NCBI GenBank assembly: GCA_910575665.1
Contig: CAJTFB010000035.1
Span: forward strand, 1 to 39,906
Direction: 5' to 3'
From: Eubacteriaceae bacterium
GTDB taxonomy: Bacteria; Bacillota; Clostridia; Lachnospirales; Lachnospiraceae
Length of the DNA: 39,906 bases
The notes beneath the pieces were generated by a model, which saw only the letters and a program-made list of their open reading frames with translations, ran no database searches and was not told the DNA's origin. Positions 1-39,906 of the stretch are shown here, piece by piece. Each line of letters starts with the position of its first letter. The first letter of the stretch is position 1. The translations under genes were made by a program, and so were the position numbers.

Positions 1-89
1 TTTTCGTGAGTTTTGGACTTACGTTAGCTTTGCTATGCTCTAAATCTCTTTGTTTCTACATGCCGAAGCCTAACTGCCAAGTTCCAACT

Positions 90-314
90 CTAAATTAGGG
101 TGTTTTGCTCATCCCTATCTTTTTCTTTATAATACAACATACAGTGACAATAGCCCTCAAATTCCGGATCTGCGATCTGCTCCCGAAATTCCCGGCACAT
201 ACATTTTGTGTCCTCACTTTTCTGCAGGACACAGGGACAATGACCGTCTCTCGCCTTGAGCCCTTCCTGAACCCGCTGAACGATCTCCGCGTCCTCATTT
301 AACCGAATCGCCAT
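90..314 (-). CDS. Ferredoxin-thioredoxin reductase-like catalytic protein (small Fe-S/disulfide protein)
   Basis: A 74-residue cytosolic protein carrying the cysteine pattern of the ferredoxin:thioredoxin reductase catalytic chain: HCPC, then CMCREF, then YCHCMLYYK. In that family these cysteines hold a 4Fe-4S cluster next to a redox-active disulfide and pass electrons to thioredoxin-like partners. Clostridia carry short stand-alone versions whose partner is usually unknown, so the substrate here is unknown. I chose the ATG at 314 (MAIRLNED) because AAGAGG lies just upstream. An in-frame ATG 14 codons earlier has no good ribosome-binding site. The gene lies 68 bases after dapF on the same strand and may be read with it. 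Family assignment is firm, physiological role inferred. Confidence 0.82.
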   Translation of the reverse strand: MAIRLNEDAEIVQRVQEGLKARDGHCPCVLQKSEDTKCMCREFREQIADPEFEGYCHCMLYYKEKDRDEQNTLI

Positions 315-382
315 AATTTTCCTCTTTTCTGCGCTGTTTAAAAATATTCGTGCCACAGCGCCGGCACCATCCGGACCAACGG

Positions 383-1225
383 TTAAATCTCTATTTCACC
401 CTGAAAAACTTCGGTTGCCGGCCCCTTCATAAGTACCTCGCCATTTTCCAGGTATGTATCATAGAGTGCACCACCGCGTATCCTCACCTCAATCTCTTCT
501 CCCCGTGGACAGTGCCCGTTCAGAACAGCCGCTACAGCAGCCGCGCAGGTTCCCGTACCACAGGAGATGGTTTCCCCGGACCCTCTCTCCCAAACCCTCA
601 TCTTCAACGTGTGATCGTCTAAGACTTCCACAAATTCTGTGTTGATGCGGTCTGGAAACAAAGGATTGTTTTCAAACAGGGGACCGGTCTTTTCCAGATC
701 CATCCCGTCGATCCCCTCCGTAAAAACCACACAATGGGGATTTCCCATGGAGACGCAGGTTACGGTGTAGTTTTTCCCCCCTGCCTCTATCTGGCGGGCG
801 ATAAAATCCTCTCCCTCCGCCTGTACCGGGATCTCCGATGGTTTCAGTACCGCTTCTCCCATATTTACCTTGACATATACGGCCTTTCCGTCCTCCACAG
901 TCAGTTCCAACTGTTTGATCCCGCTTTTTGTCTCCACAGACATATGATCTTTTCGCACAATACCATGATCATAGACATACTTTGCCACGCACCGGATTCC
1001 ATTGCCGCACATCGCCCCCTCAGAGCCATCGGCATTATACATGATCATCCGGCAGTCCGCCGTCTCCGACGGAGCGATGCAGATCAGACCATCTGCACCG
1101 ATGCCAAAATGCCGGTCACTGACCACCTTTGCGACCTCTGCCTGATTCTCCAGTTTTTGCTGGAAAAGATCTACGTATACATAGTCGTTCCCGGTACCAT
1201 GCATCTTTGTAAACGAAAATTTCAC
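383..1225 (-). CDS. dapF: Diaminopimelate epimerase
   Basis: Converts LL- to meso-diaminopimelate without a cofactor, giving the last lysine precursor and the peptidoglycan cross-linking amino acid. The 280-residue length is normal for DapF. The two catalytic cysteine motifs are visible: an early one in GAMCGNGIRC (about residues 70-80) and a second in ISCGTGTCAAAVA near residue 220. The N-terminus MKFSFTKMHGTGNDYVY is typical. The start is GTG at 1225, 8 bases after AAGGAG; an ATG just upstream is out of frame and stops at once. It is followed by the FTR-like gene and preceded by a repeat-filled gap. Together with ddl nearby it makes a small cell-wall precursor neighbourhood. Confidence 0.96.
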   Translation of the reverse strand: MKFSFTKMHGTGNDYVYVDLFQQKLENQAEVAKVVSDRHFGIGADGLICIAPSETADCRMIMYNADGSEGAMCGNGIRCVAKYVYDHGIVRKDHMSVETKSGIKQLELTVEDGKAVYVKVNMGEAVLKPSEIPVQAEGEDFIARQIEAGGKNYTVTCVSMGNPHCVVFTEGIDGMDLEKTGPLFENNPLFPDRINTEFVEVLDDHTLKMRVWERGSGETISCGTGTCAAAVAAVLNGHCPRGEEIEVRIRGGALYDTYLENGEVLMKGPATEVFQGEIEI

Positions 1226-1251
1226 GCTGCCATCTCCTTCCTCTGATATGT

Positions 1252-1459
1252 AAATGCCTTATCATGCAAGTATAATAGTTTTTTTGACCCTGGCTAATGC
1301 CACGGATTGCTACGTTGTTTCACAACTCCCGCAATCCTTCAAACATTCGAAATCCGCTGATTTACTACGTAAATCGCTCCTTTCTCATGTTTGGCGGGTC
1401 CCAAGTTCAAAAACCTTATCATGTAAACATGATAGGTATTTTGAACTTTTGACCCTGGC
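1252..1459. repeat. Dispersed intergenic repeat, copy A (composite)
   Basis: This gap between dapF and the DUF1934 gene shares a long stretch of near-identical sequence with positions 3085-3239, including the CACAACTCCCGC, GATTTACTACGTAAATC and CATGTTTGGCGGG blocks. Inside it, CCCGC...GCGGG, CAAACAT...ATGTTTG and GATTTAC/GTAAATC can nest into one long hairpin. The right end is TTTTGACCCTGG, the complement of the left end of copy B. The left end (about 1252-1294, CTTATCATGCAAG then TTTGACCCTGG) repeats the right-end segment of copy B, so this copy looks like a fragment joined to a nearly complete element. There is no coding capacity. It is probably a non-autonomous mobile repeat. Confidence 0.8.
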
Positions 1460-1460
1460 A

Positions 1461-1892
1461 TTAAGACAAGTAGTCCACCCGTATATCCACGTTGCAGTTT
1501 GACATATGGGAGGCATTGATCTCCAGGGCGTATTCCAGCAGGATCTGAAACCCGTTGTCCCGCTCTTTCCTCTCCAGACGGTCCGTATGGATCGCCACCT
1601 CCAGCTCCCCGAAGGGAGTGGAATAATAGGAAATGGTATCCCGGTCTTCGATAAAGACCATATGGGTCTGCGCGGCTCCTTTTTTGATGATCTCGATCTG
1701 ATCCGGCTTTACTTTCAGCATACTCTTTACCAGCTGACAGTCTACGCCTGCCGCATTGTCCGCCGCCTCTTCGTAAGAGACGCAGATATGGTCATCCCTC
1801 TGCATCATCTCTCCCACGGAGACAACCTCCACCGTCTCTTCATTGTCATTATTCTGAATCCCACTAATGGAAACTTTTACGTTCTTTTTCAT
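1461..1892 (-). CDS. DUF1934 (YwiB-like) beta-barrel protein
   Basis: A 143-residue cytosolic protein of the DUF1934 family, whose members fold as a small calycin-like beta barrel and have no proven function. Recognised by its N-terminus (KVSISGIQ), the central MVFIEDRDTISYYSTPFGELEV stretch, and a C-terminal NVDIRVDYLS strand. The length is normal for the family. ATG start at 1892 with GGGGAAG upstream. It sits 46 bases after ddl on the same strand, so the two are probably cotranscribed. No catalytic residues are apparent, and the link to cell-wall genes is positional only. Confidence 0.82.
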   Translation of the reverse strand: MKKNVKVSISGIQNNDNEETVEVVSVGEMMQRDDHICVSYEEAADNAAGVDCQLVKSMLKVKPDQIEIIKKGAAQTHMVFIEDRDTISYYSTPFGELEVAIHTDRLERKERDNGFQILLEYALEINASHMSNCNVDIRVDYLS

Positions 1893-1938
1893 TAGTCTTC
1901 CCCTTATCCTGTTATTTTATGCTGTACACCACGGCTGA

Positions 1939-2994
1939 CTATTCTCTCTCGAAAGCAGTCTCGATCAGACGATCGATCAGTTCCGATATGGACAGTCCCA
2001 TGTCATTGCAGAGCATGGGATACATGCTGATATTGGTAAATCCTGGAAGTGTATTGATCTCATTAAACACTACTTCATTGGTCTCATTTTCTATAAAGAA
2101 ATCCACCCGGGACAGCCCAAAACCGCTGACTGCCTTAAATATCCCCACTGCATTTTCCCTGACTTTTTCCTTTGCCTCTGCCGGAATCTCCGGAGGATCG
2201 ATCACTGTCTTTGACTCGGCATTGTGATATTTAGCCTCATAATCATAAAATTCTGCCGCCGCCTGCACCTCTCCTACTTTGGAAGCCCGCAGGTCATTGC
2301 CGCCTAGCACCGCACATTCCACCTCATGTCCGCATATCATTTCTTCGATCAGGACACGGGTGTCATGCTCCTTCGCCAGCTGCACAGCACGCTTTAGCTC
2401 TTCCCTGTCACATGCCTTGCTGACACCACAGGACGATCCTGCATTCGATGGTTTTACAAATACAGGATAGCCCAGTTTTTCTTCCACCTGTTCTACTGTA
2501 TGCTCCAGCTCACTCAGATCCTTAGCGATATCCGTCACATACCCCGCCTGTCGGATACCCAGTTGATCCACAAATATTTTCGTGGAGATCTTATCCATAC
2601 TCACCGCAGAACTCAATACACCGCAGCCTACATATGGTATGCCTGACATCTCGAACAATCCCTGGATCGTACCATCCTCGCCAAATCTGCCGTGAAGCAC
2701 CGGAAAGATCACATCTATTTTCTTATAAGTATAAGTATCTTCTCCCAGAACCAGTACACCGGGCCTGCCCCTGTCAGGGGACAAAATGGCCGTTTCGGTA
2801 CCATTTATCCAGGAACCATCTTCGATACTGGCTGTCGAATCCGTGAGTATCCATCTTCCTTCCTTCGTTATGCCAATTAAAGTCAAATCATATTTATCTT
2901 TGTCAAATCCACTCACTACATTCACAACAGAGACACAGGATACCTCGTGCTCCGAAGAAACTCCTCCAAATATTACTGCTGCCTGTTTTTTCAA
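1939..2994 (-). CDS. ddl: D-alanine--D-alanine ligase
   Basis: ATP-grasp ligase making D-Ala-D-Ala for peptidoglycan precursors in the cytosol. The 351 residues begin with the family signature VIFGGVSSEHEVS. HGRFGEDGTIQG follows around residue 100, the ATP-grasp lysine segment is FVKPSNAGSS, and the metal-binding end is VDFFIE...FNEINTLPGFT. The omega-loop reads FYDYEAKY: the tyrosine in EAKY is what D-Ala-D-Ala enzymes carry, so a D-Ala-D-Lac (vancomycin-resistance) type is unlikely. The start is a TTG at 2994; no in-frame ATG lies just upstream and the ribosome-binding site is weak. Probably cotranscribed with the DUF1934 gene. Its upstream region is occupied by repeat copy B. Confidence 0.95.
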   Translation of the reverse strand: MKKQAAVIFGGVSSEHEVSCVSVVNVVSGFDKDKYDLTLIGITKEGRWILTDSTASIEDGSWINGTETAILSPDRGRPGVLVLGEDTYTYKKIDVIFPVLHGRFGEDGTIQGLFEMSGIPYVGCGVLSSAVSMDKISTKIFVDQLGIRQAGYVTDIAKDLSELEHTVEQVEEKLGYPVFVKPSNAGSSCGVSKACDREELKRAVQLAKEHDTRVLIEEMICGHEVECAVLGGNDLRASKVGEVQAAAEFYDYEAKYHNAESKTVIDPPEIPAEAKEKVRENAVGIFKAVSGFGLSRVDFFIENETNEVVFNEINTLPGFTNISMYPMLCNDMGLSISELIDRLIETAFERE

Positions 2995-3050
2995 TGTTCT
3001 ACACCATGCCTTTCTACTGCAATCTTATCCCATACATTTTATATGATGTT

Positions 3051-3239
3051 GGGGTCAAAAGGCATTTTGACCTCAACAAATGATACGAATTGCTTCGTTG
3101 TTTCACAACTCCCGCAATTCTTCAAACATTCGAAATCCGCTGATTTACTACGTAAATCGCTACTTTCTCATGTTTGGCGGGTCTCAAGGTCAAATGCCTT
3201 ATCATGCAAGCATGAACGACATTTTGACCTTTTGACCCT
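3051..3239. repeat. Dispersed intergenic repeat, copy B (complete, inverted ends)
   Basis: An element of about 190 bases starting GGGGTCAAAAGG and ending CCTTTTGACCC, so its ends are inverted copies. The left end is itself a small palindrome (GTCAAAAGGCATTTTGAC). The interior is nearly identical to copy A at 1252-1459 and can fold into a long nested hairpin. No ORF of note lies within it. It sits directly upstream of ddl and may therefore influence ddl transcription or mRNA structure, although no promoter is evident inside. MITE-like by structure; no transposase family can be assigned from the sequence. Confidence 0.82.
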
Positions 3240-3303
3240 GGTATCTTTATATTTTACTATGATATTCCTTATATCACAAGTTTTTTCCTTATATTTATGA
3301 ATA

Positions 3304-3337
3304 TTTTGAAAAGGGGCGACTAGAAAACGTGCCCCTC
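3304..3337 (-). terminator. Probable terminator after the AGCS symporter gene
   Basis: Read on the minus strand, AGGGGC and GCCCCT pair across a 13-base loop and are followed by TTTTC. It lies about 50 bases downstream of the symporter stop codon. The short T-run makes it a moderate candidate. Confidence 0.55.
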
Positions 3338-3358
3338 TTCTCTGCCCCCATATGTGAT

Positions 3359-3380
3359 GTCAAAAGGCATTTTGACCCTA
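3359..3380. repeat. Solo end of the GGGTCAAAAGG repeat family
   Basis: GTCAAAAGGCATTTTGAC followed by CCTAGCATC matches the left-end palindrome of copy B (3051-3073) but without the rest of the element. It sits just after the symporter stop. I read it as a remnant or solo end of the same family. Confidence 0.6.
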
Positions 3381-3383
3381 GCA

Positions 3384-4670
3384 TCATATATTCTTCCGAC
3401 ACTTTATCAGCGCATATACCGCGGGAATCAGGATGAAAATGTTGATAAAATCCGTGATCTCCCACACGATCCCCATCGGCATCACCGCACCGGCAAAGAT
3501 CATAATCACATAGATATACTGGTAGCTTCTCACCAAAGATTTTCCTCCCATATAATCTGCCGCCACCTGACCAAAATAGGACCAGCCGATCAGTGTCGCC
3601 ACTGCAAAACAGACCGTAGCTACCGCAATCAACTCCTCCCCCAGCAGTGGCAGGGTGTCAAAGGCTCCCTTAACGAGAAGTCCAGCGGGCAGATCCACCA
3701 GCGCCTGTTCGTTCCTAAGTACAAACATCACCACTACGATCCCGGTAATGGCACACATCACTACCGTATCCCAGAATGTCGCCGTCATGGAGATCAATCC
3801 CTGCCGTTCTGGAGAAATGTGCTCCGACCCCGACGCCGCCGCGATACCAGAAGTTCCCAGTCCCGCCTCATTGGTAAATAATCCTCTCGCCACCCCATAT
3901 CTCACTGCCCTTCCCACAGAAAAGCCCACCGCTCCCCCGAGAAAGGCACTTTTGCTAAAAGCAGATTTTACAATTACAAGAACAGCTTCCGGAAATACAG
4001 AAACATTCAGAAAGATAAATGTGATACATCCCCCCAGAAATAAAAATGCCATCGCCGGCACCAGCGCCATACAGACTTGTTCGATCCATTTGACCCCCTG
4101 AAGGATAACCAAGCCAACCGGAAGTGCTACCACGATCCCCGCCGCCCATTTGGGGATTCCCCACACGTCCATACACGTCTCCGAGATCGCATTGGACTGG
4201 GTGGTACAGCCTGCGCAGAAAGCAGACAGACAGATGAGGAAACTGTAAAAAAAGGCAAGTCTTTTCTTTCCCAGGCCACGCTCCAGAACATACATCACTC
4301 CGCCCACATTGTGCCCCTCCTCATCCTTACTCCGATAGCAGCAGGAGAGAAGAGTCTCCCCATAGGTGGTCGCCATCCCCAGCAGACCAGTGACCCAGCA
4401 CCAGAACACCCCACCTGGTCCTCCGAGATAAACGGCTGTGGACACACCAATGATATTACCGGTCCCCAGCGTCGCCGCCAGCGTCGTCGTCAGTGTGCCA
4501 AAGGCGCTCATCCCCCCTGAAGCATCCCCTTTGACAGAGTATTTTACTGCCTTTTTTATTTTTCGCTGGACAAATCCCGTCCTTATAGTAAAATAAATAT
4601 GTATCCCTAGTAGAAGAATCAGCAGAGGTCCACCCCACATCACATTGTTAATTCCTGATATAATCTTCAT
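3384..4670 (-). CDS. AGCS-family alanine/glycine:cation symporter
   Basis: A polytopic membrane protein of 428 residues that imports a small neutral amino acid (alanine or glycine in known members) with Na+ or H+. Family markers are plain: the N-terminal MWGGPLLILLLGIHIYFTIRTGF segment, the signature LAATLGTGNIIGVSTAVYLGGPGGVFW (about residues 63-90), and ALVPAMAFLFLGG in the middle. It has about ten hydrophobic segments and ends in a short basic tail. Length is slightly under the usual 440-480 of the family. It is a single gene, divergent from the glucosaminidase gene 54 bases away. No amino-acid riboswitch fits in that gap. The exact substrate is not determinable from sequence alone. Confidence 0.93.
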   Translation of the reverse strand: MKIISGINNVMWGGPLLILLLGIHIYFTIRTGFVQRKIKKAVKYSVKGDASGGMSAFGTLTTTLAATLGTGNIIGVSTAVYLGGPGGVFWCWVTGLLGMATTYGETLLSCCYRSKDEEGHNVGGVMYVLERGLGKKRLAFFYSFLICLSAFCAGCTTQSNAISETCMDVWGIPKWAAGIVVALPVGLVILQGVKWIEQVCMALVPAMAFLFLGGCITFIFLNVSVFPEAVLVIVKSAFSKSAFLGGAVGFSVGRAVRYGVARGLFTNEAGLGTSGIAAASGSEHISPERQGLISMTATFWDTVVMCAITGIVVVMFVLRNEQALVDLPAGLLVKGAFDTLPLLGEELIAVATVCFAVATLIGWSYFGQVAADYMGGKSLVRSYQYIYVIMIFAGAVMPMGIVWEITDFINIFILIPAVYALIKCRKNI

Positions 4671-4724
4671 TTTCTACACGGAACTCCGCTTTTTTAAATA
4701 GTCTATGAGAAAGGAAACCCGATT

Positions 4725-6080
4725 ATGAGACGTTTGAGATCAATATTCGCCCTGTTCCTGTGTATGTGCTTCAGCACAAATATCCTGTCCACAGATGTAG
4801 ATGCCATCTCGGTCTGGGAGATTCAGAATCCTTCTACCCCGGCGCCAGCAGCAGCTAGCGGCAAAAATGCCATCACCGTTCCGTACAACGTTGGTGGCCA
4901 GGAGGCTAGTTACCGTGGAGAAAAGATCACTGTGGTCTATGAGTCCAAACAACTCAATTTGCAGAAGACACCAGCGGTCAAGATAAATGGAACCGTTATG
5001 GTTCCTTTGAAAGAAACTTTTGCCAGTCAGGGAATTAAAGTTCGATATAAATATTATAAGAAACTAAAGAAAATAACCATTTCTAAAAATGATAAATTTA
5101 TCGTCATGCACCTGAACCAGCCTTCCATTACGGTAAACCAGAACACCAGCGCTCTTCCCCAGGCACCTGTATCCGTCACCTACAGTAAATCAGAGATAAA
5201 AACCATCCTTGTCCCCTTCCGGGAAGTGGTACAGGCGTTGGGCATCAATTATCTCTGGGATGAAGCCCTGGGCGTGGCGCAGTTATCGAAACCCGTTTTG
5301 AATTTTGTGGGAAAAAAGATCTTTACCCGGTACAAATGGACCTTGAACAATTATGCTATGATCCAGAAGAGCCGTTCCGGCCGCGCCACTCTGGCAGAGT
5401 ACAAACGGCTGGTGAATTATAAAAAAGATACTTCCTATGGATTCCAGTTCCTTCGACTGGATAAATACCGTCCTGTAAACGAAGAGAAATTTTTATCTAC
5501 CTATAATTATTACATCAAGAACGCCTGTGAAAACAAAGGGCGTGGTCCCTCCTACAGCGTGTTGTACGGGAAAGGTAAGGTAGTGCTTGCCGCTGCGAAA
5601 AAAGAGGGCATCGATCCGATGTACTTTGTGTCCCAGACATTTCTCGAATCCGCCTACGGCACCAGCTCCCTTGCCCGGGGCAACCGGATCACCCGGGTTG
5701 CACTACCTTCCTATGCCCGTTCAGGAGGTAAATTTATCACAAAAAAGATCCCCAAATCCGCCACGGTCTACAATCTGTACGGAATCAAGGCCTATGACAG
5801 CGATCCAAAGACCGGCGCCACCTCCCATGCCTACTATAAGGGATGGACCACCGTGGACAAGGCGATCTACGGCGCCGCCAAATTCATCCGGGAAAACTAC
5901 TTTGAGGCCAAACCAAGCCAGAACACAATATTCAAATTCCGATTTAACCCATCGAATCTAAATCACCAGTACGCCACAGATCCATGGTACTCAGAAAAAA
6001 TCGCCCAGCGGATCCTGCTGTTCAGCAGATGTTATTCCACAAAAGCGTTGTATATATATGACTATCCAAAGTTCCGGTGA
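4725..6080 (+). CDS. Secreted N-acetylglucosaminidase with copper-amine-oxidase-like N-terminal domain
   Basis: A 451-residue exported wall hydrolase. Residues 1-28 form a signal peptide (MRRLRSIFALFLCMCFSTN). About residues 60-195 match the copper-amine-oxidase N-terminal-like repeat common in clostridial wall proteins (INGTVMVPLKETF..., ILVPFREVVQALG). The C-terminal part, from about residue 285, is a glucosaminidase of the LytG/Atl type (PF01832): SQTFLESAYGTS carries the likely catalytic Glu308, followed by NLYGIKAYDSDP, GWTTVDKAIYGAAKFI and a final DPWYSEKIAQRI. It likely cleaves peptidoglycan glycan strands during growth or separation. ATG start with AAAGGAAA upstream. A TGATATAAT extended -10 near 4653-4661 may drive it. 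Single-gene unit facing convergent uvrC. Confidence 0.9.
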   Translation: MRRLRSIFALFLCMCFSTNILSTDVDAISVWEIQNPSTPAPAAASGKNAITVPYNVGGQEASYRGEKITVVYESKQLNLQKTPAVKINGTVMVPLKETFASQGIKVRYKYYKKLKKITISKNDKFIVMHLNQPSITVNQNTSALPQAPVSVTYSKSEIKTILVPFREVVQALGINYLWDEALGVAQLSKPVLNFVGKKIFTRYKWTLNNYAMIQKSRSGRATLAEYKRLVNYKKDTSYGFQFLRLDKYRPVNEEKFLSTYNYYIKNACENKGRGPSYSVLYGKGKVVLAAAKKEGIDPMYFVSQTFLESAYGTSSLARGNRITRVALPSYARSGGKFITKKIPKSATVYNLYGIKAYDSDPKTGATSHAYYKGWTTVDKAIYGAAKFIRENYFEAKPSQNTIFKFRFNPSNLNHQYATDPWYSEKIAQRILLFSRCYSTKALYIYDYPKFR

Positions 6081-6128
6081 GGTGATACAAAAACCTTCAT
6101 TAAACCAGCATAATTTCTCTTAATAGTC

Positions 6129-7967
6129 TCACCCTTCCCTGAAAAACTCCACTACAGCTTTCGCCGACCGCTCATTCATCCCCGGCACTTTCTTTAACTC
6201 CTCCACTGTGGCTTTCTTGATGTCGTCCAGGGATTCATAGTACTTCATCAGTGCCTTCCGCCTCGCTGTACCAATGGTGGGGATGTCATCCAGGATCGAA
6301 TGCACCTGTGCTTTTCCCCGGATCTGTCGGTGGTACTCGATGGCAAAACGGTGGGTTTCATCCTGTATCCTGGTGATGAGCCGGAAGCCCTGGCCGTGGA
6401 TATCGATGGGTATCTCTTCGTTTCTGAAAAATAAGCCTCTTGTCCGGTGATGGTCGTCTTTTACCATGCCGCATACCGGAATGTCGATCTTTAGTTCCTG
6501 GAGAACTCTCTCCGCCACATTAACCTGTCCCTTTCCCCCATCCATAAAAATCACGTCTGGAAACAGCCGGAAAGAATCCATCTCCGCCAGTTCCTGTCTC
6601 TGACCATGGGTAAAACGCCTCGTCAGCAGCTCTTCCATGGAGTGATAATCATCGGGACCTGTCACCGTCCGGATACGGAATTTCCGGTAATCGTTTTTCT
6701 TGGCACGCCCTTTCTCAAATACCACCATGGACCCCACCGTCTCAAACCCATTGATATTAGAAATGTCATAAGATTCTACCCGGTTCAGCCCCTGAAGACC
6801 CAGAAGCCTCTCGATCTCTTCCATGGCTCCCAGTGTCTTTTCCCTCTCCTGCTTAAGCTTCTCCGCATCCTGGGCAAGAACCATATGGGCATTGCGCTTT
6901 GCCAGATCCAGCAGCCGCACCTTTTCTCCCCGCTTCGGATGTCTGAACATGACTTTATGTCCCCGTTTTTTCGCCAGCCATTCCAGGATCGCCCCGCTGT
7001 CCTCCGGCTCACACTCCGTCCAGAGTTCCCGCGGTACATAGGGGGTCCCCGCATACATCTGCTTGATAAAAGCGCTTAAAATGTGTCCCTCTTCCTCTTC
7101 CATCACTCCCGTCAGATAATAGTGCTCTCTGCCGATCAGTTTTCCGCCGCGGATGAAGAATACCTGCACCACTGCCTCGTCTTCCTTTCTGGCAATGGCG
7201 ATGATATCTCTGTCTTCCTGATCCCCGCTGGTGATCTTCTGGCGCTCCGTCACCTGTCTGACGCTGTCGATGAGATCCCGGTAAACCGCTGCCTCCTCAA
7301 ACTGCATATTCTGCGCCAGCTGTTCCATCTTCTGCTGCAGATCCTTCAGCACTTCTTTCGTATTTCCGTTCAGAAAGGAAATTGCCTTCTGGAAATTTTC
7401 CCTGTATTCCTCCCGGTCCACACTGCCCTGGCAGGGCGCCGGACACTGCCCCATCTGATGGTACAGGCAGGGTCTCTCCTTCCCCACATCCCGCGGCAGA
7501 ACCTTGCGGCAGTTCCTCAGCTGAAACAGCTTATTCAGAAGCTCGATGGTATCCCGGATCGCCGCTCCGCTGGTGAAGGGGCCAAAATATTTGGCGCCAT
7601 CCCGTTTCATCTGCCTGGCCAGGACAAACCGCGGAAAATCTTCCTGAATCGTAGCTTTCAAAAAAGGATAGCTCTTGCCATCCTTCAGCATCGTGTTATA
7701 TTTGGGGTTGTGTTCCTTGATCAGATTGCACTCCAGCACCAGGGCTTCTAACTCACTGTCCGTCACGATATATTCAAACCAGGCAATCTGCTCGATCATT
7801 CTGGCGATCTTAGGGGATACGTTGCGGCTCTTCTGAAAATACTGCCTCACCCGGTTTTTCAACACAACAGCCTTTCCCACATAAATGATATGATCCTCTT
7901 TGTCATGCATCAGATATACTCCCGGCTTATCCGGAAGTTTTTTCAACTCTGCCTCTAAGTCAAACAC
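6129..7967 (-). CDS. uvrC: Excinuclease ABC subunit C
   Basis: The dual-incision nuclease of nucleotide excision repair, acting with UvrA and UvrB. The 612 residues show the full architecture: an N-terminal GIY-YIG nuclease ([18 protein letters not shown], about 16-35), a UVR helical motif (about residues 200-235, [13 protein letters not shown]), the RNase H-like C-terminal nuclease ([20 protein letters not shown] and [12 protein letters not shown]), and two terminal helix-hairpin-helix motifs ([29 protein letters not shown]). The start is GTG at 7967, 8 bases after GAGGAG. It lies 13 bases downstream of the HAD gene, so it is the last gene of the ftsH operon. Confidence 0.97.
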
Positions 7968-7980
7968 CCTGCCGCCTCCT

Positions 7981-8784
7981 CTAAAAGTATTTCTCGATCA
8001 CATCCACCAGCCCATCCTCATCGCAGTGGGGCGCGATATAATCCGCCTCTGCCCTCACTTCCCCGGAAGCATTTGCCATCGCCACACCGACGCCGGCGTA
8101 TTTGATCATGGATATGTCATTGAAACCGTCTCCACAGCAGATCATCTGCTTTCTCGAATAACCCAGCCGGTCTAACAGCCTGGACAGTCCATATGCCTTA
8201 TCGATGCCCAGAGGCATCATTTCCACATAAAAATCCTCAGAGCGATACACGCTCAGCCGTCCCGCAAAAGCCGCAGCAGCTCTGGGTTCGACGCCAGCCA
8301 TATAATCCGGGTCTCCCGTCAGCAGGCACTTATTCACTGGATAGACAACCTCTTTACCGAAATCCTCCACCACATGGATGTCGATGCCACAGCCCTTCGC
8401 ATCGATCTGTATATACTGGTCGGCGTCATTTTCTGCGATAATGTCATTGCCATGATAGGTCATGATCCCAGTTCTTTCCTTCTTGGAAAATTCATAGATC
8501 TCCTGTACGATGCCCTCGGGAAGATTGATATTGTAAATGATCTCTCCGGTCTGACAGTTGCTGATACATCCCCCATTATAGGAAACAATATAACCGCCAA
8601 ATTCATCCAGCCGGATCATCCGGGCAGTGGGAAGGATCCCTGCCGTACATCTGCCGGAGGCGATCGCCACCTTCACCCCGGACTGCTGCAGGTCCACGAT
8701 GGCATCGATCGTCCTCTTAGATATCGTCTTATCTGTCCGCATCAATGTTCCGTCTACATCCAGTACCAATACTTCATATGCCAT
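7981..8784 (-). CDS. Cof-type HAD phosphatase
   Basis: A 267-residue haloacid-dehalogenase-superfamily hydrolase of the Cof/YidA group, soluble, likely acting on small phosphorylated metabolites. Motif I is [12 protein letters not shown] at residues 5-16 with the nucleophile Asp, followed by VAIASGR (motif II), a large C2-type cap, a conserved Lys (GIDKAYGL), and motif [15 protein letters not shown] chose the ATG at 8784 because GAGGAG lies 7 bases upstream; it overlaps the end of ftsH by 11 bases, so translation is coupled. Substrate cannot be predicted. Position between ftsH and uvrC suggests only operon membership. Confidence 0.92.
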
Positions 8785-10708
8785 CCGTATTCTCCTCAAT
8801 TTCCGGTTTATCCTTGTTATCGTCATTATCGTCCTTTTTCAGAACGATTCCTGTCTCTTCTTCATAGATCCTGACAAACTCTTTTCCGGTGATGGTCTCC
8901 CGCTCCACCAGATGTGCCGCCAGCTTATGAAGAACTTCTTTATTCTCATCGATCATTTTATAGGCCTTTTGATAGCATTCCTTCAAAAACGCCATAACCT
9001 CCTGATCCACTTCACTCTCCGTACGGTCGCCGCAGTTCATGACAGTTCGTCCATCCAGATAGCGGTTCTGAATGGATTCCAGTCCGATCATGCCGAATTT
9101 ATCACTCATTCCGTACTGGGTGATCATGGCTCTGGCAATGGAGGTGGCCTGCTCGATATCATTGGAAGCTCCGGTGGTCACATCGCCAAATATGATCTCT
9201 TCGGCAGCCCGTCCGCCATAGAGGGTCACGATCTTAGAAATCAGCTCTTCTTTTTTCCGGAGATACTTCTCTTCCTCCGGCACCTGCATCACGTAGCCCA
9301 GCGCTCCCATCGTACGGGGTACAATGGTGATCTTCTGCACCGGCTCCGCATTTTTCAACAGAGTAGTGATCAGCGCATGCCCCACCTCATGGTATGCCAC
9401 GATCTTCTTCTCTTCTTCGCCCAGGATCCGGTCCTTTTTCTCTTTTCCGGCAAAGACAACCTCCACCGCCTCAAAGAGATCCTTCTGGCTGACAACCTTT
9501 CTGCCATCCTTAACCGCCATGATCGCCGCCTCATTGACCATATTGGCAAGGTCTGCGCCCACAGCGCCGGAAGTCGCAAGAGCGATCTCCTCCAGATCCA
9601 CAGAATCATCCATCAGCACATCATGGGAATGCACCTTGAGCACGTCGATTCTTCCTTTGAGATCTGGTTTCTCCACGATAATCCTCCGGTCAAAACGTCC
9701 CGGCCGCAGCAATGCCTTATCCAGCACCTCCGGCCGGTTGGTGGCGCCCAAAATAACGATACCTTTGGAGGAATCAAAACCGTCCATCTCCGAGAGCAGC
9801 TGGTTCAGCGTCTGCTCTCGCTCGTCATTGCCGCCGCCATACTGGGTATCCCTGCTTTTACCGATGGCATCGATCTCATCGATAAATATGATACAGGGCG
9901 CCATGGACTGTGCCTGTTTAAACAGATCCCGGACACGGGAAGCACCCACTCCCACAAACATTTCCACAAAATCCGAACCGGACAGGGAAAAGAAAGGTAC
10001 GCTGGCCTCCCCGGCAAGCGCCTTTGCCAGCAGGGTCTTACCGGTACCCGGAGGCCCTACCAGAAGTGCTCCCTTCGGAAGTCTCGCCCCGATCTTCCGG
10101 TATTTATCCGGGTTCTTCAAAAAATCCACCAGCTCCGTCAGAGACTCCTTCGCCTCTTCTTCGCCCGCTACATCCTTAAAGGTAACCCCGGTCTCTTTTT
10201 CTACATACATCTTTGCTGTGGACTTGCCCACACCCATCAGGCCGCCGCCCCCGCCGCTTCTCGCCATAAAGCGCATGAGAAGCCAGAGAACGACCCACAT
10301 CCCCACAAAGGGAAGGATATATGCCAGGAAAAATTCCAGTACACCAGAACTGGTATCCTCGATCTTCGCTGAAAACTCTACGTTATATTTGTTGAGCATG
10401 TCCTGGACCAGCGCCGTGTCATTGACATAACCGGTATAATAAGTGACTTTAAACATCGCCACCCGCTCTTCCGTCTTGGGCTCAATATGGATCACATTGG
10501 AGCCAAAGGTTACTTTTTCTACCTTTCCCTCCTTGAGCATCTCGATAAATTTGGTATAGGAAATTTCCTTTTTTGTATTCCGTTGAATTTCAGAATTTAA
10601 AAACAAGATCAGTCCGAAGGCAAAAAATGCCGCTGCAATGCAAATGATAATATTTGTTTTATTCTTTTTCTTGTTGCCAGGCTGCTTGCGATTGCTGTTA
10701 TTTTCCAT
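8774..10708 (-). CDS. ftsH: ATP-dependent zinc metalloprotease FtsH
   Basis: Membrane-anchored AAA+ protease for quality control and regulated proteolysis, acting as a hexamer on the cytoplasmic face. The 644 residues contain a first membrane segment (about 18-38), an extracytoplasmic domain, a second segment (about 124-146), Walker A GPPGTGKT at 218-225, Walker [10 protein letters not shown] at about 271-279, the second-region-of-homology stretch RPGRFDRRI, and the zinc-binding HEVGH at 440-444. Residues 1-17 are strongly basic and the tail is acidic, as usual. First gene of the operon ftsH-HAD-uvrC, with its own promoter just upstream. Confidence 0.97.
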
Positions 10709-10746
10709 TTAACCCTTTCCTTTCCTAGTAATTACACACTCATTTT

Positions 10747-10775
10747 AGTATAATGGATTTCCCCCCATAAATCAA
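10747..10775 (-). promoter_or_regulatory. SigA-type promoter of ftsH
   Basis: On the minus strand, TTGATT (10770-10775) and TATACT (10747-10752) are separated by exactly 17 bases, about 40 bases before the ftsH start. It is back to back with the pyrG promoter. Confidence 0.75.
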
Positions 10776-10817
10776 TGCTATAGATGTGAAGAATTCGTGA
10801 AAAAAAATTTTTCCCTA

Positions 10818-10846
10818 TTGAAACAACATTGCAAAAATAGTATAAT
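10818..10846 (+). promoter_or_regulatory. SigA-type promoter of pyrG
   Basis: TTGAAA (10818-10823), a 17-base spacer and TATAAT (10841-10846) form a near-consensus vegetative promoter. The predicted start lies around 10853, giving a leader of about 130 bases. A GGGTCAAAAGG half-motif like the dispersed repeat end lies at 10856-10866 in the early leader. Confidence 0.8.
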
Positions 10847-10945
10847 ATGACGATAGGGTCAAAAGGACAAAATGCGGAGCAATCCATAGCATCATAATAT
10901 AGTAAGTATTTTTACCCAACCGATCATGATTTATATACACATAGA

Positions 10946-10971
10946 TGCCGCTTTCCACAGACAGGGCGGCA
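10946..10971 (+). promoter_or_regulatory. Hairpin abutting the pyrG ribosome-binding site
   Basis: TGCCGC (10946-10951) and GCGGCA (10966-10971) are perfect inverted copies around a 14-base loop, ending where the AGGAGGAGG Shine-Dalgarno sequence begins. It could hold the site open or respond to a ligand or protein. It has no T-run, so it is not a terminator. Function is inference. Confidence 0.35.
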
Positions 10972-10984
10972 AGGAGGAGGAAAA

Positions 10985-12583
10985 ATGGCTGTAAAATATG
11001 TATTTGTAACAGGAGGAGTTGTTTCTGGTCTTGGAAAGGGGATCACCGCGGCATCGCTGGGGCGTCTGCTGAAAATGCGGGGCTACCGCGTGACGATGCA
11101 GAAATTCGACCCCTATATCAACATCGATCCCGGCACCATGAACCCGATCCAGCATGGTGAGGTATTCGTGACTGATGACGGGGCGGAGACAGATCTCGAC
11201 CTGGGGCACTACGAGCGTTTTATCGATGAGAGCCTGACCAAACAGAGCAACGTGACCACCGGAAAGGTTTACTGGTCCGTGCTGTCCAAGGAACGCCGCG
11301 GCGATTATGGCGGCGGTACGGTGCAGGTCATCCCACATATTACAAATGAATTAAAGAGTCGTTTTTACCGGAATGACGGATGTGACGAGACACAGATCGC
11401 GATCATCGAAGTCGGGGGCACCGTGGGAGATATCGAGAGCCAGCCCTTTTTAGAGGCCATCCGCCAGTTCCAGCTGGATGTGGGACATGACAATGCGATC
11501 CTGATCCATGTCACACTGATCCCTTATCTGAAAGCCTCCGATGAACTGAAGACAAAACCGACCCAGAGCAGTGTAAAAGAATTACAGGGTATGGGAATCC
11601 AGCCAAACATCATCGTGTGCCGCACGGAGATTCCGCTGGAAAAATCCATCAAGGACAAAATATCTTTATTCTGTAATGTACCCAGCGACCAGGTCATTCA
11701 GAATCTGGACGTTGACACGTTATATGAAGTTCCCCTCGCCATGGAGGAAGAGCATCTCGCAGATATCGCCTGCAAGTGCCTCAAACTGGAATGCCCGAAA
11801 CCAGACCTTGCCGAGTGGGAAAATATGGTTTATTCCATTAAAAATCTCTCGAAAGAAGTCACAGTGGCTCTGGTAGGAAAATATACTGCCCTCCACGACG
11901 CATATATCAGCGTGGTGGAATCACTGAAACACGGTGGATTTGCCCACAATGCCCAGGTGAATATCAAGTGGATCAATTCCGAAGAGGTAACACAGGAAAA
12001 TGTAGAAAAACTGTTGAGCGACGTCAGCGGCGTCCTTGTTCCCGGCGGGTTTGGGGACCGGGGCATCGACGGAAAAATCTTTGCCATTCAGTATGCCCGT
12101 GAACATAACATACCATTCCTGGGGCTTTGCCTCGGTATGCAGCTGGCCATCGTGGAGTTTGCAAGAAATGTCATCGGCTGGGGCGACGCCCACAGTGCAG
12201 AACTGGCGCCTTCCACCACCCATCCGGTGATTCATCTTATGCCGGAGCAGGACGGAATCGAAGACATCGGCGGCACGCTGCGTCTCGGCTCTTATCCCTG
12301 TACTCTGGACAAATCCAGCAAGGCATACCAGCTTTACGGAACCGACACCATTCAGGAACGGCACCGTCACCGCTATGAAGTGAATAATTATTATAGAGAC
12401 GATCTGATTCGAAACGGCATGAAGTTCTCCGGTCTCTCTCCGGACGGACGTATCGTGGAAATGATGGAACTGCCGGAACACCCCTGGTTTATCGCCACCC
12501 AGGCGCATCCGGAATTCAAGAGCCGGCCAAACCGCCCGCATCCGCTGTTTAAAGGTTTCGTGGGAGCGGCACTGGCACTATAA
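10985..12583 (+). CDS. pyrG: CTP synthase
   Basis: Makes CTP from UTP, ATP and glutamine. The 532 residues split into the N-terminal synthetase domain ([17 protein letters not shown] with the P-loop; [21 protein letters not shown]; about residues 1-265) and a C-terminal class I glutamine amidotransferase domain with the nucleophile cysteine in [10 protein letters not shown] and the His-Glu pair near the end (THPVIH and [11 protein letters not shown]). ATG start after an ideal AGGAGGAGG. Bacillus pyrG uses a GGGC-start reiterative attenuator; I see no matching terminator in this 130-base leader, so that mechanism is not supported. Single-gene unit, divergent from ftsH. Confidence 0.97.
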
Positions 12584-12636
12584 TACAATGAATACTAAGT
12601 TTGTTTACGTTAAACAACTTAATATCCATTGTATTG
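12582..12636. promoter_or_regulatory. Long imperfect palindrome between pyrG and the flavodoxin-like gene
   Basis: The arms AATACAATG...TAAGTT and AACTTAATA...CATTGTATT pair for about 24 positions with two mismatches and one bulge. The left arm begins in the pyrG stop codon. The centre is TTGTTTA-CGT-TAAACAA, a tight dyad like a TetR/MarR-family operator. There is no T-run, so an operator or RNA structure is more likely than a terminator. Confidence 0.5.
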
Positions 12637-12650
12637 AATGAGGAAAACTG

Positions 12651-13185
12651 ATGAAGACAAATAACAAAAAAGGAATCATCCTATATCAATCCAAATACGG
12701 AGCAACAAAGAAATATGCCGAATGGCTTCAGGAAATGACCGCTTTTGACTGTGTTGAAACACCAAAAGCGGTCATAGACGATGCCCTGCAATACAAGACA
12801 ATCCTTCTGTGTGGCGGGATTTATGCCTCTGGCATAGCAGGATTATCCTTTTTAAAGAAACAGAAAATTAAAAGATAAAAAAACGGCCATCTTTTGCGTG
12901 GGCGCATCTCCCTATGACGAGGGTGCCCTAAATGAGATCAAGGCACGCAATCTGACCGGCGATCTCAAAGAAATTCCTCTTTTTTATGGGCGGGGAGCAT
13001 GGGACGAGAGCAACATGAAATTCATAGACCGAACCTTGTGCAGACTACTGCAAAAATCTGTAGCCAAAAAAGATCCCAGTACTTATGAGCCGTGGATGAA
13101 AGCTCTTATATGTGCTGCAGGGCAGACCTGCAATTGGACAGATAAGAAGTATCTGACCCCTTTATTGGATTATTTAGGAGAATGA
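12651..13185 (+). pseudogene. Flavodoxin-domain protein, frameshifted
   Basis: Two adjacent reading frames together encode one flavodoxin-like protein of about 177 residues. The first (12651-12878) has the FMN-phosphate loop region YQSKYGATKKYAEWL and LLCGGIYASGIAG. The second continues with KKTAIFCVGASPYDE and runs to 13185. Removing one A from the run AAAA at 12864-12867 restores a continuous frame (QKLKDKKTAIFCVG). The intact protein would resemble the flavodoxin/HemG-like group that uses FMN for electron transfer. The defect may be real inactivation, phase variation in an A-run, or a sequencing error. ATG start, with GAGG 8 bases upstream. It lies downstream of a palindrome that may be its operator. 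Confidence 0.75.
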
Positions 13186-13186
13186 A

Positions 13187-14608
13187 CTATATTTTCTGCA
13201 GGAATTCATCTCGTATTTTATTTATAATTATGCGTTCTTCATGGGAAAGCATATCTGCCCGCCTGTTCTTACAATAGCTGACTTCCCGTTTTTCCAATAC
13301 TGTTGCCACATATTCTTCTGCCCATTTATTCCTATAGCCCTGGGCGGTCAACACCAAAACAAGATTATCTTTCGCAGACAGATCATCTATATATAATTTT
13401 TGAAGCGGACAATTCTCAAGATATTCTGCGACTTTTTGTACATATTTTCTGTTCGCAAGCTTCAGACACAATACGCCCAGAACGCACACCGTACACTGAA
13501 GCCCCAGAACGATCAAAGGCATAAATAATTCCATCTCCCAAAAGCCATCCAGTTCATTGGGCAGAAACCATGCCACGAAAGAAAGAAAATAGATTGGTGG
13601 AATTAACAAAAAGACGGTTGCAAAAATCTTGCTGCAGTAATGATTAATTCTTTTCTTCTGCTGACGTCCTGTCAAATGTCCATTGATATATGTCAGGTAA
13701 GCAAAATCTTTTTCATTTGCCCGCAGCACACAGGTAAGCCACACTGCCAGATACATCACACAAAATAATGAAAAAAATGCACATGTAACGATACTTTTAT
13801 ATCTGTCATTTCCATAAATGGGATTATTCTGTGTAAGAATGTCACGGACTTTATAAATCGTACCATAATCATTACATTTTTCTTTCGCTTCCATCATTTC
13901 AGTCTCATCAGCCTGAAAGAAGATTCCAGAAGACCGTTGATACCAGCTTGAATCCTCTAGTTCAAAGGCGGGATTCAAAAAGATCTGGCTGACCGCCGTT
14001 GGGTCCAGCCTTCCATCACGTGCTTCTGAAAACATAGACTCCGAAATACGGTGGCTAAACGCTGGACTATCGGGAGTCTGACTGAATAATATCTTATCCT
14101 GCCTCATCACCCCTGCCACCGTACATTCGATGGTTTTTACCGGTTTGGGTTTTCCGTAAAATGAATTTGTATTCCATATCCTGATCTGCATGGTACTGCC
14201 AATGGGATGCTCTCTTTCCAGATCGCGGGAAATGATGACTTGATTAGCATCTGCCCTGGAAAAATTATCTCCCTTTTTTAACTGGTAATCATACATTTCC
14301 CAGGCTTCCTCCGAACAATGATAAACATCATATCCATCAAAAGAATGAATCCGCTTTGTGTCTAGAGTTTTAAAATCATGTTCTATGTAAGCCAGCCCTG
14401 GATCTTCTTCCATCGAAGAAATATCGCTGAGATAATAATACCAGCCATCCCCCATCCTCTCAAGAGGATGCCATTTATTCGCATTTGCCTGATAAAATAG
14501 TAAACCATAGAACGCATACATGCCTGTCAGAGAGAAAAGAATGACAAAACCTATCATAGCAAGCTTTTTTTTATTGTAAATATATCTACACATCAACTGA
14601 AATTTCAT
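13187..14608 (-). CDS. Predicted ABC-transporter membrane subunit (FtsX-like topology)
   Basis: A 473-residue membrane protein I do not recognise by family name. It has one N-terminal membrane segment (about 15-37), a large extracytoplasmic domain of about 230 residues, three membrane segments in the second half (TCAFFSLFCVMYLAVWLTCV, IFATVFLLIPPIYFLSFVAW, FMPLIVLGLQCTVCVLGVLC), and a cytoplasmic tail. This one-plus-three layout is the FtsX/MacB-type permease topology. It overlaps the ABC ATPase gene by 23 bases (ATG at 14608, AGAAGG 8 bases before it), so it is very probably translated with that ATPase and is its partner. It is the last gene of the long peptide/ABC unit and ends one base from the convergent flavodoxin-like gene. 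Confidence 0.7.
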   Translation of the reverse strand: MKFQLMCRYIYNKKKLAMIGFVILFSLTGMYAFYGLLFYQANANKWHPLERMGDGWYYYLSDISSMEEDPGLAYIEHDFKTLDTKRIHSFDGYDVYHCSEEAWEMYDYQLKKGDNFSRADANQVIISRDLEREHPIGSTMQIRIWNTNSFYGKPKPVKTIECTVAGVMRQDKILFSQTPDSPAFSHRISESMFSEARDGRLDPTAVSQIFLNPAFELEDSSWYQRSSGIFFQADETEMMEAKEKCNDYGTIYKVRDILTQNNPIYGNDRYKSIVTCAFFSLFCVMYLAVWLTCVLRANEKDFAYLTYINGHLTGRQQKKRINHYCSKIFATVFLLIPPIYFLSFVAWFLPNELDGFWEMELFMPLIVLGLQCTVCVLGVLCLKLANRKYVQKVAEYLENCPLQKLYIDDLSAKDNLVLVLTAQGYRNKWAEEYVATVLEKREVSYCKNRRADMLSHEERIIINKIRDEFLQKI

Positions 14609-15266
14609 ACAATTTACCTTCTCTTAATTGATAGATCCGATCCGACCGTCTGGCAATTTCCATGTTATGGGTTATCATGATCAGTGTGCGATGATATTTT
14701 TTAACTCCCGAAAGCAGCAGATCGATCACCGCATTCCCCGTCTTTTCATCCAGATTTCCCGTCGGCTCGTCGGCGAGGATAACATTGGGCTGGTTTACCA
14801 ATGCCCTTGCGATGGCCACCCTCTGCTGCTGTCCCCCTGACAGTTCATTGGGAAAAGCACTTCGTTTTTCAAGAATACCCAGATCCTTCATTAATTCCTC
14901 CACATACTCATCATCGATCTTACATTTATCCAGCTGCAGAGGGTAGACAATATTCTCATACACCGTAAGTACCGGAATCAGATGAAACATCTGAAAAATA
15001 TACCCCACATGCCTGCGTCTGTACCGGGCGAGTTTAGTCTCGGACAGATTGGAAATATTCTCGCCATTTACAATCACCTCACCCGCATCAAAATCATCCA
15101 GCCCTCCCACAATATTCATAATCGTAGTTTTGCCTGCGCCGCTGGGACCATAGATCGTCACGAATTCTCCGGTTTCCACCTCCAGATTAACCCCTTTTAG
15201 GACCTCCTGCTTTTTAACACCTGTCCCATAGGATTTTGAGACATTTTCTAAAATAACTTCTTTCAT
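14586..15266 (-). CDS. ABC transporter ATP-binding protein (MacB/LolD type)
   Basis: A 226-residue cytosolic ATPase that would power the neighbouring FtsX-like permeases. All ABC motifs are present: Walker A GPSGAGKT (about residues 40-47), Q-loop YIFQMF, signature LSGGQQQR, Walker [13 protein letters not shown], and the H-loop MITHN. The sequence is of the MacB/LolD/FtsE class, which handles peptides, lipoproteins or antimicrobial resistance rather than nutrient uptake. I chose the ATG at 15266 because GGAGGG lies 5 bases upstream; an in-frame upstream start has no such site. It sits between two permease genes and overlaps the downstream one. Confidence 0.93.
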
Positions 15267-15303
15267 TTTTCCCTCCATTTGCGCATGTTTTTTGCGCCTC
15301 ACA

Positions 15304-15357
15304 CAAGTTTGGGCGTGGGCGCACAAACTTGATAGGTTGAAAGATTTCTTTCAACCT
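15304..15357. repeat. Two adjacent intercistronic hairpins
   Basis: CAAGTTTG (15304-15311) pairs with CAAACTTG (15324-15331), extended by GCG/CGC inside the loop. Next to it, AGGTTGAAAGA (15334-15344) pairs perfectly with TCTTTCAACCT (15347-15357). Neither is followed by a T-run on the minus strand. They fall between the large permease and the ATPase and may stabilise or process the mRNA. Confidence 0.55.
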
Positions 15358-15364
15358 TAGCACC

Positions 15365-17737
15365 TTATTCTCTATTTTGAATCATTTCCACAATATTTGC
15401 ATTCATGTTTTTTTGGACTGCCCTATAGCTTTTCCCTAATATGAGTAACATCAACATAACAACCGTAACAATGTACGCCGGGATACTGAATTCTGCCTGC
15501 TGAAAGATCTGTGAAGTAAAATAATAGTTTGCAAAAAGAGATACAATTACTGCAATGATCACCGCATAAAATCCTAAGCGGATACTCTCCAGGCAGATCA
15601 GTTTTTTATATAATCTGCGGTTCATTCCAAGAGCCCTCATAACCCCGTATTCACTTCTTCTGTTTATCATATTAAATTCTACCATACTTTCTATCATTGA
15701 AAATACAAATACAAAGAAGGCGATACATATATAGGATGCCAGAAAAATGATGGCCAGTAACTGATTTTCATCGGAACTCTCTGCATTCAGCGGAACGATT
15801 AAAGCATTTTTTAGATTTTCTTTTACGAACTCTTCAAAGTGTGCATTGTCAAAGCGGCTGTTGGTTTCCAGAGACATGCTGGAATACTGCCCTGTAACAA
15901 TTCCGATCCTTTCAGCCATTTTTTCATTCAGGATAAATTTGATCGTATCATCGTTTTCTGTCAGTTCGCCTAACAGACTCTGCGTTCCCACACACGTCTG
16001 AGTCACTGGCATCTGTATTTTTTCTTCCTGGTTTACCCCTTCCAGGGTGACCGAAGACGCCAGATCAAATTCATCGCTGCTATATGCCACGGATACAGGT
16101 TTATTCTCATAGTCCTGGTTCTTTAACTCCGGATTGTATTCCAGAAGCTTTTCCCATAAAGAATCGCTGTAAACAACAAGAAGACTGTCCCTCTCTGACT
16201 GTAATTTGACTTCCCTGGCTATGAATTGGGAATAGACCTCTTCTACACCATCTAACTCTCTGAATTTCTCGACATCCCGATCACGAAAATAATCCTCTGT
16301 CTCATAGTCGAAAATTATTTCATACCGGCAAAAATCCTGTCTTCCCTTCTGGGGAGTAAAGTCCACGACACTAAACGTATTTGCTATGATCAGCAGAAGG
16401 GTGAGGGTAACACTGATCACCGCTATGACCGTAAAACTCTGGGACCGGTTACGCCATATATTTCTCCCTGCCAGATACCCTACTATGTTTTTTTGTTTTG
16501 TCTGTTTTCTTTCATGGGAAGGTTTTCTGATCTTCGAATTCTCCTCAAAATTCATCGCCTGGACAGGTGAGATTTTTATTACCCCCAGCCATACCTTTAA
16601 GGTTGCCATCAGAATTGGCAGAAGGGCAACCAGATACACTTCTGCATAAGTACCCCACATCTGCCTTAGTCGAACAGAATAATCCACCTTCATCAGCGCA
16701 TTTAGCACCTTGTCTGCGACAAACCGGTTCAGCACATTACCCCCAAGGATTCCAAACAGAATACCCGCGTGGGAGATCAGCATGCTCTCTCCAAAAATAT
16801 TTCCTGCCAGCGTCTTCTGATCGCCGCCCAGACATCTCATGATGCCAAGGTATCGGATCTTCTGGAATACATTGATATGGAAAACCCCATATATGTATAT
16901 CATCATCCCCGCCGCTATGATGACCGTCAGGAGCTTAAGGGTCTGTGAAACCGATGTAAAGGTCCCCTCTTCTTCATAGAGGGCGCTTTTCTGCTCATTC
17001 CAAAGAACCCGGTCTCTGAAAAAATAGGTTTTCTCTTCCGACTCTTCTGGATAAAGGACCTCCCGTATCTCATATAAAAAATCCGCGATCTTATCCGCTT
17101 TATACTCTTCTTTATGGATCGTCACCGCCACCGCATTACTGTCCGATGCTTCGGAAAGCCCCCACTGTTTCCTCAGCTGGTCCGCCGTCAGAACACTGGT
17201 AAAGATCATATCCCCTTCGTCCTTTATATTAGAGAACACGCCGCATACGGTAAATGCTTCTTTGTGATTTCTGTTCTTTTCATCAGATATGCTTAATTCC
17301 ACTCTGTTTCCCAGCTTATAATAATCCGGCTGTGACTCCATCAGGCTTTGGGAAACGATAATCTCCCCTGTCTCTTCCGGTTTCCTGCCAGCGATCATTT
17401 CACAATCTTTAAAATATTCCAGATCCCCCTCCAATCCAAGTATCCGTCCTGCTTTCGCCCTCTGTTCCAGATCCACATCGCCCACCCAGATCGTATACAT
17501 CTGTGCCGCCGTCTGCTTTTTCGCAATCTTCTGTATCTTTTCCATCTCTGATAAGGTGATCCGGGTAATACTTACGTCACGGTGCAGTCCGTTTAAAGCC
17601 AGATCATGAAACTCTTTCACCAGTACGTCCCCCATCTGCATAAGAGAGAACATAAGCATCACAGAAAATGCGATACACAAAATCGTCTTGCTGGTTCTTT
17701 TTTTATTTCGCAATAAATATCTTATTATGATCTTCAA
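15365..17737 (-). CDS. ABC transporter permease with two FtsX modules
   Basis: A 790-residue membrane protein with about eight membrane segments arranged as two FtsX-type modules. The first has an N-terminal segment near residue 20 and three more at about 265-400. The second starts near residue 435 (SFTVIAVISVTLTLLLIIANTF) and finishes with three segments after residue 665. Each module carries a large extracytoplasmic domain. Such permeases pair with MacB/BceA-like ATPases for export of, or resistance to, peptides. The start is TTG at 17737, with AGGAG 9 bases upstream, overlapping the exporter stop as TTGA, which ties it translationally to the radical-SAM peptide operon. Its base composition is less AT-rich than the genes before it. 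Confidence 0.85.
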   Translation of the reverse strand: MKIIIRYLLRNKKRTSKTILCIAFSVMLMFSLMQMGDVLVKEFHDLALNGLHRDVSITRITLSEMEKIQKIAKKQTAAQMYTIWVGDVDLEQRAKAGRILGLEGDLEYFKDCEMIAGRKPEETGEIIVSQSLMESQPDYYKLGNRVELSISDEKNRNHKEAFTVCGVFSNIKDEGDMIFTSVLTADQLRKQWGLSEASDSNAVAVTIHKEEYKADKIADFLYEIREVLYPEESEEKTYFFRDRVLWNEQKSALYEEEGTFTSVSQTLKLLTVIIAAGMMIYIYGVFHINVFQKIRYLGIMRCLGGDQKTLAGNIFGESMLISHAGILFGILGGNVLNRFVADKVLNALMKVDYSVRLRQMWGTYAEVYLVALLPILMATLKVWLGVIKISPVQAMNFEENSKIRKPSHERKQTKQKNIVGYLAGRNIWRNRSQSFTVIAVISVTLTLLLIIANTFSVVDFTPQKGRQDFCRYEIIFDYETEDYFRDRDVEKFRELDGVEEVYSQFIAREVKLQSERDSLLVVYSDSLWEKLLEYNPELKNQDYENKPVSVAYSSDEFDLASSVTLEGVNQEEKIQMPVTQTCVGTQSLLGELTENDDTIKFILNEKMAERIGIVTGQYSSMSLETNSRFDNAHFEEFVKENLKNALIVPLNAESSDENQLLAIIFLASYICIAFFVFVFSMIESMVEFNMINRRSEYGVMRALGMNRRLYKKLICLESIRLGFYAVIIAVIVSLFANYYFTSQIFQQAEFSIPAYIVTVVMLMLLILGKSYRAVQKNMNANIVEMIQNRE

Positions 17738-19401
17738 ATGCTGTCACTCCTGTTTTTTAAATATATCCTATGATTTTTTATTTCATATATATTACCTGTC
17801 TCAGAAATAAAATTTTCACTATGTGTAATTATAATAACAATCTTATCTTTAAAAAAAGAATTAAGATTTAATTTTAATTTTGTTTCTGTAGCCTTATCCA
17901 CCCCCGCCGTTCCTTCATCAATAATTATAATAGGTTTTTTCATAAAAATCGCCCTTGCCAGACATATCCGGTTTATCTGGCCTCCAGATACATTATCACC
18001 AAAACCATGTATAACGGTATTTAAGCCATTTTCCATAGTTTGTATATCTTCCCATATCATGCTTTCTTTACATATTGGTATTATTTCCTCCATTTCTGCC
18101 GGTTCCCCTAAAGTAATGTTATTCCATATTGTATCATTAAAAATAATGGAGTCCTGGGAAACCCAGGATATATATTTTGCCAGTTGTTTCTTTTCAAATG
18201 AATTTAATTCTTCTTTATCAAACCAGATATAATTTTCTTTTGTTTCTATCTTTTTCAGCAGTAAATTTGCCAACGTGGTTTTACCAATCCCACTTTTACC
18301 AATTATGTAGTTTATTGTATTCTTCTTAAAGATAACATTTAAACCATTAAAAATCAAACTCTTATCTGTATATGAAAAAGTTAAATCCTTAATCTCTATC
18401 TGGTCAATTTTTCTTAATCCTTTCTCCCCAGCAATATTTTTTTCTCTCTCAATCCCCAATATCTCCAGAACGTTTTCTATAGAAGCAATATTAGCAAACA
18501 GTTCGGAGGGTATTCCGGTTAATGACGTCAATGAGCTTATAAACATCGACGTGTATTGGAAAAATGATACCAGCTGGCCTATCGTCATATGACCCCTTAT
18601 TACTCCTAAACCACCAAGTAATAATATAGTACTACTGATTATATTTGACAAAATCGATAATCCAGCTCCTAAATAACTACAAAATCTGCTTTTTTCATAT
18701 TCTTCACGGAAATTAGCCTTTAAAACTCTATTGTACCTTGATACAATATATTTTTCCGCCCCAAGACTGCATATGCTTTTGTAATTTAAGATTATTTCAT
18801 TTTCTACTCCTGCTATATCAATAAAACTATTCCTGGTCTTTTCACTTTTTTTACCAAGGATCTTATTACTCTTAAGCCGGATCATCAAAATAACCGCTTC
18901 CAAAAACATTACTAAAACAGCCATCTTTAAATTTATTTTTATTAAAAAGCAGGCTGCCAGTATAATTCCCGCCATATCAGTAAATATTTCTTGTCCAACT
19001 GAAGTTACAAGTGTCAAAAAAGTATTTACATCATGAGTAAAAAGTGCATTGATCTCCCCCTCCTTTAATTCTTTAGATGTAAACAATACATAATCCAAAA
19101 CACTGTTCTTAAGCGCCTTCTCCATTTTATAATTTATTTTTTTACTATAAAGCGTTTTAATAATTGAAAAGACGTTTTGTATTACATATACGATACATAT
19201 ACCAGCTATAGCAATGAGAAAAAGTTTAATATTTTTTTCACCAATTCCAACATCAAAAATCAACATGTTCAAATATGGATTAATATAAGAAATTGAGGAT
19301 CCTAAAATAGAAATTATAATTAGCAACAAAAAATTAATTTTATATTTCCACAAAAATGTAAGTCCAGCTTTTAATTTAATATTACCAATGCTACATCTCA
19401 T
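17734..19401 (-). CDS. ABC exporter (fused membrane and ATPase domains)
   Basis: A 555-residue half-transporter of the peptide/lipid exporter type. About residues 1-300 hold the six-helix membrane domain (for instance FLLLIIISILGSSISYI near the start). The ATPase domain has Walker A GKSGIGKTT near residue 370, Q-loop VSQDS, signature NVSGGQINR, Walker B PIIIIDEGTAGVD and H-loop IITHS. There is no N-terminal C39 peptidase domain, so leader removal would need another protease, and a subtilase-like gene lies directly upstream. It overlaps that gene by 11 bases and the following permease by 4. The coding sequence is visibly AT-rich. Likely exports the mature peptide made by the locus; that role is inferred from context. 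Confidence 0.9.
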   Translation of the reverse strand: MRCSIGNIKLKAGLTFLWKYKINFLLLIIISILGSSISYINPYLNMLIFDVGIGEKNIKLFLIAIAGICIVYVIQNVFSIIKTLYSKKINYKMEKALKNSVLDYVLFTSKELKEGEINALFTHDVNTFLTLVTSVGQEIFTDMAGIILAACFLIKINLKMAVLVMFLEAVILMIRLKSNKILGKKSEKTRNSFIDIAGVENEIILNYKSICSLGAEKYIVSRYNRVLKANFREEYEKSRFCSYLGAGLSILSNIISSTILLLGGLGVIRGHMTIGQLVSFFQYTSMFISSLTSLTGIPSELFANIASIENVLEILGIEREKNIAGEKGLRKIDQIEIKDLTFSYTDKSLIFNGLNVIFKKNTINYIIGKSGIGKTTLANLLLKKIETKENYIWFDKEELNSFEKKQLAKYISWVSQDSIIFNDTIWNNITLGEPAEMEEIIPICKESMIWEDIQTMENGLNTVIHGFGDNVSGGQINRICLARAIFMKKPIIIIDEGTAGVDKATETKLKLNLNSFFKDKIVIIITHSENFISETGNIYEIKNHRIYLKNRSDSI

Positions 19402-20362
19402 TATGTACTCCCTGTTTTTCTATAAATCTTGCCAAACTATGCACAGACATAAACTCGCAAAAATGCAAGTCCTCAATTTGCACCTGCAAATCAAAACGTT
19501 CAAACAAATTTATTAATATTTCTGCGAAATTGTCTTCTGCAATCCATATGTCATTTATGCTGACGTCTTTAAACTCAATTGCATTAATAGGTTCAGTAAG
19601 ATATTCATTCAAAACATTTACTATTTTCATCAAAGTTTTTACTTCCGTCTTTTCTACATCCCAAATCTTTCCTTTCTTACATTGTTTAAACAAAATGTCG
19701 TCTTTAAAACCAGAGTAATTTCTTAAATAATCTGCAATATTCCTTTTATCAGCCTTTCCCCGCTTCAAAGCATTCACAAAACCTGCTGCAAATTTAGGGA
19801 CTGCTTTACTTGTGCCGCCAAAAATACAATATTGATTTTCCGAAATTTTTATAAACTCCGGTGTCGCATCTGCATGTATATAATATTTACCTTTGCTATC
19901 TTTACTATTGTTATCAAAATAAAATTGGTCAGCAGCTAAAAAAGCCCCTTGGGCGACTCCAAGCACTGCTGGATGATTTGCTGGAAATCCAAAACCCTCT
20001 CCTTTTGTATTATTGGAACAGGAACATATAACAATAGCTCTTTTGCTTACGAATAAATCAATCCATTCCGCTATTTGATTATAAATAGATTTATCTTTAA
20101 TTGTAAAACACAATAAAAGCATATCAAAGTTCATATTTAAAAGGCATTGAAAAGATTCTATGATTCCCATCGCCCTGACAGAGATGATGTGAATCGTTAC
20201 ATTAGACTTATTATATTTATAAAAGGTACGGACCACTCTTTCACCATGTGATATATTATCATCCCTGTTATGTTCGAAATGCAAATCAAACTCTCTTTGA
20301 CTCTCAAAGAAATAATAATTCTCATTCTCTTCTCCAAAATCATCCATTACAACTATATTCAT
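19391..20362 (-). CDS. Subtilisin-like protease with C-terminal degenerate acyl-carrier-like domain
   Basis: A 323-residue protein without signal peptide, so cytosolic. Residues 1-195 fit a compact S8 subtilase: Asp7 in IVVMDD, His39 in ISHGERVV, oxyanion Asn117 or Asn118 in CSCSNNT followed by GFPANHPAVLGVA, and Ser185 in FGGTSKAVPKFAAG. Residues about 240-318 look like an acyl carrier protein (FAEILINLFERFDLQVQIEDL...FMSVHSLARFIEK), but the usual DSL phosphopantetheine serine is replaced (Asp277-Asn278). Carrier-like proteins are known from clostridial radical-SAM peptide-maturation cassettes, where I recall an 'ACP-related' family. Here it is fused to the protease. Probable role: recognising and cleaving the modified precursor. 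Both the fusion and the function are inference from motifs. Confidence 0.72.
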   Translation of the reverse strand: MNIVVMDDFGEENENYYFFESQREFDLHFEHNRDDNISHGERVVRTFYKYNKSNVTIHIISVRAMGIIESFQCLLNMNFDMLLLCFTIKDKSIYNQIAEWIDLFVSKRAIVICSCSNNTKGEGFGFPANHPAVLGVAQGAFLAADQFYFDNNSKDSKGKYYIHADATPEFIKISENQYCIFGGTSKAVPKFAAGFVNALKRGKADKRNIADYLRNYSGFKDDILFKQCKKGKIWDVEKTEVKTLMKIVNVLNEYLTEPINAIEFKDVSINDIWIAEDNFAEILINLFERFDLQVQIEDLHFCEFMSVHSLARFIEKQGVHNEM

Positions 20363-20436
20363 ATTTAGCTATCCATACAATAATATTAAAAAGTAAACCT
20401 ATTATAATCTCAAATTAATTAATTTCAAAAATTATA

Positions 20437-20682
20437 CTACCATAAGGCAGTAGTTTTTGCCGTAAATTTACGATAACAATATACACCATAAATACTCTTA
20501 ATTTTTCTTACTTCAGAAATACTCTCCTTACCGTTTGCTTTAAACTCTCCGGTTCTTGTTATTACTTCCCAATCACCTTTGAATTTTTGTAAAAACTCCA
20601 CGCAGTCGTCCAGACATCCCTGTGTCTCAATATCAAATTGATCTTCCAATTCTAATTGGTCCATTATATTATCAACTTTCAT
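20437..20682 (-). CDS. Probable RiPP precursor peptide
   Basis: An 81-residue peptide placed between the second radical SAM enzyme and the protease. The first half is acidic (MKVDNIMDQLELEDQFDIE...) with two cysteines at 23 and 27 (GCLDDC). The C-terminal third is basic and aromatic (KSIYGVYCYRKFTAKTTALW) with one cysteine, four aromatics and a terminal Trp. That acidic-leader, basic-core layout is typical of ribosomally made modified peptides. Its ribosome-binding site AAAGGAGGT, 4 bases from ATG, is the strongest in the locus, as expected for a substrate needed in excess over its enzymes. It matches no precursor I can name. An alternative is a small accessory protein rather than the substrate. 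Confidence 0.65.
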   Translation of the reverse strand: MKVDNIMDQLELEDQFDIETQGCLDDCVEFLQKFKGDWEVITRTGEFKANGKESISEVRKIKSIYGVYCYRKFTAKTTALW

Positions 20683-20711
20683 ATGTACCTCCTTTATGCT
20701 CTATAATAGAT

Positions 20712-21698
20712 TTACTTTTTAACCGACTTCAATAAATTAACCAGCTGGCAGACCAGTTTAGGCGCTTCCAGATAATCATTGCATACTGCCATATTTATAT
20801 ATTTACATCTGTTCGCAATGCAATATTCTTTGTCTTTACAATTTATACAGTTGTAGTTATCTTCAGAGTAAACAGCCCTGAGATTTTTTATTTTCTTATC
20901 GTCAATTCCTGTCTTAATATTTCCTATACAGTATTCTTTTTTTCCATATACAAAAGTACATGGATATAGATCACCCGTAGTTGAAATACTGTATTCATAA
21001 ACCCCTCCACAACATCTTCCCTTTTTCCTGTGGGGATCATGATCAAAAAAATCAAAAGTTTTTTGTCCATTATCTTTAAAATCTCTAATTTTTTTCAGTT
21101 CCCGTTTCAATAGAGAAATATTTTCCATTGACCACCTGGGAGAAAATAAATCGGGAGCTGCAACCAATGTTTTACACCCCATCTCCCAAAGACTCTTAAC
21201 TCCCTGAGATAAGTACTGTACATTTTCTGGAACTACTGTCATTCTGACCCTTGGTTCTATATCATTTTCTAAACATACAGATATTTTTTTTACTACTATG
21301 TCGTATATACTTTTTTCCTTCCAGTTCCTTCTACTTATATCATTACTTATTCTGTCCCCATCAATACTAACAGATAAAGAAACATCATATTTAATTAAAA
21401 AATTTATAATCGTATCATTTAATAATATTCCATTCGTAGTAAGAGAATAAAAACAATTGAGATTGATATCTTCCAATTTGCAAACAACCCTCTTGATAAA
21501 TTCAAAATTCATCAATGGTTCTCCGCCGTGAAAATTTATCATCACCTCTTCCCAATTTTTACTGGTTTCTACTATAAAAAATATTAAATCATCAAATAGC
21601 TTTTGATCAAAACTTAGATCTTCTCTTATTCCAGATTCATAACAGTAACTACAATTTAAGTTACAACTGTGTGTGACCCATATGTTAAACAGTCCCAT
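20712..21698 (-). CDS. Radical SAM/SPASM peptide-modifying enzyme 2
   Basis: A 328-residue radical S-adenosylmethionine enzyme. Cys12, Cys16 and Cys19 form the CX3CX2C cluster motif (THSCNLNCSYCYE). NFHGGEPLMN is the SAM-binding GGEP motif. The C-terminal SPASM region holds extra Fe-S cysteines (RCCGGVYEYSI, LYPCTFVYGKKEYCIGNI, NCINCKDKEYCIANRC). Enzymes of this group install thioether, C-C or related crosslinks in peptides. I chose the ATG at 21698 because GGAG precedes it by 5 bases; it overlaps the upstream radical SAM gene by 14 bases. AT-rich coding sequence. The precise modification is unknown. Confidence 0.9.
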   Translation of the reverse strand: MGLFNIWVTHSCNLNCSYCYESGIREDLSFDQKLFDDLIFFIVETSKNWEEVMINFHGGEPLMNFEFIKRVVCKLEDINLNCFYSLTTNGILLNDTIINFLIKYDVSLSVSIDGDRISNDISRRNWKEKSIYDIVVKKISVCLENDIEPRVRMTVVPENVQYLSQGVKSLWEMGCKTLVAAPDLFSPRWSMENISLLKRELKKIRDFKDNGQKTFDFFDHDPHRKKGRCCGGVYEYSISTTGDLYPCTFVYGKKEYCIGNIKTGIDDKKIKNLRAVYSEDNYNCINCKDKEYCIANRCKYINMAVCNDYLEAPKLVCQLVNLLKSVKK

Positions 21699-22971
21699 GA
21701 CATCTCCAATACATATCAAAATATTCATTATTATACTTACACCATTTTTTAAAATCCTTACGATCTACAGTCTTTCTTACTGTGTTTGCACAACTAAAAC
21801 AAAGTAGTTGTTTATTGCATTCACCACACTCTTTTTGATTGAATGGCATCCAGGAATAAAATCTTTTGTACCCCTCTGTTTTTTTATATTCTCCCCGATC
21901 AAAATATGATTTCAAATCTTTAATTTCTATTATATTTCCCAAACTAAACTCAATTTCCATAAAAGATGCACAAGGGAATATTTCTCCTAAATGATTTATC
22001 TGAAATTCTGTTCTGGCCCCCTTACAAGCAAAAATTTGAGGTTGCACACGAAAGATTTTATGCTTAAGAAAATATTTTTCCATATCTTCTTTATTTGCAT
22101 ATATACAACCATTATCATCGATTTCCAGCATTTTTTTATTATCATTTCCTCTGCCAGTATCCTCAAAACATCGAATAATTCCTTTCACATGTAAAATATT
22201 TTTACAATAATCTAAAAATTGATCTCCTAACTCTTTTGTTTCTTTAGATAAAACCATGGAGGCAGAAATCCTCATATTATGTGCTTTCAACAGTTTAAGC
22301 CCTTTTAAAGTTTTTTCAAAAACTCCTTTTCCTCTTAAAATGCTACAACTTTCCTCATCAATTCCATCGATACTGATATCTACTGCATCATATTTTTCTG
22401 ATATGTATTTTGCCAGAGATTCTGTAACCAACGTAGCATTTGTCATTAATATAAGAGCCCCTTTATAATATTTCCTGATCTGATCCGTAATTGTTACAAA
22501 ATCTTCCCGGTATAAGGGTTCTCCTCCTGAAACTGTTATACTTGCCGGCTTTAACCGGGCAATACTTTTTACGATCGTAAGCATTTTCTCAGTTGATAAA
22601 TCCGATCCGTTTTTTTGATCACCAGCACTAACACAGCAATGTTTACATCTCAAATTACAATTGTTTGTAATGTCTATAGAAAAATTTAAAAACTCTGATT
22701 TCATATTTTCTATATCCATGTCGTTCCACATACACAATTGCTCTAGCTTTGATATAAGTTTAGCCATATAATTTTTTGACGCTTTATCCTCTATAGCTTC
22801 AATTAACTGATAATATGTTAGATCTTCCTCTATTGACTTTTCTATTATATTTACACACTCATTCGACAAAAACAGACACTCACCATTATCCATATTTGCT
22901 AATAAAGTGCAATTCTCACCTCTTAATAAACGTACTCTGGAATTAAAGCCCACTTTTTCATTAGAATCCAT
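21685..22971 (-). CDS. Radical SAM/SPASM peptide-modifying enzyme 1 with N-terminal PqqD-like domain
   Basis: A 428-residue radical SAM enzyme, first gene of the peptide locus. Residues about 15-85 resemble a PqqD-like precursor-recognition element (CLFLSNECVNIIEKSIEE...YYQLIEAI). Cys105, Cys109 and Cys112 form CNLRCKHC, followed by VSGGEPLYRED. The C-terminal SPASM segment has CKGARTEFQINHLGEIFPCASF, LGNI, then KECGECNKQLLCFSC and a final WCKYN. The pattern is closest to clostridial Cys-rich-peptide maturases as I remember them; this is not confirmed by search. Likely binds the leader and makes the first crosslink. ATG start with only a weak ribosome-binding site. Strongly AT-rich. Confidence 0.9.
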   Translation of the reverse strand: MDSNEKVGFNSRVRLLRGENCTLLANMDNGECLFLSNECVNIIEKSIEEDLTYYQLIEAIEDKASKNYMAKLISKLEQLCMWNDMDIENMKSEFLNFSIDITNNCNLRCKHCCVSAGDQKNGSDLSTEKMLTIVKSIARLKPASITVSGGEPLYREDFVTITDQIRKYYKGALILMTNATLVTESLAKYISEKYDAVDISIDGIDEESCSILRGKGVFEKTLKGLKLLKAHNMRISASMVLSKETKELGDQFLDYCKNILHVKGIIRCFEDTGRGNDNKKMLEIDDNGCIYANKEDMEKYFLKHKIFRVQPQIFACKGARTEFQINHLGEIFPCASFMEIEFSLGNIIEIKDLKSYFDRGEYKKTEGYKRFYSWMPFNQKECGECNKQLLCFSCANTVRKTVDRKDFKKWCKYNNEYFDMYWRCHGTV

Positions 22972-23026
22972 AATAATTTTACTCTATCTTTCATTAAATT
23001 TTATAATATATTTTTTAATTCTTTAT

Positions 23027-23099
23027 ATTATAAATAGTATCTGATACATTGATTAAAGTCTAGAACTTTTCATCGCAATTTTCGACATAAAACGACATA
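23027..23099 (-). promoter_or_regulatory. Promoter region of the radical-SAM peptide operon with direct repeats
   Basis: On the minus strand a perfect TATAAT lies at 23027-23032, about 55 bases before the first gene, but no good -35 box is present 17 bases upstream. Two exact TATGTCG repeats spaced 10 bases apart (complements of 23083-23089 and 23093-23099) lie about 60 bases further up. A weak -35 with upstream direct repeats suggests activator-dependent expression. Confidence 0.5.
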
Positions 23100-23125
23100 T
23101 TGCAGATATTTAGACCCTGTAAAAG

Positions 23126-23164
23126 ACAAAAAAATAGAACTGCCTCTGTAATTAAGACAGTTCC
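23126..23164 (-). terminator. Rho-independent terminator of the recJ-transglutaminase operon
   Basis: Read on the minus strand, GAACTG and CAGTTC close a stem of about nine pairs around TAATTAC, followed by TATTTTTTTG. It lies 15 bases after the transglutaminase stop and separates that operon from the peptide locus. Confidence 0.85.
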
Positions 23165-23178
23165 ATATGCTGCTATTT

Positions 23179-25596
23179 TCAATTTTTAAATGTACCTCTT
23201 TTCATCTTTTTCAGCACCTCCATAACATACTGATAATCCTCTCTGTCCGGCTCACCCGGTGCAAAACAGATCTCTTCTAATAATCTCACCACCCGGTCTG
23301 TGTCCAGCGGAACTGATTTCTTTTTCTTTCCCGAATCGTACTTTTCCATCAGGTAATGAATCTGTTCAGAGGGCACCGAAAGGCGGCTAAATTCTTTGTC
23401 CCTCTGGCTCTTTTTGCGGCAGACTTCTCCATAGTACCAAAGCAGGTTCCCTCTCAGATCCTGTGTGTGCCAGCGACTGAAACGGTAAATACGGACCGCG
23501 GCAGCTCTGGCAAAAAGCAGGAAAAGAGCCAATACCACTACACCGACCGCAGCCAGGCGAAAGCCATCGGAGTTCAGGAACCCAAGATTAAATCCCGAGA
23601 GATCACCGTCAATACTAAAACCTGGAGAATTTTCCCAGAAATTTCTCACCGAATTCAGCAGCCCGCCATTTCTGCCCACGCCTTCATCGGATACCGCCGG
23701 CGTGGGATCCACGATCATCCATCCCTTCCCCTCCTGGTAGATCTCCACCCAGGCATGGGCATTGGAATCTTTTACTTCTACGATCCTGGCAGTCTCTTCT
23801 TTCAGAAGCCGGTGACCGCGATACCATTTTTCTTCTAGATCAGATTTCTCAGAAGCCATAATCTGTCCATAGCCAAAGGCATAGCCTTCCACATACCTGG
23901 CAGGAATGCCCAGTCTACGGAAAATCAACGTTGCCGCCGACGCAAAATGGGAACAGATTCCTTTTTTATTTTCTTCCAGAAAATAGTTGACAAAGTCATC
24001 CCCTCTGGGCACCCTTCCTGGGCTGTAACTATACGAATATTCTTTGTGAAAATGCTCCACTACCTTCTGCGCCGCATCCACGTCTCCCTGCACTACTCCC
24101 GCCTCTCGGATAAACCGGTCCACAGCCGCCTCGTTACTGGGATGAAGGAGTGTATACGCCGCCGTGCCCGATACCGTCTCCATCCCCGGAACCAGAGAAA
24201 CTGCTTCCCGGATCTCCGCCTCATAATTGATATTGGGATAATAGGTAAATTCCTTTATCTTGTTGATACTGCCCGGCAAAAATATCTGATCTTTGTTGCT
24301 GGTATATTTACTGTAATCATCAAATTTCGTAAAATAGGGGTAGTAGGCATAATTGGGATTGGCTGCCCGGTTGGTGATCTTCATAATCCCTTTCCCGTAT
24401 TTTTGGGGCTGTTTCTTATAAAGACCTGCCAGCTGTTTTGCCTCTTCTGCCATGCTCTCCACCTTAAAATAAGGAGAATTTCCAAATTCTGTCCCGGTCA
24501 GAGTATAACCATTCAGCCAACGGTCCCCGGTATACTGCACTCCAGTATATGCTTTCAAATAGACTGGATTCGTATCATAAGGTACAAATTCTACGATCAG
24601 GTGGGTTTCATTTGTGGGACGAAGGGCAGAAATATTCCCCAGATAGCCTCCGCTCATGCCGCCGGACTGATAATAATTCGGGAAAAAGATGCGGAATCCG
24701 ATCATTAAAAATCCAGATACCCCATCCTCTGTCGCCGCCTTATATGAATTTATCCCTCTTCTTTTTTCAAAATCGTGTTTCGTATAAAAGCTGGTAAAGA
24801 CACCCACCAGAAGCACACAGCAGAAAACTGCCAGAAGGACGCCTGCATATACATGATTGTCCTGGGTATAGGTCAGTTCGGGCACCTTTCCCTTCTGCTC
24901 CTGTTCAAACCGCTTCCGGCTGCTGCCGCCACTAAAATGTCCACTGTTCTTAAAGATCCAGATCCCCATCAGACCGCCGAGCATACACAGGGTAAAGGGA
25001 AGATCCGGCTCCACCTCGAAATACAACGGAATGCCATACATCGGAACAGCCAGGAATACCGCCAGCTTCAGGCTCATATAATTTGAAACAAAGATGTTTA
25101 ACAGCAAAACCTCAAAAATTCCGATGAAAATAAGGGTAATCGTAACCGTGAGGTACCGGTTGTCTATATTTTCCGCAAACTCATTGCCGGTATTCAGATC
25201 AAAATACATCTCCCCCCTCTGCCTCACCATATTCACGATCGCTGCAAATCCGCTGTTGACGTAGGCTTTAAACAGATAGATCCCGATGACATAAATCACA
25301 AAAAATACGATATATCCGATGTCCTTATAACGGCTCTTGCGAAAGGCAAATAATCCGCTGAAATACAGAGCGAAAATCAGCAGAAGGATTCCTGGAAGAA
25401 GGTAGGTGCACTCCACGTTAAAGGCGGACAGAAAGCCACCCAGTGATCCAAAAACCACCATATATACTAAAATCCCCTTGGGAATACAGCTAAGCAGGGC
25501 ATTCTGGCGCCCTGTAACCAGAGGACGTCCCACACGGATTCCCTCGGAGATCGTGATCTGCAGATCCCTTTTTTCTTTTTTGTTAAAAATCCCCAT
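23179..25596 (-). CDS. Transmembrane transglutaminase-like protein (TgpA/DUF3488 type)
   Basis: An 805-residue membrane protein. The first 240 residues carry about six membrane segments; a further one follows near residue 255. The extracellular transglutaminase-like core has Cys in KGICSHFASAATLIFRRLGIPARYVEGYAFG, His in NAHAWVEIY and Asp in MIVDPTP, a complete cysteine-protease-type triad. Another membrane segment (VGVVVLALFLLFARAAAV) precedes a cytoplasmic DUF4129-like tail. In many bacteria such proteins travel with a MoxR ATPase and a DUF58 protein, exactly as here. The biochemical substrate is unknown. ATG at 25596 was chosen for GGAGG just upstream. Last gene of the operon, with a terminator 15 bases on. 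Confidence 0.88.
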   Translation of the reverse strand: MGIFNKKEKRDLQITISEGIRVGRPLVTGRQNALLSCIPKGILVYMVVFGSLGGFLSAFNVECTYLLPGILLLIFALYFSGLFAFRKSRYKDIGYIVFFVIYVIGIYLFKAYVNSGFAAIVNMVRQRGEMYFDLNTGNEFAENIDNRYLTVTITLIFIGIFEVLLLNIFVSNYMSLKLAVFLAVPMYGIPLYFEVEPDLPFTLCMLGGLMGIWIFKNSGHFSGGSSRKRFEQEQKGKVPELTYTQDNHVYAGVLLAVFCCVLLVGVFTSFYTKHDFEKRRGINSYKAATEDGVSGFLMIGFRIFFPNYYQSGGMSGGYLGNISALRPTNETHLIVEFVPYDTNPVYLKAYTGVQYTGDRWLNGYTLTGTEFGNSPYFKVESMAEEAKQLAGLYKKQPQKYGKGIMKITNRAANPNYAYYPYFTKFDDYSKYTSNKDQIFLPGSINKIKEFTYYPNINYEAEIREAVSLVPGMETVSGTAAYTLLHPSNEAAVDRFIREAGVVQGDVDAAQKVVEHFHKEYSYSYSPGRVPRGDDFVNYFLEENKKGICSHFASAATLIFRRLGIPARYVEGYAFGYGQIMASEKSDLEEKWYRGHRLLKEETARIVEVKDSNAHAWVEIYQEGKGWMIVDPTPAVSDEGVGRNGGLLNSVRNFWENSPGFSIDGDLSGFNLGFLNSDGFRLAAVGVVVLALFLLFARAAAVRIYRFSRWHTQDLRGNLLWYYGEVCRKKSQRDKEFSRLSVPSEQIHYLMEKYDSGKKKKSVPLDTDRVVRLLEEICFAPGEPDREDYQYVMEVLKKMKRGTFKN

Positions 25597-25675
25597 AGCT
25601 TCCTCCATTCGCAAGATGAACGCAGTTCACCTTTGCCTTATTGCGCATCACATCAAAGTCGACAGCACATATCGT

Positions 25676-26683
25676 TTATACTACTGCCCGGATCTCGTCA
25701 TTTTTTACAAGAATATATCCTTTTCCCGGATGTCCCGACCGAAAATGTTCCTCTACATACCCGTTTCCCGCCTGATCGTGAAAAAGACGAGTCATCAGAT
25801 GTCGCCACTCTTCCCCAGATTCCGCCGTCTCCTGGCGAATCTCGTGATATCTGTCACTCCACCAGAATAACGTCACCGGCACACGGTTTGACAGGCAAAA
25901 TGTCCCAAAGGAAAAAAGCCGCTCCACTGCCCCATCGGTCTTTTCTGCCTCTTCCTTATCGAGAGACAGCACAAGCAGTAACTTCCGGGAGGACATATGA
26001 AGACGTTCTTTTACCATCAGAATATCCTTCTTGGCAGAGAGCTTCCAATGAATGTTTTTCATGGCATCACCGGGAATGTACTCCCGAATCTGGCTCACGT
26101 CGGAAAAATCACTGCCGGTAAGCCTGCTCTCCTCTACCTCATCCATGCCTGTCTCATAGTCATTGAGGACAAATTCTTCCTCGCTCCCTCCTGTGGGAAG
26201 GATATATACGCTTTCTGTGGCCTGGACTTTTACTGTCACACTGTGAAAACCGAGCAGATCATACAAAACAATCTTCTCAGAGCAAACCTCCACATTACCC
26301 ACATAAGCTGAGGTCAGCGGATACTGTATCTCCACAGTATTTCCCGACCTCAGCGGCAAAGCAAGAATATTTTCCGCCAGATCGCCCTGAAAGCTGTTTC
26401 CCGTGCGCAAAAATATCTTTGCTGTCACCAGAGGCAGCCAGCAGCGATTCTTTAGTCGGAGCCGGATAAAGAATTCTGTTTTTTTAGGAATTTCCTCCGC
26501 CGGTGCCTTCATCTCCAGCGACACATATTTTTTCACCAGATGAACAGAAAAGAAGGCATAGAAAAAAAGCAGGATCATTGCCACAGCGATCAAAAGATTC
26601 AGATACCCACGAAAGAACCAGAGCATAATTCCGTTTGCCACAAACAGAAACAAATATTCCAGCATATATCGTAAGCGTTTCAC
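25676..26683 (-). CDS. DUF58 domain membrane-anchored protein
   Basis: A 335-residue protein with two adjacent N-terminal membrane segments (about 8-45), a beta-rich middle part, and the DUF58 signature GSDFSDVSQIREYIPGDAMKNIHWKLSAKKDILMVKE at about residues 185-225. DUF58 proteins have a von Willebrand A-like fold and accompany MoxR ATPases, possibly as chaperoned partners. The start is GTG at 26683, overlapping the moxR stop as GTGA, so the two are translationally coupled. The transglutaminase gene follows after 79 bases. Function is known only from this genomic association. Confidence 0.88.
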   Translation of the reverse strand: MKRLRYMLEYLFLFVANGIMLWFFRGYLNLLIAVAMILLFFYAFFSVHLVKKYVSLEMKAPAEEIPKKTEFFIRLRLKNRCWLPLVTAKIFLRTGNSFQGDLAENILALPLRSGNTVEIQYPLTSAYVGNVEVCSEKIVLYDLLGFHSVTVKVQATESVYILPTGGSEEEFVLNDYETGMDEVEESRLTGSDFSDVSQIREYIPGDAMKNIHWKLSAKKDILMVKERLHMSSRKLLLVLSLDKEEAEKTDGAVERLFSFGTFCLSNRVPVTLFWWSDRYHEIRQETAESGEEWRHLMTRLFHDQAGNGYVEEHFRSGHPGKGYILVKNDEIRAVV

Positions 26684-27606
26684 GGCTTCACCACCTTAAC
26701 CCCGTCAAATACCTGCATCAGCACTTCGATCACGGTCATTCCTTCCGCCTTAGCTTTCGTCCCCAGCTTGACACGGTGGCCAAACACATCATAAATTACA
26801 TCCCTGACATCCTCTGGCACAACGTAATCCCTGCCCCTCATGACTGCCATCGCCTTCGCCATGCGCAGCAGCGCGATGCTGGCACGGGGACTCGCCCCCA
26901 GCAGGACATACACATTTTCCCTGGTCTGCTCGGTGAGCCTGACCACATAATCATACATTTCTTCACTGACGTAGCAGTTCTCTGTGCGCTGCTTTAATGC
27001 CTGCCACTCCGACACCGTCATGATCTCCCGGAGATCCAGGAGAGGTTTGGAACCATCATTTTTCAAAATATTTACCGCGTCCTCGTGAGCCGGATACCCC
27101 ATAGAAAGGCAGACCATAAAACGATCCAGCTGGGACTCCGGAAGCATCTGGGTACCCGATGAGCCCACCGGATTTTCCGTGGCGATCACCGTAAAGGGCA
27201 CAGGAAGCGGGTGCTCCACACCATCCACCGTCACTTTTTCCTCCTCCATCGCCTCTAAGAGCGCAGACTGTGTCTTTGGTGAGGTACGGTTGATCTCATC
27301 GGCAAGAAACAGATTGGCAAACACCGCCCCCTCCCGGTACTCAAAATCTTTTGTCTGGGCATTGTACATGGAAAAGCCCACGATATCACTGGGAAGTACA
27401 TCCGGTGTAAACTGAACTCTGCGATACGTCAGCGCCATGGCTTTGGCGATGGTCATCGCAAGCGTCGTCTTCCCCACACCGGGAATGTCCTCCAGCAAAA
27501 TGTGGCCTCCCGCCAGCATGGCACAGAGTACTTTGTCCACCACATCGGCTTTTCCTTTTACTACCTTATTGATCTCCCCCCGCAGCTGATCTAATTTTTC
27601 TGACAT
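26680..27606 (-). CDS. MoxR-family AAA+ ATPase
   Basis: A 308-residue cytosolic AAA+ ATPase. It shows Walker A PGVGKTTLAMTIAKA (about residues 40-55), the MoxR stretch RVQFTPDVLPSDIVGFSMYN, Walker B LFLADEINRTSPKTQSALLEAMEE, sensor 1 VIATENPVGSSG, and arginine-containing sensor 2 GASPRASIALLRMAKA. MoxR proteins act as chaperones that remodel partner complexes containing VWA-like proteins; the partner here is presumably the DUF58 protein. ATG start with GAGGGAAATGA upstream. It lies 28 bases after the glycosyltransferase gene. Confidence 0.94.
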   Translation of the reverse strand: MSEKLDQLRGEINKVVKGKADVVDKVLCAMLAGGHILLEDIPGVGKTTLAMTIAKAMALTYRRVQFTPDVLPSDIVGFSMYNAQTKDFEYREGAVFANLFLADEINRTSPKTQSALLEAMEEEKVTVDGVEHPLPVPFTVIATENPVGSSGTQMLPESQLDRFMVCLSMGYPAHEDAVNILKNDGSKPLLDLREIMTVSEWQALKQRTENCYVSEEMYDYVVRLTEQTRENVYVLLGASPRASIALLRMAKAMAVMRGRDYVVPEDVRDVIYDVFGHRVKLGTKAKAEGMTVIEVLMQVFDGVKVVKP

Positions 27607-27634
27607 TCATTTCCCTCATTTCCTGTTTTCTCTA

Positions 27635-28606
27635 TTATAAGTCCTGGAGTCCACTCAAAGTCAAGCACTCCTGATATTTTTCTTCTGCCAGTTCCGTCGT
27701 GCGGATATTCAAAACACTCTGGGTCTCGTGAACCGCATTATAATACCACATCGCCGCCTCGACGTAATCTTTTCTGGCAAAGAAATATTCTCCCAGCTCA
27801 TAGCACATCTCCGAGGAACCCTCCGACAGAAGATCCTTCAGGCACATTTTCAAAATGCCATGGCTGTCTCCCCGGAGTCTGGCCGCCCTCGCCGCAACGC
27901 ATGCCGCCTCCCGGACCTCATCCATGCTGCGGGAAGCATCTTCTGCCGATGCCACAAAAAAAGGCTCCGCTTCCAAAATGTCCGCATCTCCTCCTGATAT
28001 GAATAGCTCCATGGCATACATATGGTGCAGGCGCTTGGACAGCCGCATCCCTTTTTTGATCTGTTTTTGAAAGACCCGGAAATCCCTGCCGCTGTGAAGT
28101 GTTTCCGGCATGTGCTGAATACAGATCTCACTGTCATATACCACTGGATCGAGACGAACCATCTCGTGCACTGGCTCGATCCATACAAATTCCCGCTGTC
28201 TCTTATAGAGCTTCGGGCGATATTCCTCATCAAAGTTATATGCCGTTCCCTGGGACAGCTGGTTGCAGTACTTCATCTGAACAATTTCGATCTCCGGCAG
28301 AAGCAGCTCTTTGAGTTCCCGAAATCTCTGCCGGTTTTCCTCGTCCAAAACCTCGTCGGCATCCGCCGTATAAATATAATCTCTGGTGGCTTTGGAAAAA
28401 GAAAAGTTTCTTGCCGCTGAAAAATCCTCCACCCACTCAAAATCATAGATCCGATCGGTATACCTTGCCGCGATCTCTTTCGTTGCATCCGTGGACCCTG
28501 TGTCCACAATAATGATCTCATCCATCAGGTCGGCAATGCTGTCAAGGCATCTTGCCAGTACCTTCTCTTCATTTTTTACAATCATACAAAGACTAATCTC
28601 TATCAT
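27635..28606 (-). CDS. Family 2 glycosyltransferase with helical C-terminal region
   Basis: A 323-residue protein. The first 100 residues form a GT-A fold glycosyltransferase domain: ISLCMIVKNEEKVLARCLDSI, DEIIIVDTGSTDATKEIA, and the metal-binding motif YTADADEVLDEEN. The C-terminal half is helical and TPR-like (YELGEYFFARKDYVEAAMWYYNAV), as in the Bacillus SunS-related group of cytosolic glycosyltransferases. The donor and acceptor are unknown; protein or peptide glycosylation is possible. ATG at 28606 was chosen because it overlaps the recJ stop as ATGA and has AGAGGG upstream. Located between recJ and moxR. Confidence 0.88.
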   Translation of the reverse strand: MIEISLCMIVKNEEKVLARCLDSIADLMDEIIIVDTGSTDATKEIAARYTDRIYDFEWVEDFSAARNFSFSKATRDYIYTADADEVLDEENRQRFRELKELLLPEIEIVQMKYCNQLSQGTAYNFDEEYRPKLYKRQREFVWIEPVHEMVRLDPVVYDSEICIQHMPETLHSGRDFRVFQKQIKKGMRLSKRLHHMYAMELFISGGDADILEAEPFFVASAEDASRSMDEVREAACVAARAARLRGDSHGILKMCLKDLLSEGSSEMCYELGEYFFARKDYVEAAMWYYNAVHETQSVLNIRTTELAEEKYQECLTLSGLQDL

Positions 28607-30405
28607 CTGCCTGCCCTCTTTTCTTTTTCTGCCCTGCCTATTGATTCCGCCTTGTCCGTCTTCTGGCGGATCCGGCAAAAATCCGTCACCACGATCTGCA
28701 GAGTGCGAAATCCGCCGTATTCATTTACCGATGGATAATATGCCAGCCCAATATCCACCGCATTTTCTTTTCCGGCATAGAGTTTTTCCAGTTCCTCATC
28801 TCCCCACTCCTGACAGATCAACTTCTCAAACCCGTCTATATCATCAAAACAAATGGCATCGATGGTTGTGCCCGTTTCATTCGCCACCTTCATCGTCAGC
28901 ACATTGGCACGCTTTCCCCTTCTTGCCGCCCGCAGGATCCGAAAATGCTGTTCGGCAAAGACCGGCTTTGGATTGCCGCAGCCAAAGGGCTCCAGAACTT
29001 CAAGATCCGCGATCAGCTTCTCCGAAACATGTCCTACAGGAAGGGGAACATCGATATTTAACACCGGTATAAAATCTTCTGGCTGCAAACTGGCTTTTTC
29101 GTTGAGTCTTCGCTCCAGCTCCGGCAGATTCTCCTGGCGCATCGTCATCCCCGCTGCCATCCGGTGACCGCCAAACCGTACCATAAGATCGCTACATGCC
29201 ATCAACCCCTCAAACATATGATAGCTCTCGATGGAACGCCCGGACCCCTTCACAAGCCCTTCTCCCACGGAGGTAAAGACAATGACCGGATGATGATACG
29301 CCTCCTTGATCCTTCCCGCCACGATGCCCACCAGGCTCTCATGGCACTCCGGCAAATGCAGGATATAAACCGGCTGGCCGGTCTTCCCGCCCTGCTCCAG
29401 AAGTTCAAAGGCTGCTTCGGCCGCCTCCTCGGTCATCTGCTTTCTCGTCTCGTTGATCTCCTTTAATTCCTCCGCCAGCTCCAGTGCCTTTCTGCTATCG
29501 GTCTCTTTCAACAGAGCAAAAGCCTTCTCTACCGTATTGATACGCCCTGCCGCATTGAAGCAGGGACCAAGGACAAAGCCGATATGGTATGCCTTGATAT
29601 CTCTGCCAGAAAGCCCCTGCACATCTAAAAGCGCCCTCAGACCAACATTTTTTGTCCCTACTAGCTTTCCAAGACCGGCCTTTACCAGAACCCGGTTCTC
29701 TCCCTGCAACTCCATCACATCCGCCACCGTAGCGATCGCCACATATTCCAGCAGTTCTTCCCTTTTTTCCGCAGAAATTCCCATCTTCTCATACAGAGCG
29801 CTGATCAGCTGAAACGCCACTCCGGCTCCGCACAATCCCTTGAAAGGATAGGAACAATCCTCCCGCTTGGGATCCACCACGGCATCTGCCTCCGGCAGCT
29901 CTTTCTGTATCTCATGATGGTCGGTAACGATCACAGGCAGCCCCCGTTCTCTTGCATATCTGACCTCCTCCAGCGCCGCAATGCCGTTATCGCAGGTGAT
30001 AAGAAAAGAGGCCTTTTCTGCTGCCGCCTCATCCACAATGCGCCGGTTCAGCCCATAGCCCTCCTCGATCCGGTCAGGGGTAAAGATCCGGCTTTTGATC
30101 CCACAGGTTTCAAATCCTTTGTTTAAAATAAAGGCGGAAAAAATCCCATCACAGTCAAAATCCGAGGCGATAGCTCCGCAGCCTGCCTTATGTTCCAAAA
30201 TAATCTGAACCGCTTTATCCATATCGGCAAACAGCCAGGGCGAGTGCAGCTTCTCCAGGCCGCCCTTTAAATATGTATCCATTTCATCTTTCCCGCAGAT
30301 CCCCCGGTTTACCATACATCGTGCCGTCACTGGTGAAATCCCATAGCGCTCTGCCATGCCGCGAAAATCTCCCGGTTTTGTCTGCAGTATCCAACGTTTT
30401 TTCAT
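28603..30405 (-). CDS. recJ: Single-stranded-DNA-specific exonuclease RecJ
   Basis: 5'-3' single-strand DNA exonuclease used in recombination and mismatch or base-excision repair. The 600 residues carry the DHH-family motifs: FDCDGIFSAFIL (motif I, near residue 83), DNGIAALEEV, VTDHHEIQKELP (the DHH motif), and RFGGHRMAAGMTM of the DHHA1 domain near residue 400, followed by a C-terminal OB-like region. Length is at the short end of the 560-800 range of clostridial RecJ. ATG start with a GGAAAAGGGAAGGG stretch upstream. First gene of a five-gene operon running to 23179. Confidence 0.95.
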   Translation of the reverse strand: MKKRWILQTKPGDFRGMAERYGISPVTARCMVNRGICGKDEMDTYLKGGLEKLHSPWLFADMDKAVQIILEHKAGCGAIASDFDCDGIFSAFILNKGFETCGIKSRIFTPDRIEEGYGLNRRIVDEAAAEKASFLITCDNGIAALEEVRYARERGLPVIVTDHHEIQKELPEADAVVDPKREDCSYPFKGLCGAGVAFQLISALYEKMGISAEKREELLEYVAIATVADVMELQGENRVLVKAGLGKLVGTKNVGLRALLDVQGLSGRDIKAYHIGFVLGPCFNAAGRINTVEKAFALLKETDSRKALELAEELKEINETRKQMTEEAAEAAFELLEQGGKTGQPVYILHLPECHESLVGIVAGRIKEAYHHPVIVFTSVGEGLVKGSGRSIESYHMFEGLMACSDLMVRFGGHRMAAGMTMRQENLPELERRLNEKASLQPEDFIPVLNIDVPLPVGHVSEKLIADLEVLEPFGCGNPKPVFAEQHFRILRAARRGKRANVLTMKVANETGTTIDAICFDDIDGFEKLICQEWGDEELEKLYAGKENAVDIGLAYYPSVNEYGGFRTLQIVVTDFCRIRQKTDKAESIGRAEKEKRAGR

Positions 30406-30481
30406 CCCTTCCCTTTTCCTTTCTTTCGCCCATTGGCGCCAATTCCATAATTTAAATTTATTTTACCATATGCCTAAGAAA

Positions 30482-30522
30482 AAAACAAAAAGATCCGTCT
30501 GGAATGACGAATCTTTTTTTTG
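30482..30522 (-). terminator. Terminator of the C39-like peptidase gene (now displaced)
   Basis: On the minus strand AGATTCGTC pairs with GACGGATCT around ATTCCA, followed by TTTTTGTTTTTTT. An A/T-run on both sides could let it work in either direction. It now lies beyond the 274-base element at 30536-30809, which separates it from the peptidase stop. Confidence 0.75.
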
Positions 30523-30535
30523 GCACACTTGCCTA

Positions 30536-30809
30536 TAGCTCGACGGCACCAATTTGAACCCTGCCTCCGACTTGTGATTTTCCAATTTGCTACGTCAACG
30601 TCAATCAACGTACCTCCAGTACGGTTTCATTCCGTTTCCTTGTAAATTGGAAAATCACAAGAGGAGGTCGGAGATTTCGGATTGTGATAGCAACAAAATA
30701 GCTAGGCGCTTGAATGAGGCGATGCGGTGGTATCGCTGAATGAAAGCAACAACGCTATTTTTCTGCTAGCGCAGAACGAAACAGGGTTCAAATTGGCGCC
30801 GTCGAGCTA
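30536..30809. mobile_element. MITE-like element with 28-bp terminal inverted repeats
   Basis: A 274-base non-coding element. Positions 30536-30563 and 30782-30809 are 28-base inverted copies with one mismatch, both beginning TAGCTCGACGGC. Inside, 30571-30588 and 30644-30661 form a second, perfect 18-base inverted repeat (CTTGTGATTTTCCAATTT). Both outer ends carry TA, which could be the duplicated target of an IS630/Tc1-type transposase; this is inference. A matching end occurs at 39698 in the same window. It fills the 412-base gap between recJ and the peptidase together with the terminator. Confidence 0.85.
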
Positions 30810-30817
30810 AATCTATA

Positions 30818-31789
30818 TTAATATCCCTTTTTCCATTGGTATGACCACACACTTTTCATCTGCGCTACAACTTGCTGAGGATCCCATTTCTTCCTGCTGT
30901 TTACCTGGCTGTTCGGATCACACAGAGTAAGCTTTCCTTCCTTGCTGATACCTGTCAGTACAATAAAGTGCCCTTTATATGTGAAATCACCAGGCTTCAT
31001 ACTACAGATAACAGGATTTCCCCGCTCTAATCTGCTGCGGATCATCTCCCACTGCAGCGGAAGACGCTCCACGTTAAGACCAAGTTCTTCTGCTCCCCTT
31101 CCCATAAGTTCCCAGCTGGTGCCAACTCCATCCACCCAGAAACCATTTACTTCACTATAGGAAGCCATCCACGCCGGATCGTATTTGGTATCTCCGGTAA
31201 GTCCCATGAGCACCATCGAGAGAGCGACCGGTCCACATCCGCCGATCCCCACAATACTGTTCCCATAAGAAATATAACCCCAACGTTTGTCCCATTGTAT
31301 AAATAACGGAATCTCTCCCCGAACCACCTCTTCTGTGATCTCGATCTCCTTATTCTTCCACTTCTTCCGCTCCGGGTAGCCCAGCACAAAATCCATCGTC
31401 TCCGGGTACTGGATCAGTGTCTCGATCAATTTATCCGGATAATCTGTCCGGTTCTTTGCGATCTCATACACTCTTTCATCTTTCTGATAGCGCTGAAGAA
31501 GTTCAATCTGATAGGGATCGTTTCGGAGAAGCTGGCGGATATCACCGCCTTTATTCTGCTGCATCGGTTTTTCCGCTTTTGTCAAAGTTTCCACCGTATC
31601 TTCCTTCGCATTCCCACTTCCCTCATCCCCTTCCTCTTGCGCTCTGGCTGCTCCGCTCTCATATTCCGCCCGGTTTGTGCATGCTGCAATTCCCACGACG
31701 ACCAGCACTAGAAGAATAAACAAGATGCGTCCCCAGCGTATACGATTACGCCCCCTGCCATATATTCTTTTTGCTCTCTTTCTGCCCAT
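30818..31789 (-). CDS. Exported C39-like (papain-fold) cysteine peptidase
   Basis: A 323-residue protein with a very basic N-terminus, one membrane segment (ILFILLVLVVVGIAA, about 23-38), a linker rich in Glu/Gly, and a C-terminal peptidase_C39_2 domain from about residue 165. The likely catalytic Cys is in GIGGCGPVALSMVLMGLTG, His in YKGHFIVLTGI and Asp in LCDPNSQVN. Such proteins are anchored outside the cell and are usually annotated as C39-family peptidases of unknown substrate. The ATG at 31789 was preferred over a GTG three codons earlier because GGAG lies 8 bases upstream. It is 87 bases downstream of a two-component operon in the opposite sense of order, and may have its own promoter. 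Confidence 0.85.
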   Translation of the reverse strand: MGRKRAKRIYGRGRNRIRWGRILFILLVLVVVGIAACTNRAEYESGAARAQEEGDEGSGNAKEDTVETLTKAEKPMQQNKGGDIRQLLRNDPYQIELLQRYQKDERVYEIAKNRTDYPDKLIETLIQYPETMDFVLGYPERKKWKNKEIEITEEVVRGEIPLFIQWDKRWGYISYGNSIVGIGGCGPVALSMVLMGLTGDTKYDPAWMASYSEVNGFWVDGVGTSWELMGRGAEELGLNVERLPLQWEMIRSRLERGNPVICSMKPGDFTYKGHFIVLTGISKEGKLTLCDPNSQVNSRKKWDPQQVVAQMKSVWSYQWKKGY

Positions 31790-31834
31790 CCTGACCACTC
31801 CTGTCCTTTGTTGATATAGACAGGATAACCCGGC

Positions 31835-31843
31835 ATTGTATCA
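31835..31843 (-). promoter_or_regulatory. Possible extended -10 promoter of the C39-like peptidase gene
   Basis: On the minus strand TGATACAAT fits an extended -10 element (TGnTATAAT) about 45 bases before the start. No clear -35 box. Confidence 0.4.
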
Positions 31844-31876
31844 TAATTGTTTCATTCAAAGATACTATTATATTTT

Positions 31877-32602
31877 TTAGTAGCTTTTTTTATAAGAACC
31901 ATTTTGTTGGATTTTTCCTTTATAATTTTCACCTATTCCTATATTTCCTGTATAGCCTAAGTATTCATAGGCAAAGATCCCCGTGACAAAATCATACACT
32001 CCTAACATATCCGGCGGGGAAAAATATATAGACTCTATAAGACCCTCCATCCCCAGGTAATTACAATATCCTTTCCTCATCCTCTCAATGGGAAGTTCCG
32101 TATCCTTACTGTACAAGCTAAAATAAACTACTTTCCCGCTCTCTTCCTCGATGGCCGCCCGCAGCGTCATGGTACCGTCTTTACCAAGCATGTCCATCTT
32201 CCAGATATACATATATTCTTCTGGATTATTTGTATTGATCACAAAATCCCGCTCCAGGATCAAACTATCATATTGAGGACGAAACTTTTTGGGCAGAGCT
32301 TTTGCTTTTTTCAGCAAAGAAATCTCCTGCCGCAGCACCTCCTCCAGATCACTTTTCTCATTCGTACTCTGGCTCACTGGAATCAATTCCAGACTTGACG
32401 GCTGAAAATAGATCAATTCCAGTTTATTCTTAAAAGGGATTTGGGCATTTGCCTGAATCACGATATCCTCTTTCCCCACTACTGTCTCCTTTGTTCTCTG
32501 GTTGTCACTCAGCGCAAAAAGCCTGGGAGGCAGATAAAAACATACGGCTGTGATTACCAGGAACAAGAAAAACACCGTGATGGACATAACATATTTTTTC
32601 AA
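31877..32602 (-). CDS. Membrane-anchored hypothetical protein of a two-component operon
   Basis: I do not recognise this 241-residue protein. It has a single N-terminal membrane anchor (residues 4-25, VMSITVFFLFLVITAVCFYL) and then an extracytoplasmic domain with no cysteine-lipid box of standard form. The start is TTG at 32602, sharing bases with the kinase stop (TTGA) and preceded by GGAGG, so it is translated together with the histidine kinase. The position resembles accessory proteins that tune a sensor kinase, such as YycH/YycI, but no sequence similarity to them is visible to me. It might sense an external signal or inhibit the kinase; this is inference. Confidence 0.7.
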   Translation of the reverse strand: MKKYVMSITVFFLFLVITAVCFYLPPRLFALSDNQRTKETVVGKEDIVIQANAQIPFKNKLELIYFQPSSLELIPVSQSTNEKSDLEEVLRQEISLLKKAKALPKKFRPQYDSLILERDFVINTNNPEEYMYIWKMDMLGKDGTMTLRAAIEEESGKVVYFSLYSKDTELPIERMRKGYCNYLGMEGLIESIYFSPPDMLGVYDFVTGIFAYEYLGYTGNIGIGENYKGKIQQNGSYKKSY

Positions 32603-34023
32603 CTTCTTTCCTCCTCTGCTTCTAAAGTATCTTCAGGATCACCCACATTCGCAGGAAACCGGATCTTTACCCGGGTTCCCTCTCCCTGACGGCTCTCAAA
32701 ATTCATTGTTGCCTCATGCAGATCCAAAATCTTCTGACAGATGGCGAGCCCCAGCCCCGCACCACCCTGGCGGCGGCTTCTGGACTTATCTACCATGTAA
32801 AATGCCTCGGTGATCCTCACCAGTTCTTCCTCCGGAATCCCCTGGCCATTGTCACACACTTCAATCTCATAGTCATTTTCCATCGCTTTACCATTCAACA
32901 CGATGACCGTTGCGTTACTCTTCGCCGCATTATCTGCCAAATTAATGAAAACCGAGTACAGCAGCTCCGGTTCTCCACACAAAGTTCCCTCTTCCGCCGA
33001 AACCACCAGATTTTTCCCCTTACTCTCCATGACCGGCATCAGCATTCCCTGGATTTCCTGCAAAAAATCCAAAGCATTTATTTTACATAGCTGCAGCTCG
33101 CTTTTTTCTAAAACGATCAGATCCAGCAGACGGAATGACAAGGTCTCCAGCCGCTTTCCTTCTTTAAAAATATAATTGGCACACAAAAACTGCTGCTCTT
33201 CCGTCTGACGATTGGAACGCAGCAGGTCCGCATATCCGATAATAGAGGTGAGGGGGGTTTTCAATTCATGGGCAAAACTTCCAATAAATTCCTCCTGTCT
33301 CTCCGCCGCGTCCTCCAGCTCCTGAATTTTACCTGCCAGGCTGTCCGCCATACGATTGAAATCCGCTCCCAGACGGCTGATCTCATCCCCTCCCCGGATG
33401 CGGATCCGGTGTTCCAGATCCCCTCCAGCGATCCGTCCCGCACTCCGGGAAATTTTTTTGATCGGTCGGACGATACATCCAGCCAAAATCAGACTGACCA
33501 ACCCGTCCAGAAGAAGAAAAAGTATGAGAAACCGATGGTAGATCTGTATCTCTTCCTGCCGTTTTATAAAAAGATCTGTGACATCATGAAAAAGTACTGC
33601 CTGATACACTATATCCTCCACTGTAACCCGACTTTTTACCTGAATATAGTAGTTTCCCTCATAATTTACAAGCCGTCTTGTCATCCCTTCTGCTTCTGCC
33701 TTCACCTCTATCTTGTTTTTTGGAAAAGATGTGTTGGAATACAAAATGGTACCATCTTCTTTTTGTATATGCACCTGTATATTTTCCATCAACAATTCAT
33801 CGGCGAGGACGGCAATCTGTCGGTCTGCATCTTCTTCCTTTGAGACTCCTACCATATAATTTCCAAACTCATGCAAAAACAGCTGATCCACATTGATCGC
33901 CCCATCCACTGCCTGCTCATACCCAGATTGAAAAAGGGCAGAGATCAAAAAATACCCTGCCAGACAAAATGTTACGATCATCGTGATCACAGTTGAAAAA
34001 AACAATTTCCATGTAATTTTCAA
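32599..34023 (-). CDS. Sensor histidine kinase
   Basis: A 474-residue membrane kinase. Two membrane segments (about 7-30 and 165-187) flank an extracytoplasmic sensor domain of about 135 residues. HAMP follows (IVRPIKKISRSAGRIAGGDLEHRI), then the phospho-acceptor box FAHELKTPLTSIIGYADLLR with its His. The ATPase domain has NLADNAAKS (N box), EVCDNGQGIPEEEL (G1) and GGAGLGLAICQKI (G2). The start is TTG at 34023 with GGAGG 9 bases upstream inside the response regulator's last codons; the regulator's stop is 4 bases away. Signal unknown. It pairs with the OmpR-type regulator just upstream. Confidence 0.93.
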   Translation of the reverse strand: MKITWKLFFSTVITMIVTFCLAGYFLISALFQSGYEQAVDGAINVDQLFLHEFGNYMVGVSKEEDADRQIAVLADELLMENIQVHIQKEDGTILYSNTSFPKNKIEVKAEAEGMTRRLVNYEGNYYIQVKSRVTVEDIVYQAVLFHDVTDLFIKRQEEIQIYHRFLILFLLLDGLVSLILAGCIVRPIKKISRSAGRIAGGDLEHRIRIRGGDEISRLGADFNRMADSLAGKIQELEDAAERQEEFIGSFAHELKTPLTSIIGYADLLRSNRQTEEQQFLCANYIFKEGKRLETLSFRLLDLIVLEKSELQLCKINALDFLQEIQGMLMPVMESKGKNLVVSAEEGTLCGEPELLYSVFINLADNAAKSNATVIVLNGKAMENDYEIEVCDNGQGIPEEELVRITEAFYMVDKSRSRRQGGAGLGLAICQKILDLHEATMNFESRQGEGTRVKIRFPANVGDPEDTLEAEEERS

Positions 34024-34027
34024 GGAT

Positions 34028-34681
34028 CTATACCTCCAATCTGTACCCGATCTTATAGATGGTTTTTATCTTTTCTTCCCAGCCCAGTTTCCTTTTGAGG
34101 CGCTGCACATGAAGATCTACGGTTCTGCTTTCCCCAGTATAATCCTTTTCCCATATTCTTTCATAAATCACATCACGAAACAATGCAATATTTTTGTTCT
34201 TTATAAACATAATTAGAAGTTCATATTCTTTATTGGTTAAACGCACCACCTTTTTATCTTTTTTTACAGTCCGGGAACGGGTATCTACTTCCACTTCCTC
34301 CACCCGCAAATATTGTTCATTTTTATCGTATCGACGGAGCACTACCTCCACCCGTGCCAGCAATTCCACAATCTCAAAGGGCTTTGTCAGATAATCCTCT
34401 GCCCCCATCTCAAGCCCCTTTACCGTATCCTCAACATTCGACTTTGCCGTCAGGAATATAACTGGAATCCCCATCGGCTGAATGTATTCCATCAATTCAT
34501 AACCATCCACTTTTGGCAGCATAATATCCAGCAGTACTAGATCATAGTACTCTTCTTCCAGTTTGTCCGCTGCCTCCATTCCGTCAAATACACACTCACA
34601 TTGATACCCCGCTTTCTCCAGACTCATGGATATGAGATTGGAGATGGGCACTTCATCTTCTACAATCAGTATTTTTATCAT
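34028..34681 (-). CDS. OmpR/PhoB-family response regulator
   Basis: A 217-residue transcription factor. The receiver domain has the acidic pair at residues 9-10 (VEDE), the phospho-accepting Asp52 in DLVLLDIMLPKVDGYEL and Lys in LTKPFEIVELLARV. A winged-helix DNA-binding domain follows (LTNKEYELLIMFIKNKNIALFRDVIYERIW...RTVDLHVQRLKRKLG). I chose the ATG at 34681 because GGAGGG lies 5 bases upstream. It heads the regulator-kinase-hypothetical operon. Targets are unknown; the nearby C39-like peptidase gene is a possible one. Confidence 0.94.
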   Translation of the reverse strand: MIKILIVEDEVPISNLISMSLEKAGYQCECVFDGMEAADKLEEEYYDLVLLDIMLPKVDGYELMEYIQPMGIPVIFLTAKSNVEDTVKGLEMGAEDYLTKPFEIVELLARVEVVLRRYDKNEQYLRVEEVEVDTRSRTVKKDKKVVRLTNKEYELLIMFIKNKNIALFRDVIYERIWEKDYTGESRTVDLHVQRLKRKLGWEEKIKTIYKIGYRLEV

Positions 34682-34778
34682 TTCGCCCTCCATTCCAAAA
34701 GGTTCCCCTTATATCACGCATCGAGAGAAAAGAATATCACATATTTGTATCAAAAGTGTTTCATAGAAACATAGCAGA

Positions 34779-35561
34779 CTATTCAACCTGAAATTTCATT
34801 ACAGCTTTTATGTATAGTGACTCACATATTTTAAGGATTTCTTCTCTTGTTTTTCCTTGTAACTGTTTAACAAATAATTCCACAATATAATGATTATATT
34901 CCATATTTGTATAATAGCCCTGATGATCAATGGTATCTTTTAAAAAAATAGCCAATTGTTTCGTTTTTTCTCTTTCTCCATTTAATCGAAACCGTCTTAT
35001 ATGATCTTCAATAAATTCTATTTCCTGTTCCGAATACTGATATTTATTACTTGGCTGAAACCTGGACTGCAACACATCATATTGCAATCTTAATGGATTT
35101 TTAGTATCCTCTCCCCATACCCCGCCAGGCTGTAGTATAATATGTGCTGTTCTATTTTTCAGGTATGCTGATTTTATTCTCAAATATTTGCTACAAGGAA
35201 CTGTACAATTGGGTTTACAGTTTCCTTTCTCAAAAACCCGTATTTCATCATCAGAAATTATTCTAAACTGTTGTTCTTTCTTTTTATAACTTAAATTACA
35301 TTTACTGCATACAATCCCTATATTAGGTGTACATTGTTCCAACTTCAGGGAATAATCCTTCTCTACCGCATGTTCCAGGTGGCCCGTCCCAATCCCGTCT
35401 ATCACTATTCTTCTGTAACAATACATACAATATCCTCTACTGGCCCTTTCAAGAACACTTCTCAAATTCCCTTTCGATTTTTCTGAGGAATATCCATATT
35501 GTACATTTTCTTCATATTCAACCAAAAAGTCTGGTATATCAATTATGGGCAAATTATCCAC
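34779..35561 (-). CDS. HNH endonuclease-like protein of a putative defence operon
   Basis: A 260-residue cytosolic protein. Residues about 44-95 fit an HNH nuclease: CMYC, then HLEH with the catalytic-type histidine, then Asn in TPNIGIVCSKCNLSYKKK with the second zinc CxxC. A further cysteine cluster follows (NCKPNCTVPCSKYL). The C-terminal half is helical and unassigned. This layout recalls PtuB/TIGR02646 HNH proteins that pair with ABC-type ATPases in Septu and retron defence systems; the resemblance is by motif and context only. The start is GTG at 35561, 4 bases after the ATPase stop, with AAGGAG upstream. AT-rich coding. Confidence 0.78.
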   Translation of the reverse strand: MDNLPIIDIPDFLVEYEENVQYGYSSEKSKGNLRSVLERASRGYCMYCYRRIVIDGIGTGHLEHAVEKDYSLKLEQCTPNIGIVCSKCNLSYKKKEQQFRIISDDEIRVFEKGNCKPNCTVPCSKYLRIKSAYLKNRTAHIILQPGGVWGEDTKNPLRLQYDVLQSRFQPSNKYQYSEQEIEFIEDHIRRFRLNGEREKTKQLAIFLKDTIDHQGYYTNMEYNHYIVELFVKQLQGKTREEILKICESLYIKAVMKFQVE

Positions 35562-35565
35562 TACA

Positions 35566-36507
35566 TTACCACTCCTTTATCTGCTGCAATAATAATTTTT
35601 GTGAATTCGTCAGATTCTTCCCTTCCAATCTGGATAATTCTATATCATTGTCCTTTATCCAAACTCCTGATATGCGGTTATTCAATAAAATTCTTAATTT
35701 ATCCTCCACATTATCTTTTGGGGATTGCACATATGGAAATACCTTTCCAAAAAGTGCAGATACATCATATTCGTCACAAAAATCATCTGAATCAATCACT
35801 TCGATATCTTCGTGATATAAAATCATAATATTACAATGCTTTGAATTTTTTACCAGTTCACTGGAATGGGTCGACACAAGAAATTTCATTTTAGAAAAAC
35901 GAGCAATTAGAAAATTCAATATTTTTCCCGCGTTTGCAGGGGATAGAAATTCGTCAATCTCATCAATTACTACCATAACATGATTTTCCACCATATCATT
36001 TAGATATAATAATTCCAAAAACATCCGCACAAGAGCCTGTATCCCACTTGAAAGGGTTCCTTCTGATTCTGGTGCAAACCGGACTTCTTTCTCCTTAATT
36101 CCTTTCAACTCAAAAGAAACACCAAGAAAACTCTTTAATATCTCCTGTAATTCCTTCTCGTATTCCAGATAGATTAATTCGATCTGATCATTTAAGGTTC
36201 CAAATAAACTAAATGTATCTTTTAAATTAAAATACTCCTTCTCCACCCTTGTTTTAATAACATCCACATTACTTGAATTTTGTATTTGAGAATACGGTGT
36301 TGACACTTTAGAAACATCAAAATATCTATTAACCGAATCAATATAATAAATTTCTTCGCCTCGATTCAGCATTTCTATAATATATTCTTTTATAACTGCT
36401 GATTTGCCACTTGCATTTTCCCCAATTAGAATCGTATGCGTGTGCTTCATTTTTTCCTGTATCAAAACTTTCGTAGCATTATTTACTACGCTTTGACAAA
36501 ATTTCAT
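35566..36507 (-). CDS. ABC/OLD-like AAA ATPase of a putative defence operon
   Basis: A 313-residue ATPase. Walker A is LIGENASGKSAVI near residue 30. A charged helical insertion follows. The ABC-like signature is EGTLSSGIQALVRMFLEL, Walker B is VMVVIDEIDEFLSP, and the switch histidine is in LVSTHSSELV. This is the AAA_21/AAA_15 arrangement seen in OLD-family and PtuA-type ATPases that control a nuclease partner. No TOPRIM domain is present in the remaining 80 residues, so it would need a separate nuclease: the HNH gene directly downstream. ATG at 36507 was preferred (AAGGTG upstream). It overlaps the DUF262 gene by 29 bases. Confidence 0.82.
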   Translation of the reverse strand: MKFCQSVVNNATKVLIQEKMKHTHTILIGENASGKSAVIKEYIIEMLNRGEEIYYIDSVNRYFDVSKVSTPYSQIQNSSNVDVIKTRVEKEYFNLKDTFSLFGTLNDQIELIYLEYEKELQEILKSFLGVSFELKGIKEKEVRFAPESEGTLSSGIQALVRMFLELLYLNDMVENHVMVVIDEIDEFLSPANAGKILNFLIARFSKMKFLVSTHSSELVKNSKHCNIMILYHEDIEVIDSDDFCDEYDVSALFGKVFPYVQSPKDNVEDKLRILLNNRISGVWIKDNDIELSRLEGKNLTNSQKLLLQQIKEW

Positions 36508-37597
36508 AAACACCTTTCCACCTTTCTGTCATCTTCCCTTTCCCAAATGTACCCTGATCCGTATTCTTCTTATATGACTCTGAACGCTTAATTTCATCCA
36601 GGATTTCGTCTGTAATTTCATCCTTTATATTACACTTTTCACAGACAATATATGCACTCGTTAATAATGTCACCTTCTGATTCATTACTTTTCCCACCTT
36701 CATCTGTCTGATAAAACGCTCAATACTATCTTTATACTCCTCGATTATTTTATTATCTTCAATTTGAAAGACAAATTCCGAAAAATAATCCAAAAAATTA
36801 GCCAGTCTCCCTGTATAATTTTCTATATGAAATTTCTCACCATCAAATGTGACATGTTTACGGTAAGCACATAAGGTCAGCAGAGTCTCCATATCTTTTC
36901 CATTTGCACTCTCCTTTCCCCACAGCTTTCTCCATGCTGGGTTGTTATCATTAATATTATGAAGCATATCATAAAATCTACAGTCATATACCCCGTCTCT
37001 GATTTCCTGCGGTTCAAGATTTACACCGCCTTTATTCAAATTCTTAAATATCTGCTGTATCGTCTCCGCCTTTTTTTCCTGGTTAACCCATCGAATTTCA
37101 ACTACAGTCAGCGAAACATAATCAACCACACTTTGCACTTCAACTGGAAGATTTGCATAACTGATATCTATTTCATTACCATTATCAAGAACCATTTTAG
37201 TTTCTAATGGAGAGAGTGTATAAGCATCTTTCAAAGCTTCCTTGAAACTTTTTCCCGTCACATCAAGCTTTTGATAGTCAACGGCACTATTCTTTTGTGA
37301 ATCTGCATATTCTCCTATATAATAGAAAAACAAACTAAATATTCTTTGCTGCCCATCCAATATTTCCAACTGATTTTTCTTATTGCGATATGTGTAAATT
37401 GGAGGGATTGGAAAGTCACAGATCAATGACTGAACCAGTGCCTCTAACTTCTCCTTACTCCATTTATATTTCCTCTGATATTTAGGAATAATATATCTAT
37501 TATCATTTACTCCTTCCATCAATGTTTTAAAACCAATATCTGTTTTATATTGCTGTATTTTAATATCATCTAAATATTTCTGAATTGATTCCGCCAT
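36479..37597 (-). CDS. DUF262 (GmrS-like) domain protein of a putative defence operon
   Basis: A 372-residue protein. The N-terminal DUF262 domain has PKYQRKYKWSKEKLEALVQSL, PIPPIYTYR and the hallmark ILDGQQRIFSLFFYY (about residues 65-80), a ParB/sulfiredoxin-like fold that in GmrSD and BrxU binds and hydrolyses nucleotides. A second conserved piece is FKNLNKGGVNLEPQEIRDGVYD. The rest is helical, and no HNH (DUF1524) domain is fused, unlike GmrSD; the HNH is instead a separate gene two places downstream. ATG at 37597 has an excellent AAGGAGGGG site. First gene of the AT-rich operon, driven by an extended -10 promoter. Confidence 0.85.
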   Translation of the reverse strand: MAESIQKYLDDIKIQQYKTDIGFKTLMEGVNDNRYIIPKYQRKYKWSKEKLEALVQSLICDFPIPPIYTYRNKKNQLEILDGQQRIFSLFFYYIGEYADSQKNSAVDYQKLDVTGKSFKEALKDAYTLSPLETKMVLDNGNEIDISYANLPVEVQSVVDYVSLTVVEIRWVNQEKKAETIQQIFKNLNKGGVNLEPQEIRDGVYDCRFYDMLHNINDNNPAWRKLWGKESANGKDMETLLTLCAYRKHVTFDGEKFHIENYTGRLANFLDYFSEFVFQIEDNKIIEEYKDSIERFIRQMKVGKVMNQKVTLLTSAYIVCEKCNIKDEITDEILDEIKRSESYKKNTDQGTFGKGKMTERWKGVYEILSKRSK

Positions 37598-37648
37598 TTT
37601 GCCCCTCCTTTTCAAATTTTTATCATTTTATCATGGTTTATGAAATTT

Positions 37649-37657
37649 AGTATAACA
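37649..37657 (-). promoter_or_regulatory. Extended -10 promoter of the DUF262-ATPase-HNH operon
   Basis: Minus-strand TGTTATACT (TGnTATACT) about 52 bases before the DUF262 start, with no consensus -35. It lies between the rubrerythrin terminator and the operon, so the operon is transcribed independently. Confidence 0.55.
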
Positions 37658-37690
37658 TATTTTCTACACAATTTCACTAACGACTTACAC

Positions 37691-37727
37691 AAAAAATCAG
37701 GGTGCACAGGTTACTGCCTGTGCACCC
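37691..37727 (-). terminator. Strong rho-independent terminator of the perR-rubrerythrin unit
   Basis: On the minus strand GGGTGCACAGG pairs perfectly with CCTGTGCACCC around CAGTAA, followed by TGATTTTTTG. It lies about 40 bases after the rubrerythrin stop. Confidence 0.93.
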
Positions 37728-37764
37728 CGGATATATCACAAATCCTTATTTTAAACTATTTTTC

Positions 37765-38307
37765 TTACCCAAAATATCTCTTCAACAGACCTTCGAACGC
37801 TTTTCCATGTCTAGCCTCGTCACGAGCCATCTCATGCACGGTATCATGGATCGCATCCAGATTCAGAGCTTTGGCACGTTTTGCCAGATCTGTTTTTCCT
37901 GCTGTTGCGCCATTCTCTGCCTCTACACGCATTTCAAGATTTTTCTTTGTGCTGTCTGTAACAACCTCACCAAGAAGCTCTGCGAACTTAGCAGCATGCT
38001 CAGCCTCTTCGTATGCTGCTTTTTCCCAATAAAGACCGATCTCAGGATACCCCTCTCTGTGCGCCACGCGGGACATAGCAAGATACATACCTACCTCAGA
38101 GCACTCACCATTGAAGTTTGCACGAAGATCCTCTATGATATCTTCTGGAACTCCCTGAGCAACTCCTACTACATGCTCTGCTGCCCATGTCTTATCTCCG
38201 CCCTGCTCTGTAAACTTACTTGCTGGTGCGTTACACTGTGGACACTTCTCCGGTGCAGAATCTCCCTCATGAACATAACCACATACACTACATACAAATT
38301 TTTTCAT
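37765..38307 (-). CDS. Rubredoxin-first (reverse) rubrerythrin
   Basis: A 180-residue peroxide- or oxygen-detoxifying diiron protein of anaerobes. The order of domains is reversed relative to classical rubrerythrin: an N-terminal rubredoxin ([20 protein letters not shown], residues 3-30) precedes the ferritin-like four-helix domain with its diiron ligands ([53 protein letters not shown]). Such reverse rubrerythrins act as NADH-linked terminal peroxidases or oxidases in clostridia and are PerR-controlled. ATG start with AAGGAGAGATAAGG upstream. It follows perR by 65 bases on the same strand and ends in a strong terminator. Confidence 0.94.
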
Positions 38308-38372
38308 CCTTATCTCTCCTTTAAAATTTTAATTTTATTTGAAGTTTATCTGACAAAGGGTCAGCATAAACT

Positions 38373-38759
38373 TTATGTCGACATGCAGTCCTCACACTCA
38401 CCATAAAAATATACCTGGTGTCCCTGAACCTTTCCCTGAAAGTTCTCAGCTGCCCTTTCTTCGATAAAATCAAGAGAGGACATCTCCAGGTCCAGGATCT
38501 TATCGCATTTCCTGCAAACAAAATGGTAATGCGGCGTAACAGTAGCATCAAAATGATCTGTACTGTCTCCGCAGCTCAGTCGGAGAATCTCACCGGATTC
38601 TGCCAGCAAATTCAGATTTCGGTACACAGTACCAAGACTAAGCTTTGGAAATTGTGCTCTCAATTCCATATATACCTTTTCTGCTGTAGGATGTTCTTTG
38701 GTAGAATGCAGGTAAGCAAGGATCGCTTCTCTCTGTCTACTGTACTTGATTCCAGCCAA
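38373..38759 (-). CDS. perR: Fur-family peroxide-sensing repressor PerR
   Basis: A 128-residue metal-dependent repressor. The winged helix spans residues 1-75 (YSRQREAILAYL, HPTAEKVYMELRAQFPKLSLGTVYRNLNLLAESGEI). The C-terminal part has the regulatory metal ligands HFD and HYH, Asp in ILDLE (the PerR-type Asp), and structural zinc pairs CRKC and CEDC. I place the start at a TTG at 38759 because GAGGTGG lies just upstream and a consensus promoter sits within the longer 5' extension, so a longer protein from a GTG at 38861 would not be transcribed. The gene is cotranscribed with rubrerythrin. PerR rather than Fur is inferred from motif and neighbour. Confidence 0.9.
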   Translation of the reverse strand: MAGIKYSRQREAILAYLHSTKEHPTAEKVYMELRAQFPKLSLGTVYRNLNLLAESGEILRLSCGDSTDHFDATVTPHYHFVCRKCDKILDLEMSSLDFIEERAAENFQGKVQGHQVYFYGECEDCMST

Positions 38760-38801
38760 GGTACCCACCTCATTTTGATAATAGTAATTGTTACTGATAT
38801 C

Positions 38802-38830
38802 ATCATAAATGAATTTTTTCATTTTGTCAA
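38802..38830 (-). promoter_or_regulatory. SigA promoter of perR-rubrerythrin
   Basis: Minus-strand TTGACA (38825-38830), a 17-base spacer and TATGAT (38802-38807). The predicted start is near 38795, giving a leader of about 35 bases. AT-rich dyad-like sequence follows at 38771-38795, only weakly similar to a PerR box. Confidence 0.8.
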
Positions 38831-38914
38831 TAACTTTTTTAAATTTTTTTATTTTTTTCACCCGCCGCGAATTTTGTCATAAATTATAATAAAAGACAAA
38901 CAAGGAGATTCTTT

Positions 38915-39190
38915 ATGAATAACCGCTACATGAATTCCTGTGGCTGTGACCATCCAGATATGCCTCCTATGCCTCCCAAACCGCCAAAAGACAAAAAAAG
39001 TCTTGCCATGGCGTATGTTCCCTGGCAGAAGTGGCAGAACGTAATGGACGGCTGCAGTGCACTGAAACACGGTACCATCTTTGAAGAGCTGGTTTTACCG
39101 TTTGAGGGTTCCAGAGCTGCCTGCTCCCATTTTGCCGGCAGAAACGCGAACCAGTATGACAACAACCATTACAGGAGGGGTATGAGATGA
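38915..39190 (+). CDS. cotJA: Spore coat-associated protein CotJA
   Basis: A 91-residue spore protein. After a Met/Pro-rich start (CDHPDMPPMPPKPPKDKK) it has the CotJA signature LAMAYVPWQKWQNVMDGCSALKHGTIFEELVLPFEG. CotJA, CotJB and CotJC form an inner-coat complex made in the mother cell. ATG with AAGGAG upstream. It overlaps cotJB by 4 bases (ATGA). The 155 bases between it and perR hold perR's promoter. I see no convincing mother-cell sigma (SigE) box at a workable distance. Confidence 0.93.
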   Translation: MNNRYMNSCGCDHPDMPPMPPKPPKDKKSLAMAYVPWQKWQNVMDGCSALKHGTIFEELVLPFEGSRAACSHFAGRNANQYDNNHYRRGMR

Positions 39191-39444
39191 ATCAGGCAGA
39201 CAAAGAAAAAATGCTTCGTTACGTCCAGGAACTTGGCTTTGCCATAGACGACGTCGTTCTCTATCTGGACACCCATCCCACCGATGAAGACGCTTTGATG
39301 TATTATAAAAAGTATAAAAAACTATATAAAGAAGCAGCGGAGGAATACACCCGCTACTTCGGTCCCCTGGTCAATGAAAATGTTAACGTAGACAATGGCT
39401 GGACCTGGGTAGAAGGACCATGGCCATGGGAAGGGGGATGCTAA
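39187..39444 (+). CDS. cotJB: Spore coat protein CotJB
   Basis: An 85-residue spore coat protein recognised by LRYVQELGFAIDDVVLYLDTHPTDEDALMYYKKYKKLYKEAAEEYTRYFGPL and a Trp-rich tail ending WTWVEGPWPWEGGC, as in clostridial CotJB. Start overlaps the cotJA stop (ATGA) and a good AGGAGGGG site precedes it. Translationally coupled within the cotJ operon. Confidence 0.93.
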   Translation: MNQADKEKMLRYVQELGFAIDDVVLYLDTHPTDEDALMYYKKYKKLYKEAAEEYTRYFGPLVNENVNVDNGWTWVEGPWPWEGGC

Positions 39445-39447
39445 TCT

Positions 39448-39684
39448 ATGTGGAATTATGAAAAAAGACTACAGTACCCAGTTAATATATCGAGACCAAA
39501 TGCTGAGATTGCAAAAGTGATTATCAGTCAATTTGGAGGCCCCGATGGCGAAGTAGGAGCTGCCATGCGCTATCTGTCCCAGCGGTATTCCAATACGAAC
39601 CGGAAAGTTGCCGGGGTATTGACCGATATCGGTATATCGGTGGTGAAATTGCGTATATGGGGATGGAGAGGAAAACATATTTAA
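39448..39684 (+). pseudogene. cotJC: Truncated CotJC (manganese-catalase-like spore coat protein)
   Basis: The first 62 residues match CotJC well (MWNYEKRLQYPVNISRPNAEIAK, then GGPDGEVGAAMRYLSQRYSNTNRKVAGVLTDIG). In CotJC family proteins TDIG is followed by a TEE-x-x-HLE metal-binding helix and about 120 more residues. Here the sequence instead becomes ISVVKLRIWGWRGKHI and stops after residue 78. The catalytic diMn domain is therefore missing. The break lies a few tens of bases before a MITE end and an IS256-family element, which suggests a deletion associated with mobile-element activity. A short peptide may still be made but cannot be a working catalase. Confidence 0.8.
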
Positions 39685-39697
39685 AATCATGTTTAAT

Positions 39698-39754
39698 TAG
39701 CTCGACGGCGCCAACTTAAACTTAGGTAAATCGGCGTGGCCTGGCTAAATTCAG
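39698..39754. mobile_element. End fragment of a second MITE-like element
   Basis: TAGCTCGACGGC at 39698-39709 and the following bases match the terminal inverted repeat of the element at 30536-30809 with a few differences. After about 26 bases similarity to that copy is lost, and the IS256-family end begins near 39755. It may be the left end of a copy interrupted or deleted by that insertion sequence. Confidence 0.6.
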
Positions 39755-39790
39755 GTAGTGTAAATAAGTTTGTGTTTTTGGAAATAAATA

Positions 39791-39840
39791 GCTCCTTTTT
39801 GGTAAGAATTAGGATATGGAAATTCTTATCGAAAAGGAGT
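39791..39840 (+). promoter_or_regulatory. Hairpin sequestering the transposase ribosome-binding site
   Basis: The arms 39792-39810 (CTCCTTTTT GGTAAGAATT) and 39821-39839 (AATTCTTATC GAAAAGGAG) pair along 19 positions, two of them G-U. The Shine-Dalgarno sequence AAAGGAG lies wholly in the right arm, 7 bases before the ATG at 39847. Confidence 0.7.
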
Positions 39841-39846
39841 GTTTTT

Positions 39847-39906
39847 ATGCCAGTAGCAAAGGAACAAATTCGACAGATTATCTCAGAAAACAACTTAAGC
39901 AGCGTC
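39847..39906 (+). CDS. IS256/Mutator-family transposase, N-terminal fragment (cut by the window edge)
   Basis: The 20 residues visible (MPVAKEQIRQIISENNLSSV) match the usual N-terminus of clostridial IS256-family transposases (…KEQIxQIIxENN…). The DDE catalytic domain would lie beyond the window. ATG with AAGGAG 7 bases before it. Assignment rests on a short stretch plus the terminal-repeat-like sequence upstream. Confidence 0.6.
   Translation, partial: MPVAKEQIRQIISENNLSSV

Follow-up and report, generated by a model that had tools for sequence, protein, structure and literature searches.

In the quinohemoprotein maturation pathway, QhpD first modifies the polypeptide, QhpE then cleaves it in the cytosol and QhpF finally exports it (PMC7876137). 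A radical SAM cross-linker, a cytosolic subtilisin-like leader protease and an ABC exporter serve one small Cys-rich polypeptide in that system (PMC7876137), and the locus reported here encodes a similar set of four predicted components. PapB makes Cys-Asp thioethers in CX3D motifs (PMC9413430), a rumen bacteriocin survey calls ranthipeptides by TIGR03973 (PMC13289728), and two-enzyme sactipeptides such as thuricin CD have two radical SAM enzymes per cassette (PMC12093266), as the present locus does. The clostridial CcpM (TIGR04068) bacteriocin cassette is also alike in having a radical SAM enzyme together with an exporter and a serine-less carrier-like component. The acyl-carrier-related component of that cassette is TIGR04069. 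The terms QhpE and ranthipeptide are absent from the leader-protease review PMC10885120. The present cassette was not found in the open-licence PMC literature, with subscription papers outside this scope, and the catalogues searched hold no family name for it.

Gene organization of the locus

The window is the whole stretch of 39,906 nucleotides that was analysed, from a contig of a Eubacteriaceae bacterium. Its relevant features are listed below.

22980..23170, minus strand: regulatory region with a terminator-like hairpin, a TTGTCGTTTTATGTCGAAA block and an AT-rich promoter-like stretch
21685..22971, minus strand: rSAM1, radical SAM/SPASM enzyme, 428 aa (Pfam Radical_SAM 8.4e-24; invariant Cys)
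20712..21698, minus strand: rSAM2, PapB-like radical SAM/SPASM enzyme, about 328 aa (NCBIfam PapB match, invariant Cys, clade)
20437..20682, minus strand: 81-residue precursor peptide with QGCLDDC and C-terminal CYRKFTAKTTALW (C-x2-D-C relatives, dN/dS)
20435..20452, minus strand: weak stem-loop where the precursor gene stops, perhaps an attenuator (terminator-like scan)
19391..20362, minus strand: cytosolic S8 (subtilisin-like) protease, 323 aa, presumed leader peptidase (invariant D7/H39/N117/S185; profile)
19391..19681, minus strand: acyl-carrier-like C-terminal domain of the S8 protein (profile A10 against solved structures)
17734..19401, minus strand: MsbA-like ABC exporter, 555 aa, lacking a C39 peptidase domain (Pfam ABC_tran 3.5e-22, ABC_membrane 2.3e-21, no match to any peptidase domain)
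15365..17737, minus strand: duplicated permease of FtsX type, 790 aa, a candidate for the immunity transporter (Pfam FtsX 8.4e-20)
14586..15326, minus strand: MacB/LolD-type ABC ATPase, its true start probably internal (Pfam ABC_tran 3.3e-35)
13187..14608, minus strand: second MacB-like permease, 473 aa (MacB_PCD 1.5e-4, under the cutoff)

The first-pass annotation proposed five AT-rich genes in one direction at 17734..22971, encoding a complete modify-cleave-export set. All five were found on the minus strand from 22971 to 17734 in the order claimed: rSAM1, rSAM2, the 81-residue peptide, the S8 protease and the ABC exporter, the last identified by the Pfam matches listed. The G+C content is 0.30-0.32 over 18001-23000, against 0.44-0.54 across most of the window. 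The two proposed overlaps were reproduced. The ABC and S8 frames share 11 bp at 19391-19401, and rSAM1 and rSAM2 overlap at 21685-21698 when rSAM2 starts at ATG 21698. Judged from the sequence, this start is more likely than the longer frame from 21728, because the frames of two of four relatives begin at or just before MLFNIWVT. The extent stands for the five genes and not for the end of the operon, since three further genes, the FtsX-like permease, the MacB-type ATPase and the second permease, follow the exporter and reach down to 13187. The modify-cleave-export set is likewise supported, and it is not complete as proposed: the FtsX/MacB-type ABC module and a degenerate carrier-like domain of the protease had been overlooked. 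On the upstream side, the terminator-like hairpin at 23166-23134 lies 3' of the upstream gene, and the block around TTGTCGTTTTATGTCGAAA, which comes next together with the AT-rich stretch, is retained in all three aligned species (window, L154 and L157).

It is likely that these genes form a RiPP operon, in which the peptide would be cross-linked, trimmed and exported, and the FtsX/MacB genes would protect the producer from a bacteriocin-like product.

Conservation of the precursor peptide

The dN/dS of about 0.15 against two sister species (0.14-0.16 among the window, L154 and L157) points to purifying selection and shows that the 81-residue peptide is a real gene. Across these three species, the leader and the C-terminus are nearly fixed and the middle is variable. 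The Shine-Dalgarno sequence AAAGGAGGT is, by eye, the best in the operon. In alignment A5, D26, C27 and C69 are invariant and C23 is present in 15 of 16 rows. The conserved leader covers about residues 1-20 and contains F-D-I/V-x-x-Q; the C-terminus has a conserved T-A-K-[TS]-x-x-x-W. With a presumed cleavage site, the core would start near QG-C23-L-D-D26-C27 and finish in C69-YRKFTAKTTALW. The stem-loop at the stop codon is weak (z -1.3, mononucleotide shuffles), and strong hairpins were found 3' of 4 of the 17 precursors folded (L016, L023, L128 and L129; z -3.6 to -6.2).

Lack of conservation of the peptide beside these enzymes in other genomes had been named as an observation that would count against the first-pass annotation, and the annotation withstood this test. 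A rule-based search located a small ORF with C-x2-D-C near the enzymes in 22 of 23 cassettes; in the 23rd (L015) it was recognised by reading, and all three plasmid cassettes have one too, giving 26 of 26 cassettes counted. Only 4 of 59 control radical-SAM loci have such an ORF, and two of those four are other Cys-rich peptides. This comparison is a description with a control and no blind test, as the motif was picked after inspection of the cassettes. rSAM1, the S8 protease and an ABC-exporter-like frame (divided between two ORFs in L024) are present in all 26, and rSAM2 in 25, with a fused protein in L010. A small candidate precursor linked to and co-conserved with modifying enzymes, as expected of RiPP loci in general, is found throughout. 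This linkage and co-conservation strongly suggest that the enzymes act on the 81-residue peptide. The precursor was said to match no nameable class, and this holds for NCBIfam (0 of 26 precursors tested reach a cutoff) and Pfam (0 of 16).

The precursor relatives are 43-91 aa long by first start codon, Cys-rich and multi-copy in places. Ruminococcus albus carries six and five copies, the first Cys being absent from the last copy in each, and a Blautia cassette carries ten. Multiple gene copies are typical of RiPP precursors. A role for the 81-residue protein as accessory chaperone (PqqD/WgkC-like) in place of substrate would fit a marginal NCBIfam WgkC match (E 0.056; 13.4 bits, cutoff 110), but the lengths, Cys content and copy number of the relatives, with their conserved ends and variable middle, make this highly improbable.

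Distribution of the cassette

The cassette with a related peptide occurs in other Clostridia (Lachnospiraceae, Ruminococcus), in Paenibacillus and on clostridial plasmids. The contig scan for relatives covered the best 80 of 467 matches. The single-protein search matched 7 of 397 same-family genomes, own genome included, and five have the cassette (own, L010, L011, L012 and L015). Five plasmid records matched rSAM2, and all three looked at are cassettes, the Acetoanaerobium and Prosthecochloris records being left out. Eleven phage records matched rSAM2; the ten listed are at 26-30% identity and without annotation. No relative was found among viral contigs in the close-relative scan with the S8 protein. 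The S8 profile matched 244 of 392 genomes of the order, which gives no prevalence figure because the profile also matches ordinary subtilases; eight loci were fetched from this search.

Several loci were left out of the 26. G208 (L014) has a large S8 frame and no cassette, L013 has the S8 and ABC genes and no radical SAM gene in the 16 kb fetched, and L131 and L133 have S8-like genes and no radical SAM gene. L130, near a contig end, has S8-like and rSAM2-like genes with neither rSAM1 nor a convincing C-x2-D-C ORF. L132 has rSAM2-like, exporter and S8-like genes, again without rSAM1 or a convincing precursor. The last two loci indicate that an S8 protease and an rSAM2-like enzyme can also occur together outside this cassette. 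L126 duplicates L024, and L028 is a 3-kb contig. As to neighbouring genes, LytTR/GHKL two-component genes adjoin L010, L020, L030 and L127, and Agr genes with a cyclic lactone autoinducer adjoin L161 and L163.

Radical SAM enzymes and the predicted cross-links

Both enzymes carry seven SPASM Cys, as expected of the two SPASM radical SAM enzymes initially proposed. In rSAM1 alignment A9 (10 rows), the CxxxCxxC residues C105/C109/C112 and the SPASM residues C316, C334, C382, C385, C391, C394 and C411 are invariant. In rSAM2 (Pfam Radical_SAM 2e-12), CxxxCxxC and the seven SPASM Cys are invariant in alignment A2 (5 rows). The N-terminal extension of rSAM1, about 90 residues, is RRE-like by size and place only; a profile against solved structures found no RRE fold in it (best 0.087, unrelated).

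The best NCBIfam model for rSAM2 is PapB, followed by CcpM and SCIFF. The PapB score is 155 bits in the window and 168-211 bits in the relatives scanned, all under the cutoff of 340; CcpM gives 133 bits against 500, SCIFF 120 against 425 and quino_hemo_SAM 102.6 against 453. The rSAM2 proteins of 17 cassettes and L028 form one clade (support 100/99), separate from the seven QhpD-labelled rows, six of which pass the QhpD cutoff (L092 fails). The presence of two radical SAM enzymes also distinguishes the cassette from the QhpD system. The PapA/PapB ranthipeptides (freyrasin) are alike in the best model and in the close spacing of Cys and Asp in the core, whereas the present cassette has C-x2-D-C in place of CX3D, no SCIFF precursor among the 26 scanned at the NCBIfam cutoff, and a second radical SAM enzyme and an S8 protease in addition. 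The invariant Asp26 is compatible with a Cys-to-Asp/Glu non-alpha thioether; the sub-cutoff PapB score and the CX2D motif speak against the main reading.

The same RiPP cassette may instead form alpha-carbon thioethers (sactipeptide) or C-C/C-O cyclophane-type links. The best NCBIfam match of rSAM1 scores 102.5 bits (cutoff 400), its nearest models are ScmE, StsB and WgkB (98-102 bits, all under cutoff; the sactipeptide maturase StsB 101 against 625), SkfB is its second-best match among solved structures (1.8e-26), and the C-terminal T-A-K-[TS]-x-x-x-W offers a possible Lys/Trp cross-link site. These links are somewhat unlikely, as the order of rSAM2 matches points to PapB, CcpM and SCIFF and a ranthionine has a natural acceptor in the Asp that is invariant in C-x2-D-C.

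S8 protease and its carrier-like tail

The subtilase-like protein of the first-pass annotation is weakly supported as a single sequence (Pfam 0.022; NCBIfam QhpE 1.5e-5, with 24.5 bits where the cutoff is 165) and firmly by a 14-row profile, whose best solved structure is subtilisin (1e-29). D7, H39, N117 and S185, the Asp-His-Ser triad and oxyanion Asn of subtilisin-like S8 proteases, are invariant in 19 of 19 rows, the window included. No signal peptide or propeptide was seen by eye. The S8 frames are 303-398 aa across the cassettes, compared with 227-249 aa in the seven QhpD-labelled loci. As a control, three S8 proteins of QhpD loci were scored with QhpE: one passes, one reaches 157 of 165, and one has no match at 1e-45. 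A Pfam scan of 19 proteins of the window found no dehydrogenase subunit, and the QhpE and quino_hemo_SAM scores stay under the cutoffs for quinohemoprotein maturation.

The two best of 39 solved-structure matches of tail profile A10 are carrier proteins (8.1e-5 and 3.6e-4). By eye in A10, a Ser stands at the place of the phosphopantetheine-accepting serine in about 1 of 13 rows (L016), unlike in a functional acyl carrier protein. In the predicted model the catalytic part is fair to good and the tail poor (pLDDT about 30-49). In contrast to the CcpM cassette, the protease itself bears the carrier-like domain as a fusion. A dedicated cytosolic S8 protease with such a tail, and a precursor without any NCBIfam or Pfam family match, also separate the locus from thuricin CD.

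FtsX/MacB module and the nature of the product

Of the 26 cassettes, 18 have an FtsX-like gene no more than 9 kb from rSAM2, and none was found at the cutoff used in the other 8 (L011, L015, L030, L127, L128, L129, L161 and L162); a MacB-type ATPase is present in 23 of 26. Some of these eight have undiagnosed large frames nearby or reach the end of their contig, and in L162 a gene annotated as murJ stands in place of FtsX. The second permease is 473 aa in L154, L156, L157 and L158, whereas the frame in L155 has 428 aa.

The 5.4-kb biosynthetic block is cleanly absent from L156 and L158, where the FtsX/MacB genes are intact; L157 has the block and is 99.1% identical to L156 over the FtsX module. 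Such retention is what would be expected of an immunity module in non-producers. As the block loss is undated, selection on FtsX since then cannot be proved by dN/dS. The clean absence, and the G+C content of 0.40-0.45 in the FtsX/MacB genes against 0.31 in the block, would also fit a resident transporter unrelated to the peptide, near which the AT-rich block was inserted by chance. This is quite unlikely, since L016 has the same gene order with a 791-aa FtsX, and the next best FtsX match in the own genome has only 42.7 bits against 335 for the L016 cassette FtsX. In addition, FtsX occurs in 5 of 39 genus genomes, among them all three with rSAM2 (own included), block and flank diverge alike between the window and L157 (88.6% for 15.3-24.2 kb and 89.4% for the FtsX module), and the FtsX gene, starting at 17737, has a 4-bp overlap with the ABC stop.

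A signal or cofactor-like peptide in place of an antimicrobial is an unlikely product. The LytTR/GHKL and Agr neighbours would suit a signal, and the QhpC pathway yields an enzyme subunit (PMC7876137). The retention of FtsX/MacB without biosynthetic genes in two species, the patchy presence in the genus, plasmid carriage and tandem precursor paralogues fit a bacteriocin better. Agr systems can also regulate bacteriocins.

Proposed pathway and significance

By comparison of gene content and motifs, the cassette is probably an uncatalogued family of cross-linked RiPPs, QhpD/QhpE/QhpF-like in logic and ranthipeptide-like as a bacteriocin. For this pathway we infer the bond chemistry, the cleavage site, the immunity and the activity of the product. 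The two SPASM enzymes would cross-link the precursor: the PapB/QhpD-like rSAM2 would most likely form a non-alpha-carbon thioether between a core Cys and the invariant Asp26, and rSAM1 would add a second link that involves either another Cys or the Thr/Lys/Trp segment at the C-terminus. Next, the leader would be removed by the cytosolic S8 protease, whose carrier-like tail may dock the peptide, and the finished product would leave the cell through the ABC exporter. Self-protection would most likely be the role of the FtsX/MacB genes, and this points to a bacteriocin-like peptide.

A distinct RiPP class is a tentative further reading, possible and not favoured, with a C-x-x-D-C core, two to three SPASM enzymes, a subtilisin with a dead carrier tail, FtsX/MacB immunity and movement between Clostridia partly on plasmids. 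Different SPASM enzymes would share one short motif to give fused rings, the subtilisin with its dead carrier-protein tail would present and cleave the peptide, and the immunity would be beneficial enough for retention after production loss.

The C-x2-D-C motif and the recurring gene set give a bounded, testable family that is unnamed in the annotation libraries searched. If the proposed chemistry is true, the family would offer paired radical SAM enzymes for a single core and a protease whose carrier-like docking domain is unusual. It would also provide sister species that differ naturally in production, in which immunity could be tested directly.

Organization of the operon

The first-pass annotation had proposed a five-gene locus encoding two SPASM radical SAM enzymes, a small peptide, a subtilase-like protein and an ABC exporter. 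All five genes were present on the minus strand, from 22971 to 17734. The two SPASM enzymes and the exporter were backed by Pfam and NCBIfam; the S8 assignment of the subtilase-like protein was weak by single sequence and strong by profile. The proposed extent was too short, however, and the operon runs on through an FtsX/MacB module to 13187. The features of the operon and of other parts of the window are as follows.

23166-23134: terminator-like hairpin at the end of the upstream transglutaminase-like gene
21685-22971, minus strand: rSAM1, SPASM radical SAM enzyme
20712-21698, minus strand: rSAM2, SPASM radical SAM enzyme
20437-20682, minus strand: 81-residue precursor
19391-20362, minus strand: S8, cytosolic subtilisin-like protease
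17734-19401, minus strand: MsbA-like ABC exporter
15365-17737, minus strand: FtsX-like permease, 4-base overlap with the ABC stop
14586-15326, minus strand: MacB-type ATPase
13187-14608, minus strand: second permease
34028-34693: response regulator
36479-37615: GmrSD-type gene

The rSAM2 start is likelier at ATG 21698 than in the longer frame from 21728, as judged by the starts of relatives. The biosynthetic block is markedly AT-rich, with a G+C of 0.30-0.32 across 18001-23000, about 0.40-0.45 just downstream and 0.44-0.54 in most of the remaining window. A second AT-rich stretch (34000-38000, G+C 0.34-0.37) holds the response regulator and the GmrSD-type gene. The sequence block after the 23166-23134 hairpin was conserved across three aligned species.

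The precursor peptide

The 81-residue peptide is a real gene. Homologues of 81 residues were found in the sister species L154 and L157, with a dN/dS of 0.14-0.16. Between these and the window, residues 1-27 and 68-81 were nearly fixed and residues 28-67 were variable. The gene has the best ribosome-binding site within the operon, as judged by eye, and a strong hairpin was located 3' of the gene in 4 of the 17 precursors folded. No second copy was found in the window's own genome, where the next match had an E of 0.17. The earlier statement that the precursor fits no nameable class agrees with the library searches, since the NCBIfam cutoff was reached by 0/26 and the Pfam cutoff by 0/16 precursors tested.

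Conservation of the cassette

Relatives were collected from several sources. The S8 protein served as query against 397 genomes of the same family, the S8 profile against 392 genomes of the order, and the rSAM2 alignment against genome contigs (best 80 of 467 matches); 39 genomes of the genus and, with rSAM2, plasmids were also screened. A cassette was counted when S8 occurred with rSAM1- and rSAM2-type genes; presence of the peptide was no criterion. This gave 26 cassettes (window, L010-L012, L015-L021, L023-L027, L030, L037, L127-L129, L154, L157, L161-L163), which are not independent, as window/L154/L157, L020/L021 and L012/L017 are close kin and L018 and L019, counted separately, share one contig. 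The hosts were Lachnospiraceae, Ruminococcus, Peptoniphilus, Eubacterium, Clostridia MAGs and Paenibacillus, and otherwise the window's own family or genus; two cassettes were carried on Paraclostridium sordellii plasmids and one on a Clostridioides difficile plasmid.

rSAM1, S8 and the exporter were present in 26/26 cassettes, and rSAM2 in 25/26 plus the fused L010 protein. In L010 (14086-16347), rSAM1 and rSAM2 form a single 753-residue protein, and this fusion supports the two enzymes acting together. FtsX-like and MacB-type genes belong to most counted cassettes: at the cutoffs used, 18/26 have the former and 23/26 the latter no more than 9 kb from rSAM2. A second rSAM1-type gene was found in L023, L129, L161 and L163. 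Lachnotalea glycerini (L018, L019) carries two differing cassette copies about 14 kb apart.

Conservation of the peptide beside these enzymes was checked in the other genomes. A rule-based scan of 23 cassettes detected a small C-x-x-D-C ORF close to rSAM2 in 22; the 23rd, L015, also has the motif, masked by a longer in-frame ORF. The motif was also found in 3/3 plasmid cassettes. Any such ORF was found in 4 of 59 control radical-SAM loci, two of the four being other Cys-rich peptides; the motif was defined only after the cassettes were inspected, and these counts are not a blind test. In a 16-row alignment, D26, C27 and C69 were invariant and C23 was present in 15 rows. A C-terminal T-A-K-[T/S]...W was frequent, not universal. 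Ruminococcus albus has tandem arrays of six and five precursors, in each of which the final member lacks the first Cys. Blautia (L024) has ten precursor copies within 21 kb, along with three MacB/FtsX pairs.

Several variants were observed. The precursors of L024 and Paenibacillus tritici (L025) are short, with further Cys ahead of C-x2-D-C (e.g. CDPDDCAHDC). A three-rSAM variant (L026, L027, L030, L037; Anaerocolumna, Eubacterium, Clostridia MAG, Paenibacillus) has candidate precursors of 47-52 aa with C-x2-D-C, and EGYAYC in 3/4. Among the controls, L062 and L064 have very Cys-rich peptides of 86-88 aa adjoining a different radical SAM protein, another RiPP-like locus.

The enzymes and the proposed pathway

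A tree was built from 90 rSAM2-like proteins, a set without L154, L157 and L161-L163; in it, 17 cassette rows and L028 formed one clade (100/99). The QhpD-labelled rows, of which 6/7 passed the QhpD cutoff (L092 fell below), were placed outside it. In the three-rSAM variant, one paralogue is a possible sister (87/89) and another was placed elsewhere. The PapB model cutoff of 340 bits was not reached by the window rSAM2 (155) or the relatives scanned (168-211).

The S8 catalytic residues were invariant in 19/19 rows. The best solved-structure matches to the C-terminal domain profile were acyl carrier proteins (8.1e-5 and 3.6e-4), and the phosphopantetheine-carrying serine was not conserved. The profile points to an acyl-carrier-like fold, the structure model being of low confidence in this domain. 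In contrast, the QhpE-like S8 frames at QhpD loci have 227-249 aa, with no room for such a domain.

In the QHNDH pathway, QhpD forms Cys-Asp/Glu thioethers, the cytosolic subtilisin-like protease QhpE removes the leader and QhpF exports the product (PMC7876137). PapB connects Cys with Asp within CX3D and also accepts wider and narrower spacings (PMC9413430). The cassette, as read from its genes, parallels the QHNDH order of modification, leader cleavage and export. By these precedents, rSAM2 would join a core Cys to Asp26, rSAM1 would form a second link, S8 would cut near QG ahead of C23, and the ABC protein would export the product.

LytTR/GHKL regulators adjoin L010, L020, L030 and L127, and Agr genes adjoin L161 and L163. 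These neighbours suggest that production is density-regulated in some hosts.

Distribution and probable loss in the genus

The genus was represented by 39 genomes, the window's own among them; three had rSAM2 and five had the FtsX gene, these five covering all three with rSAM2. In L156 and L158, the 17.75-23.2 kb block of the window is absent and the FtsX, ATPase and second permease genes are intact. L156 and L157 are 99.1% identical over the FtsX/MacB module, and the block is present in L157. The window and L157 are 88.6% identical over the block plus flanks and 89.4% over the module alone; this similar sequence divergence fits vertical descent. Loss of the block in L156 is therefore the simplest reading. 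L158 groups with the window and L154, and a second loss is therefore likely. The junctions of L156 and L158 differ; in both, the FtsX gene now lies directly 3' of the transglutaminase gene, and the intervening terminator is gone. L155 is a third, larger deletion, in which only the last permease and the ATPase end remain after the transglutaminase gene.

In the C. difficile plasmid p_TW11 (L162), a gene annotated murJ (5895-7418) adjoins the cassette, beside which no FtsX/MacB gene was found. Speculatively, this murJ might be a self-resistance copy, hinting at a cell-wall target.

The cassette was unnamed in the annotation libraries searched, and no description was found in the open-licence literature; subscription papers may hold one. 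The cassette is real and well conserved; it is of the radical-SAM RiPP kind, its protease is unusual, and its pattern of loss is bacteriocin-like. The transporter kept while production is lost would be the pattern expected of an immunity gene.
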